Below are positions 1 to 64,000 of a stretch of DNA of 64,000 bases, one piece after another. This DNA is from Dryococelus australis (Eukaryota > Arthropoda > Insecta > Phasmatodea > Phasmatidae). The stretch's first letter is position 1. Every line of letters starts with the position of its first letter. Position numbers and translations under genes: made by a program. Below the pieces are notes generated by a model. That model was not told where the DNA came from and did no database searches. It saw nothing but the letters and a program-made list of their open reading frames with translations. Location of the stretch: the NCBI GenBank assembly GCA_029891345.1, contig CM057009.1, positions 302,227,466-302,291,465 of the forward strand. The letters are read 5' to 3'.

Positions 1-92
1 AACTGGGTCGTATAAAGTTATGTGTAGCAGCAGTATCTATGTGGCAATGATGACTATTAATAAACAGTAAAATGCTGATGAACTGTGAATGA

Positions 93-536
93 CTGCTATT
101 AACCTGGTTAATTAGTGCCTGTTGTGGTGTAAAGTTGGTAATACTGTCCGGGACTGGGGTGACAGGAACTTTCTGCTTCTTAACCCTGGCTTCCCATTTC
201 CCAGATTATGCTTACATGATTTGTTGTTTGTTTGAGGTGGGGATTGTTTGGGCATACACTGTGCCAATGATATTCTTGGCCATCACAATAATGGCACGGA
301 GTTGGCTGTGGTTGGCTTCTATCCCATTTCACTTTTTATTGAATGACCTATCTGCCACCTCACGATATACAAGACACTACTACTCTCTGCTTGATGTGGA
401 GCTCGCTCGTTTGGCCAAGACACCCGCCAACAAATCACATGATGTGATTAATTACATGACTGGTGACAATAAATGTAATGGAATGGACAACAGCAATGCC
501 GATGATATGAAATCAAATAGAAACCCTTTCTTATAA
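93..536 (+). CDS. Possible last exon of a multi-pass membrane protein
   Basis: I do not recognise the family. The frame is open from just after a TGA at 90-92 to a TAA at 534-536, about 147 codons. It encodes roughly three hydrophobic stretches (around FCFLTLA, then CCLFEVGIVWAYTVPMIFLA, then SWLWLASIPFHFLL), followed by a polar K/N/D-rich tail ending NPFL. That order, membrane helices then a soluble C-terminus, suits the terminal coding exon of a host gene whose earlier exons lie left of the window. No convincing start Met exists; AGs at 114-115 and 133-134 are possible splice acceptors, both with weak pyrimidine tracts. No AATAAA follows closely. Unlike the rest of the window it shows no transposon motif and no internal stop. 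A chance open frame cannot be excluded. Confidence 0.42.
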   Translation: MLLTWLISACCGVKLVILSGTGVTGTFCFLTLASHFPDYAYMICCLFEVGIVWAYTVPMIFLAITIMARSWLWLASIPFHFLLNDLSATSRYTRHYYSLLDVELARLAKTPANKSHDVINYMTGDNKCNGMDNSNADDMKSNRNPFL

Positions 537-659
537 ATGAAATATTACTATGACAAACATACAAAATGAAATACAACTCAACCACTCTCGATTGCCGTGC
601 CAATCTAACCTCACTTTCCACGTCTTTTCAAATGATGTTATACCTTTGTGGGATTCTTC

Positions 660-1395
660 CAGTGTTAAGTCTATTTTAAGTATCTAGGGATTGTACTGCA
701 GAGAGACCTCAGGTGGAAAAAACAGGTAGAGAGGGTGGTTGCAAAGGGAAGAAGGGCTCTGGATATGCTGGGAAGGGTGCTGAATGGAGTCAGCTGTGAG
801 GTGAAGGAGAAGGCGTATGGCACAATGGTACGGCCAATGCTAGAATATACTGCAGCAGTATGGGATCCGTATGTGGAGGTGGAGTTGCGAGAACGGGAAA
901 AGGTGCAGAGAAAGGCAGCAAGATGGGTGAAGGGTAGGTGGAGAAGGCAGGGGCAAGATGGTGAGGAAGAAGGGAACTACAGGCCATCAGTGATGATGAA
1001 AGAAATGGGGTGGAGCTCATTGAAGGACAGGAGGAAAGTTGAACGGTTAGTCAGGATGTAGAAGATGGTGAATGAAGAGGGAGGATGGGCAGGGCTATAC
1101 ACTGCAAGCTAAGTAAGGGGGTGTTTAGAGGAAGAGGAAACAAACAGTGAGAAGCTTCAGAGGGTGTGGAGGAGAACGGAGTGGGGTAGGCAGTCCTTGC
1201 TTGTGAGGTCTGTGAGGGAGTGGAATGTGTTGAGGGAGGAATTGGTTTCTGTGGGAGGGGTTGGTAAATTCAGGAAGGGAGTGGAAAAGGAGTTGGTTGG
1301 GTGAAGGAGAGGTGAGAGAGCTCGCCACCGGGCGGTAGTCTAATTGTGAGTGTATGTATATGTGTTTGTTTATACCCTTATGCATAAAAATTAAG
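660..1395 (+). mobile_element. Jockey-like non-LTR retrotransposon, 3' end
   Basis: This is the C-terminal part of a LINE reverse-transcriptase ORF and its short 3' tail. From about 675 the frame reads KYLGIVLQRDLRWKKQVERV, the typical post-thumb motif, followed by LEYTAAVWDP and a Lys/Arg-rich linker. After a stop at 1059-1061 and a frame change it continues with RSVREWNVLREELV and a short FRKGVEKEL block, as in jockey/CR1-type ORF2 C-termini; ERARHRAVV then ends at a TAA (1341-1343). The endonuclease and RT core are missing, as expected for a 5'-truncated copy. The end near 1395 is an A-rich TATGCATAAAAATTAAGG. Base composition (G-rich, few T) differs strongly from the AT-rich flanks. Several frame breaks make it inactive. 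Confidence 0.85.
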
Positions 1396-4300
1396 GCAAA
1401 TTATGTGGACACTAAACATAACACACATATACAACAATAGTAATGACTTAATATATTTGTAAGTTAACCAGCTATGTGGTTAAGTGCATGGCGTTGCATC
1501 AGTTCATTCGAAATCTTAATGTTCACAATACTGGCAAAGTTCAGTAGCACATTACTGACCATACTGTTCTTATATTTCTAATATTCTAAAAACATGTTTA
1601 CTTCTTGTAAACCTCACATAATAATTAATACATAATTTTTACACTTATATTTTCCTATTGGTGTTACGTGTAGCCATTTGTGCCAGATCGAGATGGCGCA
1701 CTGAATGCATTGACTTTCAGAACATGTAAAATGGAAACAACAACTCAACTATTACTTAAATAATTATACACAACAAAACACTGCACTGCAAGACTATTTG
1801 CCTCTGGTACTTATGTGTGATAGATACAAGGAAACATGGGACAAAAATAAATATATGATGTAGCCTAAGTGCTGGCTTACATGAGAATCATAGCCCTAAA
1901 TTGCCAACATAAACAATAACACTGGCAAAACAATTGGTTGCAGGAACTACCTCTGGTGCACTGTGGGCACGTGAGCCAGCTTTCGTGGCACACGAGATAC
2001 ACGATAAATATCATAATATAATGGCACTACAGGAATAAAATAAAAATATACACAAAAACCCACGACTCAACAATTCACTAATAAATTAAAGAGGCCTTTT
2101 AAAAACACAATATACACTTGTTTACACTATGCCCTTCATGAACACATGTACAAGTTGACACTGACTGAAGTTAACTGGTGCCCTCTCGTGGTGCTGTTGT
2201 GACCTGTGATGTTGCTGTAGGTACGATGTGGTGAATGGCCTGGGACCAAGGTGTGGTCCACATCAACAGTTACAGTTATACACTTGGATGGCACTAAATA
2301 AAGGATGAAACAACTGAGATAGAAAAATACATGTATTTGAAAATGACACAAAAACTCTGAAATTCTTGTAGGGGCATCTTTTAATGTTTCTACTACTAGT
2401 GGGGTTTCTTTGCTTTTAAAACACTGCTTTTGTCTCCCTACTAATAACATAAGCTGCATCTGCCATTATGCACTCTCACCCAATTGTGGGGGCCAGAGGG
2501 TTGTAGCAGTTGCGCTGTACTACTTTATACTTTCATTTGTTCACGTTACACTGCATGCAACACTGCACTGAGCGCAGAGGGCACACTGGTGCTGGTAGCT
2601 GCAGTGGACACATGGCATAGAAAATGGTCTGGAGGGCAGTCAATAGTTTAATCCTAGTGCTTGATAAGGAATAACCTGATGAAGTTTGTCGGTAGAGTTC
2701 AGTTCCATCCTATATATAGAATGTGTTAATTTATGTTAGGAGTGACGAAGGCATGTATAGTACACATCAAATCATAAGTCCATATGAACCTGTTCTATGG
2801 TCGATGGTTCCCGAGTTACAGGCCAGTGTCACTGTGTCCCCTGTTGGAAATCGGTCCATTATTGTTTTTGTACAGTTGCAGAAAATAAGATTGTGGAGTT
2901 TGTGTTGTAAGGTCAATTTAACAGTTGACATCCAATTTATATCAGACCCCAAGCATTAGCCTGGCCAATCATAATCAGGCCAATCATAATTTATATTTCT
3001 GGAATAATGGTTATTCGAGTATAACCAGTACGACACATCATGTGATTCATGCATGATGAGGTACCACCCAATTTCAGTAGTGGCCATAGTTATTAGGATG
3101 AACTCATCTCACACACGTAGAAAGATTGTGCAGGACCAATAGCCTGGCCCGCATGATATCCTAATCTGACTCCAGTGGATTATTTCTTACCTGTGAGGAC
3201 GTCTCATGATGATCATTTATGCAATACCTATAACAGCAATTGCATTGCTTCGCCAGTGTGTTGAACGAGGATATCAGCAGATCCACGATACACTTGATGC
3301 GTTTGAATATGTCAGACATAAAGTGATGTGTCGGGCAGAGGTGTGCATTCAGATGCAAGGTGGACATTACCAGCCCCTCTTTTAAAAGTGAATCAATACT
3401 AGCATACAGTCAGGGCTGCAATGACACTAACTGTGTTATATTAAGGACGACTATGAACAAACATACAAATATACTCACATATGTATACATACACACAAAT
3501 AAACTTCGGAAACAATAATAAATTACATTTTCATCCGCACACACAAATGTTTCAGCTGTAGCGATACAATGCATACTGAGAGGAAATATTTTCTGTACAT
3601 TGAGGAAAGAAACGAATGGTTGTTCGACGATATTTGAATACCACAGCCGAAACGCACCACAGCAGAATGTGTGTTCTACAATTACTTTCATGTTGGTCTG
3701 CAGTGGATTGATCATTTCGAAGCTTACATTAAAAGAATTGGGTGGCATATTTTATGTACAGTGTAGCAGGATATTATTACCTGACAGCAAGTCGAAAGTA
3801 CAATAATGTGGTGGAAAATTTATGCCACTTTACCCACATATAAAGTTAACAGGTACATAAACCATCCTACGTAAGTGGACTGTACATGCATTTGTTGATT
3901 TCTACCCCATTGAACTTTTAATTTGTTGATTTCTACCCCATTGGAAATTTTATGTTTTCTAAGCTAGATGAAAGAATAACATACTTTTTAGTACATATGC
4001 GAAACATATTGAAAAATATAATATTCCCAGATCCATAAATGTACGACATTTTGTAGTTATGCATTAAGATTATGTTCTATGAAGCACACTGTCTGCTACA
4101 ACAGATTGCATGGGGCGGAATTTTGTAGAGTTATTATTTCAGCAATGTTGACTTAGAGCACAAAGTTGAACATGTAAAGGTCATATGGTACCACAAGACC
4201 CCTTTCTTGTGGCCTGATTGTATAACATGCCATTATCTTTCATTACGTTAGTTAATTCCTTACTGTGGATCATAATCGAGGCCCAAAATTGCGATGTGTA

Positions 4301-5967
4301 TGTGTTATGTAGATATGCTAACGACCCATCAAATAATATCCGCCATTTCAGTTGATAAGTTTGAATGGCCCTCTCTGTGGTTTGACATGTTCTGTACGAA
4401 AAGTGTATCTATCCCCACAGTATTGTGTTTGCTCAGTCGATGAGAAAAATTTCTACTCTTGGTGTTAATTTTGTACGATTGAGCACAGATTTCAATGCTT
4501 ATTTTCTGGCCAGTGTCTTATATTCAGCAGATTGTCTAAATATGATTTGGACTGCTTGTCTCATGTGACAACAAAAGCCATTAAATATTTTATTCTCTCA
4601 TTACCTATCCTGGCAAATAAAAATGTTTAGGAATTTCTAATAAAATCCAAGCAGATGAATACATAACTTCCGATATAATGTTACTAGTGAGAGGTATATT
4701 CAAGGTAACGAGTCGACCAGAAAATTAAAACAGAAGTTAAAATTAACTCTTGCATATCTGCCATATACTGTCGAATTTCTATCATATATTGTAAATACGA
4801 CCAACAAATCAATTACCATTCCATATACTTACTAATAGGACAAAGGCTTATACACAACCTCTATGAAACAGTTGCACCCATAAGCGAGCACTCAAACAAT
4901 AGAAGTCTCGACTGAGGACATAACACTTTTAGGCCAAAACAGACTTTAAAATAAGCAAAACTTGAGGAATAATTTTCAATCAACATTACAACGAACTATG
5001 GTTTTCTGTTCCACTGCAGTTTTTGGTTTTATTTTGAATACAAAGAGAAATTACATATCGTATAATCTTCCAAAAATAAAGTGCATATATCTTTACTATA
5101 ATTCTATTGAGAAAAATTGCCAGCGACTTTTTTGTCTTTCAAAAGGACCTGCTATCCATATTATTAAAAAACGTATGAAAAACTCTTATGCGATGAAAAA
5201 CATGGTTTCGAAGATCACAAAAAATAAAAACCAAGAGTAGAAATGTTTACTCGTAGACTGAGAAAACTAAAAACTGTATGGATAGAGACAGTGTTCGTAC
5301 AGAGCATGTCATACAACAGAGTGGGCAATTCAAACTAACTGTAAGTCAATGTCTAGAGTCGTAAGATTCAATATAATTCAGTACGATTCGCTATTAAAAG
5401 TGCTAAAATTTTGTTGTCATAATAAAAATTCTAGCAGAGCCAATTTTGGTAGATTCGCCTACTGGGGACATTTAGAATTTTGCAGTTTTAGAGCATACCT
5501 CATGGTAACTACACAATCTGTAGCATCCCCTTGGCACCGAGTCGCTGACTCTGACTGCATAGACATCATTTCAGCGACAAGAGCTCTCAGCTCTGCCGAC
5601 ATTTATGTGGTCGAGTCGAAGTCAGGATATTGACGCTCGCTCATTGTGCTGCTCTCTTATCTGCTGTCTTCTTGATTAGCTGAAACACAAGAGCAATTGC
5701 CCTTTGTATGAAAATTTTACATATATTCTGCAATAAGAGACACGACCCATTCTCATGGCCATACTATACAGAGAAATACGAAGAACAGCCTTTGCACACA
5801 AGGCGACATTTTCCAAAATTCTGTGGTTAATTTTGTTTGGAAGTAATTACTTTAGTTTCTTTTGGCAGTGGTGTTATAATTAACTAATTATGACTCGTAA
5901 CACAGCATGATTTTTGCCAAATTCTACTGTAAAGTGCAATGGAGATCTTTGCTGCTGAACTTGGAAG
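1396..5967. other. AT-rich intergenic stretch, no gene seen
   Basis: No frame in this stretch shows a recognisable domain, and the open frames present are short and lack any codon or motif signal. A possible tRNA-like head is listed separately at 1469-1515. The sequence is low in GC with scattered A/T runs, and I see no clear tandem array or inverted repeat. Confidence 0.5.
1469..1515 (+). repeat. Possible tRNA-derived SINE head
   Basis: AGCTATGTGGTTAAGTGCAT resembles a pol III box A region, and about 30 bases on, GTTCATTCGAAATC resembles a disturbed box B. A similar A-box-like string (AGCTGTGTGGTATAGTGCAT) occurs at 6590. No tail or target duplication was found, so the call is weak. Confidence 0.25.
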
Positions 5968-6630
5968 GAGGGTAGCAGTTGCAGTGAATGAGGCCATTAG
6001 CTTTAGCACAATCACTAACCAAATTTTTACATATTTTGCCGAAATTTTAATTTAAATCCAAGAATTAAATTTGGTTCAAAACTTATTCTATTATCATTTA
6101 ATATTGCAAAGTTACTTTATCAGAGTTCAGTATTTTACTAGTCATTATTTGCAGGTTTATGTTTCTCGCATGCCATCATAGTACTTATTCTAATGCAGCT
6201 GAGCGCAGCTTCCGCTTCTTCAGCCAGTCCCATGCTTTGTCCGGTGATTTTAACAAATATGGGGAAACTCTCCCAAATCTATAACTATTCTGTGCACATA
6301 CAGCTCCCAAAAATGAGCAGAAAGTTCAACAGTGCTGTGTGCTTACCTTGCCTGAACAAACATAGCTCAAACTAATGTCGCAATCACTCAGATAATATTA
6401 CATCAAATAATTTCAAAACTTAACTTCCAAATCACCAATCCTTTACAATGATGATGGAATTGTATTATTTCCATTCCTGAAAATACTTATGAAACATAAA
6501 AGTGCGTAACTATAGTTCACTGATTATTTTTCGGAATGTTCACAGAAAAAAGTAGCAAGCAAAATCCTTCTTTGTTTTTAGAAATAGCTGTGTGGTATAG
6601 TGCATGGAGTGATGTCAACCACAAACGTTT
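5968..6630 (+). repeat. Diverged repeat E, left copy (candidate 5' LTR)
   Basis: This stretch aligns in the same orientation with 25598-26245. Shared blocks include ATGAGGC followed by TTAGCAC, TTCAGCCAGTCC versus TCCAGCCAGTCC, AAGTTCAACAGT versus AAATTCAACAGT, and TTGTTTTTAGAAATAGCT versus TTGTTTTTAGATATAGCT near the right end. The two copies flank all the errantivirus-like coding (7.7-23.6 kb), so the best guess is that they are its LTRs. Against this, no TG/CA ends, primer site or target duplication could be fixed, and 1.1-2.0 kb separates each copy from the nearest coding. They may be unrelated dispersed repeats. Confidence 0.4.
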
Positions 6631-6944
6631 ATTTATATTGTCGCATCGCAATTTTCAGTATTTAAATTTTTGTTTATTTTTTCTTATTATCTACGTTTTG
6701 CCGTGAGATATTTCTGTTTAGCTTTGTTAGGTTCGCCAATTTTTCTTAAGATACAGATATATGTTATGTCAGATGGATAATTATTTTGTTTTGGTTTTGA
6801 GAATTGTATTTTTGCTTTGACAGTGTGTCTTTTGATCTTAGACACTTTTTTTAAATATTTTCTTCTTAGGTTTTTCTACACTTTATATATTAGTCGATTT
6901 TATAGCGCAATGACTAGGTTTGATTTAATCTGGTTTGTATATTT

Positions 6945-7290
6945 TTCCACGACTATTTACCATTTATTTCTTTGCTGCTTTTATGCACACAGTGTGTTAT
7001 GCACGAGAATCGTGAATTTGTGATAGGTTTGAGCACCGTTTGTGACTGGCCTACTTCTCGGCACCAAGAACTGGTAACAGCATTTTGCATGTTACTCCAG
7101 ATGGCTGCAACTGCAACGTGCTCCAAAGGGTTATATGTTATAGGTGATAGGTGTAATGTTTCTGAAAATCTTATTAGATATTTCCACGACTATTTAACGT
7201 TTGTTTCTTTGCTGTTTTTATTCACACAGTGTGTTAACGACAAGAATCGTGAAACTGTGAGAGATTTGAGCACCATTGCAGAGTGGCAAT
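6945..7290 (+). repeat. Duplicated ~100-bp unit, 240 bp apart
   Basis: Bases 6949-7049 and 7189-7289 are diverged direct copies. Both begin CCACGACTATTTA, contain TTTCTTTGCTG and CACACAGTGTGTTA, then AGAATCGTGAA and TTTGAGCACC, and end near GTGGC/CTGGC. About 140 unrelated bases lie between the copies. It sits in the presumed leader before the errantiviral gag and codes for nothing recognised. Confidence 0.6.
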
Positions 7291-7731
7291 TTTTAATGTG
7301 CCCTGAAGCATTTAGGATTGTGCACATTTCGGTTAATAATTCGAATACAATTTAATGAGAGAAGGGAGATTTGCAGGATTACTACGAACACATATATATT
7401 GCAAGAAGTCATATCGTTTTGAAGTCGCATATATTCATGGACCTATGAATAGTAGAGTAACTGGTAGTGTTGATTGTCAAGTAAATTTGTAAGGCATAAC
7501 TTCAAACACTTGGTTTCCAGTCCAATATTGTAGAAATTATTCAGATTTTCCCCTGCTTTTTTGCTGCATTTTTCAATATCATTAAAGCATTATGCTTTTT
7601 ATGCCAGTGGCAAGAAGGCAAATTATTAGATTTTATTGTGCTGAATATTTACCTTATTTTAACCGTCGACGTCTAAAAGAGCGAACAGGAAACAAGAACA
7701 AACAGTATCTGGTCCTTTCCATACAGATGCC
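7291..7731 (+). other. Leader before errantiviral gag, nothing identified
   Basis: No open frame or motif was recognised. If repeat E is the 5' LTR this is the untranslated leader; I could not identify a primer-binding site by eye. Confidence 0.3.
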
Positions 7732-8938
7732 ATGCCTATTTCAAAGAAGGAGATATTAGCTATGATCCATGAAACTAAACCTACACATAGTAGTTCGCAT
7801 TGCGATACTCCAAAGAAACAGACTCACAATTGTAAGACTTGGATTCCTCTTTCAAAATTAAATGAATAGTTTTTAGCATGGAAAATTATATAAGGTGTTA
7901 GTTCATGTGGACGATGAAAGACATCACGTATGTCAACCAGTTCCCACATAACCAGAGCAAGCACAAGTGACAGCTCAAATTATATACTAAGCAGTCATCA
8001 TACAAGTTGGGAAATTGACTGTAGAAAAGGGCTCTTAGCCTGCACACGACTTTCTAGAAAGTGTGGAAAGCTCAGCAAGCCTTGGTATTCTTTCAGAAAA
8101 AGACAAAGTAAAACTTACCAAATTAAATTGAAAGGTCTAGCGACGCGGTTTGTCGCCCCCTATCTCCGTTCAAAGGGAAATATAACATTAAAAATGTTGA
8201 AGGACGAGTTGAACGACAGATTAAGGGAACATCAGCCATTTCAGTTTCATTATTACATGCTGCCCAATGTAAGACAGAAACAAAATGAGGATGTTGCAAG
8301 CATTCGCTTATAAGTGTCGTAAATTATGTGAGAAAACTGTTCAGCAGTTAGTTGATCCAGAGAAACAAGAAATTTCAAATCAGGAAGCCGAGAAATGGTT
8401 ACTAGTAGCATTTACTGATGGGTTACAAGGCAATATAGGTAAGCAGTTGAGATATAAATTACCACAGACCATGGACGAGGCCGAGCGAATGGCTCTAGCG
8501 TTAGAGGTTACAGAGGCGTATCAGGAACACATTACAGAATTTGATGATCCTAGTAGGAGGAAAAAGGAGTATAACATAGTCTCACAGCAAACAAGCGTGG
8601 TATAGGGCAATGCAAAACATGGCGATAATACTTCCATGAAAAGAGGTTATGGAAAAGGTTATAACTCATGTTACCATGGTTCGAACAATAACAGTAGAAA
8701 GAATAAATCGGGAGAAGGTGCTTCTCCCAAGAACATGAGTTACAGGCAAGAACATAATCACAATAATTACATCAAATGTTTCAATTGCGGACATATTGGG
8801 CATGTGATTAGGGAATGCCGAAGTTTTGGGAATTCTCAACGAACCCATGGACCTAGGAACCCTGTGAACCAAGTGGAAACACACATAAACACTCCATTGC
8901 TCGCGCCATATCCGAGAGACACACTACTATTTCTGTAA
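7732..8938 (+). pseudogene. gag: Errantivirus-like Gag, broken
   Basis: Gag packages the element's RNA into particles. An N-terminal part begins at the ATG at 7732 and is stopped at 7867-7869; the same frame resumes to about 8313. It carries a capsid-like region with KLKGLATRFV and NDRLREHQPF, then shifts to another frame (8285-8605) rich in helices such as QEAEKWLLVAFTDGLQG. After a TAG at 8603-8605 that frame continues to a CCHC zinc knuckle, CFNCGHIGHVIREC, the nucleocapsid signature. So at least one frameshift and two stops break it. The order capsid then a single zinc knuckle, followed downstream by RT, RNase H, integrase and an Env-like region, supports a gypsy/errantivirus source. The protease normally next in line is not visible; the frame ends at 8938 just before the piggyBac-derived sequence. 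Confidence 0.8.
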
Positions 8939-8974
8939 CAACATACGGGAGCAGATGAAGTGCTATGAAAATAT

Positions 8975-10263
8975 CCCCCCTTCTCTCTTCCTAACTTATC
9001 GAACGAGAGGTTTATTACTAGTCCTTCAAAGGACGAACACGTGTGGTTGTAGTGTATGTTCGTATCTGTGAGATACAGTGAGACTGTATTTGTGAGTATT
9101 ATTAATTGTTACAAGCTGATATCTTATTTGTGCATTATGTTTATGCTGGAACTCTAAAGTAACTATCAAATGACGCCTTTTTTAAATTTAATTTTCACAG
9201 TAATTTTGTAACATTTTATCTCAGAGATACAATGTGAGCATATTTCTTCCATTTTGAACGCAGAGTGATTTAACTGTTGTCAACTATTTCTTTTCATTGT
9301 TACAGTTTAGAAATGCCATCAAAGCAAGTAATATACAATTTGAATGACCCCGAACATATGAAAGAAATTCACAAGATTTTATTCGAGGATTTTGAAGATA
9401 GTGAAAGTGATTGTGACGGAGAATATAACCAAACTAGGACCAAGAAGCATGCACAAAATACACACTTCGATGTAGAAGAAGACTGTGAAAGAGATGCTTC
9501 AGAACAAATTGACGAAAGAGTAGAAGATTCCAACACAGAACAAAGTAATACAGAATCAAGTGCTGATGAAGATGAAGAGAAATTTTTTGCCTCAGATTTA
9601 AAAAAAAAAAATACAGTTATCGATTCTTTCGCCTGGGAAGAAACTCCCTACACTAGCCATAGGAATACTGCAAAACACAATTTACTACAAAGCTTCAAGG
9701 TGTGATAGGTAAGGCGAAAAACATAAAAAGAGTTTCAGAAATCTGGGAGTGTTTGTTTGATGAGAGCATAATAGAACAATTGTGACATTCACGAAGCAAT
9801 GCATTAAACATATAAATGATAACTATTTCCATGCTAGAGATGCACTGCCCACTGATACAACTGATACAAAGTCTTTAATTTGTCTTCTATACTTGGCAGG
9901 TCAATATAAAGCAGGAAGGTTGAGTCTTGAGGATCTGTGGGACACCGATGGATTTGGCATTGAAATATTTCGACTTACTATGATTCTGAAAAGGTTCAGA
10001 TTTATCTTCCAAGCTTTGAGATTTGACAACAGAGAAACCAGATCAGAAAGAAGAAAAGTAGATCGTTTAGCACTCATTCGGAATGTGCTTCAACAGTTTG
10101 TGTCCAACTGCCAGTCTTGTTACTCTCTCAGTGCATACATTACACTTTATGAGAGACTTGAGCTTTTAGGGGTAAATACTCCTTTATCCAATACATTTCA
10201 TCCACGATAACAAAGTACGGCATAAAAATCTATGCTCTAGTTGACTCGAAGACGTACTACACT
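8975..10263 (+). mobile_element. piggyBac-type element, 3'-truncated, nested in gypsy pol
   Basis: The segment lies between errantiviral gag and RT and contains the first half of a piggyBac-type transposase. Bases 8975-9312 hold no coding; at 9303-9305 a pyrimidine tract followed by TTACAG sits just before the start codon at 9313, suggesting a spliced 5' leader. The C-terminal half of the transposase and the right terminus are missing: recognisable similarity stops at about 10262. No TTAA duplication or CCC-type terminal repeat could be pinned down, so both edges are approximate. Confidence 0.7.
9313..10263 (+). pseudogene. piggyBac-type transposase (N-terminal half), broken
   Basis: The family cuts and pastes DNA at TTAA using three catalytic Asp residues. 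The start at 9313 (MPSKQVIYN) opens a very acidic N-terminal region (residues about 20-95, many D/E), as is usual in this family. After a TGA at 9703-9705 and another at about 9783, the frame shifts to 9782-10210. This carries the conserved core: LICLLYLAGQYKAGRLSLED, DTDGFGIEIFR, LKRFRFIFQALRFDNRETRS and RKVDRLALIR. The position expected to hold the first catalytic Asp (usually TIDE or similar) reads ITLYERLELL, so the Asp appears to be Tyr. A further frame break near 10200 precedes KYGIKIYALVDSKTYYT, which keeps the second Asp. The third is absent because the gene is cut off. Confidence 0.85.
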
Positions 10264-11559
10264 GAAAATACACGCGAAAATGTAGAATCGGTACCAATAT
10301 CAGATTGTTCACGTGAAGTAAAAATAGGTGAATCGAATCAAGGTAGTCAGACTTTGGATACTTATATAGCAAATAGCTGAAATTCAGTGATTAAGAATGG
10401 TAATGAAATACTGCTAGAATTATCAGAATTACCGAAATTAGCACAGGTATCACAATACCAAAAGATGAATTTATGGAGATAGAGAAAATTGTACGGGTCT
10501 TGTTGAAGCGTTTGAGTAAGAGTGATTTATGATAACGATCCCAGTGTTAATGAAGTTTGATTATATATTCCAAATGGAAGGAAAATCGAATTTTGGTTTT
10601 ATGAACTTATTGAAACACGAAATAGATACAGTTGAGGCCAGACCAATAAAGCAGAACCCATATAGAGTACCACACGCTTTGAAACCAGTATTTGCGTAAA
10701 AAACATGTAAAAGACATGCTTGATAAAGGGGTATTTCAGAGAGTAAATCACCTTGGCAGTTTCCTGTAGTTATTGTTAAACAAATAGATAAGGAGGTTTC
10801 ATTTTAATTGAGATTTTGCATAGACTTCTGTCAAGTTTAACAAGGTCACAAAGTAGGACCTCTATCCGATACCAAATGTCACTAAAACATTAGATTCTTT
10901 GCACAGATCTAAGAACTTCAAAACTTTGGATTTAGTGAGTGGATACTTCCAAATTAAGTTTGTCGTACCAAAAATTTCGCGGAAGTTGCAAGACTACTGA
11001 CTAAATTGACAAAGAAAGATGAACCTAGTCATGAAGGAACATAACAGGAACAAACTTCACAAATTTTGAAAGAAAAAATTATTTGTTTTCCAGTTCTTGT
11101 ATATCCAGATTTTTCACAACCATTTGTTTTTAGTACATACATAAGTAATTATTCTGTATGTGCTGTCCTGTCTCAGATGAGGAATGGACATGAGAAACCA
11201 ATTGCTTATGCTAGCAGACAATTAAATTCAGCCGAGATGAATTATAATACCACAGAAAATAATAATGTGTCTTGGTTTTTGCTACAAAACAATTCAGAGC
11301 TTATTTGTACGGACGAAACTTTACCGTTATCATTAACCATGCTACATTGAGATGTATACTGAATTTGACGGACCCGAGTTCGAGATTCACTAGGTGGGCA
11401 CTTCATCTGTCAGAATTTGATTTTGAAGTAATTAATAAACTGAATAAGAAATACGCAAATGCCGACTGTTTGTCACGAATGGTAAATGCGATAGAATTAA
11501 CACACATAACTAGTGAAAACATTAAGAAGGAACAAAATGATTATAAACATGTTAGATAA
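10264..11559 (+). pseudogene. pol: Errantivirus-like Pol: reverse transcriptase and RNase H remnants
   Basis: RT copies the genomic RNA and RNase H removes it. In order: NGNEILLELSELPKLAQVSQ (10399 on); HEIDTVEARPIKQNPYRVPH near 10615-10672; DMLDKGVFQR; RFCIDF; LYPIPNV; and KNFKTLDLVSGYFQIK (10917-10960). The catalytic YxDD palm region is gone: the text passes directly from that motif to the RNase H connection (LLTKLTKK, then KEKIICFPVLVYPDFSQPF). RNase H follows at 11066-11559, with SQMRNGHEKPIAYASRQLNS and ending NADCLSRM. The first RNase H Asp (usually STDAS) reads STYIS. At least five frameshifts or stops are present. Both the internal deletion and the Asp loss make it dead. Confidence 0.85.
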
Positions 11560-11639
11560 TAGTTATTCAAACAGACAAAGGAAATTTCTTTATTGATAGT
11601 AATGGTATCCAAAGAGGAGATAAAATTTTAGTAATTGTT

Positions 11640-12731
11640 CCCAAATCTCTCGTGCCAAGAGTAGTTAGTCATCAACATGTCACATATATTTTTCTCACTA
11701 ACGAGTGAAACGAACTTAGAATCTTTTCAAATCGTTGTACTTGTGGCCAACATTAAATAAGGATGTAGAAGAATTGATTGTAAATTGTGATGATTGTTTT
11801 AAGAGAAAAAGTTCTAAAATAACAAAAACATAGTTAGGTTCTCTGCTGCAAGTGACTTCTCCTTTTCAGTTTGTATCTGTAGATATTTTAGGTCCTTTAC
11901 CACAGAGCGAAGTAGGGAATAAATATGTTTTAACTTTCATTGACTATTTTCAAGATGTTGTGAGGCGATACAAATTCCCTATCAATCTGTAGAAACAGTA
12001 CCGGTAGTTAAACATTTTGTATAGCAAGTTATTTCAATACATGGCTGTCTAAAAAGCCTGCTCACATATCAAGGAAGGAACTTTGTGTCTAGATACATGT
12101 TAAGAACTTGTAAATTATTAAAATTTGCGATGCTACAGACAACCCCTTTCAGACCTCAGTGTAATGGACGTGTTCAGAGACTTCATCGAACCCTAGCTGA
12201 CATCATCTCTCATTATGTCGATGAGTATGGTAGTAATTGGGAAGAGTACTTGCCTATGCTGTACATGCATATATAACAGTCCCACATTCCATAATGGATT
12301 ATAGCCCTCATTGTTGGCTTTACGAGACAGAAGTTAGGTTTTCCCATTTGGGTGAATTAAGTAGTCAACCCGATACTTTAAAAAGAGGTTCTACTGCCAA
12401 GGAACATGTAAATATTTTGAGTACAAAGTTAAAAGAATCGCATCAGATGGCAAGGGAAATAAATAAGATAGCCTTTGATAAACAGAAAGATAATTGTAAT
12501 AGGAAAACTAAGTCGCAAAATATTGAGGTAGGTGATTACATGTCCTTACACACGCTAAGTGTTAAGAAAGGTAGAGCATCTAAGTTACACAAGTACTGGT
12601 CTGGATCTTACAAAGTTTCAAGAAAACTGAACCCAGTCTCATTTTTAGTATTATTTGATAAAAGAAAATTTATTGTGCACAGTGATAGGTTAAAGTTATC
12701 AAATAATACCACAGTGCAAGAGAACTCATGA
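11640..12731 (+). pseudogene. pol: Errantivirus-like integrase, broken
   Basis: Integrase joins the DNA copy to the host chromosome with a D,D-35-E core and an N-terminal HHCC zinc domain. Seen: VPKSLVPRVVSHQH (start of the HHCC domain), LWPTL then NCDDCFKRKS (the Cys pair), and SPFQFVSVDILGPLPQSEVG, which keeps the first Asp. The second block reads LLTYQGRNFVSRY, with Tyr where Asp is expected. The third, TTPFRPQCNGRVQRLHRTLA, has Gln where the catalytic Glu is expected. The C-terminal part continues in another frame (12237-12731) with a basic region and SVKKGRASKLHKYWSGSYKV, the GPY/F-like end domain. It has several frameshifts. Two of three catalytic residues are lost. Confidence 0.85.
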
Positions 12732-12952
12732 CTTTGTATGAAAGACAAAAGATGTAGGATAATGATGGTTGTCAAGGTGTCAAAATGCTCGCCAAGGTAA
12801 GAAATTACTGCCGCGAGATAATGGCACCACTTGAGCCAGTCATTTTGATGGATTTCAGGTGCTCAGAATGTGGTAAGAACCTGGCCAAGGACAGTGGTCC
12901 AGTGGTAAGAATAATATTTAGAAAATTGAGGAGTGGTTATGTCTGGGTGAGG

Positions 12953-14178
12953 TGATTGGAACGTGGTATATTACCCAGGGTGCCAGGCACTATACAGACC
13001 TAGTGCCGTTGAAGTGGTAGAGAAGACTCTTCCGTCACTCAGGATCGTGCGGCCGACGACCGAAGGCAGCTGTCGTTTTTCTGTGCTGCATCACTCCTTT
13101 GCTGAATGATCATTAAGCTGTTACACGTGATATGTGGTGAATTATTCAGGCTATCCACATGCCTATGCTACTTTACAATTACCTGTAAACACTTGCAAAT
13201 AAAGATTGATAGGAAAGTTCCATCACATATGCGACTTGGCAGGAAATTATAAGGGCCTGTACCCTGACATGCCTAGCGGCTTACCTCAATAAAGAATAGT
13301 CGTTCAAATATTGTGATTTTTATTAGGTTATTGATTACAATTCCACTCTGGCAAACACTTAACATTTATTGTGCTGGATATTAACCGGTCGGCAGCAGTG
13401 AAGCGGTAAAAATGGCGCGAAGGCCCGTGCTTTAATTACATGAGTAATGAAGCTTCCCCAGGCGATGCAAGCACTGGGGGAAGGTGAGACGTGGTACCCG
13501 GGTGGCTTACAAAAAAGGTTCTAGTTGATTAAAGAGTATATTGCTATGAAAAAGTCCTGTTATAAACGTGAATGCTGCCCAGGTGCAGAACTGAATGGTA
13601 CGCGACCTGCTTGTCTGAGTCCTCAGTGTCTACTGTAGTTCCAACATAGCGTGCTCGCCAGGGTTGCTACCACAGCGTACCAGATGGAACTACTTTCGTC
13701 ACATTGTACTGTGCTTAACTATGCTTACTCCTGCTACACTTACTATAACATGCTTAAAATACCCTTGCTTAAAAACCTATAAATACACACTGCAAAACAA
13801 ACAAAATGGTGTGTGGATGATGACACGTGAATATGATACACGATAAAATCATTGCACTAACACTGATAAAGAATGTTAGGGCTTTGTAATTAATATTGCT
13901 GGAGTCCCTTCTCTTGCATGTGACTGCACATCACTACCCTTGCCCTGTTACGTATTATTTAGGAAAATAATGTAAGTTGGTACTACTTCCTTGTGACCTT
14001 GCTTGGCTGTGCACGTGGTCGCATGGGTACTAGCCTTGCTATACTTTGAGTTGCACCACTTTTAACACACTGTGCTGCACTTGCTCCTATGTTGTGCTGG
14101 TCACAGACGTTCTACCGCATGTTTTAGAATGCTTCTCTCTGCTTCAGCTGCTGGTGGATGGTGGGCAAACAATCTAAG
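12953..14178 (-). mobile_element. Solo-type LTR of gypsy lineage A, inserted in pol
   Basis: This segment aligns along most of its length with 43172-44340, and its left part more weakly with the LTR of element B. Shared strings include TTAACCGGTC, a run like GTGGCTTACAAAAAAGGTTC (versus GTGGCTAAACGTAAAAAGGT), TGGCAGGAAAT, and the right end GTGGGCAAAC...TCTAAGG. It begins TGATTGG, as the other LTRs of this family begin TGA. It contains no coding. It separates errantiviral integrase (ends 12731) from a Pol tail at 14195, so it is an insertion into that element, and with no internal region attached it is probably a solo LTR. Orientation follows B, whose coding is on the minus strand. The right edge is uncertain by about 10 bases and no clean target duplication was seen. 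Confidence 0.6.
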
Positions 14179-14194
14179 GCTGGGGCGCTCGGCT

Positions 14195-14573
14195 CACTTC
14201 AAAAAATTCCCCCTCAAGTAATTGATGAAGTAGTATCAGGTCAGGAATTCTGTGATAATGAGGATGATAACAATAAGAAGTTAAGTGAAGAAAACATTGA
14301 TGTAAAAGTAGGCTCATAGCCATGCCCGATTTTAGCAGATATAAGAGATAAAGTAGAAGTAGGAGATGTAGAAGAAATATATGTTGCAAGCCCTAGGGAC
14401 GACAGCACACTTGGTAATAATGAGAATAATGATAGTGAAACTTACAATGTTTAGGAACCATCGCATTATCATAAAGAGAAAATTTCTGAAAATATAGGTC
14501 AACATGATATAATTTGTATTCAAATGTAAGAAATCCCTCAGTGGAAGAGGAGAAAGCTGAAATAAGTGATGTG
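14195..14573 (+). pseudogene. pol: Acidic open region, likely errantiviral Pol C-terminal tail
   Basis: A single frame runs with only three stops in about 125 codons and is rich in Asp, Glu, Asn and Lys (for example QVIDEVVSGQEFCDNEDDNN and ILADIRDKVEVGDVEEIYVA). No domain is recognised. Its position, between integrase and the Env-like region and interrupted from integrase only by the LTR at 12953-14178, suggests the disordered tail that many gypsy Pol proteins carry. It could equally be a separate small gene. Confidence 0.45.
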
Positions 14574-14628
14574 TAGCCTCAAAACCTAATGTAAACTAAT
14601 ATTAGTGATAATTAGGACTTACAATGCA

Positions 14629-15633
14629 AATGACTGTGAGGTATATTAGTTTGCATTGCAATCACACCATAGGTGCAGGCATGATTCTGGTCGAAGAAAT
14701 GGACATTGTGTTAGTATGTGACAGATTGAGGATATAGAAATTGAGAGAATTACCCAAGAGTTGTGGAACCAGATACAATTAATATAAGGCATGAACTTCT
14801 CTACAGACACAAACTTTGATTCTCCATTTGCAGTAATCGAAGTCCTTAATAAATTATTTGTGGAGTTAGAGGAAGAAGTACCCTAATTAATTTTCATAGT
14901 GCCTAGGACTCAATCTTGTGACAAGCAATAATTGGTAGAAGCAGGTCGTAGTTTCCTGAAATTTATATTTGGTACACTTACAAAATGATGATTATATCCG
15001 AATACACCAAATTACTAGTGAGTTGGGTATGAGATAGGATAAATTAAATCATGTAGTAGAAAAACAATTGATACTCGTGAAAGGCATAAATGCTAGAGTA
15101 GATAAAAATGCAGAAGATGTACACCTTTCGGCAAAATAGTTGATAGCATGAACTGATTTACATCAGGTGTACAATTACTACAATGTAACAACCATACATG
15201 TGTTTTCTAAAACTAACAGTATACAATCTACAGAGCTTACCTCTTTCCAGTGTTTGAAAAAAATTATGTAGATATGTTCAAGTAGTGCCAAATAAACCTT
15301 ATATAGCAGTGCATGAAAACAGACAGTTTTATGTGTTGATGTCTGAAGCAGATATGATTCAGTGTAAAGGTGGAAATAATAAAGTATGTCCGGCTAATGT
15401 TCCAAAATTTTCTACAATCATTCCAAATTGTTTCGCAGACATGATATTGTCGTAATCTAGTCAATAAAGCAACTAATTCATGCTAGTTCTTATTAGGTCA
15501 GTAGATTGTACTAGTAGGATTTATTCAGTACCAGGGAAAATAAAAATAACTTAGCTTTGTCCTGATGAGATAAGTGGAACACATGTTATGCAAGAGCGGA
15601 TCTTGGCACAGGGAGTCATATCCCGAGTAAGCA
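14629..15633 (+). pseudogene. env: Errantivirus-like envelope protein, N-terminal part, broken
   Basis: Env-like proteins of insect errantiviruses resemble baculovirus F fusion proteins and act at membranes. Here the region shows, after a weak start, an R-SFLKFIFGTL stretch typical of the segment after the furin-like site, then a helical heptad-like region (LNHVVEKQLILV), and further on PNKPYIAVHENRQFYVLMSE followed by several Cys residues (around QCKGG, VCPAN, PNCFAD). Stops and frameshifts occur repeatedly, so it cannot make a full protein. It ends abruptly at 15633, where element C' begins; the remainder lies at 23111-23555. A related interpretation, an unrelated Env class, is less likely given the gypsy Gag-Pol upstream. 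Confidence 0.7.
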
Positions 15634-17510
15634 TGACGTGTGCAGCCCACCGCCAGACCATTTACCATGCCTGCTGTAGTGCAGCTAGTCAACGCTTCGA
15701 CTCCACAGAGCAGTAGCATTACCCAGTGATTTAGTGAGAAGTGTTTGCATCAATGCAGTGTGTCGTAATTGTGTTTAATGTTTATTTTCATTTTAAATGG
15801 CCTTTTTAATATTAATGTCCAGCGTTTATTTTGTTTTTACGTATTAATTTTCTCTTATAGTGTTACGTGATTTAATTGTTTATAGTATTTCGTGTGCTCC
15901 AATTCCACGTTCGAAATAGTGCACAAAGTGCACGAGCATAATATTATTTCAGTGTTAATATATGTTGTATGTTTATTTCTTCTTTTGCCAGTGCTCTCGT
16001 AATAAGTACAATTTACGGTTATGTTGTATATTGAAGGGTCCATGCAAAATGTTTTAATTTTGCAATTTGTTTACTTTTCTATTCAGGTAAGTATATAATG
16101 GCATTATCCTTATAGTGTATTTTGTGCGAAGGTATTTAATTTTAAGTTGTGTATTTATTTTTAAATTAGGGTTATTGTTTTTGTGCACTGATGTACACTT
16201 TGTCATTTTATCATAAAAGTAACACACTTTGCCAAGTCTTGTGGTACAACATTTAGAACATTATTTTATAAATTCTTAACTATTAAAAATTCTTTGGGAA
16301 CACATATTTTCTATTTTTAAGGACTCATAACAGTATAGTGAGTACATATTAAAATACTGGATGTTGACAGTATTGAAATGAGAGCGCATTCGAATCAACC
16401 AGTGTGCAAGGCAACATGACTAGACACATGGCCAGATAACCTAATAATAATAATTTTAATATAAACAGGGTTTTTATGTGTGTTGTATATTATTATACTA
16501 ATTTGTCTGTACATTTAGTGACGTGTATATATTAGGTTTCACAAGCAACGAATCACATAGAGCTATAGGTCGATATAAAGTCATACAGAAAGTGAGGTTA
16601 GATTGCCATGGAAACATCGCATGCACCAAATGTATATTTTACGTTAATATTTTTAATAATGCCAACTGTTCAGTTATAAGAAAGGGGTTTTGTGTTTCAC
16701 ATTCAGCTGTATCACAATCAGCCTCATCATCCCATTTATAATAATTACCATAATTAATATTGCAAGTCGTGTGACATGTAGCGGGGTCTCAGCCAAACAG
16801 CATGCTCTGAGCCAACATGACGATTGTAGCATCTTTGTCATCTCGCAGAGTGGACGTGCACATTTCGTCCTCCCCATATCTTCACCTTTTTCAAACAAAT
16901 CATACAGTTCAGCAATAGTTTTTAAAGTAATATATCGGGAACTTTGTGTTGCTTTTATTTGGGGAGTGAGCCACTCTATGCCAGGCTCATATTTTACATG
17001 ATCAGGACTTAAGTTTTCACCTAAGTTATGCTGGCCTAGTGCCATTTTAGTGTATCAGTGGTCTTCCACAACAACTGCGAGTTTGTATATTACAGTGCCT
17101 TCTAACGAATGTTCAAAGTGAATGAAATATGTCGAAACAGAGTTCACTATTTTAATTACGTTGGTCGTGTCTCGACCGCATTACTAAGCAAGGTATGACA
17201 ACATAACACTTAAGGCATCATGTGGCCTAAACATCCTGCTGGGAGTGATAATGAGCATTTAATGAAGCTCAGATAGCCCTCACTAGACTAGGCCTATCCG
17301 GATATAGTAGATAATTTCACCAGCATATACAACAACTAAAGAGACTTGGGGACATCGAGGATACCACATCAGGGCCATCGGCCATGTGACCGAATTGTCA
17401 TCTCGTGCCCTCTACCGACAGAGATTGCGCCCCTTGGCAAATCTACAGTACTTTTTAATTATTGTCCATATAACCTGAATTCCCTCGATGGCTCAGCCTT
17501 ATATCACATC
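15634..17510 (+). repeat. 5' LTR of element C'
   Basis: It starts TGACGTGTGCAGCCCA and ends ATATCACATC, matching 21294-23110 almost throughout with small indels. It should carry the promoter for the element, but no single TATA box stands out among many AT-rich stretches. TGGTTCCTCTCTG, four bases after its end, is a candidate primer-binding site; I could not match it to a tRNA. The length is large for a gypsy LTR. Open frames inside it are non-coding. Confidence 0.88.
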
Positions 17511-18362
17511 GAATGGTTCCTCTCTGTGTAGCATTTCCTTCCCACCAGACATCCCATCATTTTACCAGACCTCAAACCAACCTAATTTTCTCAGCAAATA
17601 ACCCTGTACCTTATTCCAATGTCTTGTGACCATGCGTGACCATGTGATTGCACATACGACTGGTCCTTTGAGTCTCGGCTCCATAATCTCACTACTGGCG
17701 AACCTTCATCAAGAATGCGACATCATTTTAGGTCAACATACAACAAAAGTTGGAGTAAAAACCAGAAAATACAGCAAAAAGGATGTTTAGGTGCCAAAGT
17801 GCCATTCTAACAAAGAAGCCAGCTAAGTCTGCCATCTTGAGCACAGGCAACACACATGATGTTTGCGACACCACCATCTTGGATGAGTCCAACATTGAAG
17901 GGAGTGAGGCGACTGTGCCCCCCCCCCAACCTGAATCCACTTTGTCATGACGGCAGGACCACCCTACCACCATGCATGCATGGGAGTCAGCCATTTGCCG
18001 AGAGGTCATGTGGCCCATCGAAAAATGTAAACACAGAGATCATCATAGACTTCACGGTCAACTGTGCTGCGCCCTCGAACAGGGATGTCTAGGGTGGCAG
18101 ACTACCAGCAGCAAAAATGAATCTTTATTCAACAAGTGCCTCTGTCTCGCACATAGCCTAGACCCGTTTTTGCTGGACTTTCTACAGGGCGAAATATGTG
18201 TGTGCCATGAGCCCATCACCACACGCCGACTGCAGAAGAACATTGAAAATGTAAATACAGAATTTTCTGGATCCATGAACAACCACAATTAATGCCAAAA
18301 CAAGCGCCTCAGCACCCATGCGCTCAGCACCTGTGTGCCAGCATGTGGCTACAACACCAGCC
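17511..18362 (+). other. Leader and start of C' internal region
   Basis: The region lies between the 5' LTR and the first recognisable Gag block. It includes a C9 run near 17920. No motif was identified; it probably holds the 5' untranslated leader and a degraded Gag N-terminus. Confidence 0.35.
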
Positions 18363-18803
18363 AGATTCCAGTCGCTGCCTTCATTTGCAGGGGCTGCGAG
18401 TAAAGATCAACTCGGACTTTTGCAAGGCTGTGAAGACAGACTGAGCCATTATGGTGTAGATTAGGCCGACTGGCCGAGCTGCATCGGGGACCGCCTTTCA
18501 GGTGATGCCAAGCTCTGGTAGCATGGAGTAGTGCATTGTGGAATTACGTGGGATGATTTTTACAGTGCATTTACATGTAGGTTTGCAAAGACATTCACGT
18601 CACTACAAGCCAGAAGCAGAAGTGTCCTGGAGGAACAAGGGGGCCAAAACCTGTAGGACTTTGCGACCCATATAATCAGCTTTATTCGGACATACCACCG
18701 AACTTTATCATTGAGAGACATTTTTGAACTCATCGCCAGTACTGATCACGCTGAGTACCGGGCCATACTTGTGTCGGTGATTTATGAGTCCAAAAAGAAT
18801 TAA
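18363..18803 (+). pseudogene. gag: C' Gag capsid region, four stops
   Basis: One frame, interrupted only by stops, reads a Ty3/gypsy Gag capsid block: RFQSLPSFAGAASKD, then LLQGCEDRLSHYGV, DWPSCIGDRLSGDAKLW, GITWDDFYSAFTCRFA and LRDIFELIASTDHAEYRAI. It ends at a TAA (18801-18803). The same blocks in the same order occur in element C (57.2-57.7 kb), where they read FQSLPTYAVTASEVPRAF and FSGDAMTWWRGI, which confirms both. Stops at the positions after HYGV, KLW, QNL and at the end show decay by point mutation, with the frame otherwise kept. Confidence 0.8.
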
Positions 18804-19045
18804 TCCAAACTGTAATACTTCTAGATGCCAGAATTCAGCCACAACCACATAGTCACAGGGAGACTGCACACTCATGATGGGATACAGAACAGAAAACCAG
18901 CGACACCAAGTCAAGCGAGACAGTGCCTAGAAGCCCTGCCCCTAAGAACATAACCCGTCAGACACCAACAATAACATCTTGCCCGACCACCACATAGAGT
19001 GTCGCATCTCGCCCATGGCCAGGCGACAGGCACCCCCCTCATCCC

Positions 19046-19372
19046 TGCCGGTGGTGCGGCGGGCCCCACTGGAACTGGTTGTTCCATGTGGGATTGCTAT
19101 GGAACTGTCGAAGGACAAGGACAACCAGTGGTGGGAAATGGGATGATGGGGTAGTGCGACTGGACATCGCTTAACCCAGAGCCAACCCTGTGACAACCAA
19201 ACAAGTATATAAATGCAGCCTTCCCCCACCCCACCATATTACGCACATGACACTATGCCAGTGCGTTGTATCAAAATTGCAGTGCTCGCAGAAACAGCCA
19301 AGTTACCCGCCTTATGAGACCTCATCATCAAAGAACAATCCACTTGTCTCATTGCAAGTAAATGGAAAGTGA
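19046..19372 (+). pseudogene. C' nucleocapsid knuckle and protease start
   Basis: CRWCGGPHWNW at 19046 matches in place and sequence the CNGPPWDNEC-type knuckle of element C, with the last ligand lost. Downstream, KNNPLVSLQVNGK (ending 19369) is the strand before the catalytic loop of a retroviral-type aspartic protease. A TGA follows and the catalytic DTG-like loop is absent: the next recognisable block is integrase, so protease core, RT and RNase H were deleted together or never present in this copy. Confidence 0.6.
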
Positions 19373-19375
19373 CAA

Positions 19376-20185
19376 GTGCATAACAGTCAAAAATGGTGCG
19401 TCAGTAATAACTGTTTGGAATCATGTGCAGGCCAGAACAGTAATAAGTGGCGAGTTTATGTGCCTGCAATGCTATGGGACAAAGTCCTAAAGTACACACA
19501 CAACAGTGAAATAGAAAGACACCTGGGTGTTGCACAAACTGAGTGGAACATTTTAAAACATTTTCATTGCCTGGGAATTGCTGCGAAAACAAGGGCTTTC
19601 GTATGCACGCGTGTTCAGTGCAACTGTTACAAGAGTCACTGACAAGATGGCACAAAACAACAGCAACCCTGAGAGCCACCAGAGCTGTTCGAAACAATTG
19701 CCATCGGTCTCATGGGTCCATACCCACGAACGTCCAATGGAAAGCATTTCATACTCATTGCAATAGATCTGTTTTCCCGCTGGACTGAAGTGTACCCGCT
19801 ATATAGTGAATGTGCACAGACAGTAGGAAAAACACTGCAAAATGAGTTTTTCTTCCACTGGGGATATCTGCACATGTTGCTAAGTAATAATGGTTCCCAG
19901 TTAACCAGCAACTATGTGGCTAGTCTTTTGCATATATTGGTGCGTCAAACATAATACAACAGCTGTGTAACATCCACGTGCAAACCAGACTGAACACAGA
20001 AATCAGGAGTTGAAAAGACAATTGCATTTGCACGTGGGTGATGATCACTAATAATGGGCTGAGCACCTGCCCGCTGCGTTGTTTACACAGTGGACACACG
20101 TGTGAATCAGGAAACCCGCAAGACACCCGCCCAACTGCTGCAAGGTAGCGATCTCCCCCTCTCTGGAAAGTTCACCAGCTGTGTT
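19376..20185 (+). pseudogene. C' integrase, catalytic residues lost
   Basis: The zinc domain reads WRVYVPAMLWDKVLKYTHNS, IERHLGVAQTEWNI and FVCTRVQCNCYKS, giving the H-H-C-C order. The core (frame of 19712) begins IAIGLMGPYPRTSNGKHFIL, where Gly replaces the usual first catalytic Asp (DLMGP), then IDLFSRWTEVYP. The second block, LLSNNGSQLTSNY, has Asn for Asp. The third, RANQTEHRNQELKRQLHLHV, keeps the Glu. A C-terminal stretch RKTPAQLLQGSDLPLSG is typical of this integrase lineage. Frameshifts near 19640 and 19950 break it. Confidence 0.82.
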
Positions 20186-21293
20186 AGGGAGCACACAGCC
20201 AGCAAAGGAAAAGCAGGGAGGAGATGAGAGAAAGGGAGATGAGGGAAGTTCGAGAACAATAATGCTGATACTTACAGCAGTGGTGGCCCGACTCCACACA
20301 CGCCCCACCTCCTCTCCAACCTGGCCAGCTAGTCTAGATGCACATGCATCCACAATCTGCTGGGCAAAAGGGATTTTGCACAAGATTTGCAGCACGGTGG
20401 AGTGGGCAACATCCTGAAATAAGGGCGAAGGGTGATGCCTGCTTTGTTATAAGACTAAGCCGGTGCCACACTGCCATGTTTCACCCTGACGCAGTACGAA
20501 TCGTGAGGGACAGGTTTCGGGACACCAGACACCCCCCCCCCCTTCTCCGCAACAATATGCATAGGGGGAATACATCACTGTCAACACTACCAACTTTCTT
20601 CGCAAACAGTCGACCAACATCACCCACCGACACAGAGCAACACGTGCATGAAACAGCAATAACGAACGCCCACACGTCTACATACAGCTGCTCCAGCTAT
20701 TGCCGTCACACACTCAAACCAGCACCGGACATCAACCAGCGAACTCCCGACGTCTTGTGACGTCACAGCATATGAGCCAGAGGGGCCTGAGGATGGCCAG
20801 GATCACCAGGTGTGGACCCAACCTGAGGTCATCACGTTGCCACTGAGACACCGGGTATCTTAGGCCACCATTTCATCACAGGGAGAATCGTCTACTACAT
20901 CAAGGGGCACAGCAGAACTTCCTGTCAGGGACGCCCATCGCCTTGATCTACGTCACCCACATCTGGCTGAGAGCAGAGAGAGCAGCAGGGTTAGAGACAG
21001 GGGAAACTCAGTTCTCTTCTCCCCCATGCTGCTCGAAACAAGTTCGCCGCACAATGCATGTTGCATGTATGGCTTGAGGGCATTCTCCTGTGCCCACCTC
21101 AGCCCACCAAACATCACTGCTGCCAGAAAGGGAATAACAGTCACCCCGACCACCAACGCCACAGCTGCAGCTTCATGGTTACGACTTGCGGCCTCGAGAG
21201 ACACTTCAGCGGCCTGTCAGCCTTTTCCGCTGAACGACGAGGGATCAGCGTACAGGCGAATGAATGGTCTCTGGCCAGGGGAGTGGGGGCGTT
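20186..21293 (+). other. C' 3' internal region and polypurine tract
   Basis: No domain was recognised after the integrase tail. The stretch is richer in GC and CA than its surroundings, and 20528-20538 holds a C-run. It ends with AGGGGAGTGGGGGCGTT (21277-21293), a polypurine tract that primes plus-strand DNA synthesis, abutting the 3' LTR. Element C ends its internal region with a near-identical GGGGAGGGCGTT. Confidence 0.6.
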
Positions 21294-23110
21294 TGACATG
21301 TGCAGCCCATGATCAGCCCGTTCACTAAGTCTTCTGCAGCACAACTAGTCAACGCTTCGTCTTCAGAGAGTAGTAGCATCACACAATGCTTTAGTGCTAA
21401 GTGTATGCATCAGTGCAGTCGTCATAATTTTCATTTTTAAGTGTCCTTTTTGATGTCAATGTGCTGTGTTTATTTTGTGTTAACATATTAATTTTCTCTT
21501 ATGGTGAAATGTGATTTAATTTTTATAGGGTTTTGTATTTTAAGTTTCCACATTCGAAATAGTGCATGAAGTGCACGAGTGTAATATTATTTCAGGGTTA
21601 ATATGTGTTGTATATTTATTTGTTCTTTTGCCAGTTTTCTCGTAACAAGTGCAATTTAGGGTTATGGTGGTTATTAAAGGATCTATGTCGTGTGTTTAAC
21701 TTTGCAATTTCTTTTCCTTTCCTATTCATGTAAGTATTTGAAGGCGCTAACCTTATAGTGTATTTTGTATGAGGGTATTTAATTTTAAGTTGTGTATTTA
21801 TTTTTAAATTAGGGTTATTTTGTTCGTGCACTGATGTGCACATGTCATTTTATCACAACAGTAACACACCTTGCCAGGTCTTGTGGTACAACATTCAGAA
21901 CATTATTTTAGAAATTTTTAACTATTAAATTGCTTTGTGAACACATATTTTCTAGTTTTAAGGAATCATAACAATATAGTGAATACCTACGAAAATACTG
22001 GCCGTTTCCAGTATTGAAATGAGAGCGCATTCGAACCAACTGGTATGCAAAGCAACATGGCTAAACACATGGCCAGATAACCTAAAAATCGTATATTTTA
22101 ATATAAACAGGGGTTTAATGTGTGTTGTATATTTTTATGATAATTTGTCTGTATTTTTTGTGAGTGTATATATTATGTTTCACAATTGACGAATCCCACA
22201 GAGCTATAGCTCAATATAAAGTCACACATAAAGTGTGGTTAGATTGCCACAACAACATCGCATGTTCCCAATGTATTTTCACTTATATATTTTTAATAAT
22301 GCTAACTGTTTAGTTATAATAAAAACGTTTTGTGTTTGACGTTTCAGCTGTATCACAATCAGCCACCTCATCCCATTTATAATCATTATCATAAGTAATA
22401 TTGCAAAGTCACAAGACATGCGGCACAGACTCGGCCAATCAGCAAGCTCCTTACCAATGTGATGATAGCGCCTTTGTCGTCTCGCAGAGTGGATGCGTGC
22501 ATGTCATCCTCCCCATATCTTCACCCTTTCAAACCAATCATGCAGTTCAGCAATAGTTTTTTAACATAATGTACTGGAAATTTTGTGTTGCTTTTATCCG
22601 GGGAATGAGTCACTCTATACCTGGCTCATATTTTACATGACCGGTACTTAAATTTTCACCTAAGTCATGCTGGCCTAGTGCCATTTTACTGTATCAGTGG
22701 TTGCCCACTACAACTGCGAGTTTGTATATTACAGTGCCTCCTAGCTGGGGTTCAAAGAGAATAAAATATGTTGCAACAAAGTTCGCTATTTTATTTACTT
22801 TGGTCGCATCAGATGGCCTAAACTACCTGCCAGGAGTGATAATGAGCATTTGAGGGAAGCTCAGATAGCCCTCACTATACTAGGCCTGTCTGGATATAGT
22901 AAGTATTTTCACCAGCTTGTACAACAAGTACAGAGACTTAGGGATATCGAGGATGCCACATCAGGCCCGACGGCCACATGACCCACTCATTATTGCGTGC
23001 TCTCCACTGAGAAAAATGGTCCCCCCCCCCCCCAGCAAATCTACACCACTTTTTAAAAACCCTCCCCACATAACCTAAATTTCCTCGATGGCCCAGCCTA
23101 ATATCACATC
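21294..23110 (+). repeat. 3' LTR of element C'
   Basis: It starts TGACATGTGCAGCCCA and ends ATATCACATC, matching 15634-17510. About 60 bases are missing relative to the 5' copy around 22800, and a long C-run is present near 23020. It is followed directly by the AAGCA duplication and the rest of the Env-like frame. Confidence 0.88.
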
Positions 23111-23555
23111 AAGCAATTGCATGTTACTAAATGAAAAATTTCAGTTGTTACCCCATAGTAATAAGATCATGCATTTGAAGTATAACTTTAAAGAGGATAA
23201 ATTTGCTGAAGTACAGTCGTTACTAACCCGTCAAATTCAAGATTTTAATTTCGTCCATAAAATCAGACTTAAAATTAATTTATCAAATCTAAGTTCAGAG
23301 TAAGATGTAGATTTAAAGCATCTCTTGTCCGAAATAGGATGTGTGAAGCATCAGAAACTTATAAGTAATCATGTTGAGAAGCATAGCCACTTTGTTCTGT
23401 GGGCCAGCATTGTAGGAGGCTTCGCACTCATCATGTGGTTCCTAAGACGACATCTTAGTGTACGACACTGCACTGTACCTGCTTGTACAGCATGTTGTGT
23501 GTGCTGTCCCGTTACATTGTGGTGCTGCTGTCAAATGGACTTAAAGGATAAGTAG
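23111..23555 (+). pseudogene. env: Errantivirus-like envelope protein, C-terminal part
   Basis: The frame resumes at the target duplication and runs to a stop at 23301-23303, then continues after it. It contains a helical stretch, then HSHFVLWASIVGGFALIMWF followed by Arg-Arg, a single membrane anchor with a basic stop-transfer signal (about 23388-23450), and a short Cys-rich tail ending at 23555. This is the expected end of an Env-type protein. Continuity with 14629-15633 is judged from frame and from the 5-bp duplication only. Confidence 0.7.
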
Positions 23556-25597
23556 ACATGGCACACGTCAAACACCCCCTCCCTGCTGAATCTGTTTGTG
23601 GCCGTACGCCGTCAGACACAGTAGAGGCACTTACTCTATCCCTGCTGCCTCCGGCGTAGTTGGTATGGGTTCCTCATCGCCCTCTCGCAGACGCGAAGCA
23701 ATGGCTTCGGTAGTCTGGCTCTGCTCTGGAAGGGACATGGTCCTACCCTCACCGGTGTTGCAGGCTGCTGGTGGTCTTCTCCACCGTTGTGACTGCCGGA
23801 GGCAGTACGAGCAGACTGAACCGCTGCCCTCGCTCTCACATATGCTCGAGCTTTTAGGTAAGTTTAAATAATTTATTAGATGCACCTGCCATCCCAAATT
23901 GATTATGCCCACTTAGAAGCATATTATGGTCTTTACTGTTCAATGTTTGTAAAGGTCAGTCAAAATACCTGTAGCAAACAATTTCTCATCGCAAAAAGAA
24001 AGTGTTTTAATTAACTTTATCATAGAAACAGTTCACAGTAAAAACATACAAATTTTGCATGTTTAATATTTGCAATCACACACACACCAAGCCAGCATAA
24101 CGACCACAACACAGCCACAACCTTTCACTTGCAGCGGTCATGACACATGTTACAGTGTATTTATTACTGCACTAGGAACACTGATTTATCACAACATCGT
24201 AACAGTAAAAAACACAACGTGTACAAATGTGATTTGGTAATTTGTAAAAAAATATTTGGAGAAAGAAAAATTAATGCTTCGTTGAACAGCAACATGCCAT
24301 GTCAAGTTGTCACAAGCCAGACACCAATTCGCCAATTTTCATATTTCTTGAAGTATGTACATTCACAACATCATCCTCTTAAAATAACAAATGGTTGTAA
24401 CACTGTAAATTACAAACAGTTGTAACACTATGCACTACTTCCTATGAGCAGAAATTTTTAACCAAATTTGTGGAAGAAACATTAAGTTATATAACCATCA
24501 TAAACAACCACTTAGAAGTATAATTATTTTTTGAAAAGTTTGGATAATGACCTAACTAAAATCAAAACTTTTTAATTGCACTGAATTCTTAACTTAAATG
24601 CTATAAAACTAGAAGAGAGTAGATTTAGACATTACCAATAGATAAAGGCAGTTCATGGTAAACTGAGCACTTTTGAAAGACCTGCTTAGGATCTACTTGT
24701 ATGCACTATGTGTATTCTTCTGTTAGATGTAAAATTAACATTACCATGGGCCTGATCACTTTATTCGTGCATCCGGTACAGTAAAACTGTGAAATTATTA
24801 GAAAGATAATATTTAACAAATTTGCTCATTATTACACTTACATGCATTAAAACAAAGACCCATTTTAGAATTCACAAATTGTTATCTATCACTGGTTATT
24901 GAACAAAGAAACCTGGAACTACATTCCTTCTTACTTTATCAACTTCACTGGATGCATATCAGCCTGTATATCTGTTAGAATACATGCAGATAGCGGCAGG
25001 AACATTTTTTGAATGTTGATTTCAAAAGTGCTCATTCTACCACGAAGAGGCTTTGTACTACATCTTGTATTGTTTGCATTTATGTAATAATTAACCACTA
25101 GTTCCACCTATACCTCTGTAGGTGTAACTGACAACATGTTAAAAAATACACCATATCAGATAAAATTGTTATTGCATTGAAACTATTTATAACACCTTAA
25201 GTGACCATAATTTTATCCTGATGCAAAACTTTCTTAACATTTTGTATAAACACACACACACAACATCCAAATATAGTGATTCAGATATTATTTTACAAAA
25301 GGTGTATATGTATAACCATATAGATAAATGGTCTGCAAAAATTGATTGTATTGAACTAACTGAATTTGTACAATATTCTAGTTCCTGCATTGTATCTGCA
25401 CTTAAAGAAGAACTTAAGTATAGAACAAAAAATATATACATAGAAAATATAACATGTTCTAAACAATTAAATTACCTCCCTAAAAAGGGATATGAGAATA
25501 GTATGACAATATGTTCAAAAAATGCCAAGTTAATAAGCAATATGTAGATAAAACATCAATTGATTCTTTGCTTAGAAAATAAGTGAACCACCATTGA
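23556..25597 (+). other. No gene seen; GC-rich start then AT-rich
   Basis: Bases 23570-23870 are clearly more GC-rich than their flanks and may be a small insertion; no domain was found in either strand. From 23900 on the sequence is AT-rich. A 108-codon frame at 25221-25547 is not recognised and has the composition expected by chance. Confidence 0.45.
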
Positions 25598-26245
25598 CAT
25601 TACCCAGTGGTGGCGCATGAGGCAATGCTCTCATATTAGCACTATCAAAATTTTCATTTATTTTGACTAATACTTATTCTAATCAAAGTTTTACATGTTA
25701 AGTATTATTGACTCAGAATCTATACTATTTTCCTCTAACAATGCAATAATACATTTTTACATCTCAATTTTGTTGCGAGAAATAATTATTTGTAAGTTTT
25801 TAGCCTCGCTCGCACTGTCTGAATGCTCTACTGTGGTTGAACATAACTGCCATTTCTCCAGCCAGTCCCTTTCGCTGACTAGAGCCGCAAAAACACATGA
25901 GAATCTGGCCCCTATATGAGACTCCTACATGCTCCCTCAGCTTCTGCATGTAGGCAGGAAATTCAACAGTAATTCTTGCTTGCTTTGCAAAGCCAAAAAA
26001 ACATTCAAACTAAACTCGTCGTCACTCGAAAATTATCCACTCAAATATTTTCCAAATTTTACTGGGGAATCTATAACATTTCCTAACTGTGACATAATTA
26101 TAATATTTTCTTTACTAAAAATATTTCTTACATAAAAATTGTAAAACAACGATCTATTGATTAGGTTTTCTGTAAATGCACAGAAAAACATAACACGCAA
26201 GAAACCTTTTTTGTTTTTAGATATAGCTAGGCTGGATGCATGGGA
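25598..26245 (+). repeat. Diverged repeat E, right copy (candidate 3' LTR)
   Basis: It aligns in the same orientation with 5968-6630 from GCATGAGGCAATG to TTGTTTTTAGATATAGCT and a following GGATGCATGG. It lies downstream of the Env-like frame, where a 3' LTR of the errantivirus-like element would be. Identity is low by eye, and the ends are not defined. Confidence 0.4.
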
Positions 26246-26950
26246 AAAAAAGAGAAAACAATAAAGTTTATAGGTAACTAACCTCTCTTAAAGAATTACC
26301 ACTAATGATTTTCATGATACAGTGTATAGGACATCAAGAATATTTCAACCGTATAAGAGAGTAGCAGCTACAAACTTTCTGCTTTCGGTTATCTTCCATT
26401 TCGCTTCTCTAATCTTGTATTTGCAGACAGTTAAAATAATGTTGCTAGTTATTAGTTAAATGTTTTCGCTGTAGAATACATTAAAATTAAACCCAACAAT
26501 CACAAGAAGGTCAGAGAAAAATATTTTGCTACTGCAATTTACAATTTACTTTTGGTCTCAAATCACACTTGCCTCACCCAATCAAATTCACAATTCACAG
26601 TGTGGAAAATTAGGGTAAATAATAATTTGTCATAACTGTTGTCATTTTTCAGACATTGTATTAAAATTGTTCTTATCAGTGCTGACGCATACGTAATGTC
26701 CCAAACACATTTCCAACTTTTCATAAACCCAGTCAGATTTTTAAATTACACCAGGCATTATCTTTATGACTATATTGCAATTTATTTGTCTTATCTCAAA
26801 GAAATAAAAAGAAAATTGTAACTTGGTATGGGCAAAAATGATTCGCGTGGTACTATTTTTCACGAGGAAAATAACTTGTAATACTGGCAAACTCACAGCT
26901 AGTCCAGATATTGGATATTAAATAGATAAATATACATCATGTTTATCAAG
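26246..26950. other. AT-rich stretch, no gene seen
   Basis: Nothing was recognised between repeat E and the left inverted repeat of the Tc1/mariner-like element. Confidence 0.5.
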
Positions 26951-27310
26951 CATGTACAAACTCTGTCACATGATTCGTGACCGGCATAGAGGAAGATTGA
27001 TGATACCCATGGTCCATCTCAAAGATTAAGGGCTGTAGAAGTTTATAAAAGCGGAGGGCTATGAGCATATTAAGTGGAATATTATAAAAAGTACTTGCAA
27101 TAGAAAAACAAGAAAAGGACCAAGATTGTGGATAAAAAATGATGTATGGTAAATCGTCCACACGCCCATCATGTACATTATAGGAGTTGGCACCATTTGA
27201 TTGAATGCAACATTTACACTTTGAGGTTAAATTAATTGTGCATAACATTGGATGAAGCAGGATATCATAGCAGGCAAAAAGGCCCCAAGTTGCAACTGTC
27301 TTAGAACCAC
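26951..27310 (+). repeat. Left inverted repeat of the Tc1/mariner-like element
   Basis: It is the reverse complement of 28706-29047 with many differences and small indels. An open frame of 223 codons on the minus strand (26946-27617) runs through it but matches nothing and overlaps the transposase, so it is taken as accidental. Confidence 0.75.
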
Positions 27311-27552
27311 CATTTTTGTGCAAAACACAAGCGAAGGGTACAGTGGTAGCAAGGTCATAACTTTGTGAATAGGCAACACGTTCTGCACCTGGTGGTAAAC
27401 AAATGTTTAGGGTATGATGTATGATGTTACACGTCACAGACTGTTCCCTCTTACCCCTCCTGAGCAGTGTAATTTTCCGCCATGTCTGCCCAAGCGGCCT
27501 GTTATTCACAACCTGCCACTGCTTCGATTCACTAGGTACTGTAGATGTAAAC

Positions 27553-28676
27553 ATGGACGAGCATGGAATTTCTGAAATAATAAACATGGTCTTGGTGTAT
27601 GGTGAAGTGAGAGGCAATGGCAGGGCAGCTGCACGTGTGTACAGCCAAAAATATCTTGCACGATGTCAGCCGAACCACCAGACATTCCTGTACCTTACAC
27701 AGTGTCTGGGAAACAGGCACGTTTCAGCATCTGTGTGGACCTGGTTGCCCAAGAACCGTCCACACTCCCCAATTTCAAGAGGCAGTCTTGGAGAATGTAG
27801 CAGAAAATGATTCAACAAGAATCAGCGCGATCATACAGAGAATAGATGCATCGAATGGCAGAGTATGATATGTCCTCCATGAACAGCTGCTGCAAACTAA
27901 CATGTGTGTAGGGTACAAGCACTGGAGCAGCAGATAATGCCCCTTTGCTAGAATTTTGCTGGTGGTTCATGCAGCAGTGTGAAATTGATCCTGATTTCCT
28001 GGAGATTGTAATATTTACAGATGAAGCCACGTTCACACTGGAAGTCTTCTGCAACAGCAGAAATTGCCATTCATGGGACAATACCAAGCCCCTTGCATCT
28101 ATAACCAGAGACTACCAGCACAACTTTGCCATCAAAATTTGGGCCATCTTAGTCGGGGACAATGTTATTAGCCCATACTTGCTGCCGAAGTCTATGTTAG
28201 GATTTCAATATTATGATTTCCTACAGTTGAGATTACCACAGTTACTAGAGGATGTTCCACTTAGCACCAGAGAATGAATGTGGCTGCAACATGATGGTGC
28301 CCCACCACATTTCACCAGAATTGTGCATGACCACCTCAACACAGCATATCCCGCTCGCTGGGTAGGACAGGTGGGCCCCGTGCTTGGCCGCCTCAACACA
28401 GGGTATCCCGCTCGCTGGGTAGGATGGGTGGGCCCCGTGCTTGGCCACCACACTCAGCGGACCTTACACCATTTGAATTCTGGCTGTGGGTATTTCTTAA
28501 GGTGTGTGTATATGAAACACCTGTGGTATCTGAAGAAGAACTGTTAGTGAGGGTTTTGGCGGTCTGCGATTATGTGAGACACAGCAGGTGTATTCCATTG
28601 TATCCACTAGTTTCTAATACGCCATAAGAGCTACTGTACTGACATTGGAGGAGTACGTTTAGAACATTTGTTGTGA
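27553..28676 (+). pseudogene. Tc1/mariner-superfamily transposase, broken
   Basis: The family cuts and pastes DNA at TA with a DDD/E triad. The start at 27553 opens MDEHGISEIINMVLVYGEVR and RGNGRAAARVYSQKYL, a helix-turn-helix N-terminus common in arthropod copies. A second frame gives TVHTPQFQEAVLENVAEN; a third (27945-28277) gives LEFCWWFMQQCEI, IFTDEATFT with the first Asp, and LRLPQLLEDVPLSTRE. A TGA follows, then LQHDGAPPHFTRI with the second Asp and SADLTPFEFWLWVFLK with the third. It ends IGGVRLEHLL at a TGA (28674-28676), the usual C-terminus. At least four frameshifts or stops are present. A 57-bp in-frame duplication disturbs the region before the third Asp. Confidence 0.9.
28334..28447 (+). 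repeat. Tandem 57-bp duplication inside the transposase
   Basis: Units 28334-28390 and 28391-28447 both run from CCTCAACACAG through TATCCCGCTCGCTGGGTAGG to GTGGGCCCCGTGCTTGGCC. They differ at only a few bases. The unit is a multiple of three and adds 19 residues to the loop before the third catalytic Asp. Confidence 0.9.
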
Positions 28677-28705
28677 TACTGTCACCTGCATATTCTCGAA
28701 TTATT

Positions 28706-29047
28706 GCAGCGCCTGTTCTAGGGGGCCTTTTTATACAACCTCATAGTGTACACGTTGCATGCTATCATGAGATTAAAACCCCCTATTATTTACCTGATGG
28801 GGGTGTGTACGACTTTCCATACCTTACTTTCAGCCAAGGTCTTGGTTTAGTTAATCTGTATACCAATTCCCTCAAGGTCTTGGTTCAATTAATCCATATA
28901 CCAATTTGTATTCTTCTAACGCATATGCTGGTCGCCCTCTGCCTTAACGGATTTTACAGCCATTATTATCTGAGGTGGACCATAGGTGTCCTGTATTAAT
29001 CTTCCTCTTTTCTGGTAACAAATCACATGCCCAAGTTTTTAAACATG
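28706..29047 (+). repeat. Right inverted repeat of the Tc1/mariner-like element
   Basis: It pairs with 26951-27310 on the opposite strand. It starts about 30 bases after the transposase stop and ends TTTTTAAACATG. A further diverged copy of its terminal part lies just outside at 29196-29260. Confidence 0.75.
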
Positions 29048-29924
29048 TATCCTAAATACTTTATAAAATTATTTTAAGTAAAGTTAACTGACATACTGTT
29101 AAGTTTATAAAATACATTTAATAGTGATAGTGTAATTTTACTAATAAGGCAAACATTTTGTTACAAAATAGCTTATATGTAAAAATTATTATTTTAGATG
29201 GATCATGGGCATCCTTTGCTGGTTACGAATCATGTGCCCGAATTTGTACACTAAATGTCATATTTGTGAGTTGGGGGAGAGGTGAGATGAAATCCTTATT
29301 TACCCACATGCTGGAAAAAATGCATGTAACACGGGGTTGTGTACTATGATGTGGAGGGGGGTTGAAGTTGACTACCTCCATAGCAATGGGTCCATTTCAA
29401 CTGCTGGCCGCCACATGTCAATACAAAACTGATCATACAATATTGCTAAAGTTTTTGCCAACACTGGTGTAGTAGTAGTTTAGGTGCAAATCTATACAAT
29501 CCTTGTCAAATGACTGTATTTACCAAATCAATACAACACAACCCTTATATGCATTCTATTTTATATCACCACAGATGTCTGTGATATAAGTAATAATATA
29601 AATTATTTATAACAAAAGAATAGTGCAGATTGTGATGGCATTAGTACAGAAATGATAAAGAATTGTAAATATACAGTGAACACCTGTTAAGAAGCTTCAG
29701 AAAAATACTGAAAAATGTGTGCTTATTAAGCAGGAAAACTTCTTAAAAGGGTAAAATGACTTATTTGTAACAGACGATGTGCAAACTTTTTAAAGTTTAT
29801 TAAGCAGGTTAAATTTTTTAACAGAATACTTCTTAAGAGGGTTTTACTGTATAATTGTACCTCTGTTAGTGCAGGATTGCAACTGCAAGGTAATTAAGAT
29901 ATAACATTATGGATTCTAGTTCAC
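29048..29924. other. AT-rich flank with a second copy of the repeat end
   Basis: Bases 29196-29260 read AGATGGATCATGGGCATCCT and then TTACGAATCATGTGCCCGAA, closely resembling the outer part of the right inverted repeat (28972-29047) in the same orientation. This suggests a neighbouring fragment of the same family or a local duplication. The rest holds repeated short strings such as TTAAGCAGG and CTTCTTAA near 29690-29850, with no gene seen. Confidence 0.5.
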
Positions 29925-30125
29925 CAGACATATACTGGTATTAAAAATGGCAAGTGTGTCAGCGTAAACAACTATAGACCTATTTCTGTATTTTGTGTGC
30001 TCAAAATTTTTTTTGATGAAATATGATTATAATTAAGGAACAACATAAATTTTTCTACCAAGAACAATATGATTTCAGGTCTATTTTCACACTGATAGAG
30101 TCCATTCATGGTTACTTCAATCTTT
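29925..30125 (+). mobile_element. LINE reverse-transcriptase fragment
   Basis: VNNYRPISVFCVLKIFFDEI is the start of a LINE RT domain (usually NYRPISL..SK.FE). About 60 bases on, in another frame, FYQEQYDFRSIFTLIESIH matches the next block, the Q-GFR motif. Only these two blocks remain, with stops between, so this is a small dead scrap. The clade (jockey/CR1/I-like) cannot be settled. Confidence 0.7.
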
Positions 30126-33100
30126 TATGAACCCCTGCTAAAGTTATATTTCCAAAATATTCCCCAAACTTGTGCAAACATGGCGTAACCAAGTCTGTAA
30201 AATTACACCAAATGGAATGCACACCACATTCAATGCAATAATATTTTGCATAACCACTATTTCTTACCAGACATTAATAAGAAACCTTTTTTTGCATGGT
30301 TTTTATTCAAGTTAAGTATAAAATTAATGTTAATAAATAATATATAAGTGTAAACCCCAGTAGAAACTTTTTATTGGGAAAACTTCTGGCTCTGGCTTGT
30401 GCCAATGTTGGAAAACGAAGGTTAGCCCAATGGCCAAATGTCACTCAGGGAAATGTTGGCTTAACATGTATTTTGTGTTGCCTGCCAACTGAAATATAAC
30501 ACTCAACCTACATTATTGAGCCAATGAAAATTTATGGTTCTGTTCATGCTCTCCTAAATTCTTTTACTTTCAAACATTTGCCATGTCGATGAAAAAACCA
30601 AAATGCTCTCTGTTGACTTTACCTTGTTTTATTGCGTGTATATTACTTATCACAAATCTAATATGACAGAAACCCAACCACTAACTAACCTTGGTTATTC
30701 TTAGTAATTTGATAAGTTACTAAATAATATTATTTCCACTCTCCAAAAGGCATTCTCTGTCATTTATCCACATTTAGCGATGTGTTGCGCAGATGTGTTA
30801 TGGCATGCATAACACCAACTAATAAACAACATTCTGCCAATGTTGGTTACCAGTTTTTTAAGTTACTTTTACTCAATAACCAAAATAATTTTAAAAATTC
30901 ATTAATCCTATTATTACTCATCACATACCACTATACATTATGACATGAAAATTCAGTATATATATATATATCAGATTCGAACTCACGCCTTTTGAATTAG
31001 CAGCCGACGTCTTACCCACTAGACTAGTGTTACTTGTCATCACTAGTGCATAAATAGGTACGTATCATTATATACCAATTTTAATATACTTTGTTATATT
31101 TGTTATATATTTAAGTCAGACACTACACAGAAACTGAATTTTAAACCTGCCAGTTGCGCAAATATATTTTACAACTAATAACAAATACACAACCAAAGAC
31201 AGCCAATTTATTTCTTAATAAACTGTATGCTAAAAAAATTTAAACATTAAGCAAATGATATGAATTTTGTATGTGTTTATTTCGAAAAAATCAATACTAT
31301 ACTATGGTTGCATACATTAAAAAAACATTATTATTACTGAAGGGACCTTAAAAGATACACCTAAATTTTACTTTCTGAAACAAAAAAGAGAAAATTTACA
31401 TACTCACCAAGCATAAATATGTACTCCCAAATAGATAACAGCAAAAATTTCGCAAATATATCGTTAGTAATATTAACAGTAGCACCCAGAACACGTGTTC
31501 TTAAAGAGGAAATGGCGCAATGTATGCATGCAGTAGGATATCGATTAACACAGAACAAATACAAATGTGCATGCTCTGCAATGGTGTGTATATTCTTAAA
31601 ATGGTTTAAGATTCAGAATATTTGTGCATGTAAAAAGTTTATCACAATTCATGTCTTAATAATCTTAGCTAAGTATTTAATATTCATGTAAATGTAAGGT
31701 TGGCTACTATCTTATTTAAAATGTTCAGGAAAGCATTTTTTTTCCATTATGAACAACTATCCCATAATTCTGAAAAAAATGTTGGTTCTACAATGTTGGC
31801 CCAACATACAAAATTCATGCCAATTTCCAACTTTATGTCTACCAACATGCTGACAACAATCCGCCAACCATGACCATAATAATCTATTTTATACAAAAAT
31901 AATATGTATTGAATTCCTAACTTGTAAGTAAACATGAACAATTATCAACAATTTTTTCATCCCATTCTTAATATTGAGTATTGTTGGAAATATGCTAGTT
32001 ACATTGACAAGGTTCGACAGAACACTTGTATATAGGTTATGTGAATGACATGCAAATTAGCTACATAAGTGTTTGGAACTGTAATATTTAGTTATTTCGC
32101 ATGATATTTTGTTTTGAATAATTATTTTCACACGCTTCTTATACGTATTTGTAATACTGTTCAATCATGTAATTTATGATGCACGTAAACCACCAATTCA
32201 GGTATTTTCAATATTCTATGGTATTTTTGATGGTTTATTCTGAGATTTGGTATATTGTTATTTTAATATTATGTTTACATGCTAATTTTTGTTCTCTGAA
32301 ATTATTTTATTGTTTTTAAAGCTTGATTATTAATTTTATTTTCTTATTTGAAAGATATTTAATTTTTGGTTTATTTCATTTTGTGAGGCCTATAACCGGA
32401 AGTAGGACCATCATTTGTTAGTTGGTAGTGGAGTTTCCGGAGGACGACACTTCTGGGAGGGACCTTTAACATGGACGGATGATTTGAGATATCACTGGGA
32501 TTTCTATCTAGAGAATCCCCAGCGCCAGCCTAAGAACAGGTTTGGCAGCTCACAGAATTAGTATTTAGCTTCCTTCATCAAGCGATTTAAGAAGAGGATT
32601 GATGGCCAGCGTCTAGTTATTTTAGGAGTTAGTTTTGCTGAAACTCATGAGATGCCATATCTCCTATGTTAACGCTGCATTAATATCCAGGTGACGCCAT
32701 GTATTTTGTAAGTTGGGATGCAGACATCTATGAGTAATTTTACTGATATTTGAATTCTACCAAGTTGTAATTTGTTTCAAGGCTATTTATTTTGGGAACT
32801 TTGCACTTTTCTGATCTATACAGCATGTTAAAACAGTAGTCCCACTCTATCTAGTCAGCTAGTTCGCTGGAGCATATTAACATTAATATTAAAGAATTAA
32901 GTTTGATTTATTTTGACCAGTAATCTACAATTAGGTTGAAAGAGAGGTGGAATTTTCTGGAGTATTGAAACTAAATTGACATTTTCAAGTAAGGTTTGGA
33001 ATGTGAGAACCTAACTGCCACTACATATTTGGGAGCTTAATTAGTTTCTCAGAACAGATGGGAGTTGAGTATATCTACACCAGGTTTAGAACAATTTTAT

Positions 33101-33398
33101 TTTGATTTTAATTTCAGTTCAGTTACTTGATTTTTAAAGCAGCACAACAGTAATATTATATTTCTATATTTTTGTTTTTATTTTCGTTAATTGATTTAAT
33201 ATTATTATTTGTTAGGATGTTGGTACTTCATTTCTAGTAATTACACAAAATTTTTATTTTTGAGTAAAGGAAATTTCACTACACACATTTGAAATTAAAT
33301 AAATATTCCATAAATTATTTTACATATGAATGATTTTAACATGAGTTTTGGTTTGGCTTTATTTATTTTCCATTTCAGTAATATATATTTTTTCTAGG
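30126..33398. other. AT-rich stretch, no gene seen
   Basis: A short TA microsatellite lies at 30957-30971 and a tRNA-like sequence at 30972-31035 (listed separately). A slightly GC-richer block at 32390-32560 has no coding signal. No domain was recognised on either strand. Confidence 0.5.
30972..31035 (-). repeat. tRNA-like sequence (pseudo-tRNA or SINE head)
   Basis: On the minus strand TAGTGGGTAAGACGTCGGCT resembles box A with the D-arm, GGCTGCTAATTC resembles an anticodon stem-loop with a GCT anticodon (Ser-type), and GAGTTCGAATCTGA is a near-perfect box B. The variable arm expected of tRNA-Ser is missing and the acceptor stem does not pair, so this is a tRNA-derived repeat rather than a working gene. 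Confidence 0.5.
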
Positions 33399-33904
33399 TT
33401 TTACATGTTTTATTTACATGGAGTGCTGTGAATTTTCAGTGTTCCGGAGATCCTTCTATGGTAAGCAAAGTGTTGCAAAAGAGTAAGTGTATTTTTCTAT
33501 GTTTAAGTCTACACTTGAACAACTGTCCTACTCACAGTACATCCAACCTATATGCCCTACTTGTGGTGCCAACTTATATATACTGTAGTCACACCCCTCA
33601 TGAACCTTGACATTTTGGCACCCAACATGGTGTGCCAAATTTGTCAGTGTTTATGAAGGGTGTAACTCAAATGTGACTGCAGTATTTTCATATAGATGTG
33701 GGCACCACAAGTATAGGATGGATGAACTGTGCGTGGCATTGGTGTTCATAGAGCAGACTTACATGTAGGCAAATACACATTTTAGCTTTACACAAACAGT
33801 TTGCTTACAATAGGAATATGAGCATCTTGGAAACACTAGAAATTACATGCATAGAACACTTATGCATATATCCACAGCACTGTATGAAAATAAAACATGT
33901 AAAA
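33399..33904. mobile_element. Foldback / MITE-like element
   Basis: The two halves are inverted copies of each other over about 500 bp. Left-end TTTTACATGTTTTATTTACA pairs with the right-end TTTTATTTTCATACAGTGCT region read on the other strand. Further in, CAGTACATCCAACCTATA pairs with CAGTTCATCCATCCTATA. The centre TTTGGCACCCAACATGGTGT continues to GCCAAA, closing a hairpin. It has no coding. This is the structure of a non-autonomous foldback DNA transposon. No target duplication could be fixed, and the parent family is unknown. Confidence 0.75.
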
Positions 33905-35511
33905 AATTGAAATTATTTCTGGAATGGAAATATAACAACCAGACCAAAACTCTTATTAAACTGAGAAAATTGTAAAATAAATTGTGACATATTTATTTAA
34001 TTTCAAATGAATGTAGTGATAATACCTTTATTCAAATGTTATGTTATTACCAAAAATTAAGTTCCTCCATCCTAACTAAGAATATTGTTAAATCAATTAT
34101 AGAATTTAAAATTTTAAATATTGAAATAAAAAATATTAGTTGTTTTGATGCTTTAAAAATTAAATACATGAAATCCTCACCAATTATGAGAGCTCAGTTA
34201 GAATGGTGGTCAAAGAGACATAATGGCCGATGTGAAACACTATGACAGTTTATAAATTCCAACCAAAACTTTTCCATATATGTAAAGAAATACCTTTATA
34301 ATAGTAGAAAGTATTGCACTCGGTTAAAAAATATAATAGAATATCTTTCACTTAGGAGTCATGGACAATTTTAAAACTTTACTTGGACTAATTATATCAA
34401 TGGCTTTTAAGAGTAAATTTCAGTATTAAAAAAAAAAAGGTACAGTCAAATATTTGATAGACCTTACAAATTCCCAAGCTTTAAGTGTGTATCGTGGAAA
34501 CGATCTAAAGAGTGGTTTTAGCAATTGGTTTGATTAAATAAGGGAAATTACCGCAACTCCTGGAACAAAGAACTAACGAATATTATCCCCTTTCATAGGT
34601 GTTGTCTTCATATTATAATGGCCTCTGCGGTAATTCTAATGGCCAGAAGTTCTGTGACTCGCATGATGTATTAATAATTTAATCTGCTGTGTCATCGCAG
34701 TGGCAGTGTAATTGAATGCCAGCATTAATGAAAACTACAAATATTACTTAAATATATATATAATACTTAGGCAGAGTCAATTATTATAAAATATAAATAA
34801 GCAAAGCACTCTTTGTGTGAATGTCCACATTGAAAATTTTAGTAACAGCGATTGAAGTCCATAAATAACATATGAATTTTTAAAATTATAAATCAAATTT
34901 AATAATTTTAATAGCTTATAATAAATTATAATTTTACTGCTGTAGTGATTCAGTGATCAAGTCTTAGATTAATTTGTAGCATAACATTTAAAAGTAATAT
35001 TAATTTCGTTTGAAAAAAAGGTTTACAAGCTTCCACTATAAAATTAAATTCATTTTTAAATTTTTTAAGAATGCTTGATATTATTACAAATGCACATTAA
35101 AAACTATTATTCATATAAATTGCTGTAGTAATGTTATCCCGTAAGCAGAGTAAGCAAACTTTATTTTAGATTGATGTGCTCATGTCTGCAAATGAAATTT
35201 TCAGTTATCTTGGAGAATACTATTTTTTCTAGCATTTTATTAAGGATGTACAATAATGTTACTGGTACTTGTCCCTCCCACCAGGAAAGTAAAGAGCATA
35301 ATCTTATTTAAGAAAGAAAATGTAAATTCACTCTTTTAAATGGCAAGTTCTTGATGTGACAGAGTACCCATGTGTGCTAACCCAAACAGCAAAACTAGTG
35401 CAACAAATATTGCTATGGCATTAGAATTGACTAAGTTAGTACCTATCAGAAGCTGCAGCAAATTGCAGCATGTCCAGTTATTGTCACAATGGTAACTTAC
35501 ATGTTACCTAT
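33905..35511. other. Very AT-rich stretch, no gene seen
   Basis: No domain or array was seen. A short frame at 34036-34245 is composed of AT-rich codons and is likely chance. Confidence 0.5.
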
Positions 35512-35850
35512 AAATGCAGGCAACACCACACACAAAACATTTATGATAGAACTGCCCAGAATGTTGCCGGCATGTGTAGGCAAAATCATGCTTGCAACAT
35601 TGCTGGTGGGTCACTCTGTATTTTGCCCGAGTCTGTGCTGCACTTTGCCTTCTCGAGGCATTATTATTCTAGTAACATTCTGGTAAACCATATGTCGCCT
35701 TTATCCTGTACATGCAAGCTACATCATACTAGCAATGCTGCTTATAATACCATGCTGCACACTGCCTGTACATGCAGGCAATGCCATTCTGTCAACATTG
35801 CTGATATAGTCATACTGTGTGCAGGACACATCATGCTGGCATCGTTTGAT
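35512..35850 (+). repeat. Degenerate ~58-bp minisatellite
   Basis: About five units follow one another. The clearest are CCTGTACATGCAAGCTACAT at 35706 and CCTGTACATGCAGGCAATGC at 35765; earlier ones begin AAATGCAGGCAACACCACAC (35513) and CATGTGTAGGCAAAATCATG (35570). Each is followed by a CAACATTGCTG-like core. The middle unit is badly decayed. A 166-codon open frame crosses the array; its Cys/His-rich look comes from the repeat and is not taken as a gene. Confidence 0.65.
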
Positions 35851-36002
35851 GTGAACACAGGTACCCACGAGTGCTCCTATGAGTGTTTGCACCTCTGCAT
35901 TCATCTATTCTATTTAGTGCACACCAAGGTCGACATGAATAACTGCGAGTACGATAGTGCAGGTAGGTGAGAACAGCAATTTATACTGCCTAGTTGACAG
36001 GT

Positions 36003-36590
36003 TGATGTGGCTCCCAGGCTCCAGGAATGATCCTTTGGCAATTCTGATTTTTCAGACCGGAAAAATGGTTTGAGTGCCCAGCACCACTCCTATTGGTAGA
36101 GCGATGAGTTATGGTTGGATGCCGGCAGCCCGTGGGGATCCCTGGGTTTTGCGTAATGTTGTTGCAGGTGTTGATTACCACATGTGCTTACTCACACGGA
36201 ATTAAGGTGGTGGTATGTACCATTACAAAAGTGTTTGCTGTAGGCCTCCCACACGCTGTTTACTTACACTGATGCTGTGCTATCTAGGGTATAGTTCCCA
36301 TAATTACAATTACACACAATATTGCACTTCAGCCTTTATGACGTCATGCCCAATAATAACCTTAAAAAGTAAAGACAATTATAAACATGACTTCTGGTAA
36401 AAGGACGTTTACTACACAAATACAATACAGTTGAAGAATTATATGTATGATGTGGTCTCGCACTTGACGGTTTGCCTATAACCTGTAACTGTAAAACTGG
36501 GCAAGGTCCTTAATGATTAAATAGGAAATTTATGTCCTGCTGATGGAAAAGTAGTGGGTCCGACCCTAGGCACTTAAAAACTGAAAAAGG
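36003..36590 (-). repeat. LTR of element D, left copy (candidate 3' LTR)
   Basis: It aligns with 47917-48475 from TGATGTGGCTCCCAGGCTCC to GTAGTGGGTCC, including GTGTTGATTACCACATGTG, TTACTCACACGGA and ACTGGGCAAGGYCCTTAA. In this copy the text continues past the point where copia entered the other copy (…GGGTCCGACCCTAGGCAC), so it preserves the empty site. Homology beyond 36560 cannot be tested inside the window. It is preceded by AGGT (35999-36002), the same four bases that flank element B, and a possible target duplication. Orientation is inferred from the primer site beside the right copy. Confidence 0.7.
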
Positions 36591-37734
36591 TTCTGGTATA
36601 TACTACTTACTATGGTTTATTGAAGAAACAAAGGCTTACACGATGCATGCCGAGGGTAGTCACGGAGGTGGCCTTCCACACTACTGCTCTCTTCGCCTCC
36701 CCATACCATAATGCCAACATGGCTGCGACGAGTGCTCCAAGAGCTCGCACCAAAGTGAAGTTCCTAAATAAATGATTTATGATGCTTGCACTTTTAAAAT
36801 CTGTCATGATACATTTCAACTCTGAATAAAATAAACATGTTGACAACATTCCCGCGAGCCTCTGGGAATTCCTGCTGTTGCTCAAAGACATCTTGTGGGG
36901 AATGTCACCGCAATTACACTGTAAACAAAGTGTTACATAACTATGCTGTGCAGTTCCTTATACTAGAGTTGGCATTTCCCACTAATTACACTCGCAAGTC
37001 CTTGACTGCTATTTAAAGATCCTTTAGAAAAGGCGTTACATCCACAGCCATAGTGCCATAGAAACGTCACTTCCAACCTTTTCACACCATGCTTGTGATG
37101 TCACTACATAGCACAGATTTCTACATGCTAAATGGGACTATGGCTTCTTCAGTTTGCCGTAACTACAAAATAAACTTATCATTGGTTGCCTTTCATACAG
37201 ATGAAACTTAAACATAGGTTCAGGACAAAACTTTTCCCTACCTATTTAGTGTACATAGGGGTCGCAACACACTGTACGAAAGCCTAATGGCCTTCCTAAA
37301 TAGAGCACATGGTAGGAGCTCACTACACTACTGCGAGGGCAATTCACTTGCTCCTACCAAAGTACATTGTACTGGTCAGTCGTGGCTTTGCAGGGACACC
37401 ATGACAGATAGTTAACTATTTGCCTTCAGGAGTTACCTCTTAAAAAAAATGCTTATTTCGACCATTTTGAGATACGCGATCCAGGTCCTCGAGAAAAATC
37501 ACTTGCTTGATTTCTGCGACCAACACCAATGGACTCTTGGCTTTTCTCATTGAACCTCAGCGAGCTCTAGGTGCGATTAATGACTGCATGGTTTAAATGG
37601 TCAAGGAAGATGCAGCGTGAACCCTGCATTCACGTAAAACGCCCCTCTCCACTGTGACCATTTGACCATGCAGTCCCCCATGTGATCCACCACGCTGTCA
37701 GGTACAACATTAGGTCAAACATTTCAGCTGGTGG
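36591..37734. other. Continuation of D sequence, nothing identified
   Basis: This may include the rest of the D LTR and decayed internal sequence. No protein motif was recognised on either strand. Confidence 0.4.
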
Positions 37735-37915
37735 CGAGGTTGTAGGCGATAAGGCCCATGCTGCTGCTAATCGGAATCTGTTGCTACCATTGCACAGGAT
37801 CGTTGACGATGAGGCCTACGCCCCAGCTTGTCAGTCTCTTGAGCTGACATTGGGCGTGGAGGTAGGCGGTAAGACCTACACTGCTGCACGTCAATCTGTT
37901 GCCTCTGGTGTCGTC
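37735..37915 (+). repeat. Three-copy ~60-bp tandem repeat
   Basis: Units begin GTAGGCGATAAGGCCCATGC, GTTGACGATGAGGCCTACGC and GTAGGCGGTAAGACCTACAC. Each is followed by a GCTGC-T-GTCAATCTGTTGC-like half. The units keep a common reading frame, but no protein family is recognised. Confidence 0.7.
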
Positions 37916-39039
37916 AACATTAGCCAGGGCTGGCAGGCGATGATCGAGAGTACGGGATGGCGCGATCTCGATGGGTCGATTGGCTGTTTGTAAAACATCC
38001 CCTTGCCAAGGAAGGTGGTGAGGTCAGGTGTCCCTATATAAGGCTGAGAAGTTGGTGGCTCACGACCATCTTTATTCCAAGTTATGATTGGATGCCTTTG
38101 GAGAGGACCACTAGACCAGTGGTCCACACTTCGATGCCAGCTGCTGCCACTGTCGAGGAGGTCTTCACGTTGGCGACTAGACATATCCAGGGTAATTAGT
38201 AATTATAATCCCAGTAGGGTGCCCCAGGTTGTGTAGTGTTATGATCATCATGTAAATCTTAAGACACCCTCTAAGTCACAAGCACAATAATTGTAGTCAA
38301 AGCTATCATGTTGTAGGGTCTACTAACTGTACCTGATTGTAGTGGAACATTGAAATATTCTGATTATTATAATGTAACACCAAGTGCGAATTATGTGTAA
38401 TTGTTTATAGAAATGGTGAGTTAAATAATAATAGTATTTTGTATATTGAGTGCTCTGTTCATCTAGTTATGACTATCCCTCTTCCTTGTGTGGCCTGATT
38501 CATCCTCAGGATAGGTAACAGCAAATAGTGGAGGCAGCGGAAGCTTTCAACATCCCCTTTAGTGCATTCTAAGGTTAAAGTAAAGTAAATTACAGTTGAA
38601 ATCGGTAGAAGATAGCATTCACATTTTAGACACAGAATTAAAACTTAGTTACAATTACAAACGCGGACCAACTTCCACCAACTCACAGGGTTCCATTCCT
38701 TGGCGAAGTCGGGCAGGTTATACAAAATTAACTTCAGGAGTGCATAAACCTTTAGGCAATGATGATATTAGTTTCATTTCAATTCACTGTGTTGGTAATT
38801 CCAATTAAAATCAACATGATAGAACCGCCTCATATTCCCCGCCACCCAGGGTTTTACCCCCTGTCAGAAACCTTAAAGCCAATGTCCTGCAGTAAACAGT
38901 AGTAGATGCATGAACTTGTAACAGCCATTTAAAACTACGGAGTGTTGCGCTACTCAGCAAATTCAAGTCATGCCAGCATGCACAGGAGCAAACAGCAGTG
39001 TTGTAGTTTCTTCAGCATACCAAGCATAAGCGCACACAC
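37916..39039. other. Unassigned region with a TATA-like string
   Basis: CCCTATATAAGGCTGAG at 38032 resembles a core promoter such as LTRs carry, but no matching second copy is in the window. No coding was recognised in the rest. It lies between the tandem repeat and the truncated pol of element A. Confidence 0.35.
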
Positions 39040-39640
39040 ACTCTGGTGCACTCTGTGTAATTAAATTCAGTACTTGGAAATCGACACAAAAACCTAATGT
39101 ACCATCCTTTCTAGGGACCAGCATTATGGCACTGTTTTAGCCGCTGTTGGATGGTTCAATCATCCCATCAACCAACATTTCCCTTATTTGCTCTTTAATT
39201 ATGGCATACTGATGTGGTTGGTAACTGTGTGGTCCTGCATGCACACGCTTATCTTGTTCAAGTGGAATTGCAATATATGCTACGAAAGTCCGTTGAAGCG
39301 GATCTGCTGCTGCAAATACATCTCGACGCTCATGAAGAATCTTCTGGATCGTGTGTCGATACTGTTCGGGTACCTAGTGATCAAACTCATCGAGTTATAT
39401 ATCCGCAATGCTGTTGTTGGTGCATGGGTTGAGTTCATGTACCGTCCATCTCTCTTTCTGACCAAAATATATTCTTTGGGCTGCTGGCTCCACGATTGTA
39501 TGTTGCTCGGTGAGCCAGGGGATGCCAAGGATTGCATCTTCCCTCAGGTTGTTACACACCAGGGCAGTGATTGTTGTTGTCACGTTCCTGATCTTTATAG
39601 TGACAGTGGCTTCACCTTTTGTGTGCACGGTGTGGTGGTG
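39040..39640 (-). pseudogene. pol: Gypsy A Pol: protease end and RT start
   Basis: On the minus strand the protease C-terminal part reads TITALVCNNLREDAILGIPW with LTEQHTIVEP, close to LWMDAILGIPWLREQ in element B, so the two are related. Further on is the pre-RT linker, then RT motifs KEQIREMLVDGMIEP and LVPRKDGTLGFCVDF with QVLNLIT. The gene is cut off at about 39040, before the catalytic RT motifs. Frameshifts separate the blocks. The lineage resembles arthropod gypsy elements with a D-A/G-A protease; the exact clade is not assigned. Confidence 0.82.
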
Positions 39641-40480
39641 CCTAGCAAGTTAAAGCTCTGATTCAGTCAGTCGAAGGTCTTTTCAGTCTATTACATTCTC
39701 CCTCACAAAGTTGTGAGTGGCAGCTGTGTCTACCAAAGCTAAACAGTGTCGATTGTTGAGGAGGACCGGTATTATCATCATTCTATGTTCACTATTGACT
39801 ATTTGCTGTAAGATCGTCTGTTGGGGAGTTTGTTTTAACTGCTTGACTTGAGGAAGAGGCAGTGCTGCCTAACTTCTCTTTCCTGTGCTATGCATTGGCG
39901 AATGCTTGCCTTTTTATTGGGGTTGGCTAATGTCTGGTCGGCCTTCCCCACCTACTAGTTTCTCATCTTGGGAGGTTGGGTTCTGTACTCTTGTTCGATC
40001 CGAGCTTTTAGTGAGAGACATACACTGTACCAGTGCTTCTGTTGTCCAGCTGGACAGTATTTACATGTAGGAACCCCTCCTGCATTGGTTCCTATTGTCC
40101 CTCTCGAATTCTGGTGTGATACCACCTCTCTGGCCATGCCAACCATTTCTTCTTTGTTGCATAGGTTCTCGTGCACTTGTATAACCCATCGGGGCTTGAA
40201 TATTATGTTCCTAGGGCGTATGGGGTTGGGTCCTCATTGATAGGTTTCCCTATCCCATTCCTTATGTTCTGCCTGAAACTCCCTGTCTGCTTGGTCCAGA
40301 AATGTCGTGGAGTGAATGAACTCCTCTACAATACAATGAATTAATGGTGCCATCGCATGTTTATACTTGGGTTGTACCATAGAAGCTAAGACCTCAAGTA
40401 TCTCTGTATCGCTCATGTGTGGGTGGTGATTACGTATCAGGTTCACCTTACGTGTTGCAAATGCCGACGACGACACGAAT
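39641..40480 (-). pseudogene. gag: Gypsy A Gag C-terminal part
   Basis: The capsid end on the minus strand reads SSAFATRKVNLIRNHHPHMS and LEVLASMVQPKYKHAMAPLI (40234-40476), with a helical tail around QADREFQAEHKEWDRE. A Cys/His region CKYCPAGQQKHWYSVC follows at 39955-40176, a knuckle-like element. The same AFATRK...HPHMS block occurs in element B near 53.6 kb. The N-terminal part is missing: at 40480 the text changes straight into LTR sequence. Confidence 0.75.
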
Positions 40481-40482
40481 CA

Positions 40483-41062
40483 CCCCTCCAGATGCAGACT
40501 GATCACTGGCTTGCAACGCAAAAGCAAGGGCTGGTGGTGGTGGGCCCGCACATTACACGGTACTACTTTCATGTACAAAGTGCTATTGCACTTACTTTCC
40601 TCCTACAGCTGTAGGAGGCACACAATAAATTAAAATACACTGCAAAAAACATAATGAACCCTTAATACATTTGGAGGGGGTTAAACACATGAAATGTAAA
40701 GGACAAGAAAATTACATAAAACACTCATGAAGGCTAGTATGCCTTAAAATGGCTTTGATATGCACATCATTCCCAGTCTCGTAATATGTAGGTGTAGTGC
40801 ATAAAGTATTAATAATATATTTTACTTTTTCAACACAATTTACGCTCATTATATATTTCTCTACCATGTCAAGTAGCTGGCTGGTTGAACACACATTCAG
40901 ATTCCTACACTAAACTGCCCCCCCCCCCCGGCTAAACCTGTTTTTCCCTACTCTACCCTGCACTGATGTGACACACTTCACTAAATACTACATGCTGGTG
41001 AGCTCTGAGTAGAGCACGTATACTGTCGGTGCAGGTCGTCACTGCGGCGGGAAAATGGTATA
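40483..41062 (-). repeat. LTR A fragment joined to Gag A
   Basis: It matches 43790-44325 from CACCCCTCC to CACTGCGGCGGG/CACTGCGGGTGGG. Shared strings include GTGGTGGGCCCGCA, ACACAATAAATT, TAATGAACCCTTAATA, TAGCTGGCTGGTTGAACACA and TAAACTGCCCCC. It begins in the middle of the LTR, directly at the broken end of Gag, so a deletion or recombination removed the LTR end, primer site and Gag start. Confidence 0.8.
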
Positions 41063-43149
41063 GGGAAAACCGTGGTCGGCATGAAATTACCCTCCCCATT
41101 TGGAGAAAGTTGGCAGCTGTTGCATCACACACAACAGTGACACATAGGTTGCTGCTGTCGTCTCTGAAACAGCATGTATGGGCTCTTCTGCTGCCCCACA
41201 TGCCTTGTAGACTGCGGCTGCTGCTGTAGTCCTCGGTGTCTGCTGAGGCGTCGGGGCACCAGGGCGTCCCGATACGCTCCACATGCCGATGGTGGCCTGA
41301 TCTGCCTCCCCGTCCGGCGCAGGTCCAGTGAGCCGGCAGACTCGCTGTCCTCGCCAGATGGGTTGCTGCTGAAGCTTGCACGCCTCTCCTGTGACTGCAA
41401 TCATGTCGCCATTGGGCACGACCCGTAGCGACGAACACTGAGAAGGGGGGGGGGGGTTGATCCTTTGTGTAGGTCTCTACTGCTGGCTGTGTCACATGTT
41501 GCTCCTCTTCGCTCTTGCTATGTACATGCGAATTCTCCTGCTCACTTGCTGCTATATACTAGCTCTCCTCCTGCTTATTTGCTTGCTATTTACATGTAAG
41601 CCCTCTACTTGCTAGCTATATGTTAATTCTCCTCCTGCTTACTTGCCGGCTATTAACATGTCGGCCCTCTACTTGATAGCAATATGCTAATTCTCCTCCT
41701 TATTTACCTGCTATTTACATGTAAGCCCTCTACTTGCTAGCTTGGCGATGTGGATAATGACTTGCTGTCGGTAAACACTTGCGATGATCTCAGATGGCTG
41801 TCTCGCCACATTGCACGTCACAACTGCGTCAATCACGGGTGAAGGGGGGTCTTGACACTCACTGATTATCTCCAAGAACATGAAAATTGTACCTTTTTCG
41901 GCGGGGAGTTTTAAGCCCACCAATTAACTCTGCTTGTACGATGGTGGCGATGAAATCACTTTCAGAGGGGGGATTGACGACCAACCGATTATCTCCACAA
42001 GAATGACGATGAAGTGCGTGAAGAGTAGGATGTACAATTCTGACGACGGGACGAGTCAAGAGCACAATGTTACCAAAACAAACGATGCGATGAGTGATAA
42101 CATTTTCTGGGATGAAGATGAAACTTGACATTAACTTGCATAATACTAGTGGTGATGTTTGTAATGTGTTGGTACAATGTTTACACTTCGACACATAGTT
42201 GTTAACTACTGTAAGCTCTCGCCTTGCATGCAAAACCAAAATGAAAATGAAAATTAATTTAATTTTGTTGTGACTCTTAAGCTTCTGTATCTGGCATCAT
42301 GCACATGTAAAAATTGTGGTCCACTGCCCTGTGCACGTTATACTGGTGCACCAACTAGGTCGGATGAGAACTGAAAAATCGGGCACTTGTTGGCCGAAAT
42401 ATTCATTTGGTTCTTGAGTCTCAAATTTTAATGTCTGTGGTTCAATGTTCATTTCATGGTTGTCCGCAGCACGGTTGATCGTTGGGCTGGACTCGTGTGA
42501 GCAATAACACAGTTGAATGTTTACCTCTTGTTTCATGCTGGTACCAAGCTGCATAGGACATAAATACAGTGGACATCATAGTGCTATTGCACTAGCGAGT
42601 GACCGGCTAGCCATGGTTTGTGTTTGTAAACAAGCCCACATGGTCGCAGCATGGAAGATGCAGGTCGCAGATGCACGGCATTGGAGGGGAAGTGCACCAC
42701 CCCTCTCAGGACTGAGCCCTCCTGCACACACCGAGAGGGTGGTGACTGATGGTATGGGGTAAGGGAACAACACTCGCCTGCCCGCTGCTGCAATCAATAC
42801 CCTGCTCAGCTTACTGGAGTGGGAGGTGGGTAGCTTGATGTCACACTGCCATCCCAAGATGGCTGCTCTCCTCCTCAATGCCTTGTTCCTTGTTTATAAT
42901 TGCCACTACTCCTGCTGTTTGGCACACTTTCTGACTGGCACTGTAGTTGTTTCCCGGGTGTCCTGTAGACATCTGTTTGGCATTGGAAGTTGTTAAGCAC
43001 TTCTATTTTGCTTTCTCTATGTTCCCGCATTGCTGGTATCAGGATAGTGGATGGGAAAACTTGCAGAGTTGGGCAAATTTGGAATTTTGACGTCTGGGAA
43101 AAATTGCAGGGAAAATTCAGTGTTTGCCGAAAGTTGGCAGAAAGATATG
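41063..43149 (-). other. GC-richer region, probable decayed A/D internal sequence
   Basis: The GC-rich part at 41063-41460 has overlapping open frames on both strands with no recognised domain, and a G13 run at 41437. A tandem array (41517-41743) is listed separately. Minus-strand frames at 41859-42239 and 42297-42554 contain scattered Cys pairs (CKHCTNTL; CYCSHE) but nothing assignable. By position it could be the leader and Gag start of the element whose 5' LTR is at 43172. Confidence 0.4.
41517..41743 (+). repeat. ~64-bp tandem repeat, 3.5 copies
   Basis: The units run GCTATATACTAGCTCTCCTC (41552), GCTATATGTTAATTCTCCTC (41616) and GCAATATGCTAATTCTCCTC (41680). Each ends CCCTCTACTTGMTA. 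A partial unit precedes at 41517. No coding. Confidence 0.8.
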
Positions 43150-43168
43150 GCAACTAAGTTGGGCGCCA
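43150..43168 (-). other. Primer-binding site of element A (tRNA-Lys type)
   Basis: On the minus strand TGGCGCCCAACTTAGTTGC begins three bases after the LTR end. TGGCGCCCAAC is the standard complement to the 3' end of tRNA-Lys. It fixes the minus orientation and identifies the LTR at 43172-44340 as a 5' LTR. Confidence 0.7.
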
Positions 43169-43171
43169 TTT

Positions 43172-44340
43172 TGACACCAGGTGGGGTGTCTCCATGGCAC
43201 GGATAAATGAAAAAAGGTGCTTATGCTCTGGGTTGTGCTGCTGACGACCAATGCCTTCCTTTCCTGTATCCTTGTAGAATGATGAATAAAGGTTAAATGT
43301 AAATCTTCGTGGACTCTTAGGACGGACCACACATCACCTGAATTAAATACTTTGAATTGAAAACACTGCAGTACAGGACACTCTTGAAAAAAAACACGTA
43401 AGTAGCACACTTTAGAAATGGCAGGAAATGAGGGCCATGTGCCCTTATGCGCCTGAAAGCATAGACAGAATCAAACATGCACTTTACTAAGTGATGTTAT
43501 TTATTAGTCCGTGAATTTACATGCTTCTCCAGGCAGCAACTTACATAGGTACAGAATTTAACCGGTCAGTAATGGTGAAACTGAACAAAGGGCCACATGG
43601 GCTACACAATAGTTACAGGTACAAGTAATCTCTCTGTGGCGATGAAAACCAGCAGGGAGAGGAGGGGAGTTTTCCTGGGTGGCTAAACGTAAAAAGGTTC
43701 CAGTAGTTTAAAGTCTATTACAAATTAAAGTGATCAGCAACAATGTTTGAAAGTCACCCGGGCACGCGGGACGCAACACACGACAACCCGACTCACCCCT
43801 CCATGTGCGAGCGATCACTTACTTGGCATGCTGATGCGAGGGCCAGCAGTGGTGGGCCCGCATATCATGTACAAAGTACCATTATATTTACTTGGAGTCA
43901 AGTACAGTGTGTAGGAGACACACAATAAATTAAATATACAGCAAAAGACGTAATGAACCCTTAATAAAAGTGTATGGATGATGAGGTGGTGAAACACGTG
44001 AAATGTAAACAAACAGGAAAATGGCTTCGATAAGTTCATCATTCCCATCTTGTAATATGTTGGTGTATTTCGTGAAGCATTAATCATATATTTTACTTTT
44101 TAAACACAATTTGCACTCATTACATATCCCTTCGCCACGTGGAATAGCTGGCTGGTTGAACACACATTCACATTCCTACATTAAACTGCCCCCTTCTACA
44201 CCTGGCTTGCCCTACTTGACAGTGCACTGCATTGCACTGACTTGACACACTTCACTAGACACTGCATGCTGCTGTGCTCTGGGTAGAATGTGCATCCTGC
44301 CGGTGCAGGTACTCACTGCGGGTGGGCAAACTGTCTAAGG
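43172..44340 (-). repeat. LTR of element A (5' copy)
   Basis: It begins TGACACCAGG next to the primer site and ends about GTGGGCAAACTGTCTAAGG at 44340, aligning with 12953-14178 and, over its right half, with 40483-41062. It is related at greater distance to LTR B, with the shared GGCTAA-AAAAGGTTCC-AGT-like block near 43680. No coding; an AATAAA lies at 43276 on the plus strand. The outer edge is uncertain by some bases. Confidence 0.75.
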
Positions 44341-44876
44341 AATTGCTAGTAATAGTAAAAACAGTTTTGAAACCAGAAACCTGAAAAGCATAACACAAAA
44401 AAAATCATTACTTTGCATTTAAATTCTACCTGAAAGTAGTCCGAAACTAAAATACTAGTCTACTAAACAAAACACATAAATACCAATATTGACTCGTGAT
44501 ACCAACATTGTGCCAAATAGCTAAGCTAATAATGCATTATGAATGTGAAGTAAGTATCAAGATTTATTTAAAACTTTTCTCTGAAAACACCGTAGAGTAG
44601 TTGATAGCATACTTCACTGAAGACAAAAGGTTTGCGAGTTCGATACCAGGTTTCTACAAAGAATTTTATTAAATGTGTAATACAGCTGAAGATAACACAC
44701 ATAAATATGGTAAATAGATCAATTTAATTAGGGTTGTACACAATTTTTTTTTTGTTTTGGAAATGCATTGCAAGCTGTGTCTACGTGGACCACAATTAGC
44801 CAATAGCTCGGCCACAAGAGCCTTACCAACAGTTGCCTAACGAAATGTGGTTTACTTACAGCAGGCCAGAGCAGAA
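44341..44876. other. AT-rich stretch with a tRNA-like repeat
   Basis: Apart from the tRNA-like sequence listed at 44589-44655, nothing was recognised. Confidence 0.45.
44589..44655 (+). repeat. tRNA-derived SINE head-like sequence
   Basis: GTAGAGTAGTTGATAGCATA resembles box A and D-arm, and GCGAGTTCGATACCAGG is a near-consensus box B, about 30 bases apart, as in a tRNA. The acceptor arms do not pair. This is probably a tRNA-derived repeat; no tail was defined. Confidence 0.45.
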
Positions 44877-45102
44877 AGCGGAAGTGGCCTGCTTGTGGTC
44901 AACTTACGGTCAACTCATGTTTTCTCAGACATCAGCCAACAATTCATTAAGGATAAGTGGACCACTTGTGGTTGACTTATGGGCAACTCTTGTTTTGCCA
45001 GACATCAGCCGACAGTATATCCAGAAGTGACCTGCTTGTGGTTAACTTACGGGGAACTCTTGTTTTGCCAGACATCTGCTGACACCTAAATATCAGAATG
45101 TT
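44877..45102 (+). repeat. ~75-bp tandem repeat, three copies
   Basis: The units start at about 44880, 44955 and 45027. Each contains CTTGTGGTYRACTTAYGG, CAACTC-TGTTTT (GAACTCTTGTTTT in the last) and CAGACATC followed by GCYRACA. The copies are clearly diverged. The array sits beside the Gag of element D and contains no gene. Confidence 0.8.
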
Positions 45103-45229
45103 CCCCATGCGTAAACACATCAAACCACAGTTATAATTCATCATGTGTACAACATGCATTTGCGGGTACATTCCGCTTCTTTAATGCCTGTGGATGCCAC
45201 ATGTGGGTTTCTTGTTCACAATCAGATCT

Positions 45230-45600
45230 GCACATGTGGGCCAACTTTATTTTGCTACTTGAGATCCTCCCATTGCATGTCGTAATGTATAATGGATCTC
45301 CGCTAATAACGTGCTGCGCCCTGTAATTTTTCGGCGACACATTGTGCCAATTAATCTTTGCAAACCAAGTACCGTCCTAATATGCCTGTGCAATTGCACA
45401 AAAATGCTTTCAGATCTTCGTTATTCAGTCCAGCGAACATGGGAAGCGACTGAATTTTATTTGGGGTAGTGCGCATTGCACATTCAGGTTGCATGTAATT
45501 TGTTTCAATGGCTGAAGTAGTGTTCGGTAATCCTAAGTTTGTGTTCGGAATTTTGCTTTGGTTGCCACTGAACTCCAGTGCTCCCACTATTCACGCTTCG
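45230..45600 (-). pseudogene. gag: Element D Gag capsid fragment
   Basis: The minus strand reads NKIQSLPMFAGLNNEDLKAF, which matches the start of Ty3/gypsy capsids (IP.F.G...ED...FL), then LAQCVAEKLQGAARY and, in a shifted frame, MQWEDLK, the KLQG.A...WEDLK block of the same domain. A stop after LVCKD and frameshifts break it. It follows the Cys-rich region at 45700-46000 in the direction of transcription. Confidence 0.65.
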
Positions 45601-45699
45601 TCGAATGCACTAGCGGACTTGCTGGTATACCGTCGAACGGATTGATGCTCTCATGTGGTTGAAGTATTGACAATTGCAGCAGAGTGTACATTTTTCACA

Positions 45700-46000
45700 T
45701 CATAAACGTTTCTTCAGTGTATCTACAACGTCCAGACAGGTATTACAATGCCAGTAAGTCAATATTACACATGCCTCGCATTCAACTGTTTCCGTTTGTT
45801 CGCCTTTACAAATACCTTGATGGCATTGTTGCGGTGTCAATTCATCGTCGGTAATAAATCCTAACTGCTTTGGTTTTAATGGCAGTATCATTCTAGTTCA
45901 TTCTTCGCAAAGAATTTTGCAATGCCTATCAACTGTTGCCTGTTCCTTTGCCATTGAAAGTGATGTGGGCATGGTTTCACAGTTGCGTACTGGGTAATTA
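45700..46000 (-). pseudogene. Cys-rich region upstream of Gag D
   Basis: The minus-strand frame is open but for one stop over about 100 codons. It contains RHCKILCEE, CHQGICKGEQTETVECEAC and WHCNTCLDVVDTLKKRL: paired Cys residues spaced like zinc-binding ribbons. Element B carries a comparable region before its Gag (53883-54660), with ETVMCMMCG in place of ETVECEAC. I know of no standard Gag domain of this form. It could be a Gag N-terminal extension or a separate small gene. Confidence 0.45.
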
Positions 46001-47890
46001 CGACTAAATTATCCCACACGTTTTAATCTGTTGTACTTCGGGCATTTTAAAGTCTGAATGTGGAATTGAAAACACATGCTGTTATATTTCTGAACTAATA
46101 TAAAAATATAATGAACTTTAATTAAATTTTGCCAAAATAATGCTTCGTGTAATTTGGTGCTGCATAAAACTGTTCCTTTTGACCACTTTGCCCTATGTTG
46201 CCACAGAAAATATTATTATTTAGCCGTGAGTTGGGAAAGTTCTCTGTGTAGTGATATCTATAGATGGTTCAAGCTGCGTGACGGCTCGGACCACGTGTTG
46301 CATTGTGCTTGTCTTTGCTTATTGCATCACCGCTGCATCCTCGAGGTCACCTGCCTTCCCGATCGATAACAGCCGGCGCTCCACGTGTTCGAGCAGGTGA
46401 TGGGAGGGGGTGGTGTGTCATTGCTCACGTGCTGTTTTAGATGCTCTTCCTGCCCCCTCAAGGCCATGGTGGCACCAAGCTTTTGCTAGTCGCCTCCTAC
46501 ATGTTGCAGTCTTCTTGCCGATAACCTTGCGTTCTGCTTGTTCCTCCTGCTACATCATGGCGCTCGTTCACCGAAATATAAGAATTTTCAAGTAAAAATA
46601 TTTGAAAAAAGAATTAATTTAAAAGTTTGCAAAAATTTGTCTAAAATATTCTGTCCAAAACAAATGCTGCACTGTGTTAACTTGGTTCCTTCAATGCTGA
46701 ATGCTACTTGTGCTATTGCTGTTTACTTTCCTTAAAGTCATGAGTGCAAAGAAAACATATTCCTCAGAGAAATGAAATTTAAATTTTTAAAATGATCATC
46801 CCAGCGCTAATTAAAATTGTAATAAAACTGTTCTTTTGGTAGCTGTATACTAAGTGAAGTAGAATGCTGCTTTACATCCCCTAAGTGCAAAAATAAAATA
46901 AAATAATGCATAAAAAGTTCCACTTGTTACGGATTGGTACTGTTCCTACTACTGGTAATATTAAGTGTGTAGACTTACTGCTTCCGATTCTCCGATCGAA
47001 AAACTCTGGCGGGAATTATTGGTTGCTGGACTTGTGTACATGTACAAAACACTTGATTCTGTTGCATGTTTGGCAAACCTACAAGGGTCTTTATTTCATT
47101 GCACATTCATTATGTTCCCTTCTAAATAATGCACTGTAGTGGGAATTCTTCTTGCCGCCATGTATATGTCACACATGTATGCAGCGTGTTGGTTCTTCCT
47201 GACTTGCTTATCAAAATTTGCATTTGTGAGAGTTTTGAGAAAAAAATTTATTTTAGAAAGAAAAATGTTATTGCATATTTAAAACACGTGTTTCTTAGGC
47301 ATGTTTAAAGTATTCTAATAATGTTCTGAAAGCTTGCAATTACTTTGAAATGTTCGACAGCTGACCACATGTTTCTAAAATATGTGCAGTGTATTTACAA
47401 GTAATTCTGTAATCCTAAATCTTTCAGGATTTTTTATTGCTAATATTATGTTGCCATTCCTGCTCCTTTGCACCTCTTTGCCCATTTGCTTACTACTCTT
47501 GCATGAACGTGTGTAAAAAAAACTTTTCGATGAAAATTTTTAAAATTACATGATAAATTAAAATTCTCACGTTAATTTGCCATGAAGTGAAATTACTGCA
47601 TATCTTGACTTATTTTGCATCCTTCTGCATTTACCGCTATGTTGATGTGCATACACAGGGGTTACATACATACAAACACTACACTTAGTGCAGAAACATG
47701 TACAATTAGTACATTATCGGTTTAAACGTTACTCTCATCAATTTCAGGTGCAGCTTGCTTGTACCTTACTCTTTATGCTGAAGTTCTTAAATTTGCTAAA
47801 TGGCTCCAGTGCCAGGCAGCCATTTCAATTTTGTTGTGCGTTATTAAGCCCCATGGAAGGGAGGCATTTTAATGATGTTGTCCATTGCTA
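46001..47890 (-). other. Leader region of element D, nothing identified
   Basis: This lies between the D primer site and its Cys-rich frame. No motif was recognised; GC rises at 46260-46560. It would be transcribed as a long untranslated leader. Confidence 0.4.
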
Positions 47891-47910
47891 AGCCCCACTT
47901 GGGCAAACCA
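47891..47910 (-). other. Primer-binding site of element D
   Basis: The minus strand TGGTTTGCCCAAGTGGGGCT starts six bases after the LTR end. It is closely similar to the site of element B (TGGCTTGCCCGACTAGGGCT), with 16 of 20 bases the same. I could not assign the tRNA. Confidence 0.55.
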
Positions 47911-47916
47911 TTTTAA

Positions 47917-48475
47917 TGACATGGTTCCCAGGCTCCAGGGATGATCCTTTGGCCAGTCTGACTTTTAAGACCGACCAATTGGTTAGAGTGCCAGCATCAG
48001 AAATCTTAGTAGAGTAATGAGTTGGGGTTGAGTGTCGACAGCCCGTGGGAATCCATGGGGTATGCATCGTGCTGTTGCCAGTGTTGATTACCACATGTGT
48101 TTACTCACACGGATTTAAGGTGGTGGATTGTACCATCACAAAAGCGTGGGCTGTAGGCCTCCCATAAACGATTTACTTACACTGATGCTGTGCTATCAAG
48201 CAGATAGCTCCCATAATCACAATTACATGCGCTATTGCACTTCTGCCTTTAGGATGTCGTGCCCAATAATTACCTTTACAGGTAAAGCCAATAATAAACA
48301 TGAGTTCTAGTAAAAGGATGTTTATTGCCACAAGACAATACATTTTAAGAATGATATGTATGATGTAGTCTTGGAACTTGAAGGTTTCCTGATAACCTGT
48401 AACTGTAAAACTGGGCAAGGCCCTTAAATATTCAATTGGAAAGTTATGTCCCACTGATGGGAATGTAGCGAGTCC
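47917..48475 (-). repeat. LTR of element D, right copy, interrupted by copia
   Basis: It begins TGACATGGTTCCCAGG and aligns with 36003-36560. At 48475 it is cut after GCGAGTCC, where the copia LTR begins; the homologous copy reads on without a break (GTGGGTCCGACC), which gives the empty site. The remainder should lie right of the window beyond the copia 5' end. Confidence 0.75.
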
Positions 48476-48639
48476 TGTTGGAGATTGGGAAATAAAAAAA
48501 AAGGTAGAGGTGCCTTTCTCTGAAGCTTTGTTTTACCGCTCTTTTATACATAAACAATACAGTGTCGCCATATTGGACAACTCACACAGGTGCACAAGTA
48601 TAATTGCCAACTTAATTTTAAAAATAAATACTTTCAACA
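48476..48639 (-). repeat. 3' LTR of the copia element, 164 bp
   Basis: It begins TGTTGAAAG (minus strand), directly after the polypurine tract, and ends CTCCAACA, giving TGTTG...CAACA inverted ends. A TATA-like TGTATAAAAGAG lies in the middle. Its insertion point in LTR D is exact by comparison with 36.5 kb. The expected target duplication is about AGTCC; its partner is outside the window. Confidence 0.85.
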
Positions 48640-48649
48640 CTCCCCCTCA

Positions 48650-49865
48650 CTAAAATACTAATGTGCTCACTCCTAATTTCCTGAACTTGAAGAACGTATC
48701 TATTGCCAAGGGCTTTGTAAATGTATCTGCTATCTGATTATCACACTTAAGATAACTTACAATGTTTGCAGATAGTGCTTTATTAATAATATGGTACTTA
48801 ATATATATATTATTTAATCTTCTATGACTCTTTGTGCTATTAGCAGCTATTATTAGTGACTGATTATCCTCAGCAATCTTAACAGATTTTACTTTGGGAA
48901 AATTAAAGTCACTCAAAAGATTCTTTAACCAATAGGCTCCACTAACTGCTGTGCATAGTGCTATATATTCAGCCTCGGTGGATGAAAGTGCAATACAATT
49001 TTGGTTCCATGAGCCCAAGGTAAGAGCACACTAAAATAGTTTGAAGGAAAAACCTGTAGTGGATTACCTGTCACTGCAATCCCCTCCCCAGTCTGTATCA
49101 ATATACTCTATAAGAACATTATTACTATCACAATTATATTCAAGTTTGTGATCCACAGTACCCTTTACATATCTCAAAATTATTTTGATAGATCTCAAAA
49201 CACACTCATTTGCACCACTTTGGTACCTACTCAACAGGATAACTGAAGCACACAGATCTGCCCTTGAGGCTGAAACAGCATACAACAAACAACCTATCAT
49301 CTGTCTACACACCTTCTGTACGTCTTTATCATTACAAGTTTCATTCAGCATTACAGCCTTGAAATCCTGGTCAATTGGGGTACTAATTGGTTTACACTCA
49401 CACATGCCATATTTACTGAGGACACATTTCAAATATTTTTCTTGACTTATTTCAGTGGTACCATCCTTCAAGTTCTGCTTTACATTCAGGCTTAGAAAAT
49501 TTGACACTAATCCAAAATCTTTCATGTCAAAATTGTTACACAGTGCCTGTTTTGTGATACAAATCTCTGCTTCATCTGGCACCAACATTAAAAGGTCATT
49601 AACATAAACCAATAAATACAATTTCTGACTGCCCTTACATTTACTATACAAACAATAGTCACTCTTACACCTAACAAAACCTTTTGAACTCATGACTGTG
49701 TCAAACTTTTTACCCCAATATTTAAGGTGATTTTTTATAACAATATATTGATTTGTTTAACTTGACCACATTATTTTCACAACTGACTCCCTAAGGCAAT
49801 TTCAACTACATCTCTTTCTCGATATTTGCGTACAAAAATGCCCCTCTTACATCTAGCTGATGAAT
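48650..49865 (-). pseudogene. pol: Copia reverse transcriptase and RNase H
   Basis: On the minus strand, in order: HQLDVRGAFLYANIEKEM (the first RT Asp), SIYCYKKSP, DYCLYSK and LYLLVYVNDLLMLV, where the catalytic YVDD reads YVND, then ISTPID and the connection. RNase H begins EYIDTDWGGDCSDR and, after a frameshift at about 49020-49064, continues NCIALSSTEAEYIALCTAVS to ADTFTKPLA and the C-terminus. Stops and frameshifts near 49690 also break it. The YVDD-to-YVND change would stop polymerisation even if the frames were intact. Confidence 0.9.
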
Positions 49866-49869
49866 AGGT

Positions 49870-51056
49870 TGACATGTTGCACCTCCAGAGATGCTGTGAT
49901 GTGTTCATGTCCTGCCTGGGAGCAGGTGAAGGAGAGGAACTAATGATATGCCCGGCACCACGGTCGGTAGAGTGAACGATGTTGAATGGGCTCGTATGGT
50001 CGATGGCCTATGGCGACTCTGGATACACGGTCAATATGAAGGACAGTTAATTTAATTGTCAGTTAAATTGTGTTGAAACTAAAATATTTCATTTGGGGTG
50101 AAGCGTCGGCCACTTCGCACGCCTATATTATCACTGAATTTACTCTGCTTGAGGGAGGCAGGCCCCATAAATGCAAATCATATACTGAAAGACACTTTAA
50201 AGTTTTATGCAGCTATGATGGTGCAGTACCCAATTAACTCTGGAGCATTAATGTAACAAAACATGTCAAATTAGGGTATGACTGTTTTATTACTGCAAAG
50301 GCACAACAAAATGTTGCTGCGCATGAAAATTCGTACCCTTGGTTAAGCGGACCCGGCACTCTGGATCTGGGGGTGGTCACTACTGTTTCAAATAAGGCGT
50401 AGGTCTTAAGTTAGAATTATGTAACAACGTGTCTCACCAGTGAAGTCCTGGTATGCTACATCAGGGTGCAGGGAGACCTTCACTTGGCTAACTAAAAGTA
50501 CTTAAATGTTCCCGAGTTACATTAACTTTGCGATGAAAGAAAATGCAGCTTGGATTTAATGGCCGAGGGGAGTAAGTAGAGCTTACTGTCTGCCATGCTA
50601 GTTGTCTGGAGTACTGAAGTCTGACTAACGATATGGCGTCGGCTTCGCCGCAATTCTGGCGAATCCGGCGCCAAAAATGAAAATATGTAAAATGCAACTT
50701 AATAACGAACATGATAAATCAAACTGACATTGCACATAATTATGATTACTAAACTAAAACACATTGGTAAATACTCGTGAATGCCAGAGCCCCAGATATG
50801 GTTAAGAATGATATGTCATGAGTATGTCACCGCACTTGATGGGTGATATTAAATGAAATTGCCACTCAGGTAACTGATTCTCGATATATGATCATATGTA
50901 CACTGTTATTATTAACATATTAAAATCGGTGTGTGTCATACTGTTTATAATTAAGGGCATGTGCATGGATGTGATAACACACATATTTCGTTACTAGGGG
51001 CGAAATACTCTCTATGCTGGAATGGGTGGTTTCCCTAATTAATTGTGGTTCAATCA
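49870..51056 (-). repeat. 3' LTR of element B, truncated
   Basis: It aligns with 56020-56490 plus 60588-61326: GCTCGTATGGTCGATGGCCT, CGCACGCCTATATT, GGTATGACTGTTTTATTAC, ATGGCGTCGGCTTCGCCGCA and GGTTTCCCTARTTAATTGTG are all shared. The 61327-61738 part of the other LTR (about 410 bp) has no counterpart here, nor has 60268-60587. The missing 410 bp adjoin the missing integrase, so one deletion probably removed both. Confidence 0.85.
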
Positions 51057-51096
51057 TGATGGAGGTGACACGATGTTGGGTGTCCGTACACTGTAG

Positions 51097-51528
51097 TTAG
51101 GCAGTTAAAAAACTGTCCTGTAAGTCGTCGATCACGAGGTCTGATTTATCAGGAGCCTCGATGACAGCACATCTCACGTAGCCCTTGTAAGTTGTTGGGC
51201 AGTTGGATGTAGTAGAGGGAAGTATGTCGTCTTCTTGGTCCACCACTACCATTTCGCCTGGTGCACCTGAGAGCTCATCTGCCAGCTGATTCTCAGCTCC
51301 TGGTATGTGGTCCACCTCAAAATTGTACGCTTGGAGAGCCCAGGGTACTAATTTGCTCCTGGCTTTTCTCATGGTGTGAAGCCAGATTAATTACCGGTTG
51401 TCAGTTCGTAGTGTGTGTCATTGATACTCTAGGTATTCCCTGTACTGTTTCACAGCCCATGCTATGGTCAGACTCTCTCGCTCGTTCATGTCATATTTAC
51501 CCTCAGTTGCCCCTAACTTTGCACTGTT
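51097..51528 (-). pseudogene. pol: Element B RNase H and integrase start
   Basis: The minus strand shows the RNase H end: RKARSKLVPWALQAYNFEVD then HIPGAENQLADELSG, the HxPG-N-ADxLSR motif with SG in place of SR. A linker follows to DKSDLVIDDLQDSFLTA and a stop. Upstream (51380-51528), broken frames fit the middle of RNase H. The integrase zinc domain and core are absent before the LTR. Confidence 0.8.
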
Positions 51529-52439
51529 TTATTCAATGATGTGCTTCTCTTGGTTGTCTACAATTTGATAAAAGACTTCTCCCAAGCCCTTCTCACATGT
51601 GTCTGTCTGAGGATATAAATGGCGACTTGGGTTGTGTCGAGCCAATGTCTTGCACTCCCTAAACTTGATTTTTATCACTTTAACACTTGCTTCATGTTCC
51701 GCTGTCCTCACGTACTTTATGTTGGGTGTCAACATGTCAGTGAGTGGTGCATTTATGGTTACACAATCCTGTATGATTTCTCGCAGCCAGTTCACCAACC
51801 CAAAAAAAATCCTTAGTTCCTTCCTGGTGTGCGGCACCTCGTAGTCGTTAATGAGGGCTAAATGCTCTTGTGTTGTCCAGCTTCTGTGCTCATCGACCAT
51901 GTGCCCAAGAAACTGTTTGCATGGGTGGTCGATGTGAGACTTGCGGTTCGTACTAGACAACTTGTTGAGGGGTAGTCTCTCCAAGACTAGTGACAGGTGT
52001 TGGATGTGGTCATCCCAGGTTTCTGACCAGATGACCACTTCATCCAGGTACATGAGGGCAAAATCTCCAATGTACCATTCTATTACCTGGACAATCACTG
52101 TCTGAAAAGTTGCAGGTGCACTCTTCAAGCTTAAGGGTATTGCGCTGAAGTGGAACCTTCTCCCATATGGGGCTGTGAATGCCGTTTTGTGATAGCCTGC
52201 AGGTTTTATTGGCACCTGACATTACCCGCTGTGCAGGTCCATTGATGGCATGACCTTATCCTTGCCCAAGGTATGCAATGCATCCTTGAAACTAATGAGA
52301 GAGGTGGGGCGCTCAGTGTGATTTGGTTGATTGCTCTGAAATCTACACAGAAGCACCACATCCCGTCTATCTTGGGTGCCAAGGTGATCGCACTGTTGAA
52401 GTGTTTGCAGGTGGGTTCCATCATACTCTCAGCTAGCAT
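51529..52439 (-). pseudogene. pol: Element B reverse transcriptase
   Basis: The N-terminal part (52439-52206) reads MLAESMMEP, LAPKIDGMWCFCVDFRAINQ. After a frameshift a 228-codon frame (52215-51529) reads MPIKPAGYHKTAFTAPYGRR, FHFSAIPLSLKSAPATFQ, then FALMYLDEVVIWSETWDDHI: the catalytic YxDD is YLDE, a change of the second Asp to Glu. Downstream are CKQFLGHMVDEH, TRKELRIFFGLVNWLREII and the RNase H tether. It is the longest clear protein-coding remnant in the window. Confidence 0.92.
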
Positions 52440-53070
52440 TTCTTCAATTTGATCTTTAATGATGGTGCATTGATATGGCTGGTAACTTCTGGGTCCAGAG
52501 AAGATGATCGGTCATGTTCCAGCGGAATACAATGCTCAGCTATGGTCGTTCGATGGATTGGGTCTCCTGCCACAAATACTTCGCATCGTTCATCCTGTAT
52601 GCATTGCACAAACTTCCTGTATTCTGGAGGGACCACATGATCGAGTTCATCATGTTGTATTCTGGGCTTGTTACAACTGGGTCAAAATTCGTTGTTGTAC
52701 ACTGTTCGCCTTTACTTCAGGCCGAAATGGATCCTATGGGCGGCTGGCTCAAAATTGCTTTTTGTTCTCTGAGCCAGGGGATACCCAAGATGGCATCCAT
52801 CCATAGGTTCGCAGACACAAAGGCTGTGGAGATGGTGTCCACATCTCTAATTCGGATGGTAATCAGTGTCCCTCCCATTGATTCCCCTGTGTTCTGCTTC
52901 ATTGCGAGGTGTAATACCTGTGTACTCGGAAAAATCTCGGTCATGTCCATGAATCCGACATGCACGAAATTATGACTGGCTGCTGTGTCCAATAATGCAT
53001 GGCATGGTTTAAGATTTAAATGTACTGCAATTATAATCATTCTGTTTTGTGTTTTGTTGATTTGCTGCAT
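52440..53070 (-). pseudogene. pol: Element B aspartic protease and linker to RT
   Basis: The minus strand reads LNLKPCHALLDTAASHNFVH: a retroviral-type protease with DTAA in the place of DTG/DSG, an accepted variant in some gypsy elements. TAFVSANLWMDAILGIPWLR with EQKAIL follows, matching element A. The linker at 52636-52433 (VPPEYRKFVQCIQDERCEVF) is the pre-RT region. Frameshifts separate protease from the linker. Confidence 0.85.
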
Positions 53071-53084
53071 GCTTGGTTACTGAC

Positions 53085-53720
53085 TTTTGATTTATACCTG
53101 CTCTAGTTGTTGAGGAGGCGTTGTACCACAGGGGCCGCCATTTCCCCTGGGGTAGTGAGCACCTGGCTCGCCTACCCCAATGGTCCATTTCCTGTCGGTG
53201 GTTTGTTGATGTTCTGTGGTTGGTTGGGTTTTGGACACTGATTGTGCCAATGCATTTTGCCTTCCCGACTGCAATAAATGCACGCAAATGGCAGCTCATA
53301 TCGGCCTCATACCATGCCCGAGGTTGCTGATATCCGTGCTGCCATCCTGGGTGTGGGGTATGTTCTTGTTCGGAACACACCTGCTCCTACTACCTTGTTC
53401 ACTGCCGGTTGCTCATCTGTCCGTTACCTCTGCTCTGCGTCTTTTCTCCGGAGCGAATGATACCCATCACCCTCTCTAGTCGCAGAGTTTTTCTCTCGGC
53501 TGGTAAGGTCCAGCAATGTGGCAGAGCGCATGAATTTATCCATGCTACTGTGAATTAACGGTGCCATTGCTAGCCTGTTTTCCGCTCTTATAGTTGACGC
53601 TCGCTCATGTGTGGATGAAAGTTTTTGATTTGCCCTAGCTTCCTCGTTGCAAACGCGGTCAGAGATTCACCCGCTTTTTGCACTTCTAGCACAGCCCTGT
53701 TCTCTGCTTGCAATGAGGAG
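53085..53720 (-). pseudogene. gag: Element B Gag C-terminal and knuckle region
   Basis: At 53640-53480, broken frames give TAFATRKL...FHPHMS, matching element A Gag. From 53380 on is a region with C/H residues (MSCHLRAFIAVGKAKC) in the place of a zinc knuckle, then a basic linker NPTNHRTSTNHRQEMDHWG. Several frames are mixed, so the extent is approximate. Confidence 0.7.
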
Positions 53721-53882
53721 TAGGTATTGGCAAATCGACTTTGAAAGCTGTAATTCTACCAATACTTTAGTGACTGATTGTTTTACACCAATTACTTGCC
53801 TCGCAGACCAATTGAGTCCATATACAGTGTGGCCTCTCTTGCTGGCACAACCTGTATTTATCTAAATGTGTTGTGCAGTCGT

Positions 53883-54660
53883 TTAGGAATGTCTGCGGTT
53901 CCTCACTTGGTAGGCCTGAAAATGTTGGTGACCATTGAAATGGCCATGTCTTGCCCGGTCAGACATTGCCAGTGCGTTTTTTTGCCCACACATCATACAC
54001 ATCACGGTTTCTTGTGACCCTTGCCTGAAAATTTCTTGTTGACATTGTTCATGCGTTTGTAAATGTTCTGTTTTGACGGCTTTCGAAATTTTATCTGTTC
54101 GGAAAAGAATGTGTTTCCACGTTTCGCAGATAATACGGCCTTGTTGATCTGTGGTGGCCATTACAGCCCGACTCTAACATTCCGGATGAAAACTACGTGC
54201 ACATTATACTCAAATTACGGTTCCATTTCCCCTTTCTGCTCAAGTAATTTGTTTCGCACACCTGCCATATTGCCAATGTGTAGTTACATTTTCTGTGAAG
54301 TTGAAGTGTGGCTGTTCACATTTACAAACAAATTTGTTTGGCAAACCTTGTTCATTTTGAGTGGGTTGCACTTTGCCACAGTCGGCACACAAAATTACTG
54401 GTGTACCACCTGTGGTACAACTCCACGTTTTGCTCCCTCGGGTTCTTTTTGCAATAGTTATTCTTTCTTTGCGAATTATCAAATTCTGTGTTTCCTTACA
54501 CTGACATATTACTTCTTCAAAGGGATTTGTGCATATTGTGGGATGTATACATGTCAAACATAATGGTTTTGCTTTGCCTGCACTTGTACACCAATTCAAA
54601 TGCTTCCAGACAGTATCTTGTACCCCGCATGCTGCGGAGCGCGGGCTTCAAGGTCAAATA
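53883..54660 (-). pseudogene. Cys-rich region upstream of Gag B
   Basis: Two minus-strand frames (54660-54240, then 54161-53883 after stops) are unusually Cys-rich, with repeated CxxC/CxC pairs: PLCLTCIHPTIC, EEVICQCKE, WSCTTGGTPVILCADCGK, FVCKCEQ and QETVMCMMCGQK. VWKHLNWC and ETWKHILF hint at an internal repeat. The spacing suggests several small zinc ribbons. Element D has a similar ETVECEAC block in the same position relative to Gag. No known Gag domain is recognised. It may bind nucleic acid, but that is inference. Confidence 0.5.
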
Positions 54661-55997
54661 CTGTGTTGGTACGCGGCTGGCCATCGGTCGCACCACGAGG
54701 GAGGAAGGGAATTTACTGTCACTCCGGCTCCTTTCTTTCCTGCTGAGAAAACATGTTCCAGCTGCGCGAGTGATGCGTGTGTTTTCCCAGTATACTAGTT
54801 GTTTTAAAAATGGAAAATTTACTTTGAAAAGTTTCTTGAAAATTAGTTGTGGGCTCTTGACTTATGATTGCCACACAACAGCTTTGGAAATCCTTGCAAA
54901 AATGATCTTGATTAATGGCTTTCAAAACTTTGTTGACTTTTAAAAGTCCATGAAAAATCTTTAAAATTTGTAATTATTTAGAAAAATGCTCAGAAATGTT
55001 AAAAAAAAAATTGGTTTAATTGACAGTAGTACTTTAAGTTCGTTACTGTCCAAGGGAATACACTGGAAAAAATTATTGCATATTTTGAAACAATTTGAAC
55101 ATTTTATTACTAAAAAATGCTGCAAAACTTTCCAGAAAATTTCCAAAAATTATTAAAATTAATTTTGATTGCTACTGTATCTTAAATTGCTGACTGGTAT
55201 CGTTTGAAAATACCGCCTTACTTTGCTCATTGTGATACCTGTTGCCAATTACTGCACACATTTATAATTGCCACATGTGTTTTTTTACAAAACACTATCA
55301 CACTTACATATGCACATCTGCTGTGCTGTTGTCTTGCTGCAGTGTAGTGTTGAGTACAGGTAAATTTTTAAATACAATTTACACTTGCAGTGTCGAGTAG
55401 GTGTGTTCGACTTGCATCTGATTTGGCTTACAGTTGTGTATTTTTCATTACGTGTTGTCACATCTTTCCAGTGTATGTCTACAAAAGTTAAAACATCTGA
55501 TGACATTGCATGTAAACAACCAAGCTTAATGGATTGTTTGACAGATGCAGACCTTCACTGTGTGTCAGTTGACATGTTTTGTTTCCCACTCGAATTACTG
55601 TACGTCTGTCAACGTAACACATATGCACTCTACAGTGTAAACAAATCTGACAAATTGACAAATGAATAAATGTACAAATAGTGTGACAAAAGAAAACATA
55701 AAAATCCTTGATATGATTGATGTTGATTGTAGTGTTCACTGTATTGTCTTAATTACGTTGTTTGATAGGTGTCTGAATGTCTCAGGTTACTCACCAATAA
55801 ATGCAGCTGTTCGTTGTGAAGAACTTTTGTCGCACTTTTACCTTTGTCGCGTAGCCTGTTGTCCACATGTTGTGTTGAGCAGACTACCAATGTGTTGTTG
55901 GTGCTCATCTGTACTGTGATGTTCTACTGTTGTTTGATTTGCCTGAGTTGGGAAAACCACTTGATGTAGGAAAGAAGTTGCACTATAATGTTTGAGT
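54661..55997 (-). other. Leader of element B, nothing identified
   Basis: The stretch is between the primer site and the Cys-rich region; it is AT-rich from 54900 to 55500. Near 55928-56030 two similar strings (GCCTGAGTTGGGAAAACCAC and GCCCTAGTCGGGCAAGCCAC) each precede TTGATG, so the primer site may have a decayed tandem copy. No gene seen. Confidence 0.4.
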
Positions 55998-56017
55998 AGC
56001 CCTAGTCGGGCAAGCCA
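55998..56017 (-). other. Primer-binding site of element B
   Basis: The minus strand TGGCTTGCCCGACTAGGGCT starts two bases after the LTR end (56020). It is closely related to the D site, and different from the Lys-type site of element A. The primer tRNA is not identified. Confidence 0.6.
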
Positions 56018-56019
56018 CT

Positions 56020-56490
56020 TGATGCGTTCTGCCTCCAGAGATACTGTGATGTGATCGTTTCCCACCTGGAAGCAGGTGTAGGATAGGAACTGATAATGTG
56101 CCCAGTGCCACATTCGGTAGAGTGAATGATGTTGAATGGGGTCGTATGGTCGATGGCCTACAGCGACTCTGGATATGCGGTCAATATGTAGGGGAGCTAA
56201 TTATTTGTCAGTTAAATGGTGTTGAATCTAAAATATTTTTTTTGTGGCGAAGCTGTTGACCACATTGCACGCCTATATTTTCACTGAATTTACTCTGCTC
56301 GAGGAATGCTGGCCCCTTAAATACAAAACATACACTGAGAGACATTTTAAAGTTGATGCTGATATGAGGGTGCAATAACTGATGAACTCAGGAGAGTTAA
56401 TATAATAAAACACGTCTAATTATGGTATGACTGTTTTATTACCGCAAAGGTACAATGAAATGTTGCTGCACATGAAAATTCGTACCCATG
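56020..56490 (-). repeat. 5' LTR of element B, inner segment
   Basis: It aligns with 49870-50335 of the 3' LTR and ends at ATTCGTACCCATG where element C begins. The 3' LTR reads ATTCGTACCCTTGGTTAAGC at this point, the empty site. Confidence 0.85.
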
Positions 56491-56906
56491 TGACGTCGAC
56501 AGCTCCTAGGCCTCAGATCATTCACCATGTCATGCCAGCAGAGACATCAAGAATGCAACACAACATCGCAGTGGAGCACCTCAGTCGACGAACCAGTGCC
56601 ATGTGCACCAAACAGGTAGTAGTAGCATCTTAGATCTCGTGAGAGTACCACCGCACTGCAGTGCTCCGGGGACTTCATCGCCCGGAGTACACAGTCTCTT
56701 ACCCTCAGTTCGACTTTTGCATTGCCGAGGTGTACTATGCAATTTATGCTCATAGACCCTACGGCCATTTCATCTTTGTAAGAGCCCGCCTGGCTAAAAC
56801 GGTGGTATGCTAACTTCAGTGCAGCAATGGGGAAGAACTTGTAATAAATATGTACTGGTGATAGACCAATGTTTTATTATGATTAACCACCTATTGGTTA
56901 CTTAAC
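56491..56906 (+). repeat. 5' LTR of element C
   Basis: It matches 58698-58814 and 59896-60267, with CCAAACAGGTAGT, ATCTTAGATCTCGTGAGAGT, GGCTAAAACGG and ACCAATGTTTTATTATGATT shared. Relative to the other copy it lacks 1.08 kb after GTGCCATGTGC and about 70 bases after ACTTCATC. An AATAAA at 56840 could be the polyadenylation signal. Confidence 0.82.
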
Positions 56907-57057
56907 CTGACATGTATTGCACCTGCTATGTACTTGAACAACAGAGACCACAACCGGCCCGCCAACACATCTGCAAGCTAAGGAGAACGCTGGCCAGATG
57001 TATCTGACACTGACGCAATACCGTCAAGAAAATTGACGTGAAGTATGGCATAATGTT

Positions 57058-58047
57058 GTGGACAAATACCTGCTCAACATACCACAGTTGGTATTGCCTC
57101 AGCTGCCACAGCATTCGACATCGACCCAGCTCCTGAAAACAGCACCAATGGCAGCTCGTTACTCCGCCCTGCCACCCGTGATGGAGTATGTAAACAAGCA
57201 CAAATGTTGCCAACCATGTCCAGCGACACCAGCCCAGTTCCAGTCACTACCAACCTATGCAGTTACAGCAAGTGAAGTCCCCAGAGCTTTCATTCAGGAT
57301 TGTGAATGGCGCTTGAGTAGATATCGGGTTGATTAGGAAGATTGGCCGCACTGTATATGCAAAATATTTTCAGGAGATGCAATGACCTGGTGGCGTGGTA
57401 TAGCCCACTACGGGTTAACATGGGAGGAATTTCGGAGGAACTTTTAATTCAGATTCGCGACAACATTCACTTCTCTACGCCCACACAGCCAGACTTTTAT
57501 GAGGGAACACACTGACGAGTCACTCTATGACTTCGCCACCAACAAAATCAATTTAATATGTTCATATCATCCTGAACTTTCTCTATGAGACGTGTTGGAG
57601 GTAGTGGAAAGTTCAGCTAGGAAGGAGCATTGCCCGGCGTTAGCCTCCGCCATCCACACGACAGAGCAAGAATTTCTCTAAACCGTACTTCTATTGGATG
57701 CAAACAGTACCACAAGACCTGGTTACGACCGTGATATACCACAGCAGCAGCGAGACACAAACATAAACAAACAGAAAAACCCACCCATAGGAGAAACGGT
57801 AACTAGAGTTCCTGAAACGGTGGCAGCCCCCACCAAAACGATAACTTCTCAGCCTATAGTGAACGAGTTGAATCGACCCAACACACCTTCCCCGAGGTTA
57901 ACAAACAGCAACCGATCGACTCCGCGCCTTCGTAGGTGGTGTAATGGACCACCATGGGACAATGAGTGTCCGACTTGGGTAGATTTTCCACGTGGATCAA
58001 CAACACAACAACACAGATCACTGCCGCGAAATGGTCTGCAGGGGTAG
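57058..58047 (+). pseudogene. gag: Element C Gag
   Basis: One frame continues with few stops through the capsid: FQSLPTYAVTASEVPRAFIQ, DCEWRLSRYRV, DWPHCICKIFSGDAMTWWRG, LTWEEFRRNF, SLYDFATNKINLICSYHPEL and DVLEVVESSARKEHCPALAS. A Pro/Thr/Asn-rich linker (57694-57900) leads to a knuckle-like RRWCNGPPWDNECPTW. It aligns block by block with C' Gag. Its end (58047) overlaps the protease frame (from 57966) by about 80 bases in the -1 frame, the usual gypsy arrangement for frameshifted Pol. Stops after RYRV, RRNF, ELSL and EFL inactivate it. Confidence 0.82.
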
Positions 58048-58340
58048 TGCAACCTAACACCACCCACCCCAGGATGCTACAACAACAGAATGCAACCCGC
58101 AACTCACTAGGTCAGATTATGTGTGAAACTGACAATTTCATACGCATCCTGATCCAAGTTGATGATATTCCTTGCAGAGCATTAGTAGACACAGCGGCCC
58201 TCATAATTTTGTTCACGCGGAGATGGGAAGTGAGCCGATGCGAGGAGCACGTTGCGAGGATACCCGCTCCAAGCAGACTCCACCCGCACGATGCAGAGGA
58301 CAGCAGCAGTGACGATTCGGGAGCAGGCGAACTCTCCTAA
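57966..58340 (+). pseudogene. pol: Element C aspartic protease start
   Basis: NFIRILIQVDDIPCRALVDT followed by AALIILF is the N-terminal strand and catalytic loop (DTA) of a retroviral-type protease. After residue about 85 the frame turns into low-complexity Asp/Ser sequence and ends at 58340 without the rest of protease or any RT. The deletion joins the protease to sequence near the 3' end. Confidence 0.7.
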
Positions 58341-58697
58341 CAACAACAATAGGCAAATGTTGACATTATTCGACCACGGGCGCCCATAGCAGAGCAGCAA
58401 CAGCGAATGCCAGAAGGAGAAGAGAGAGTTGACATTCCGCGACCATGTGGGCCAGCAGAACAACAACAAGCCAATGTTTACAATATGTGGCCGCGTACAT
58501 CCGTGAGAAAACAACAATACTAGGAGGAGTGTGTTGACAGATCTCTACCATGTGCGCTCAGAGCTCTATGTCAACAACAACAAGAGCCACGTGTGTTTCA
58601 GCTGCGACAACGAGAGAAGCTTCAGCCGCCAGCGAGATGCCGCGACGGAGTGTGAAGAGGAAACACCGAGTGAATGGCCACGGAAGGGGAGGGCGTT
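58341..58697 (+). other. Element C 3' internal region and polypurine tract
   Basis: CAACAACA-rich low-complexity sequence with no domain, ending in GGAAGGGGAGGGCGTT directly before the 3' LTR. Confidence 0.55.
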
Positions 58698-60267
58698 TGA
58701 CGTTGACAGCACCTAGACCTCAGGCCATACACCACGTCGTGCCAGCAGAGAGGTCAAGAATGCAACACAACATCACAGTGGAGCACCTGAGTCAACGAAC
58801 CAGTGCCATGTGCATGTTATGTGTCAAGTTCAATGGTGTGTAGAAGGTGTAGTTAGGGTTATGTCAGATGTTAGGGAGTGTGCAGTGTGTGTTTATTTTC
58901 GTATGTGTACGTCATCATCATACAATGTCATAAGTTTTGGCATATAAGTGTCAATTTTTCTCATACTATGTAAGTGTCAGTGTTCCATATCGTGCATCAG
59001 TGTGCACAAATATGTGAAGTTAGGTTACCATGCAACCAGGTACGTACTTGAACGAATGTCAGTGTCCATGCGTAATACGAAGTGCCATGTGCTTTTGTTT
59101 ACTTTTAGTATTTACATTTTGAGGGTCAATGTTTATGTAGTGCCATATGTTAAGACAGTGTTATATTTCCCCATGTTATGTAAGTAAGAGACAAATGATC
59201 TCTTTATATTTGATTATTATTGTTTTAGTATATTCTAGTGCAATTCTGTGTTTATGTAATTATTATGTTGTTGACAGCTCGTGTGCTAGAGGTGCCGGCA
59301 CTTACTTGAACGACCACAGATGAGGCTGTTGTGACACGTAGATGTATCTATAATATTTATGACAATTATTAACGTAACTTTCAATGCATTGAAAATCATT
59401 TTTAATATTTTATATTGTAAAGTGTGTTCGACCAGTACTGGCAGTACTGAATTACTGGACTTTCCTACCACGTTCCAAAACGATGCATGAATGTTGACAA
59501 GTTATTACGGCCACATGGCAAATAGCCCCTACAAAATGTTAAAAGTATTTTTGAAGTGTTTACATTCAAATTAATAGGAACTGGCATGTTTTGCCACAAA
59601 CACTGATTATACAGACATAATAAACTTGCCTGGGGACAGACCCTACAAATATATTATTGTTTATTTGTGTGTCATTGTTGAGGTTAGGTTGCCACGAAAA
59701 TGCAGTCCGCTCGAACGTGTGTATTTATTTTCATAATCTTAATATGTGCTTTTACGTTTTGTTGTTAAAAGTTTATTGAAATGTACATATCATCTGCATT
59801 GTAGAGCCCATTTCGTTTCATTAATATTATTTCAATTTATGTAAATTTATGTCACATGATTTTTGGATGGGAGCATCGGCCAGTGAGCAGCCTCCGTGCC
59901 AAACAGGTAGTTGTAACATCTTAGATCTCGTGAGAGTACCACCATGCCACGTTGCTCCAGGAACTTCATCTTTGTTTGATAATCAGAATGTAATTGCGCT
60001 TAGTTAACGTTAGTCTACCGGAACCTTCTATTTATTGCTCGCCGAGAGTACACAATCTCTGACCCTCTGTTCGTCTTTTACACAGCTGAGGCGTACTATG
60101 CAACTTAAGCTCATAGGTTCTATGGCCATTTCATTTGTGGAAGAGCCAACCTGGCTAAAACGGCGGTATGTAAACTTCAGTGCCCTGATGGGGAAGAAAT
60201 TGAAATAAATACATACTGGTGAGATACCAATGTTTTATTATGATTAACCACCTATCGGTTATTTAAC
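58698..60267 (+). repeat. 3' LTR of element C, with 1.08-kb extra segment
   Basis: It begins TGACGTTGACAGCACC. After CAGTGCCATGTGCA (58814) an extra 1.08 kb (58815-59895) intervenes before GTGCCAAACAGGTAGT. The outer parts match the 5' LTR. Confidence 0.8.
58815..59895 (+). repeat. 1.08-kb segment in LTR C: insertion or ancestral
   Basis: It is flanked by GTGCA (58810-58814) and GTGCC (59896-59900), which may be an imperfect 5-bp duplication or a microhomology deletion footprint in the other LTR. It has no coding or terminal repeats. Short strings such as GTTAGGTTACCATG and GTTAGGTTGCCACG resemble GTTAGATTGCCATG in the long LTR of C', which favours it being native LTR sequence lost from the 5' copy. 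Confidence 0.5.
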
Positions 60268-60587
60268 ATTTTCTCCTAACTTTACACTGAGCACATGTTT
60301 TTGATAATGGCGTTGGGTAGCCAAAATAACCCTTCAGGAGTGAGTTGGCGTATCAGGGAGGCCGACATCCCTGACTATAAGAGGCGATTAGGAGTTTAGT
60401 TAATGGCTGGCGGAACGGTACTTTCAAATTATAATATCATCACGATGTGAATTGGGGGCAGGCCAACGGTCGTATAAGTATAACTTTGTGCTTGCACCGC
60501 GGGCTGGCGCCCATAAGCATGGCAAGTAGCATTTCCTATCCAACACACCTCATTCCCCCCATGGTCCAGCTCGCCGTATGTCTCTTG
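60268..60587. other. 320-bp segment absent from the other LTR B
   Basis: It lies between the end of LTR C and the point where LTR B resumes (TTAGGTGGACCTGGCACTCTGG, versus TTAAGCGGACCCGGCACTCTGG in the 3' LTR). It is either LTR B sequence deleted from the left copy or a further insertion. No gene seen. Confidence 0.4.
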
Positions 60588-61738
60588 ATTAGGTGGACCT
60601 GGCACTCTGGACCTGCCGGTAGTCACTCCTGTTGCAAATAAGGCATAGGCCTTAAGTTAGAGTTATGTAACAATGCATCTGACACGTGAAGTCCAGGTAT
60701 GCTAGTTCAGGTTGCAGAGAGACCTCCCCTAAGCTAACTAAAAGTACTTCAATGTTCCTAAGTTACATAAACTATTGAGGTGAAAGAAAATGCGGCCTGG
60801 GTTGAATTGCCGAGGAGGGTACGTGAAGTTTACTGTCTGCCCTGCCGGTTATGTGGAGTGCTGAAGTCTGACTAACGACATGGCGTCGGCTTCGCCGCAT
60901 GTCTAGCACCAAAAATGAAAACATGAAAAAATGCAACTTATTAACTAACATATTAAATGGAACGGACATTGTACATAATTATGATTATTATACTAAAACA
61001 TTTTTAGTGGCATACTCATGAATGCCCATGCCCCAGATACGGCTAAGAATGTGGCATCACAAGTATGTCACTACACTTGAAGTGTGATATTAAATTAAAT
61101 GATGCCTCAGGTGGCTGATTCTCTATAGATGATTACATGTATGTTATTATAATTAATATATTAAAATTGGTTTGTGCCGTAATGGTTATAATTATAGGAA
61201 TGCATAAGGATGTTACGACACACGGATTCCATCACTAGGGGCAGAACTATGCCCTGTCTTCTATGATATGTTATGCATTCTCTATGCTGGAAAGGGCGGT
61301 TTCCCTAGTTAATTGTGGCGCAATCACCACTAAAAAATACTCCTATTAATTAAATCAGCACGGGAGCATTTCGCCACTTTACACTTCTTGCGGGAATGTG
61401 ATTCCCTGTCGTTTGCCACTACTAGGCCCGTCGACTTCGCACACATTGGAAGGCTACGGGAATAAGCGTCGCCGCTTATCTCAGTGTTCCCTCCAATGGC
61501 TGTTGCGTCTAATGGTAGTGACTTCATGGGACACACTCGTTTAGGCCACATATCCATTCATCACGAGAGTTACCTCTTGTGATAAATTTTAAATAGTATG
61601 ACCTGCAGCCACGAGTTACATGGCGGTATGAAAAGTGTAAACGCCGTTCTTGTCGACCAGCACTGATTGAGACCGCGACCTAATGGCGATCGGTCGAGTA
61701 TTGGGTACAAGGGATATGTGGACGCCAGGGACACGTAG
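60588..61738 (-). repeat. 5' LTR of element B, outer segment
   Basis: Bases 60588-61326 match 50343-51056 of the 3' LTR. Bases 61327-61738 are the start of the LTR (minus strand), missing from the truncated 3' copy. The outer edge is set by AGGT at 61739-61742 and by the copia frame resuming there. Confidence 0.78.
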
Positions 61739-61905
61739 AGGTAATTTAAGCTTAGTAGCAACAGCAACAAAACTTTAAAGGTAGCTAGCTAGTTTTGCGA
61801 CAGGTGCATATAGCTGACTTACATCACAAAGGTCTTTCTGTTCAAAGCCTCTGGCAACCAGTCTAGCCTTGTAATCTTCTTGTTCACAAATACACGTTAA
61901 TTGGA
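61739..61905 (-). pseudogene. pol: Copia RT, N-terminal part
   Basis: The minus strand reads EDYKARLVARGFEQKDLCDV, then YAPVAKLASYL, a stop, and SFVAVATKLKLP, where the B insertion begins. YKARLVARGFxQ and YAPVAKL are diagnostic of copia RT. The frame continues into 49865 on the far side of B. Confidence 0.88.
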
Positions 61906-62442
61906 AAATTAATTTGCTGCTGATTATTGGCTTACCTTTATGCACATCACACACTCACCATGCATTATTGTCTTCTAACACTTCAAGTTCTTTCTCTATT
62001 GCCTGTGATTACTTACAAGCACCACTTCTTTTCATAGCTTCACTATAACATGATAGCTCATTGTTTACACTAAGAAAGCATGTTTCATAACCATTTAACC
62101 AAGATGGTTTCCTTACCCTGTGCTGCCTTCGTTCCAAAGTGTCAAGATAATGTAGCTCTCCTTCCTCCCAACCACAGTCACTATTTTTGTTCTCTTGATT
62201 GCCCTCTTATTAATGCTGCTTGCTTGTACTCATTTCTTATCCCTCTGGATGGCTAGTTGATTGATACTGCATACTTGTATTTATCTCTTTATTTTCACTA
62301 CAACGGATTTCATGCTGCTGACTGTTCTCTCCTGTACCTTCCTCCTCTTCACCTGATGATTCCATAAATTCAACACTCTCCATACTGTTCTTTTGTTCAG
62401 TGCCCCTATTTTTCTTTGAGAATATTACATCCCTCTTTATCT
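61906..62442 (-). other. Copia integrase-RT spacer
   Basis: This is the poorly conserved stretch between the integrase core and RT. Broken frames are rich in Glu, Asn and Ser, as usual in this spacer. No firm motif. Confidence 0.5.
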
Positions 62443-63170
62443 CTACCTTCCTTTCCCTTTAAGGTAAATTCTGTAACCTTTTATGTTTTCAGAGTAATCA
62501 AGAAAGATGCCTGGTACAGACTTCACATTCCACTTCTTCCTTTTCTCCTTAAGTATATGTACATTTACTTCAATACCGAATACTTGTAGCTCTTCAATAT
62601 TGAACACCTTCTGATCCCAAACTCCATATGGTGTTTTTCCACTGGTCCTACCTTTTCCAGTTCTATTCAAGATGAAAACTGCAGTGTTCACAGCCTCTGC
62701 ACATAAGTATTTATTCAACTTCTTAGCACGTAACATTGTTGTAGTTCATCACTAACAAACTCTGTACTGTTTTCTGTACGTAATATTTTTATCTTCATTC
62801 GAAATTGAGTATGTGCCATTTGTATAAACTTCTGTACATTCAATTTAGTTTCATCTTTGTGTTTCATAAAATACACAGACCTGTAGTTGGAGTAGTCATT
62901 TTTTAAATAAATAAATATCTAGAACCTCCTACAGACTTAACTTCCATAGGCCCACATATGTCAGCATGTATAAGTTCATTAGGAAAGGTGGATAATGAGT
63001 TAATTTCACCAAGGGGAATTCTATGTTGTTTCCCTTCGAAGCATGCTTTACACTGAGCTTGGGAAATGCAGAGTTATGAACTTTGATATTATTTCTTTTT
63101 AGCATTTGTGTAACAGAGTCAAAGTTCTAGTGGTCTAACTTCTCATGCCACAATAAGAATTGATCACTTG
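62443..63170 (-). pseudogene. pol: Copia integrase
   Basis: The minus strand shows the zinc domain (LLWHEKLDH, then CKACFEGKQHRIPLGEI), the core with NELIHADICGPMEVKSVGGS (first Asp kept), and KILRTENSTEFVSDELQQ, in which the second catalytic Asp (usually TDNG) reads TENS. The C-terminal frame (62736-62443) reads LCAEAVNTAVFILNRTGKGR, GKTPYGVWDQK and VPGIFLDYSENIKGYRIYL, the copia-type integrase end. Several frameshifts are present. A Tyr/Asp-rich link (LKNDYSNYRSVYFMKHKDE) lies between. Confidence 0.88.
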
Positions 63171-63269
63171 AGGTGGTTTCCCTCAGGCTGGTGATGGCAG
63201 CAACGTCATTAACATTGTATCTGAACTGTATATTGTACACTTTACCTCCCGCGTTGGTAACTGCTCCTA

Positions 63270-63592
63270 CTTTTACCATATTTCATAAATTTATACAATT
63301 TGTTATCAGCTGACATAACAAAACCTCTATTTACTGCACTACTAACCGAAAACAAATTTGTTTTCAAGTCAGGCACATGTAACACATTGTTCAAACTAGT
63401 TTCTACTCAGCCCTGAACATCATAAGCCTGTAGTATTATCTGGCTGATGACTATAGTGCTAATTACTGACCCAACACCAATAACTACTGACTTTTCTTGC
63501 TGAAACTTTTTGTAGTGGATGAAGATTTTACGTTTTAAACACATGTGTTCATTGGCACCGCTGTCTACAAGCCACTAATTGTTTAATGAAAG
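63270..63592 (-). pseudogene. pol: Copia aspartic protease
   Basis: The minus strand reads WLVDSGANEHMCLKRKIFIH with the catalytic DSGA, then SVVIGVGSVISTIVISQIIL and, after a stop, LNNVLHVPDLKTNLFSVSSA, the end block (VLYVPDLKTNLLSV-like) of copia proteases, followed by NKLYKF. Stops before WLVDSGA and after DVQG break the frame. Confidence 0.88.
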
Positions 63593-63599
63593 TCCTGCC

Positions 63600-64000
63600 A
63601 TTGCCGATATTGATACAAAAAAGGCATTGCTGTTTTCTTCTTTTCTTAATCTGAACTTACAGTAGCGTTTGAAATTATCCATTTTTTTTTACTATAGAAG
63701 CACAGTTTGTCACTCTTAGCTTCACTTCCATAATCTTTCTTCAGTGTCCTTATTTTATTACATATAGTACATATAGTGCTCTTCTTTTCTCATCACTAGG
63801 GCTCTATACTCAGGAGGTTACCTTTCCTTTACCCTTTCCTCTTACACCAAGAGTCTTGCAGTTAGGTTATCAAGGCTATGTTTACTGTTCGGAGCTCACT
63901 CCCAAACATATACAAAATGTTGGTATCTTTCTGGCAGTGACATGATAACTTTCGTTATGATAAATTAATCAGCGACATTCTCTCCCAACTCCCTTAGCTT
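63600..64000 (-). pseudogene. gag: Copia Gag, C-terminal part
   Basis: At the right edge the minus strand reads KLRELGENVAD, then VIMSLPERYQHFVYVWE and NSKHSLDNLT, the UBN2-type Gag domain of Ty1/copia (LR.LGE..., LP..Y..F...W). Further left is ICTICNKIRTLKKDY, a knuckle with some ligands lost. The N-terminus is outside the window. Confidence 0.8.

Follow-up and report, generated by a model that had tools for sequence, protein, structure and literature searches.

The 64,000-nucleotide stretch of DNA analysed here (the window) very probably holds a nest of old, broken retrotransposons, in which element D contains a copia element, the copia element contains gypsy element B, and B contains gypsy-like element C. 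The four levels of the original prediction were partly confirmed: the nest is real but less complete than first claimed, with one pair of junctions for B in copia, a second pair for C in B, and a single junction for copia in D. B and C could each be read directly at both ends, and copia at one. B and C each split the element around them, and both parts of the split element matched an uninterrupted copy or reading frame. Half of this pattern was found for copia in D, with one junction within the window and the other end of copia beyond position 64000.

The window was analysed via self-comparison, pairwise alignment, a more sensitive comparison, profile searches, shuffle controls, Pfam scans and protein searches. 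Among 20 of the open reading frames (ORFs) scanned with Pfam, SH3 was the sole retroelement domain, and the remaining matches were weak and unrelated. The Pfam scan returned no match in the ORF at 669-1058 or the ORF at 2-205.

Insertion of B into the copia element

The copia element and B occupy the following positions.

48476-48639, minus strand: copia 3' LTR, TGTTGG...CAACA, with the purine tract GAGGGGGAG adjoining on the minus strand
48640-49869, minus strand: later reverse transcriptase (RT) of copia and the part aligning to copia relatives, through the AGGT copy (Pfam, tblastn)
49866-49869: left target-site duplication of B, AGGT, abutting LTR B at 49870
49870-51056, minus strand: left copy of LTR B, without about 412 bp at its inner end (pair alignment)
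51057-56019, minus strand: interior of gypsy B, with RT at 51532-52221 and protease at 52720-53076 (Pfam)
56020-56490, minus strand: right copy of LTR B, first part, including the CATG of C at 56487-56490
60588-61738, minus strand: right copy of LTR B, second part, to its outer end
61739-61742: right target-site duplication of B, AGGT, abutting the outer end of LTR B at 61738
61743-64000, minus strand: remaining 5' part of copia, running off the window (Pfam domains)

The copia element showed the domain order of Ty1/copia, with the integrase upstream of the RT on the same strand. Along the minus strand, these domains were Pol_BBD at 63410-63574 (E-value 7.5e-10), the integrase at 62718-62918 (rve, E-value 7e-4, under the Pfam curated cut-off), an SH3-like domain at 62446-62745 (E-value 5e-14), the start of the RT at 61778-61954 (RVT_2, E-value 5e-5, under the Pfam curated cut-off) and, on the far side of B, RVT_2 in 49067-49756 (E-value 9e-20). 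A TG...CA LTR with a polypurine tract was also present, namely the 3' LTR, the 5' LTR being outside the window. The tblastn alignment with copia relatives extended down to 48659. Pfam returned nothing in 48653-49030 and no RNase H was found there; we take the part after the RT to be RNase H from its position in copia relatives. The element carries stop codons.

The prediction that the copia RT is cut at AGGT was borne out. The two AGGT copies enclose B, and the RT frame resumes over the empty site when AGGT is counted once (KLKLP-IHQLDV; the frame reads ...VATKLKLPIHQLDVRGAFLYANIEKEM), with a stop codon 12 codons ahead of the junction region. The probability of a 4/4 match by chance at fixed positions is 0.005; the LTR ends were already known when the duplications were assigned. 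Assignment of AGGT to the LTRs themselves was rejected, as the right copies of B and D have CACT and TTAA, respectively, just before their inner starts. The inverted repeats at the LTR ends were imperfect, with 3/7 matches for B and 4/7 for C.

B has the features of Ty3/gypsy, with a protease followed by an RVT_1-type RT on the coding strand, paired LTRs and a 4-bp duplication. RVT_1 (3.6e-8) and RVP_2 (4.7e-6) were both over the Pfam cut-offs, and RT_RNaseH_2 was under its cut-off. An integrase downstream of RNase H was not found in the ORFs scanned, the ORF at 51100-51390 had no Pfam match, and the RT ORF is separated from the left LTR by about 0.5 kb. B is read as a deletion derivative. A protein search with its RT gave 18 proteins at 25-37% identity; the single one with a named organism was from Closterium and gave no indication of the host.

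Insertion of C into LTR B

The positions of C, and those of two related elements in the same window, are given below.

56491-56906, plus strand: LTR C, 5' copy, short (pair alignment, related LTRs)
56907-58697, plus strand: interior of C, with gag-like remains, a protease start and a polypurine tract at 58682-58695
58698-60583, plus strand: LTR C, 3' copy, taken to be complete at 1886 bp (A-LTR profile)
60584-60587: right target-site duplication of C, CTTG, with the intact CTTG at 50338-50341
15634-23111: gypsy-type element A, both ends complete (LTRs 1878 and 1818 bp)
340-2266, minus strand: an LTR called E, homologous to the 3' LTR of C

As predicted, LTR B is split at 56490 and resumes at 60588, and the left LTR B has the uninterrupted site at 50338-50341. 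The split right copy matched this uninterrupted LTR in two pieces, over 49882-50341 and 50338-51056. CATG and CTTG stand on either side of C, against CTTG at the intact site, which makes the duplication a match of three bases in four; the chance of at least three at a fixed position is 0.057.

Paired LTRs, a polypurine tract and this 4-bp duplication (3/4) agree with Ty3/gypsy. In C, no RT or integrase was found, and the four ORFs scanned gave no retroelement match in Pfam. The name gypsy-like is given to it here solely for homology to A and B: 57223-58219 matched the interior of B (E-value 8e-11, nhmmer), and 57197-57590 matched the interior of A (E-value 3e-28, blastn). A is itself flanked by an AGCA duplication (15630-15633 and 23112-23115). 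C resembles A in LTR length, purine tract and LTR start, and the two have gag remains that match at 63%. Before 58698, C has a purine tract ending GGGCGTT, and A has a similar one, ending GGGGCGTT, before 21294. C differs from A in its shorter interior, in the RT and integrase that were not found, and in its short 5' LTR.

Junction between copia and LTR D

D was delimited as follows.

36003-37637, minus strand: LTR D, left copy (3' LTR), uninterrupted over the copia site; 36003-36561 matches the right copy, and the right border is an estimate
37638-47916, minus strand: interior of D, decayed, possibly with other insertions inside (tblastn)
47917-48475, minus strand: LTR D, right copy (5' LTR), cut by copia, the remainder presumably beyond the window

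The two LTR D segments, 36003-36561 and 47917-48475, were 81% identical, and the match stopped at 36561/48475, where the copia LTR begins. The predicted halt of LTR D at the start of copia was therefore found: the right copy ends at 48475, and the TGTTGG...CAACA LTR begins there, at one junction only. Within the interior of D, a protease and the start of an RT lay in 39811-39044, and tblastn with B ORFs, on whose protease and RT homology the Ty3/gypsy assignment of D is based, gave 46% identity with the protease ORF of B and 55% with the ORF before its RT. The left LTR D would end at 37637, where CACGTAA is followed by AACGCCCCTCTCC, a pyrimidine-rich sequence that mirrors what A and C show at their polypurine tract and LTR start. 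LTR D would continue beyond position 64000.

The copia element could instead lie beside D, the right D copy having been truncated before or by the arrival of copia. A single junction within the window is compatible with such an arrangement, as are a left border placed by motif and a marginal homology of LTR D to LTR B (the best score for the tail was -0.9, with 0/300 shuffles as high, and the full LTRs gave E-values of 0.014 to 0.32). This arrangement is nevertheless very unlikely, since the end motif and pyrimidine tract of the left D copy are at 37631-37650 and not at 36561, and since the break falls at the exact terminus of copia. An assembly chimera, with pieces that are separate in the animal's genome, is extremely improbable: the breaks coincide with LTR ends and short duplications, and the RT reading frame continues across, neither of which is expected from a random misjoin. 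Insertion of copia into LTR D is retained as the reading of this junction.

Length differences between paired LTRs

In the earlier pairing of LTR C, 56491-56906 was set against 58698-58814 and 59896-60267, which left 58815-59898 as an indel of 1.08 kb that was counted as a fifth event. A deletion from the 5' copy is the better reading of this indel, because the "extra" sequence, breakpoints included, is matched by related LTRs in the window. Moreover, the earlier LTR boundaries were too short, and 60268-60583 (316 bp) and 61327-61738 (412 bp) were unaccounted for. Both stretches are read here as LTR sequence probably lost from the partner copy, the first with support from homology and the second from the duplication and end motif only. 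The right LTR B extends about 412 bp further than the left LTR B at the outer end; hence, the left copy is read as having lost that part, and the polypurine tract and integrase end would have gone with it. For C, it is simplest to regard the 3' LTR (58698-60583) as whole, with the 1.08-kb stretch (58815-59898) and the 316-bp stretch (60268-60583) included, and the 5' LTR as shortened by losses of 1084 bp, 69 bp and at least 316 bp.

The comparison with A and E was carried out with profiles and shuffled controls. A profile of the two A LTRs with short flanks aligned to C at 58674-60570 with an E-value of 2.2e-21 and a large composition bias. After trimming, the A profile matched positions 982-1872 of the C LTR, the right half only, with 54.7 bits against 0.7 for the best of 200 dinucleotide shuffles, and the E profile matched positions 2-773 and 914-1238 at 32.0 and 31.0 bits (best shuffle, -0.2); these scores were reached in 0/200 shuffles. 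Hence, the E LTR crosses both breakpoints of the 1.08-kb stretch (positions 117 and 1201), and A crosses the right-hand breakpoint. When only the 1.08 kb was shuffled, an A match was left in 16 of 200 sequences, at 15.8 or less, and the summed E score was at most 31.9, against 63.0, in all 200.

Later insertion of the 1.08-kb and 316-bp stretches into LTR C or its flank was weighed against their loss from the 5' copy. The 5' LTR is without both stretches, and the two copies of C alone would allow either direction of change. GTGC borders the 1.08 kb on each side (58810-58813 and 59896-59899), which slightly raises the odds of an insertion; it may be a 4-bp duplication or, equally, deletion microhomology, and both readings leave two bases (AC) unexplained. 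The E LTR, which matches the 3' LTR C over both breakpoints, argues against insertion, as does the 121-base piece around the right breakpoint, which matched A at 6.3 bits and E at 6.8 bits, with 0/200 shuffles as high. Used as a query, the C LTR found the A LTRs and the E LTR at E-values of 1.5e-15 to 1.1e-9. The 316 bp alone gave no match to the A and E profiles, which would suit an insertion; as a query on the window, it found both A LTRs at the corresponding place (E-values 9e-4 and 8e-3). Furthermore, shuffling 60268-60583 alone reduced the A score from 54.7 to 41.3 at most, with 0/200 alignments reaching position 1800 of C, and the lengths of the A LTRs (1878 and 1818 bp) were near the 1886 bp of the full C LTR. 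Later insertion has accordingly very little probability, and loss from the 5' copy is preferred.

Order of insertion and LTR divergence

In the proposed series, gypsy-type D integrated first, and a copia element then landed in its 5' LTR. Gypsy B followed, landing in the copia RT gene with a 4-bp duplication, and gypsy-like C landed in the right LTR of B, again with a 4-bp duplication. Deletions, presumably later than the insertions, may have removed part of the left LTR and the integrase end of B, as well as sequence at three places in the 5' LTR of C. The relative order predicted for four retrotransposons was supported by the nesting, and the description of them as four families needed revision. 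The interiors of B and D matched at an E-value of 2e-52, and those of B and C at 0.001 in the sensitive comparison and 8e-11 in the profile search. Since the interiors of B, C and D are related, the four families appear from homology to be three related gypsy-type families and one copia.

LTR divergence was calculated as K2P with bootstrap intervals, leaving out gap columns, the duplications and any stretch that only one copy has. The values were 0.210 (0.169-0.256) for D over 558 columns, 0.214 (0.183-0.247) for B over 1167 columns, 0.166 (0.123-0.212) for C over 414 columns and 0.196 (0.173-0.220) for A over 1799 columns, the A pieces starting a few bases off the true starts; these values are close together, and no rate was applied. 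The expectation that B is older than C was followed in direction, B being the larger in 96% of bootstraps, but zero falls inside the interval for their difference (-0.008 to 0.101). D exceeded B in 44% of bootstraps, and the two were equal within error, though the nest makes D older by two steps. Divergence agrees only loosely with the nest, which it neither contradicts nor proves; it is too coarse to order the events here. The insertion order rests on topology, which suffices.

Comparison with known systems

The locus is an ordinary case of nested retrotransposons, a known phenomenon of large genomes, and offers one readable insertion series in an apparent phasmid genome. It also gives a caution on method: an indel between the LTRs of one element was counted as an event, and related LTRs indicate a loss. 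In this insect lineage, related gypsy elements might hit LTRs at a rate above chance, given two of the three nestings here against the plant pattern (PMC6911290), and then lose the end of pol, although we consider this highly improbable. If true, gag-bearing derivatives that are without integrase would accumulate.

A protein search with the copia RT ORF gave 11 matches. A Ty1/copia protein of the stick insect Dryococelus australis, P0003, was 79% identical over 34% of the query, and the other named matches (a plant, an aphid) were 36-37% identical. On the strength of this match, the host is probably a stick insect. Unlike the P0003 element, the copia copy in the window is split by B and has stop codons.

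No published description of this locus was found among titles and abstract openings. For nested LTR retrotransposons, 1491 pairs have been reported in 12 plant genomes, where LTRs and the integrase domain were described as the least nested (PMC6911290). Nesting is stated there to be common, particularly in large genomes, and to be a tool for relative age. The present nest differs from the plant ones in that its host is an insect and in that two of its three nestings lie in LTRs, three events being too few for a conclusion. It is like them in its arrangement, with younger elements lying within older ones (PMC6911290).

Related elements and shared motifs

Element A, a separate gypsy-type element, was flanked on each side by an AGCA duplication, and the K2P value of its LTR pair was 0.196. 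The features considered were as follows.

15634-23111: gypsy-type element A, with LTRs at 15634-17511 and 21294-23111
340-2266, minus strand: LTR, kin of the LTRs of A and of C (the gypsy-like element in the right LTR of B)
669-1058, plus strand: putative LINE-RT-like ORF, inside the stretch 669-1330

The minus-strand LTR at 340-2266 was apparently broken at about 669-1330 by the stretch carrying this ORF. The Pfam scan of the ORF gave no match, and its LINE identity is our own, putative reading.

Self-comparison of the window revealed a direct repeat within the gypsy-type element D (40467-41067 versus 43780-44342, ~70% identity), which could be a further LTR pair. The minus strand read TGGTTTGCCC at 47901-47910, adjoining the inner start of the right LTR of D, and TGGCTTGCCC at 56008-56017, adjoining that of B, the gypsy element inside the copia RT; these sequences likely represent a primer-binding site common to both elements. 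AGGT occurred at 35999-36002, in the left flank of D, and again at 49866-49869, in the duplication of B. This agreement was probably coincidental, because the duplications of A (AGCA) and C (CTTG) were unlike AGGT.
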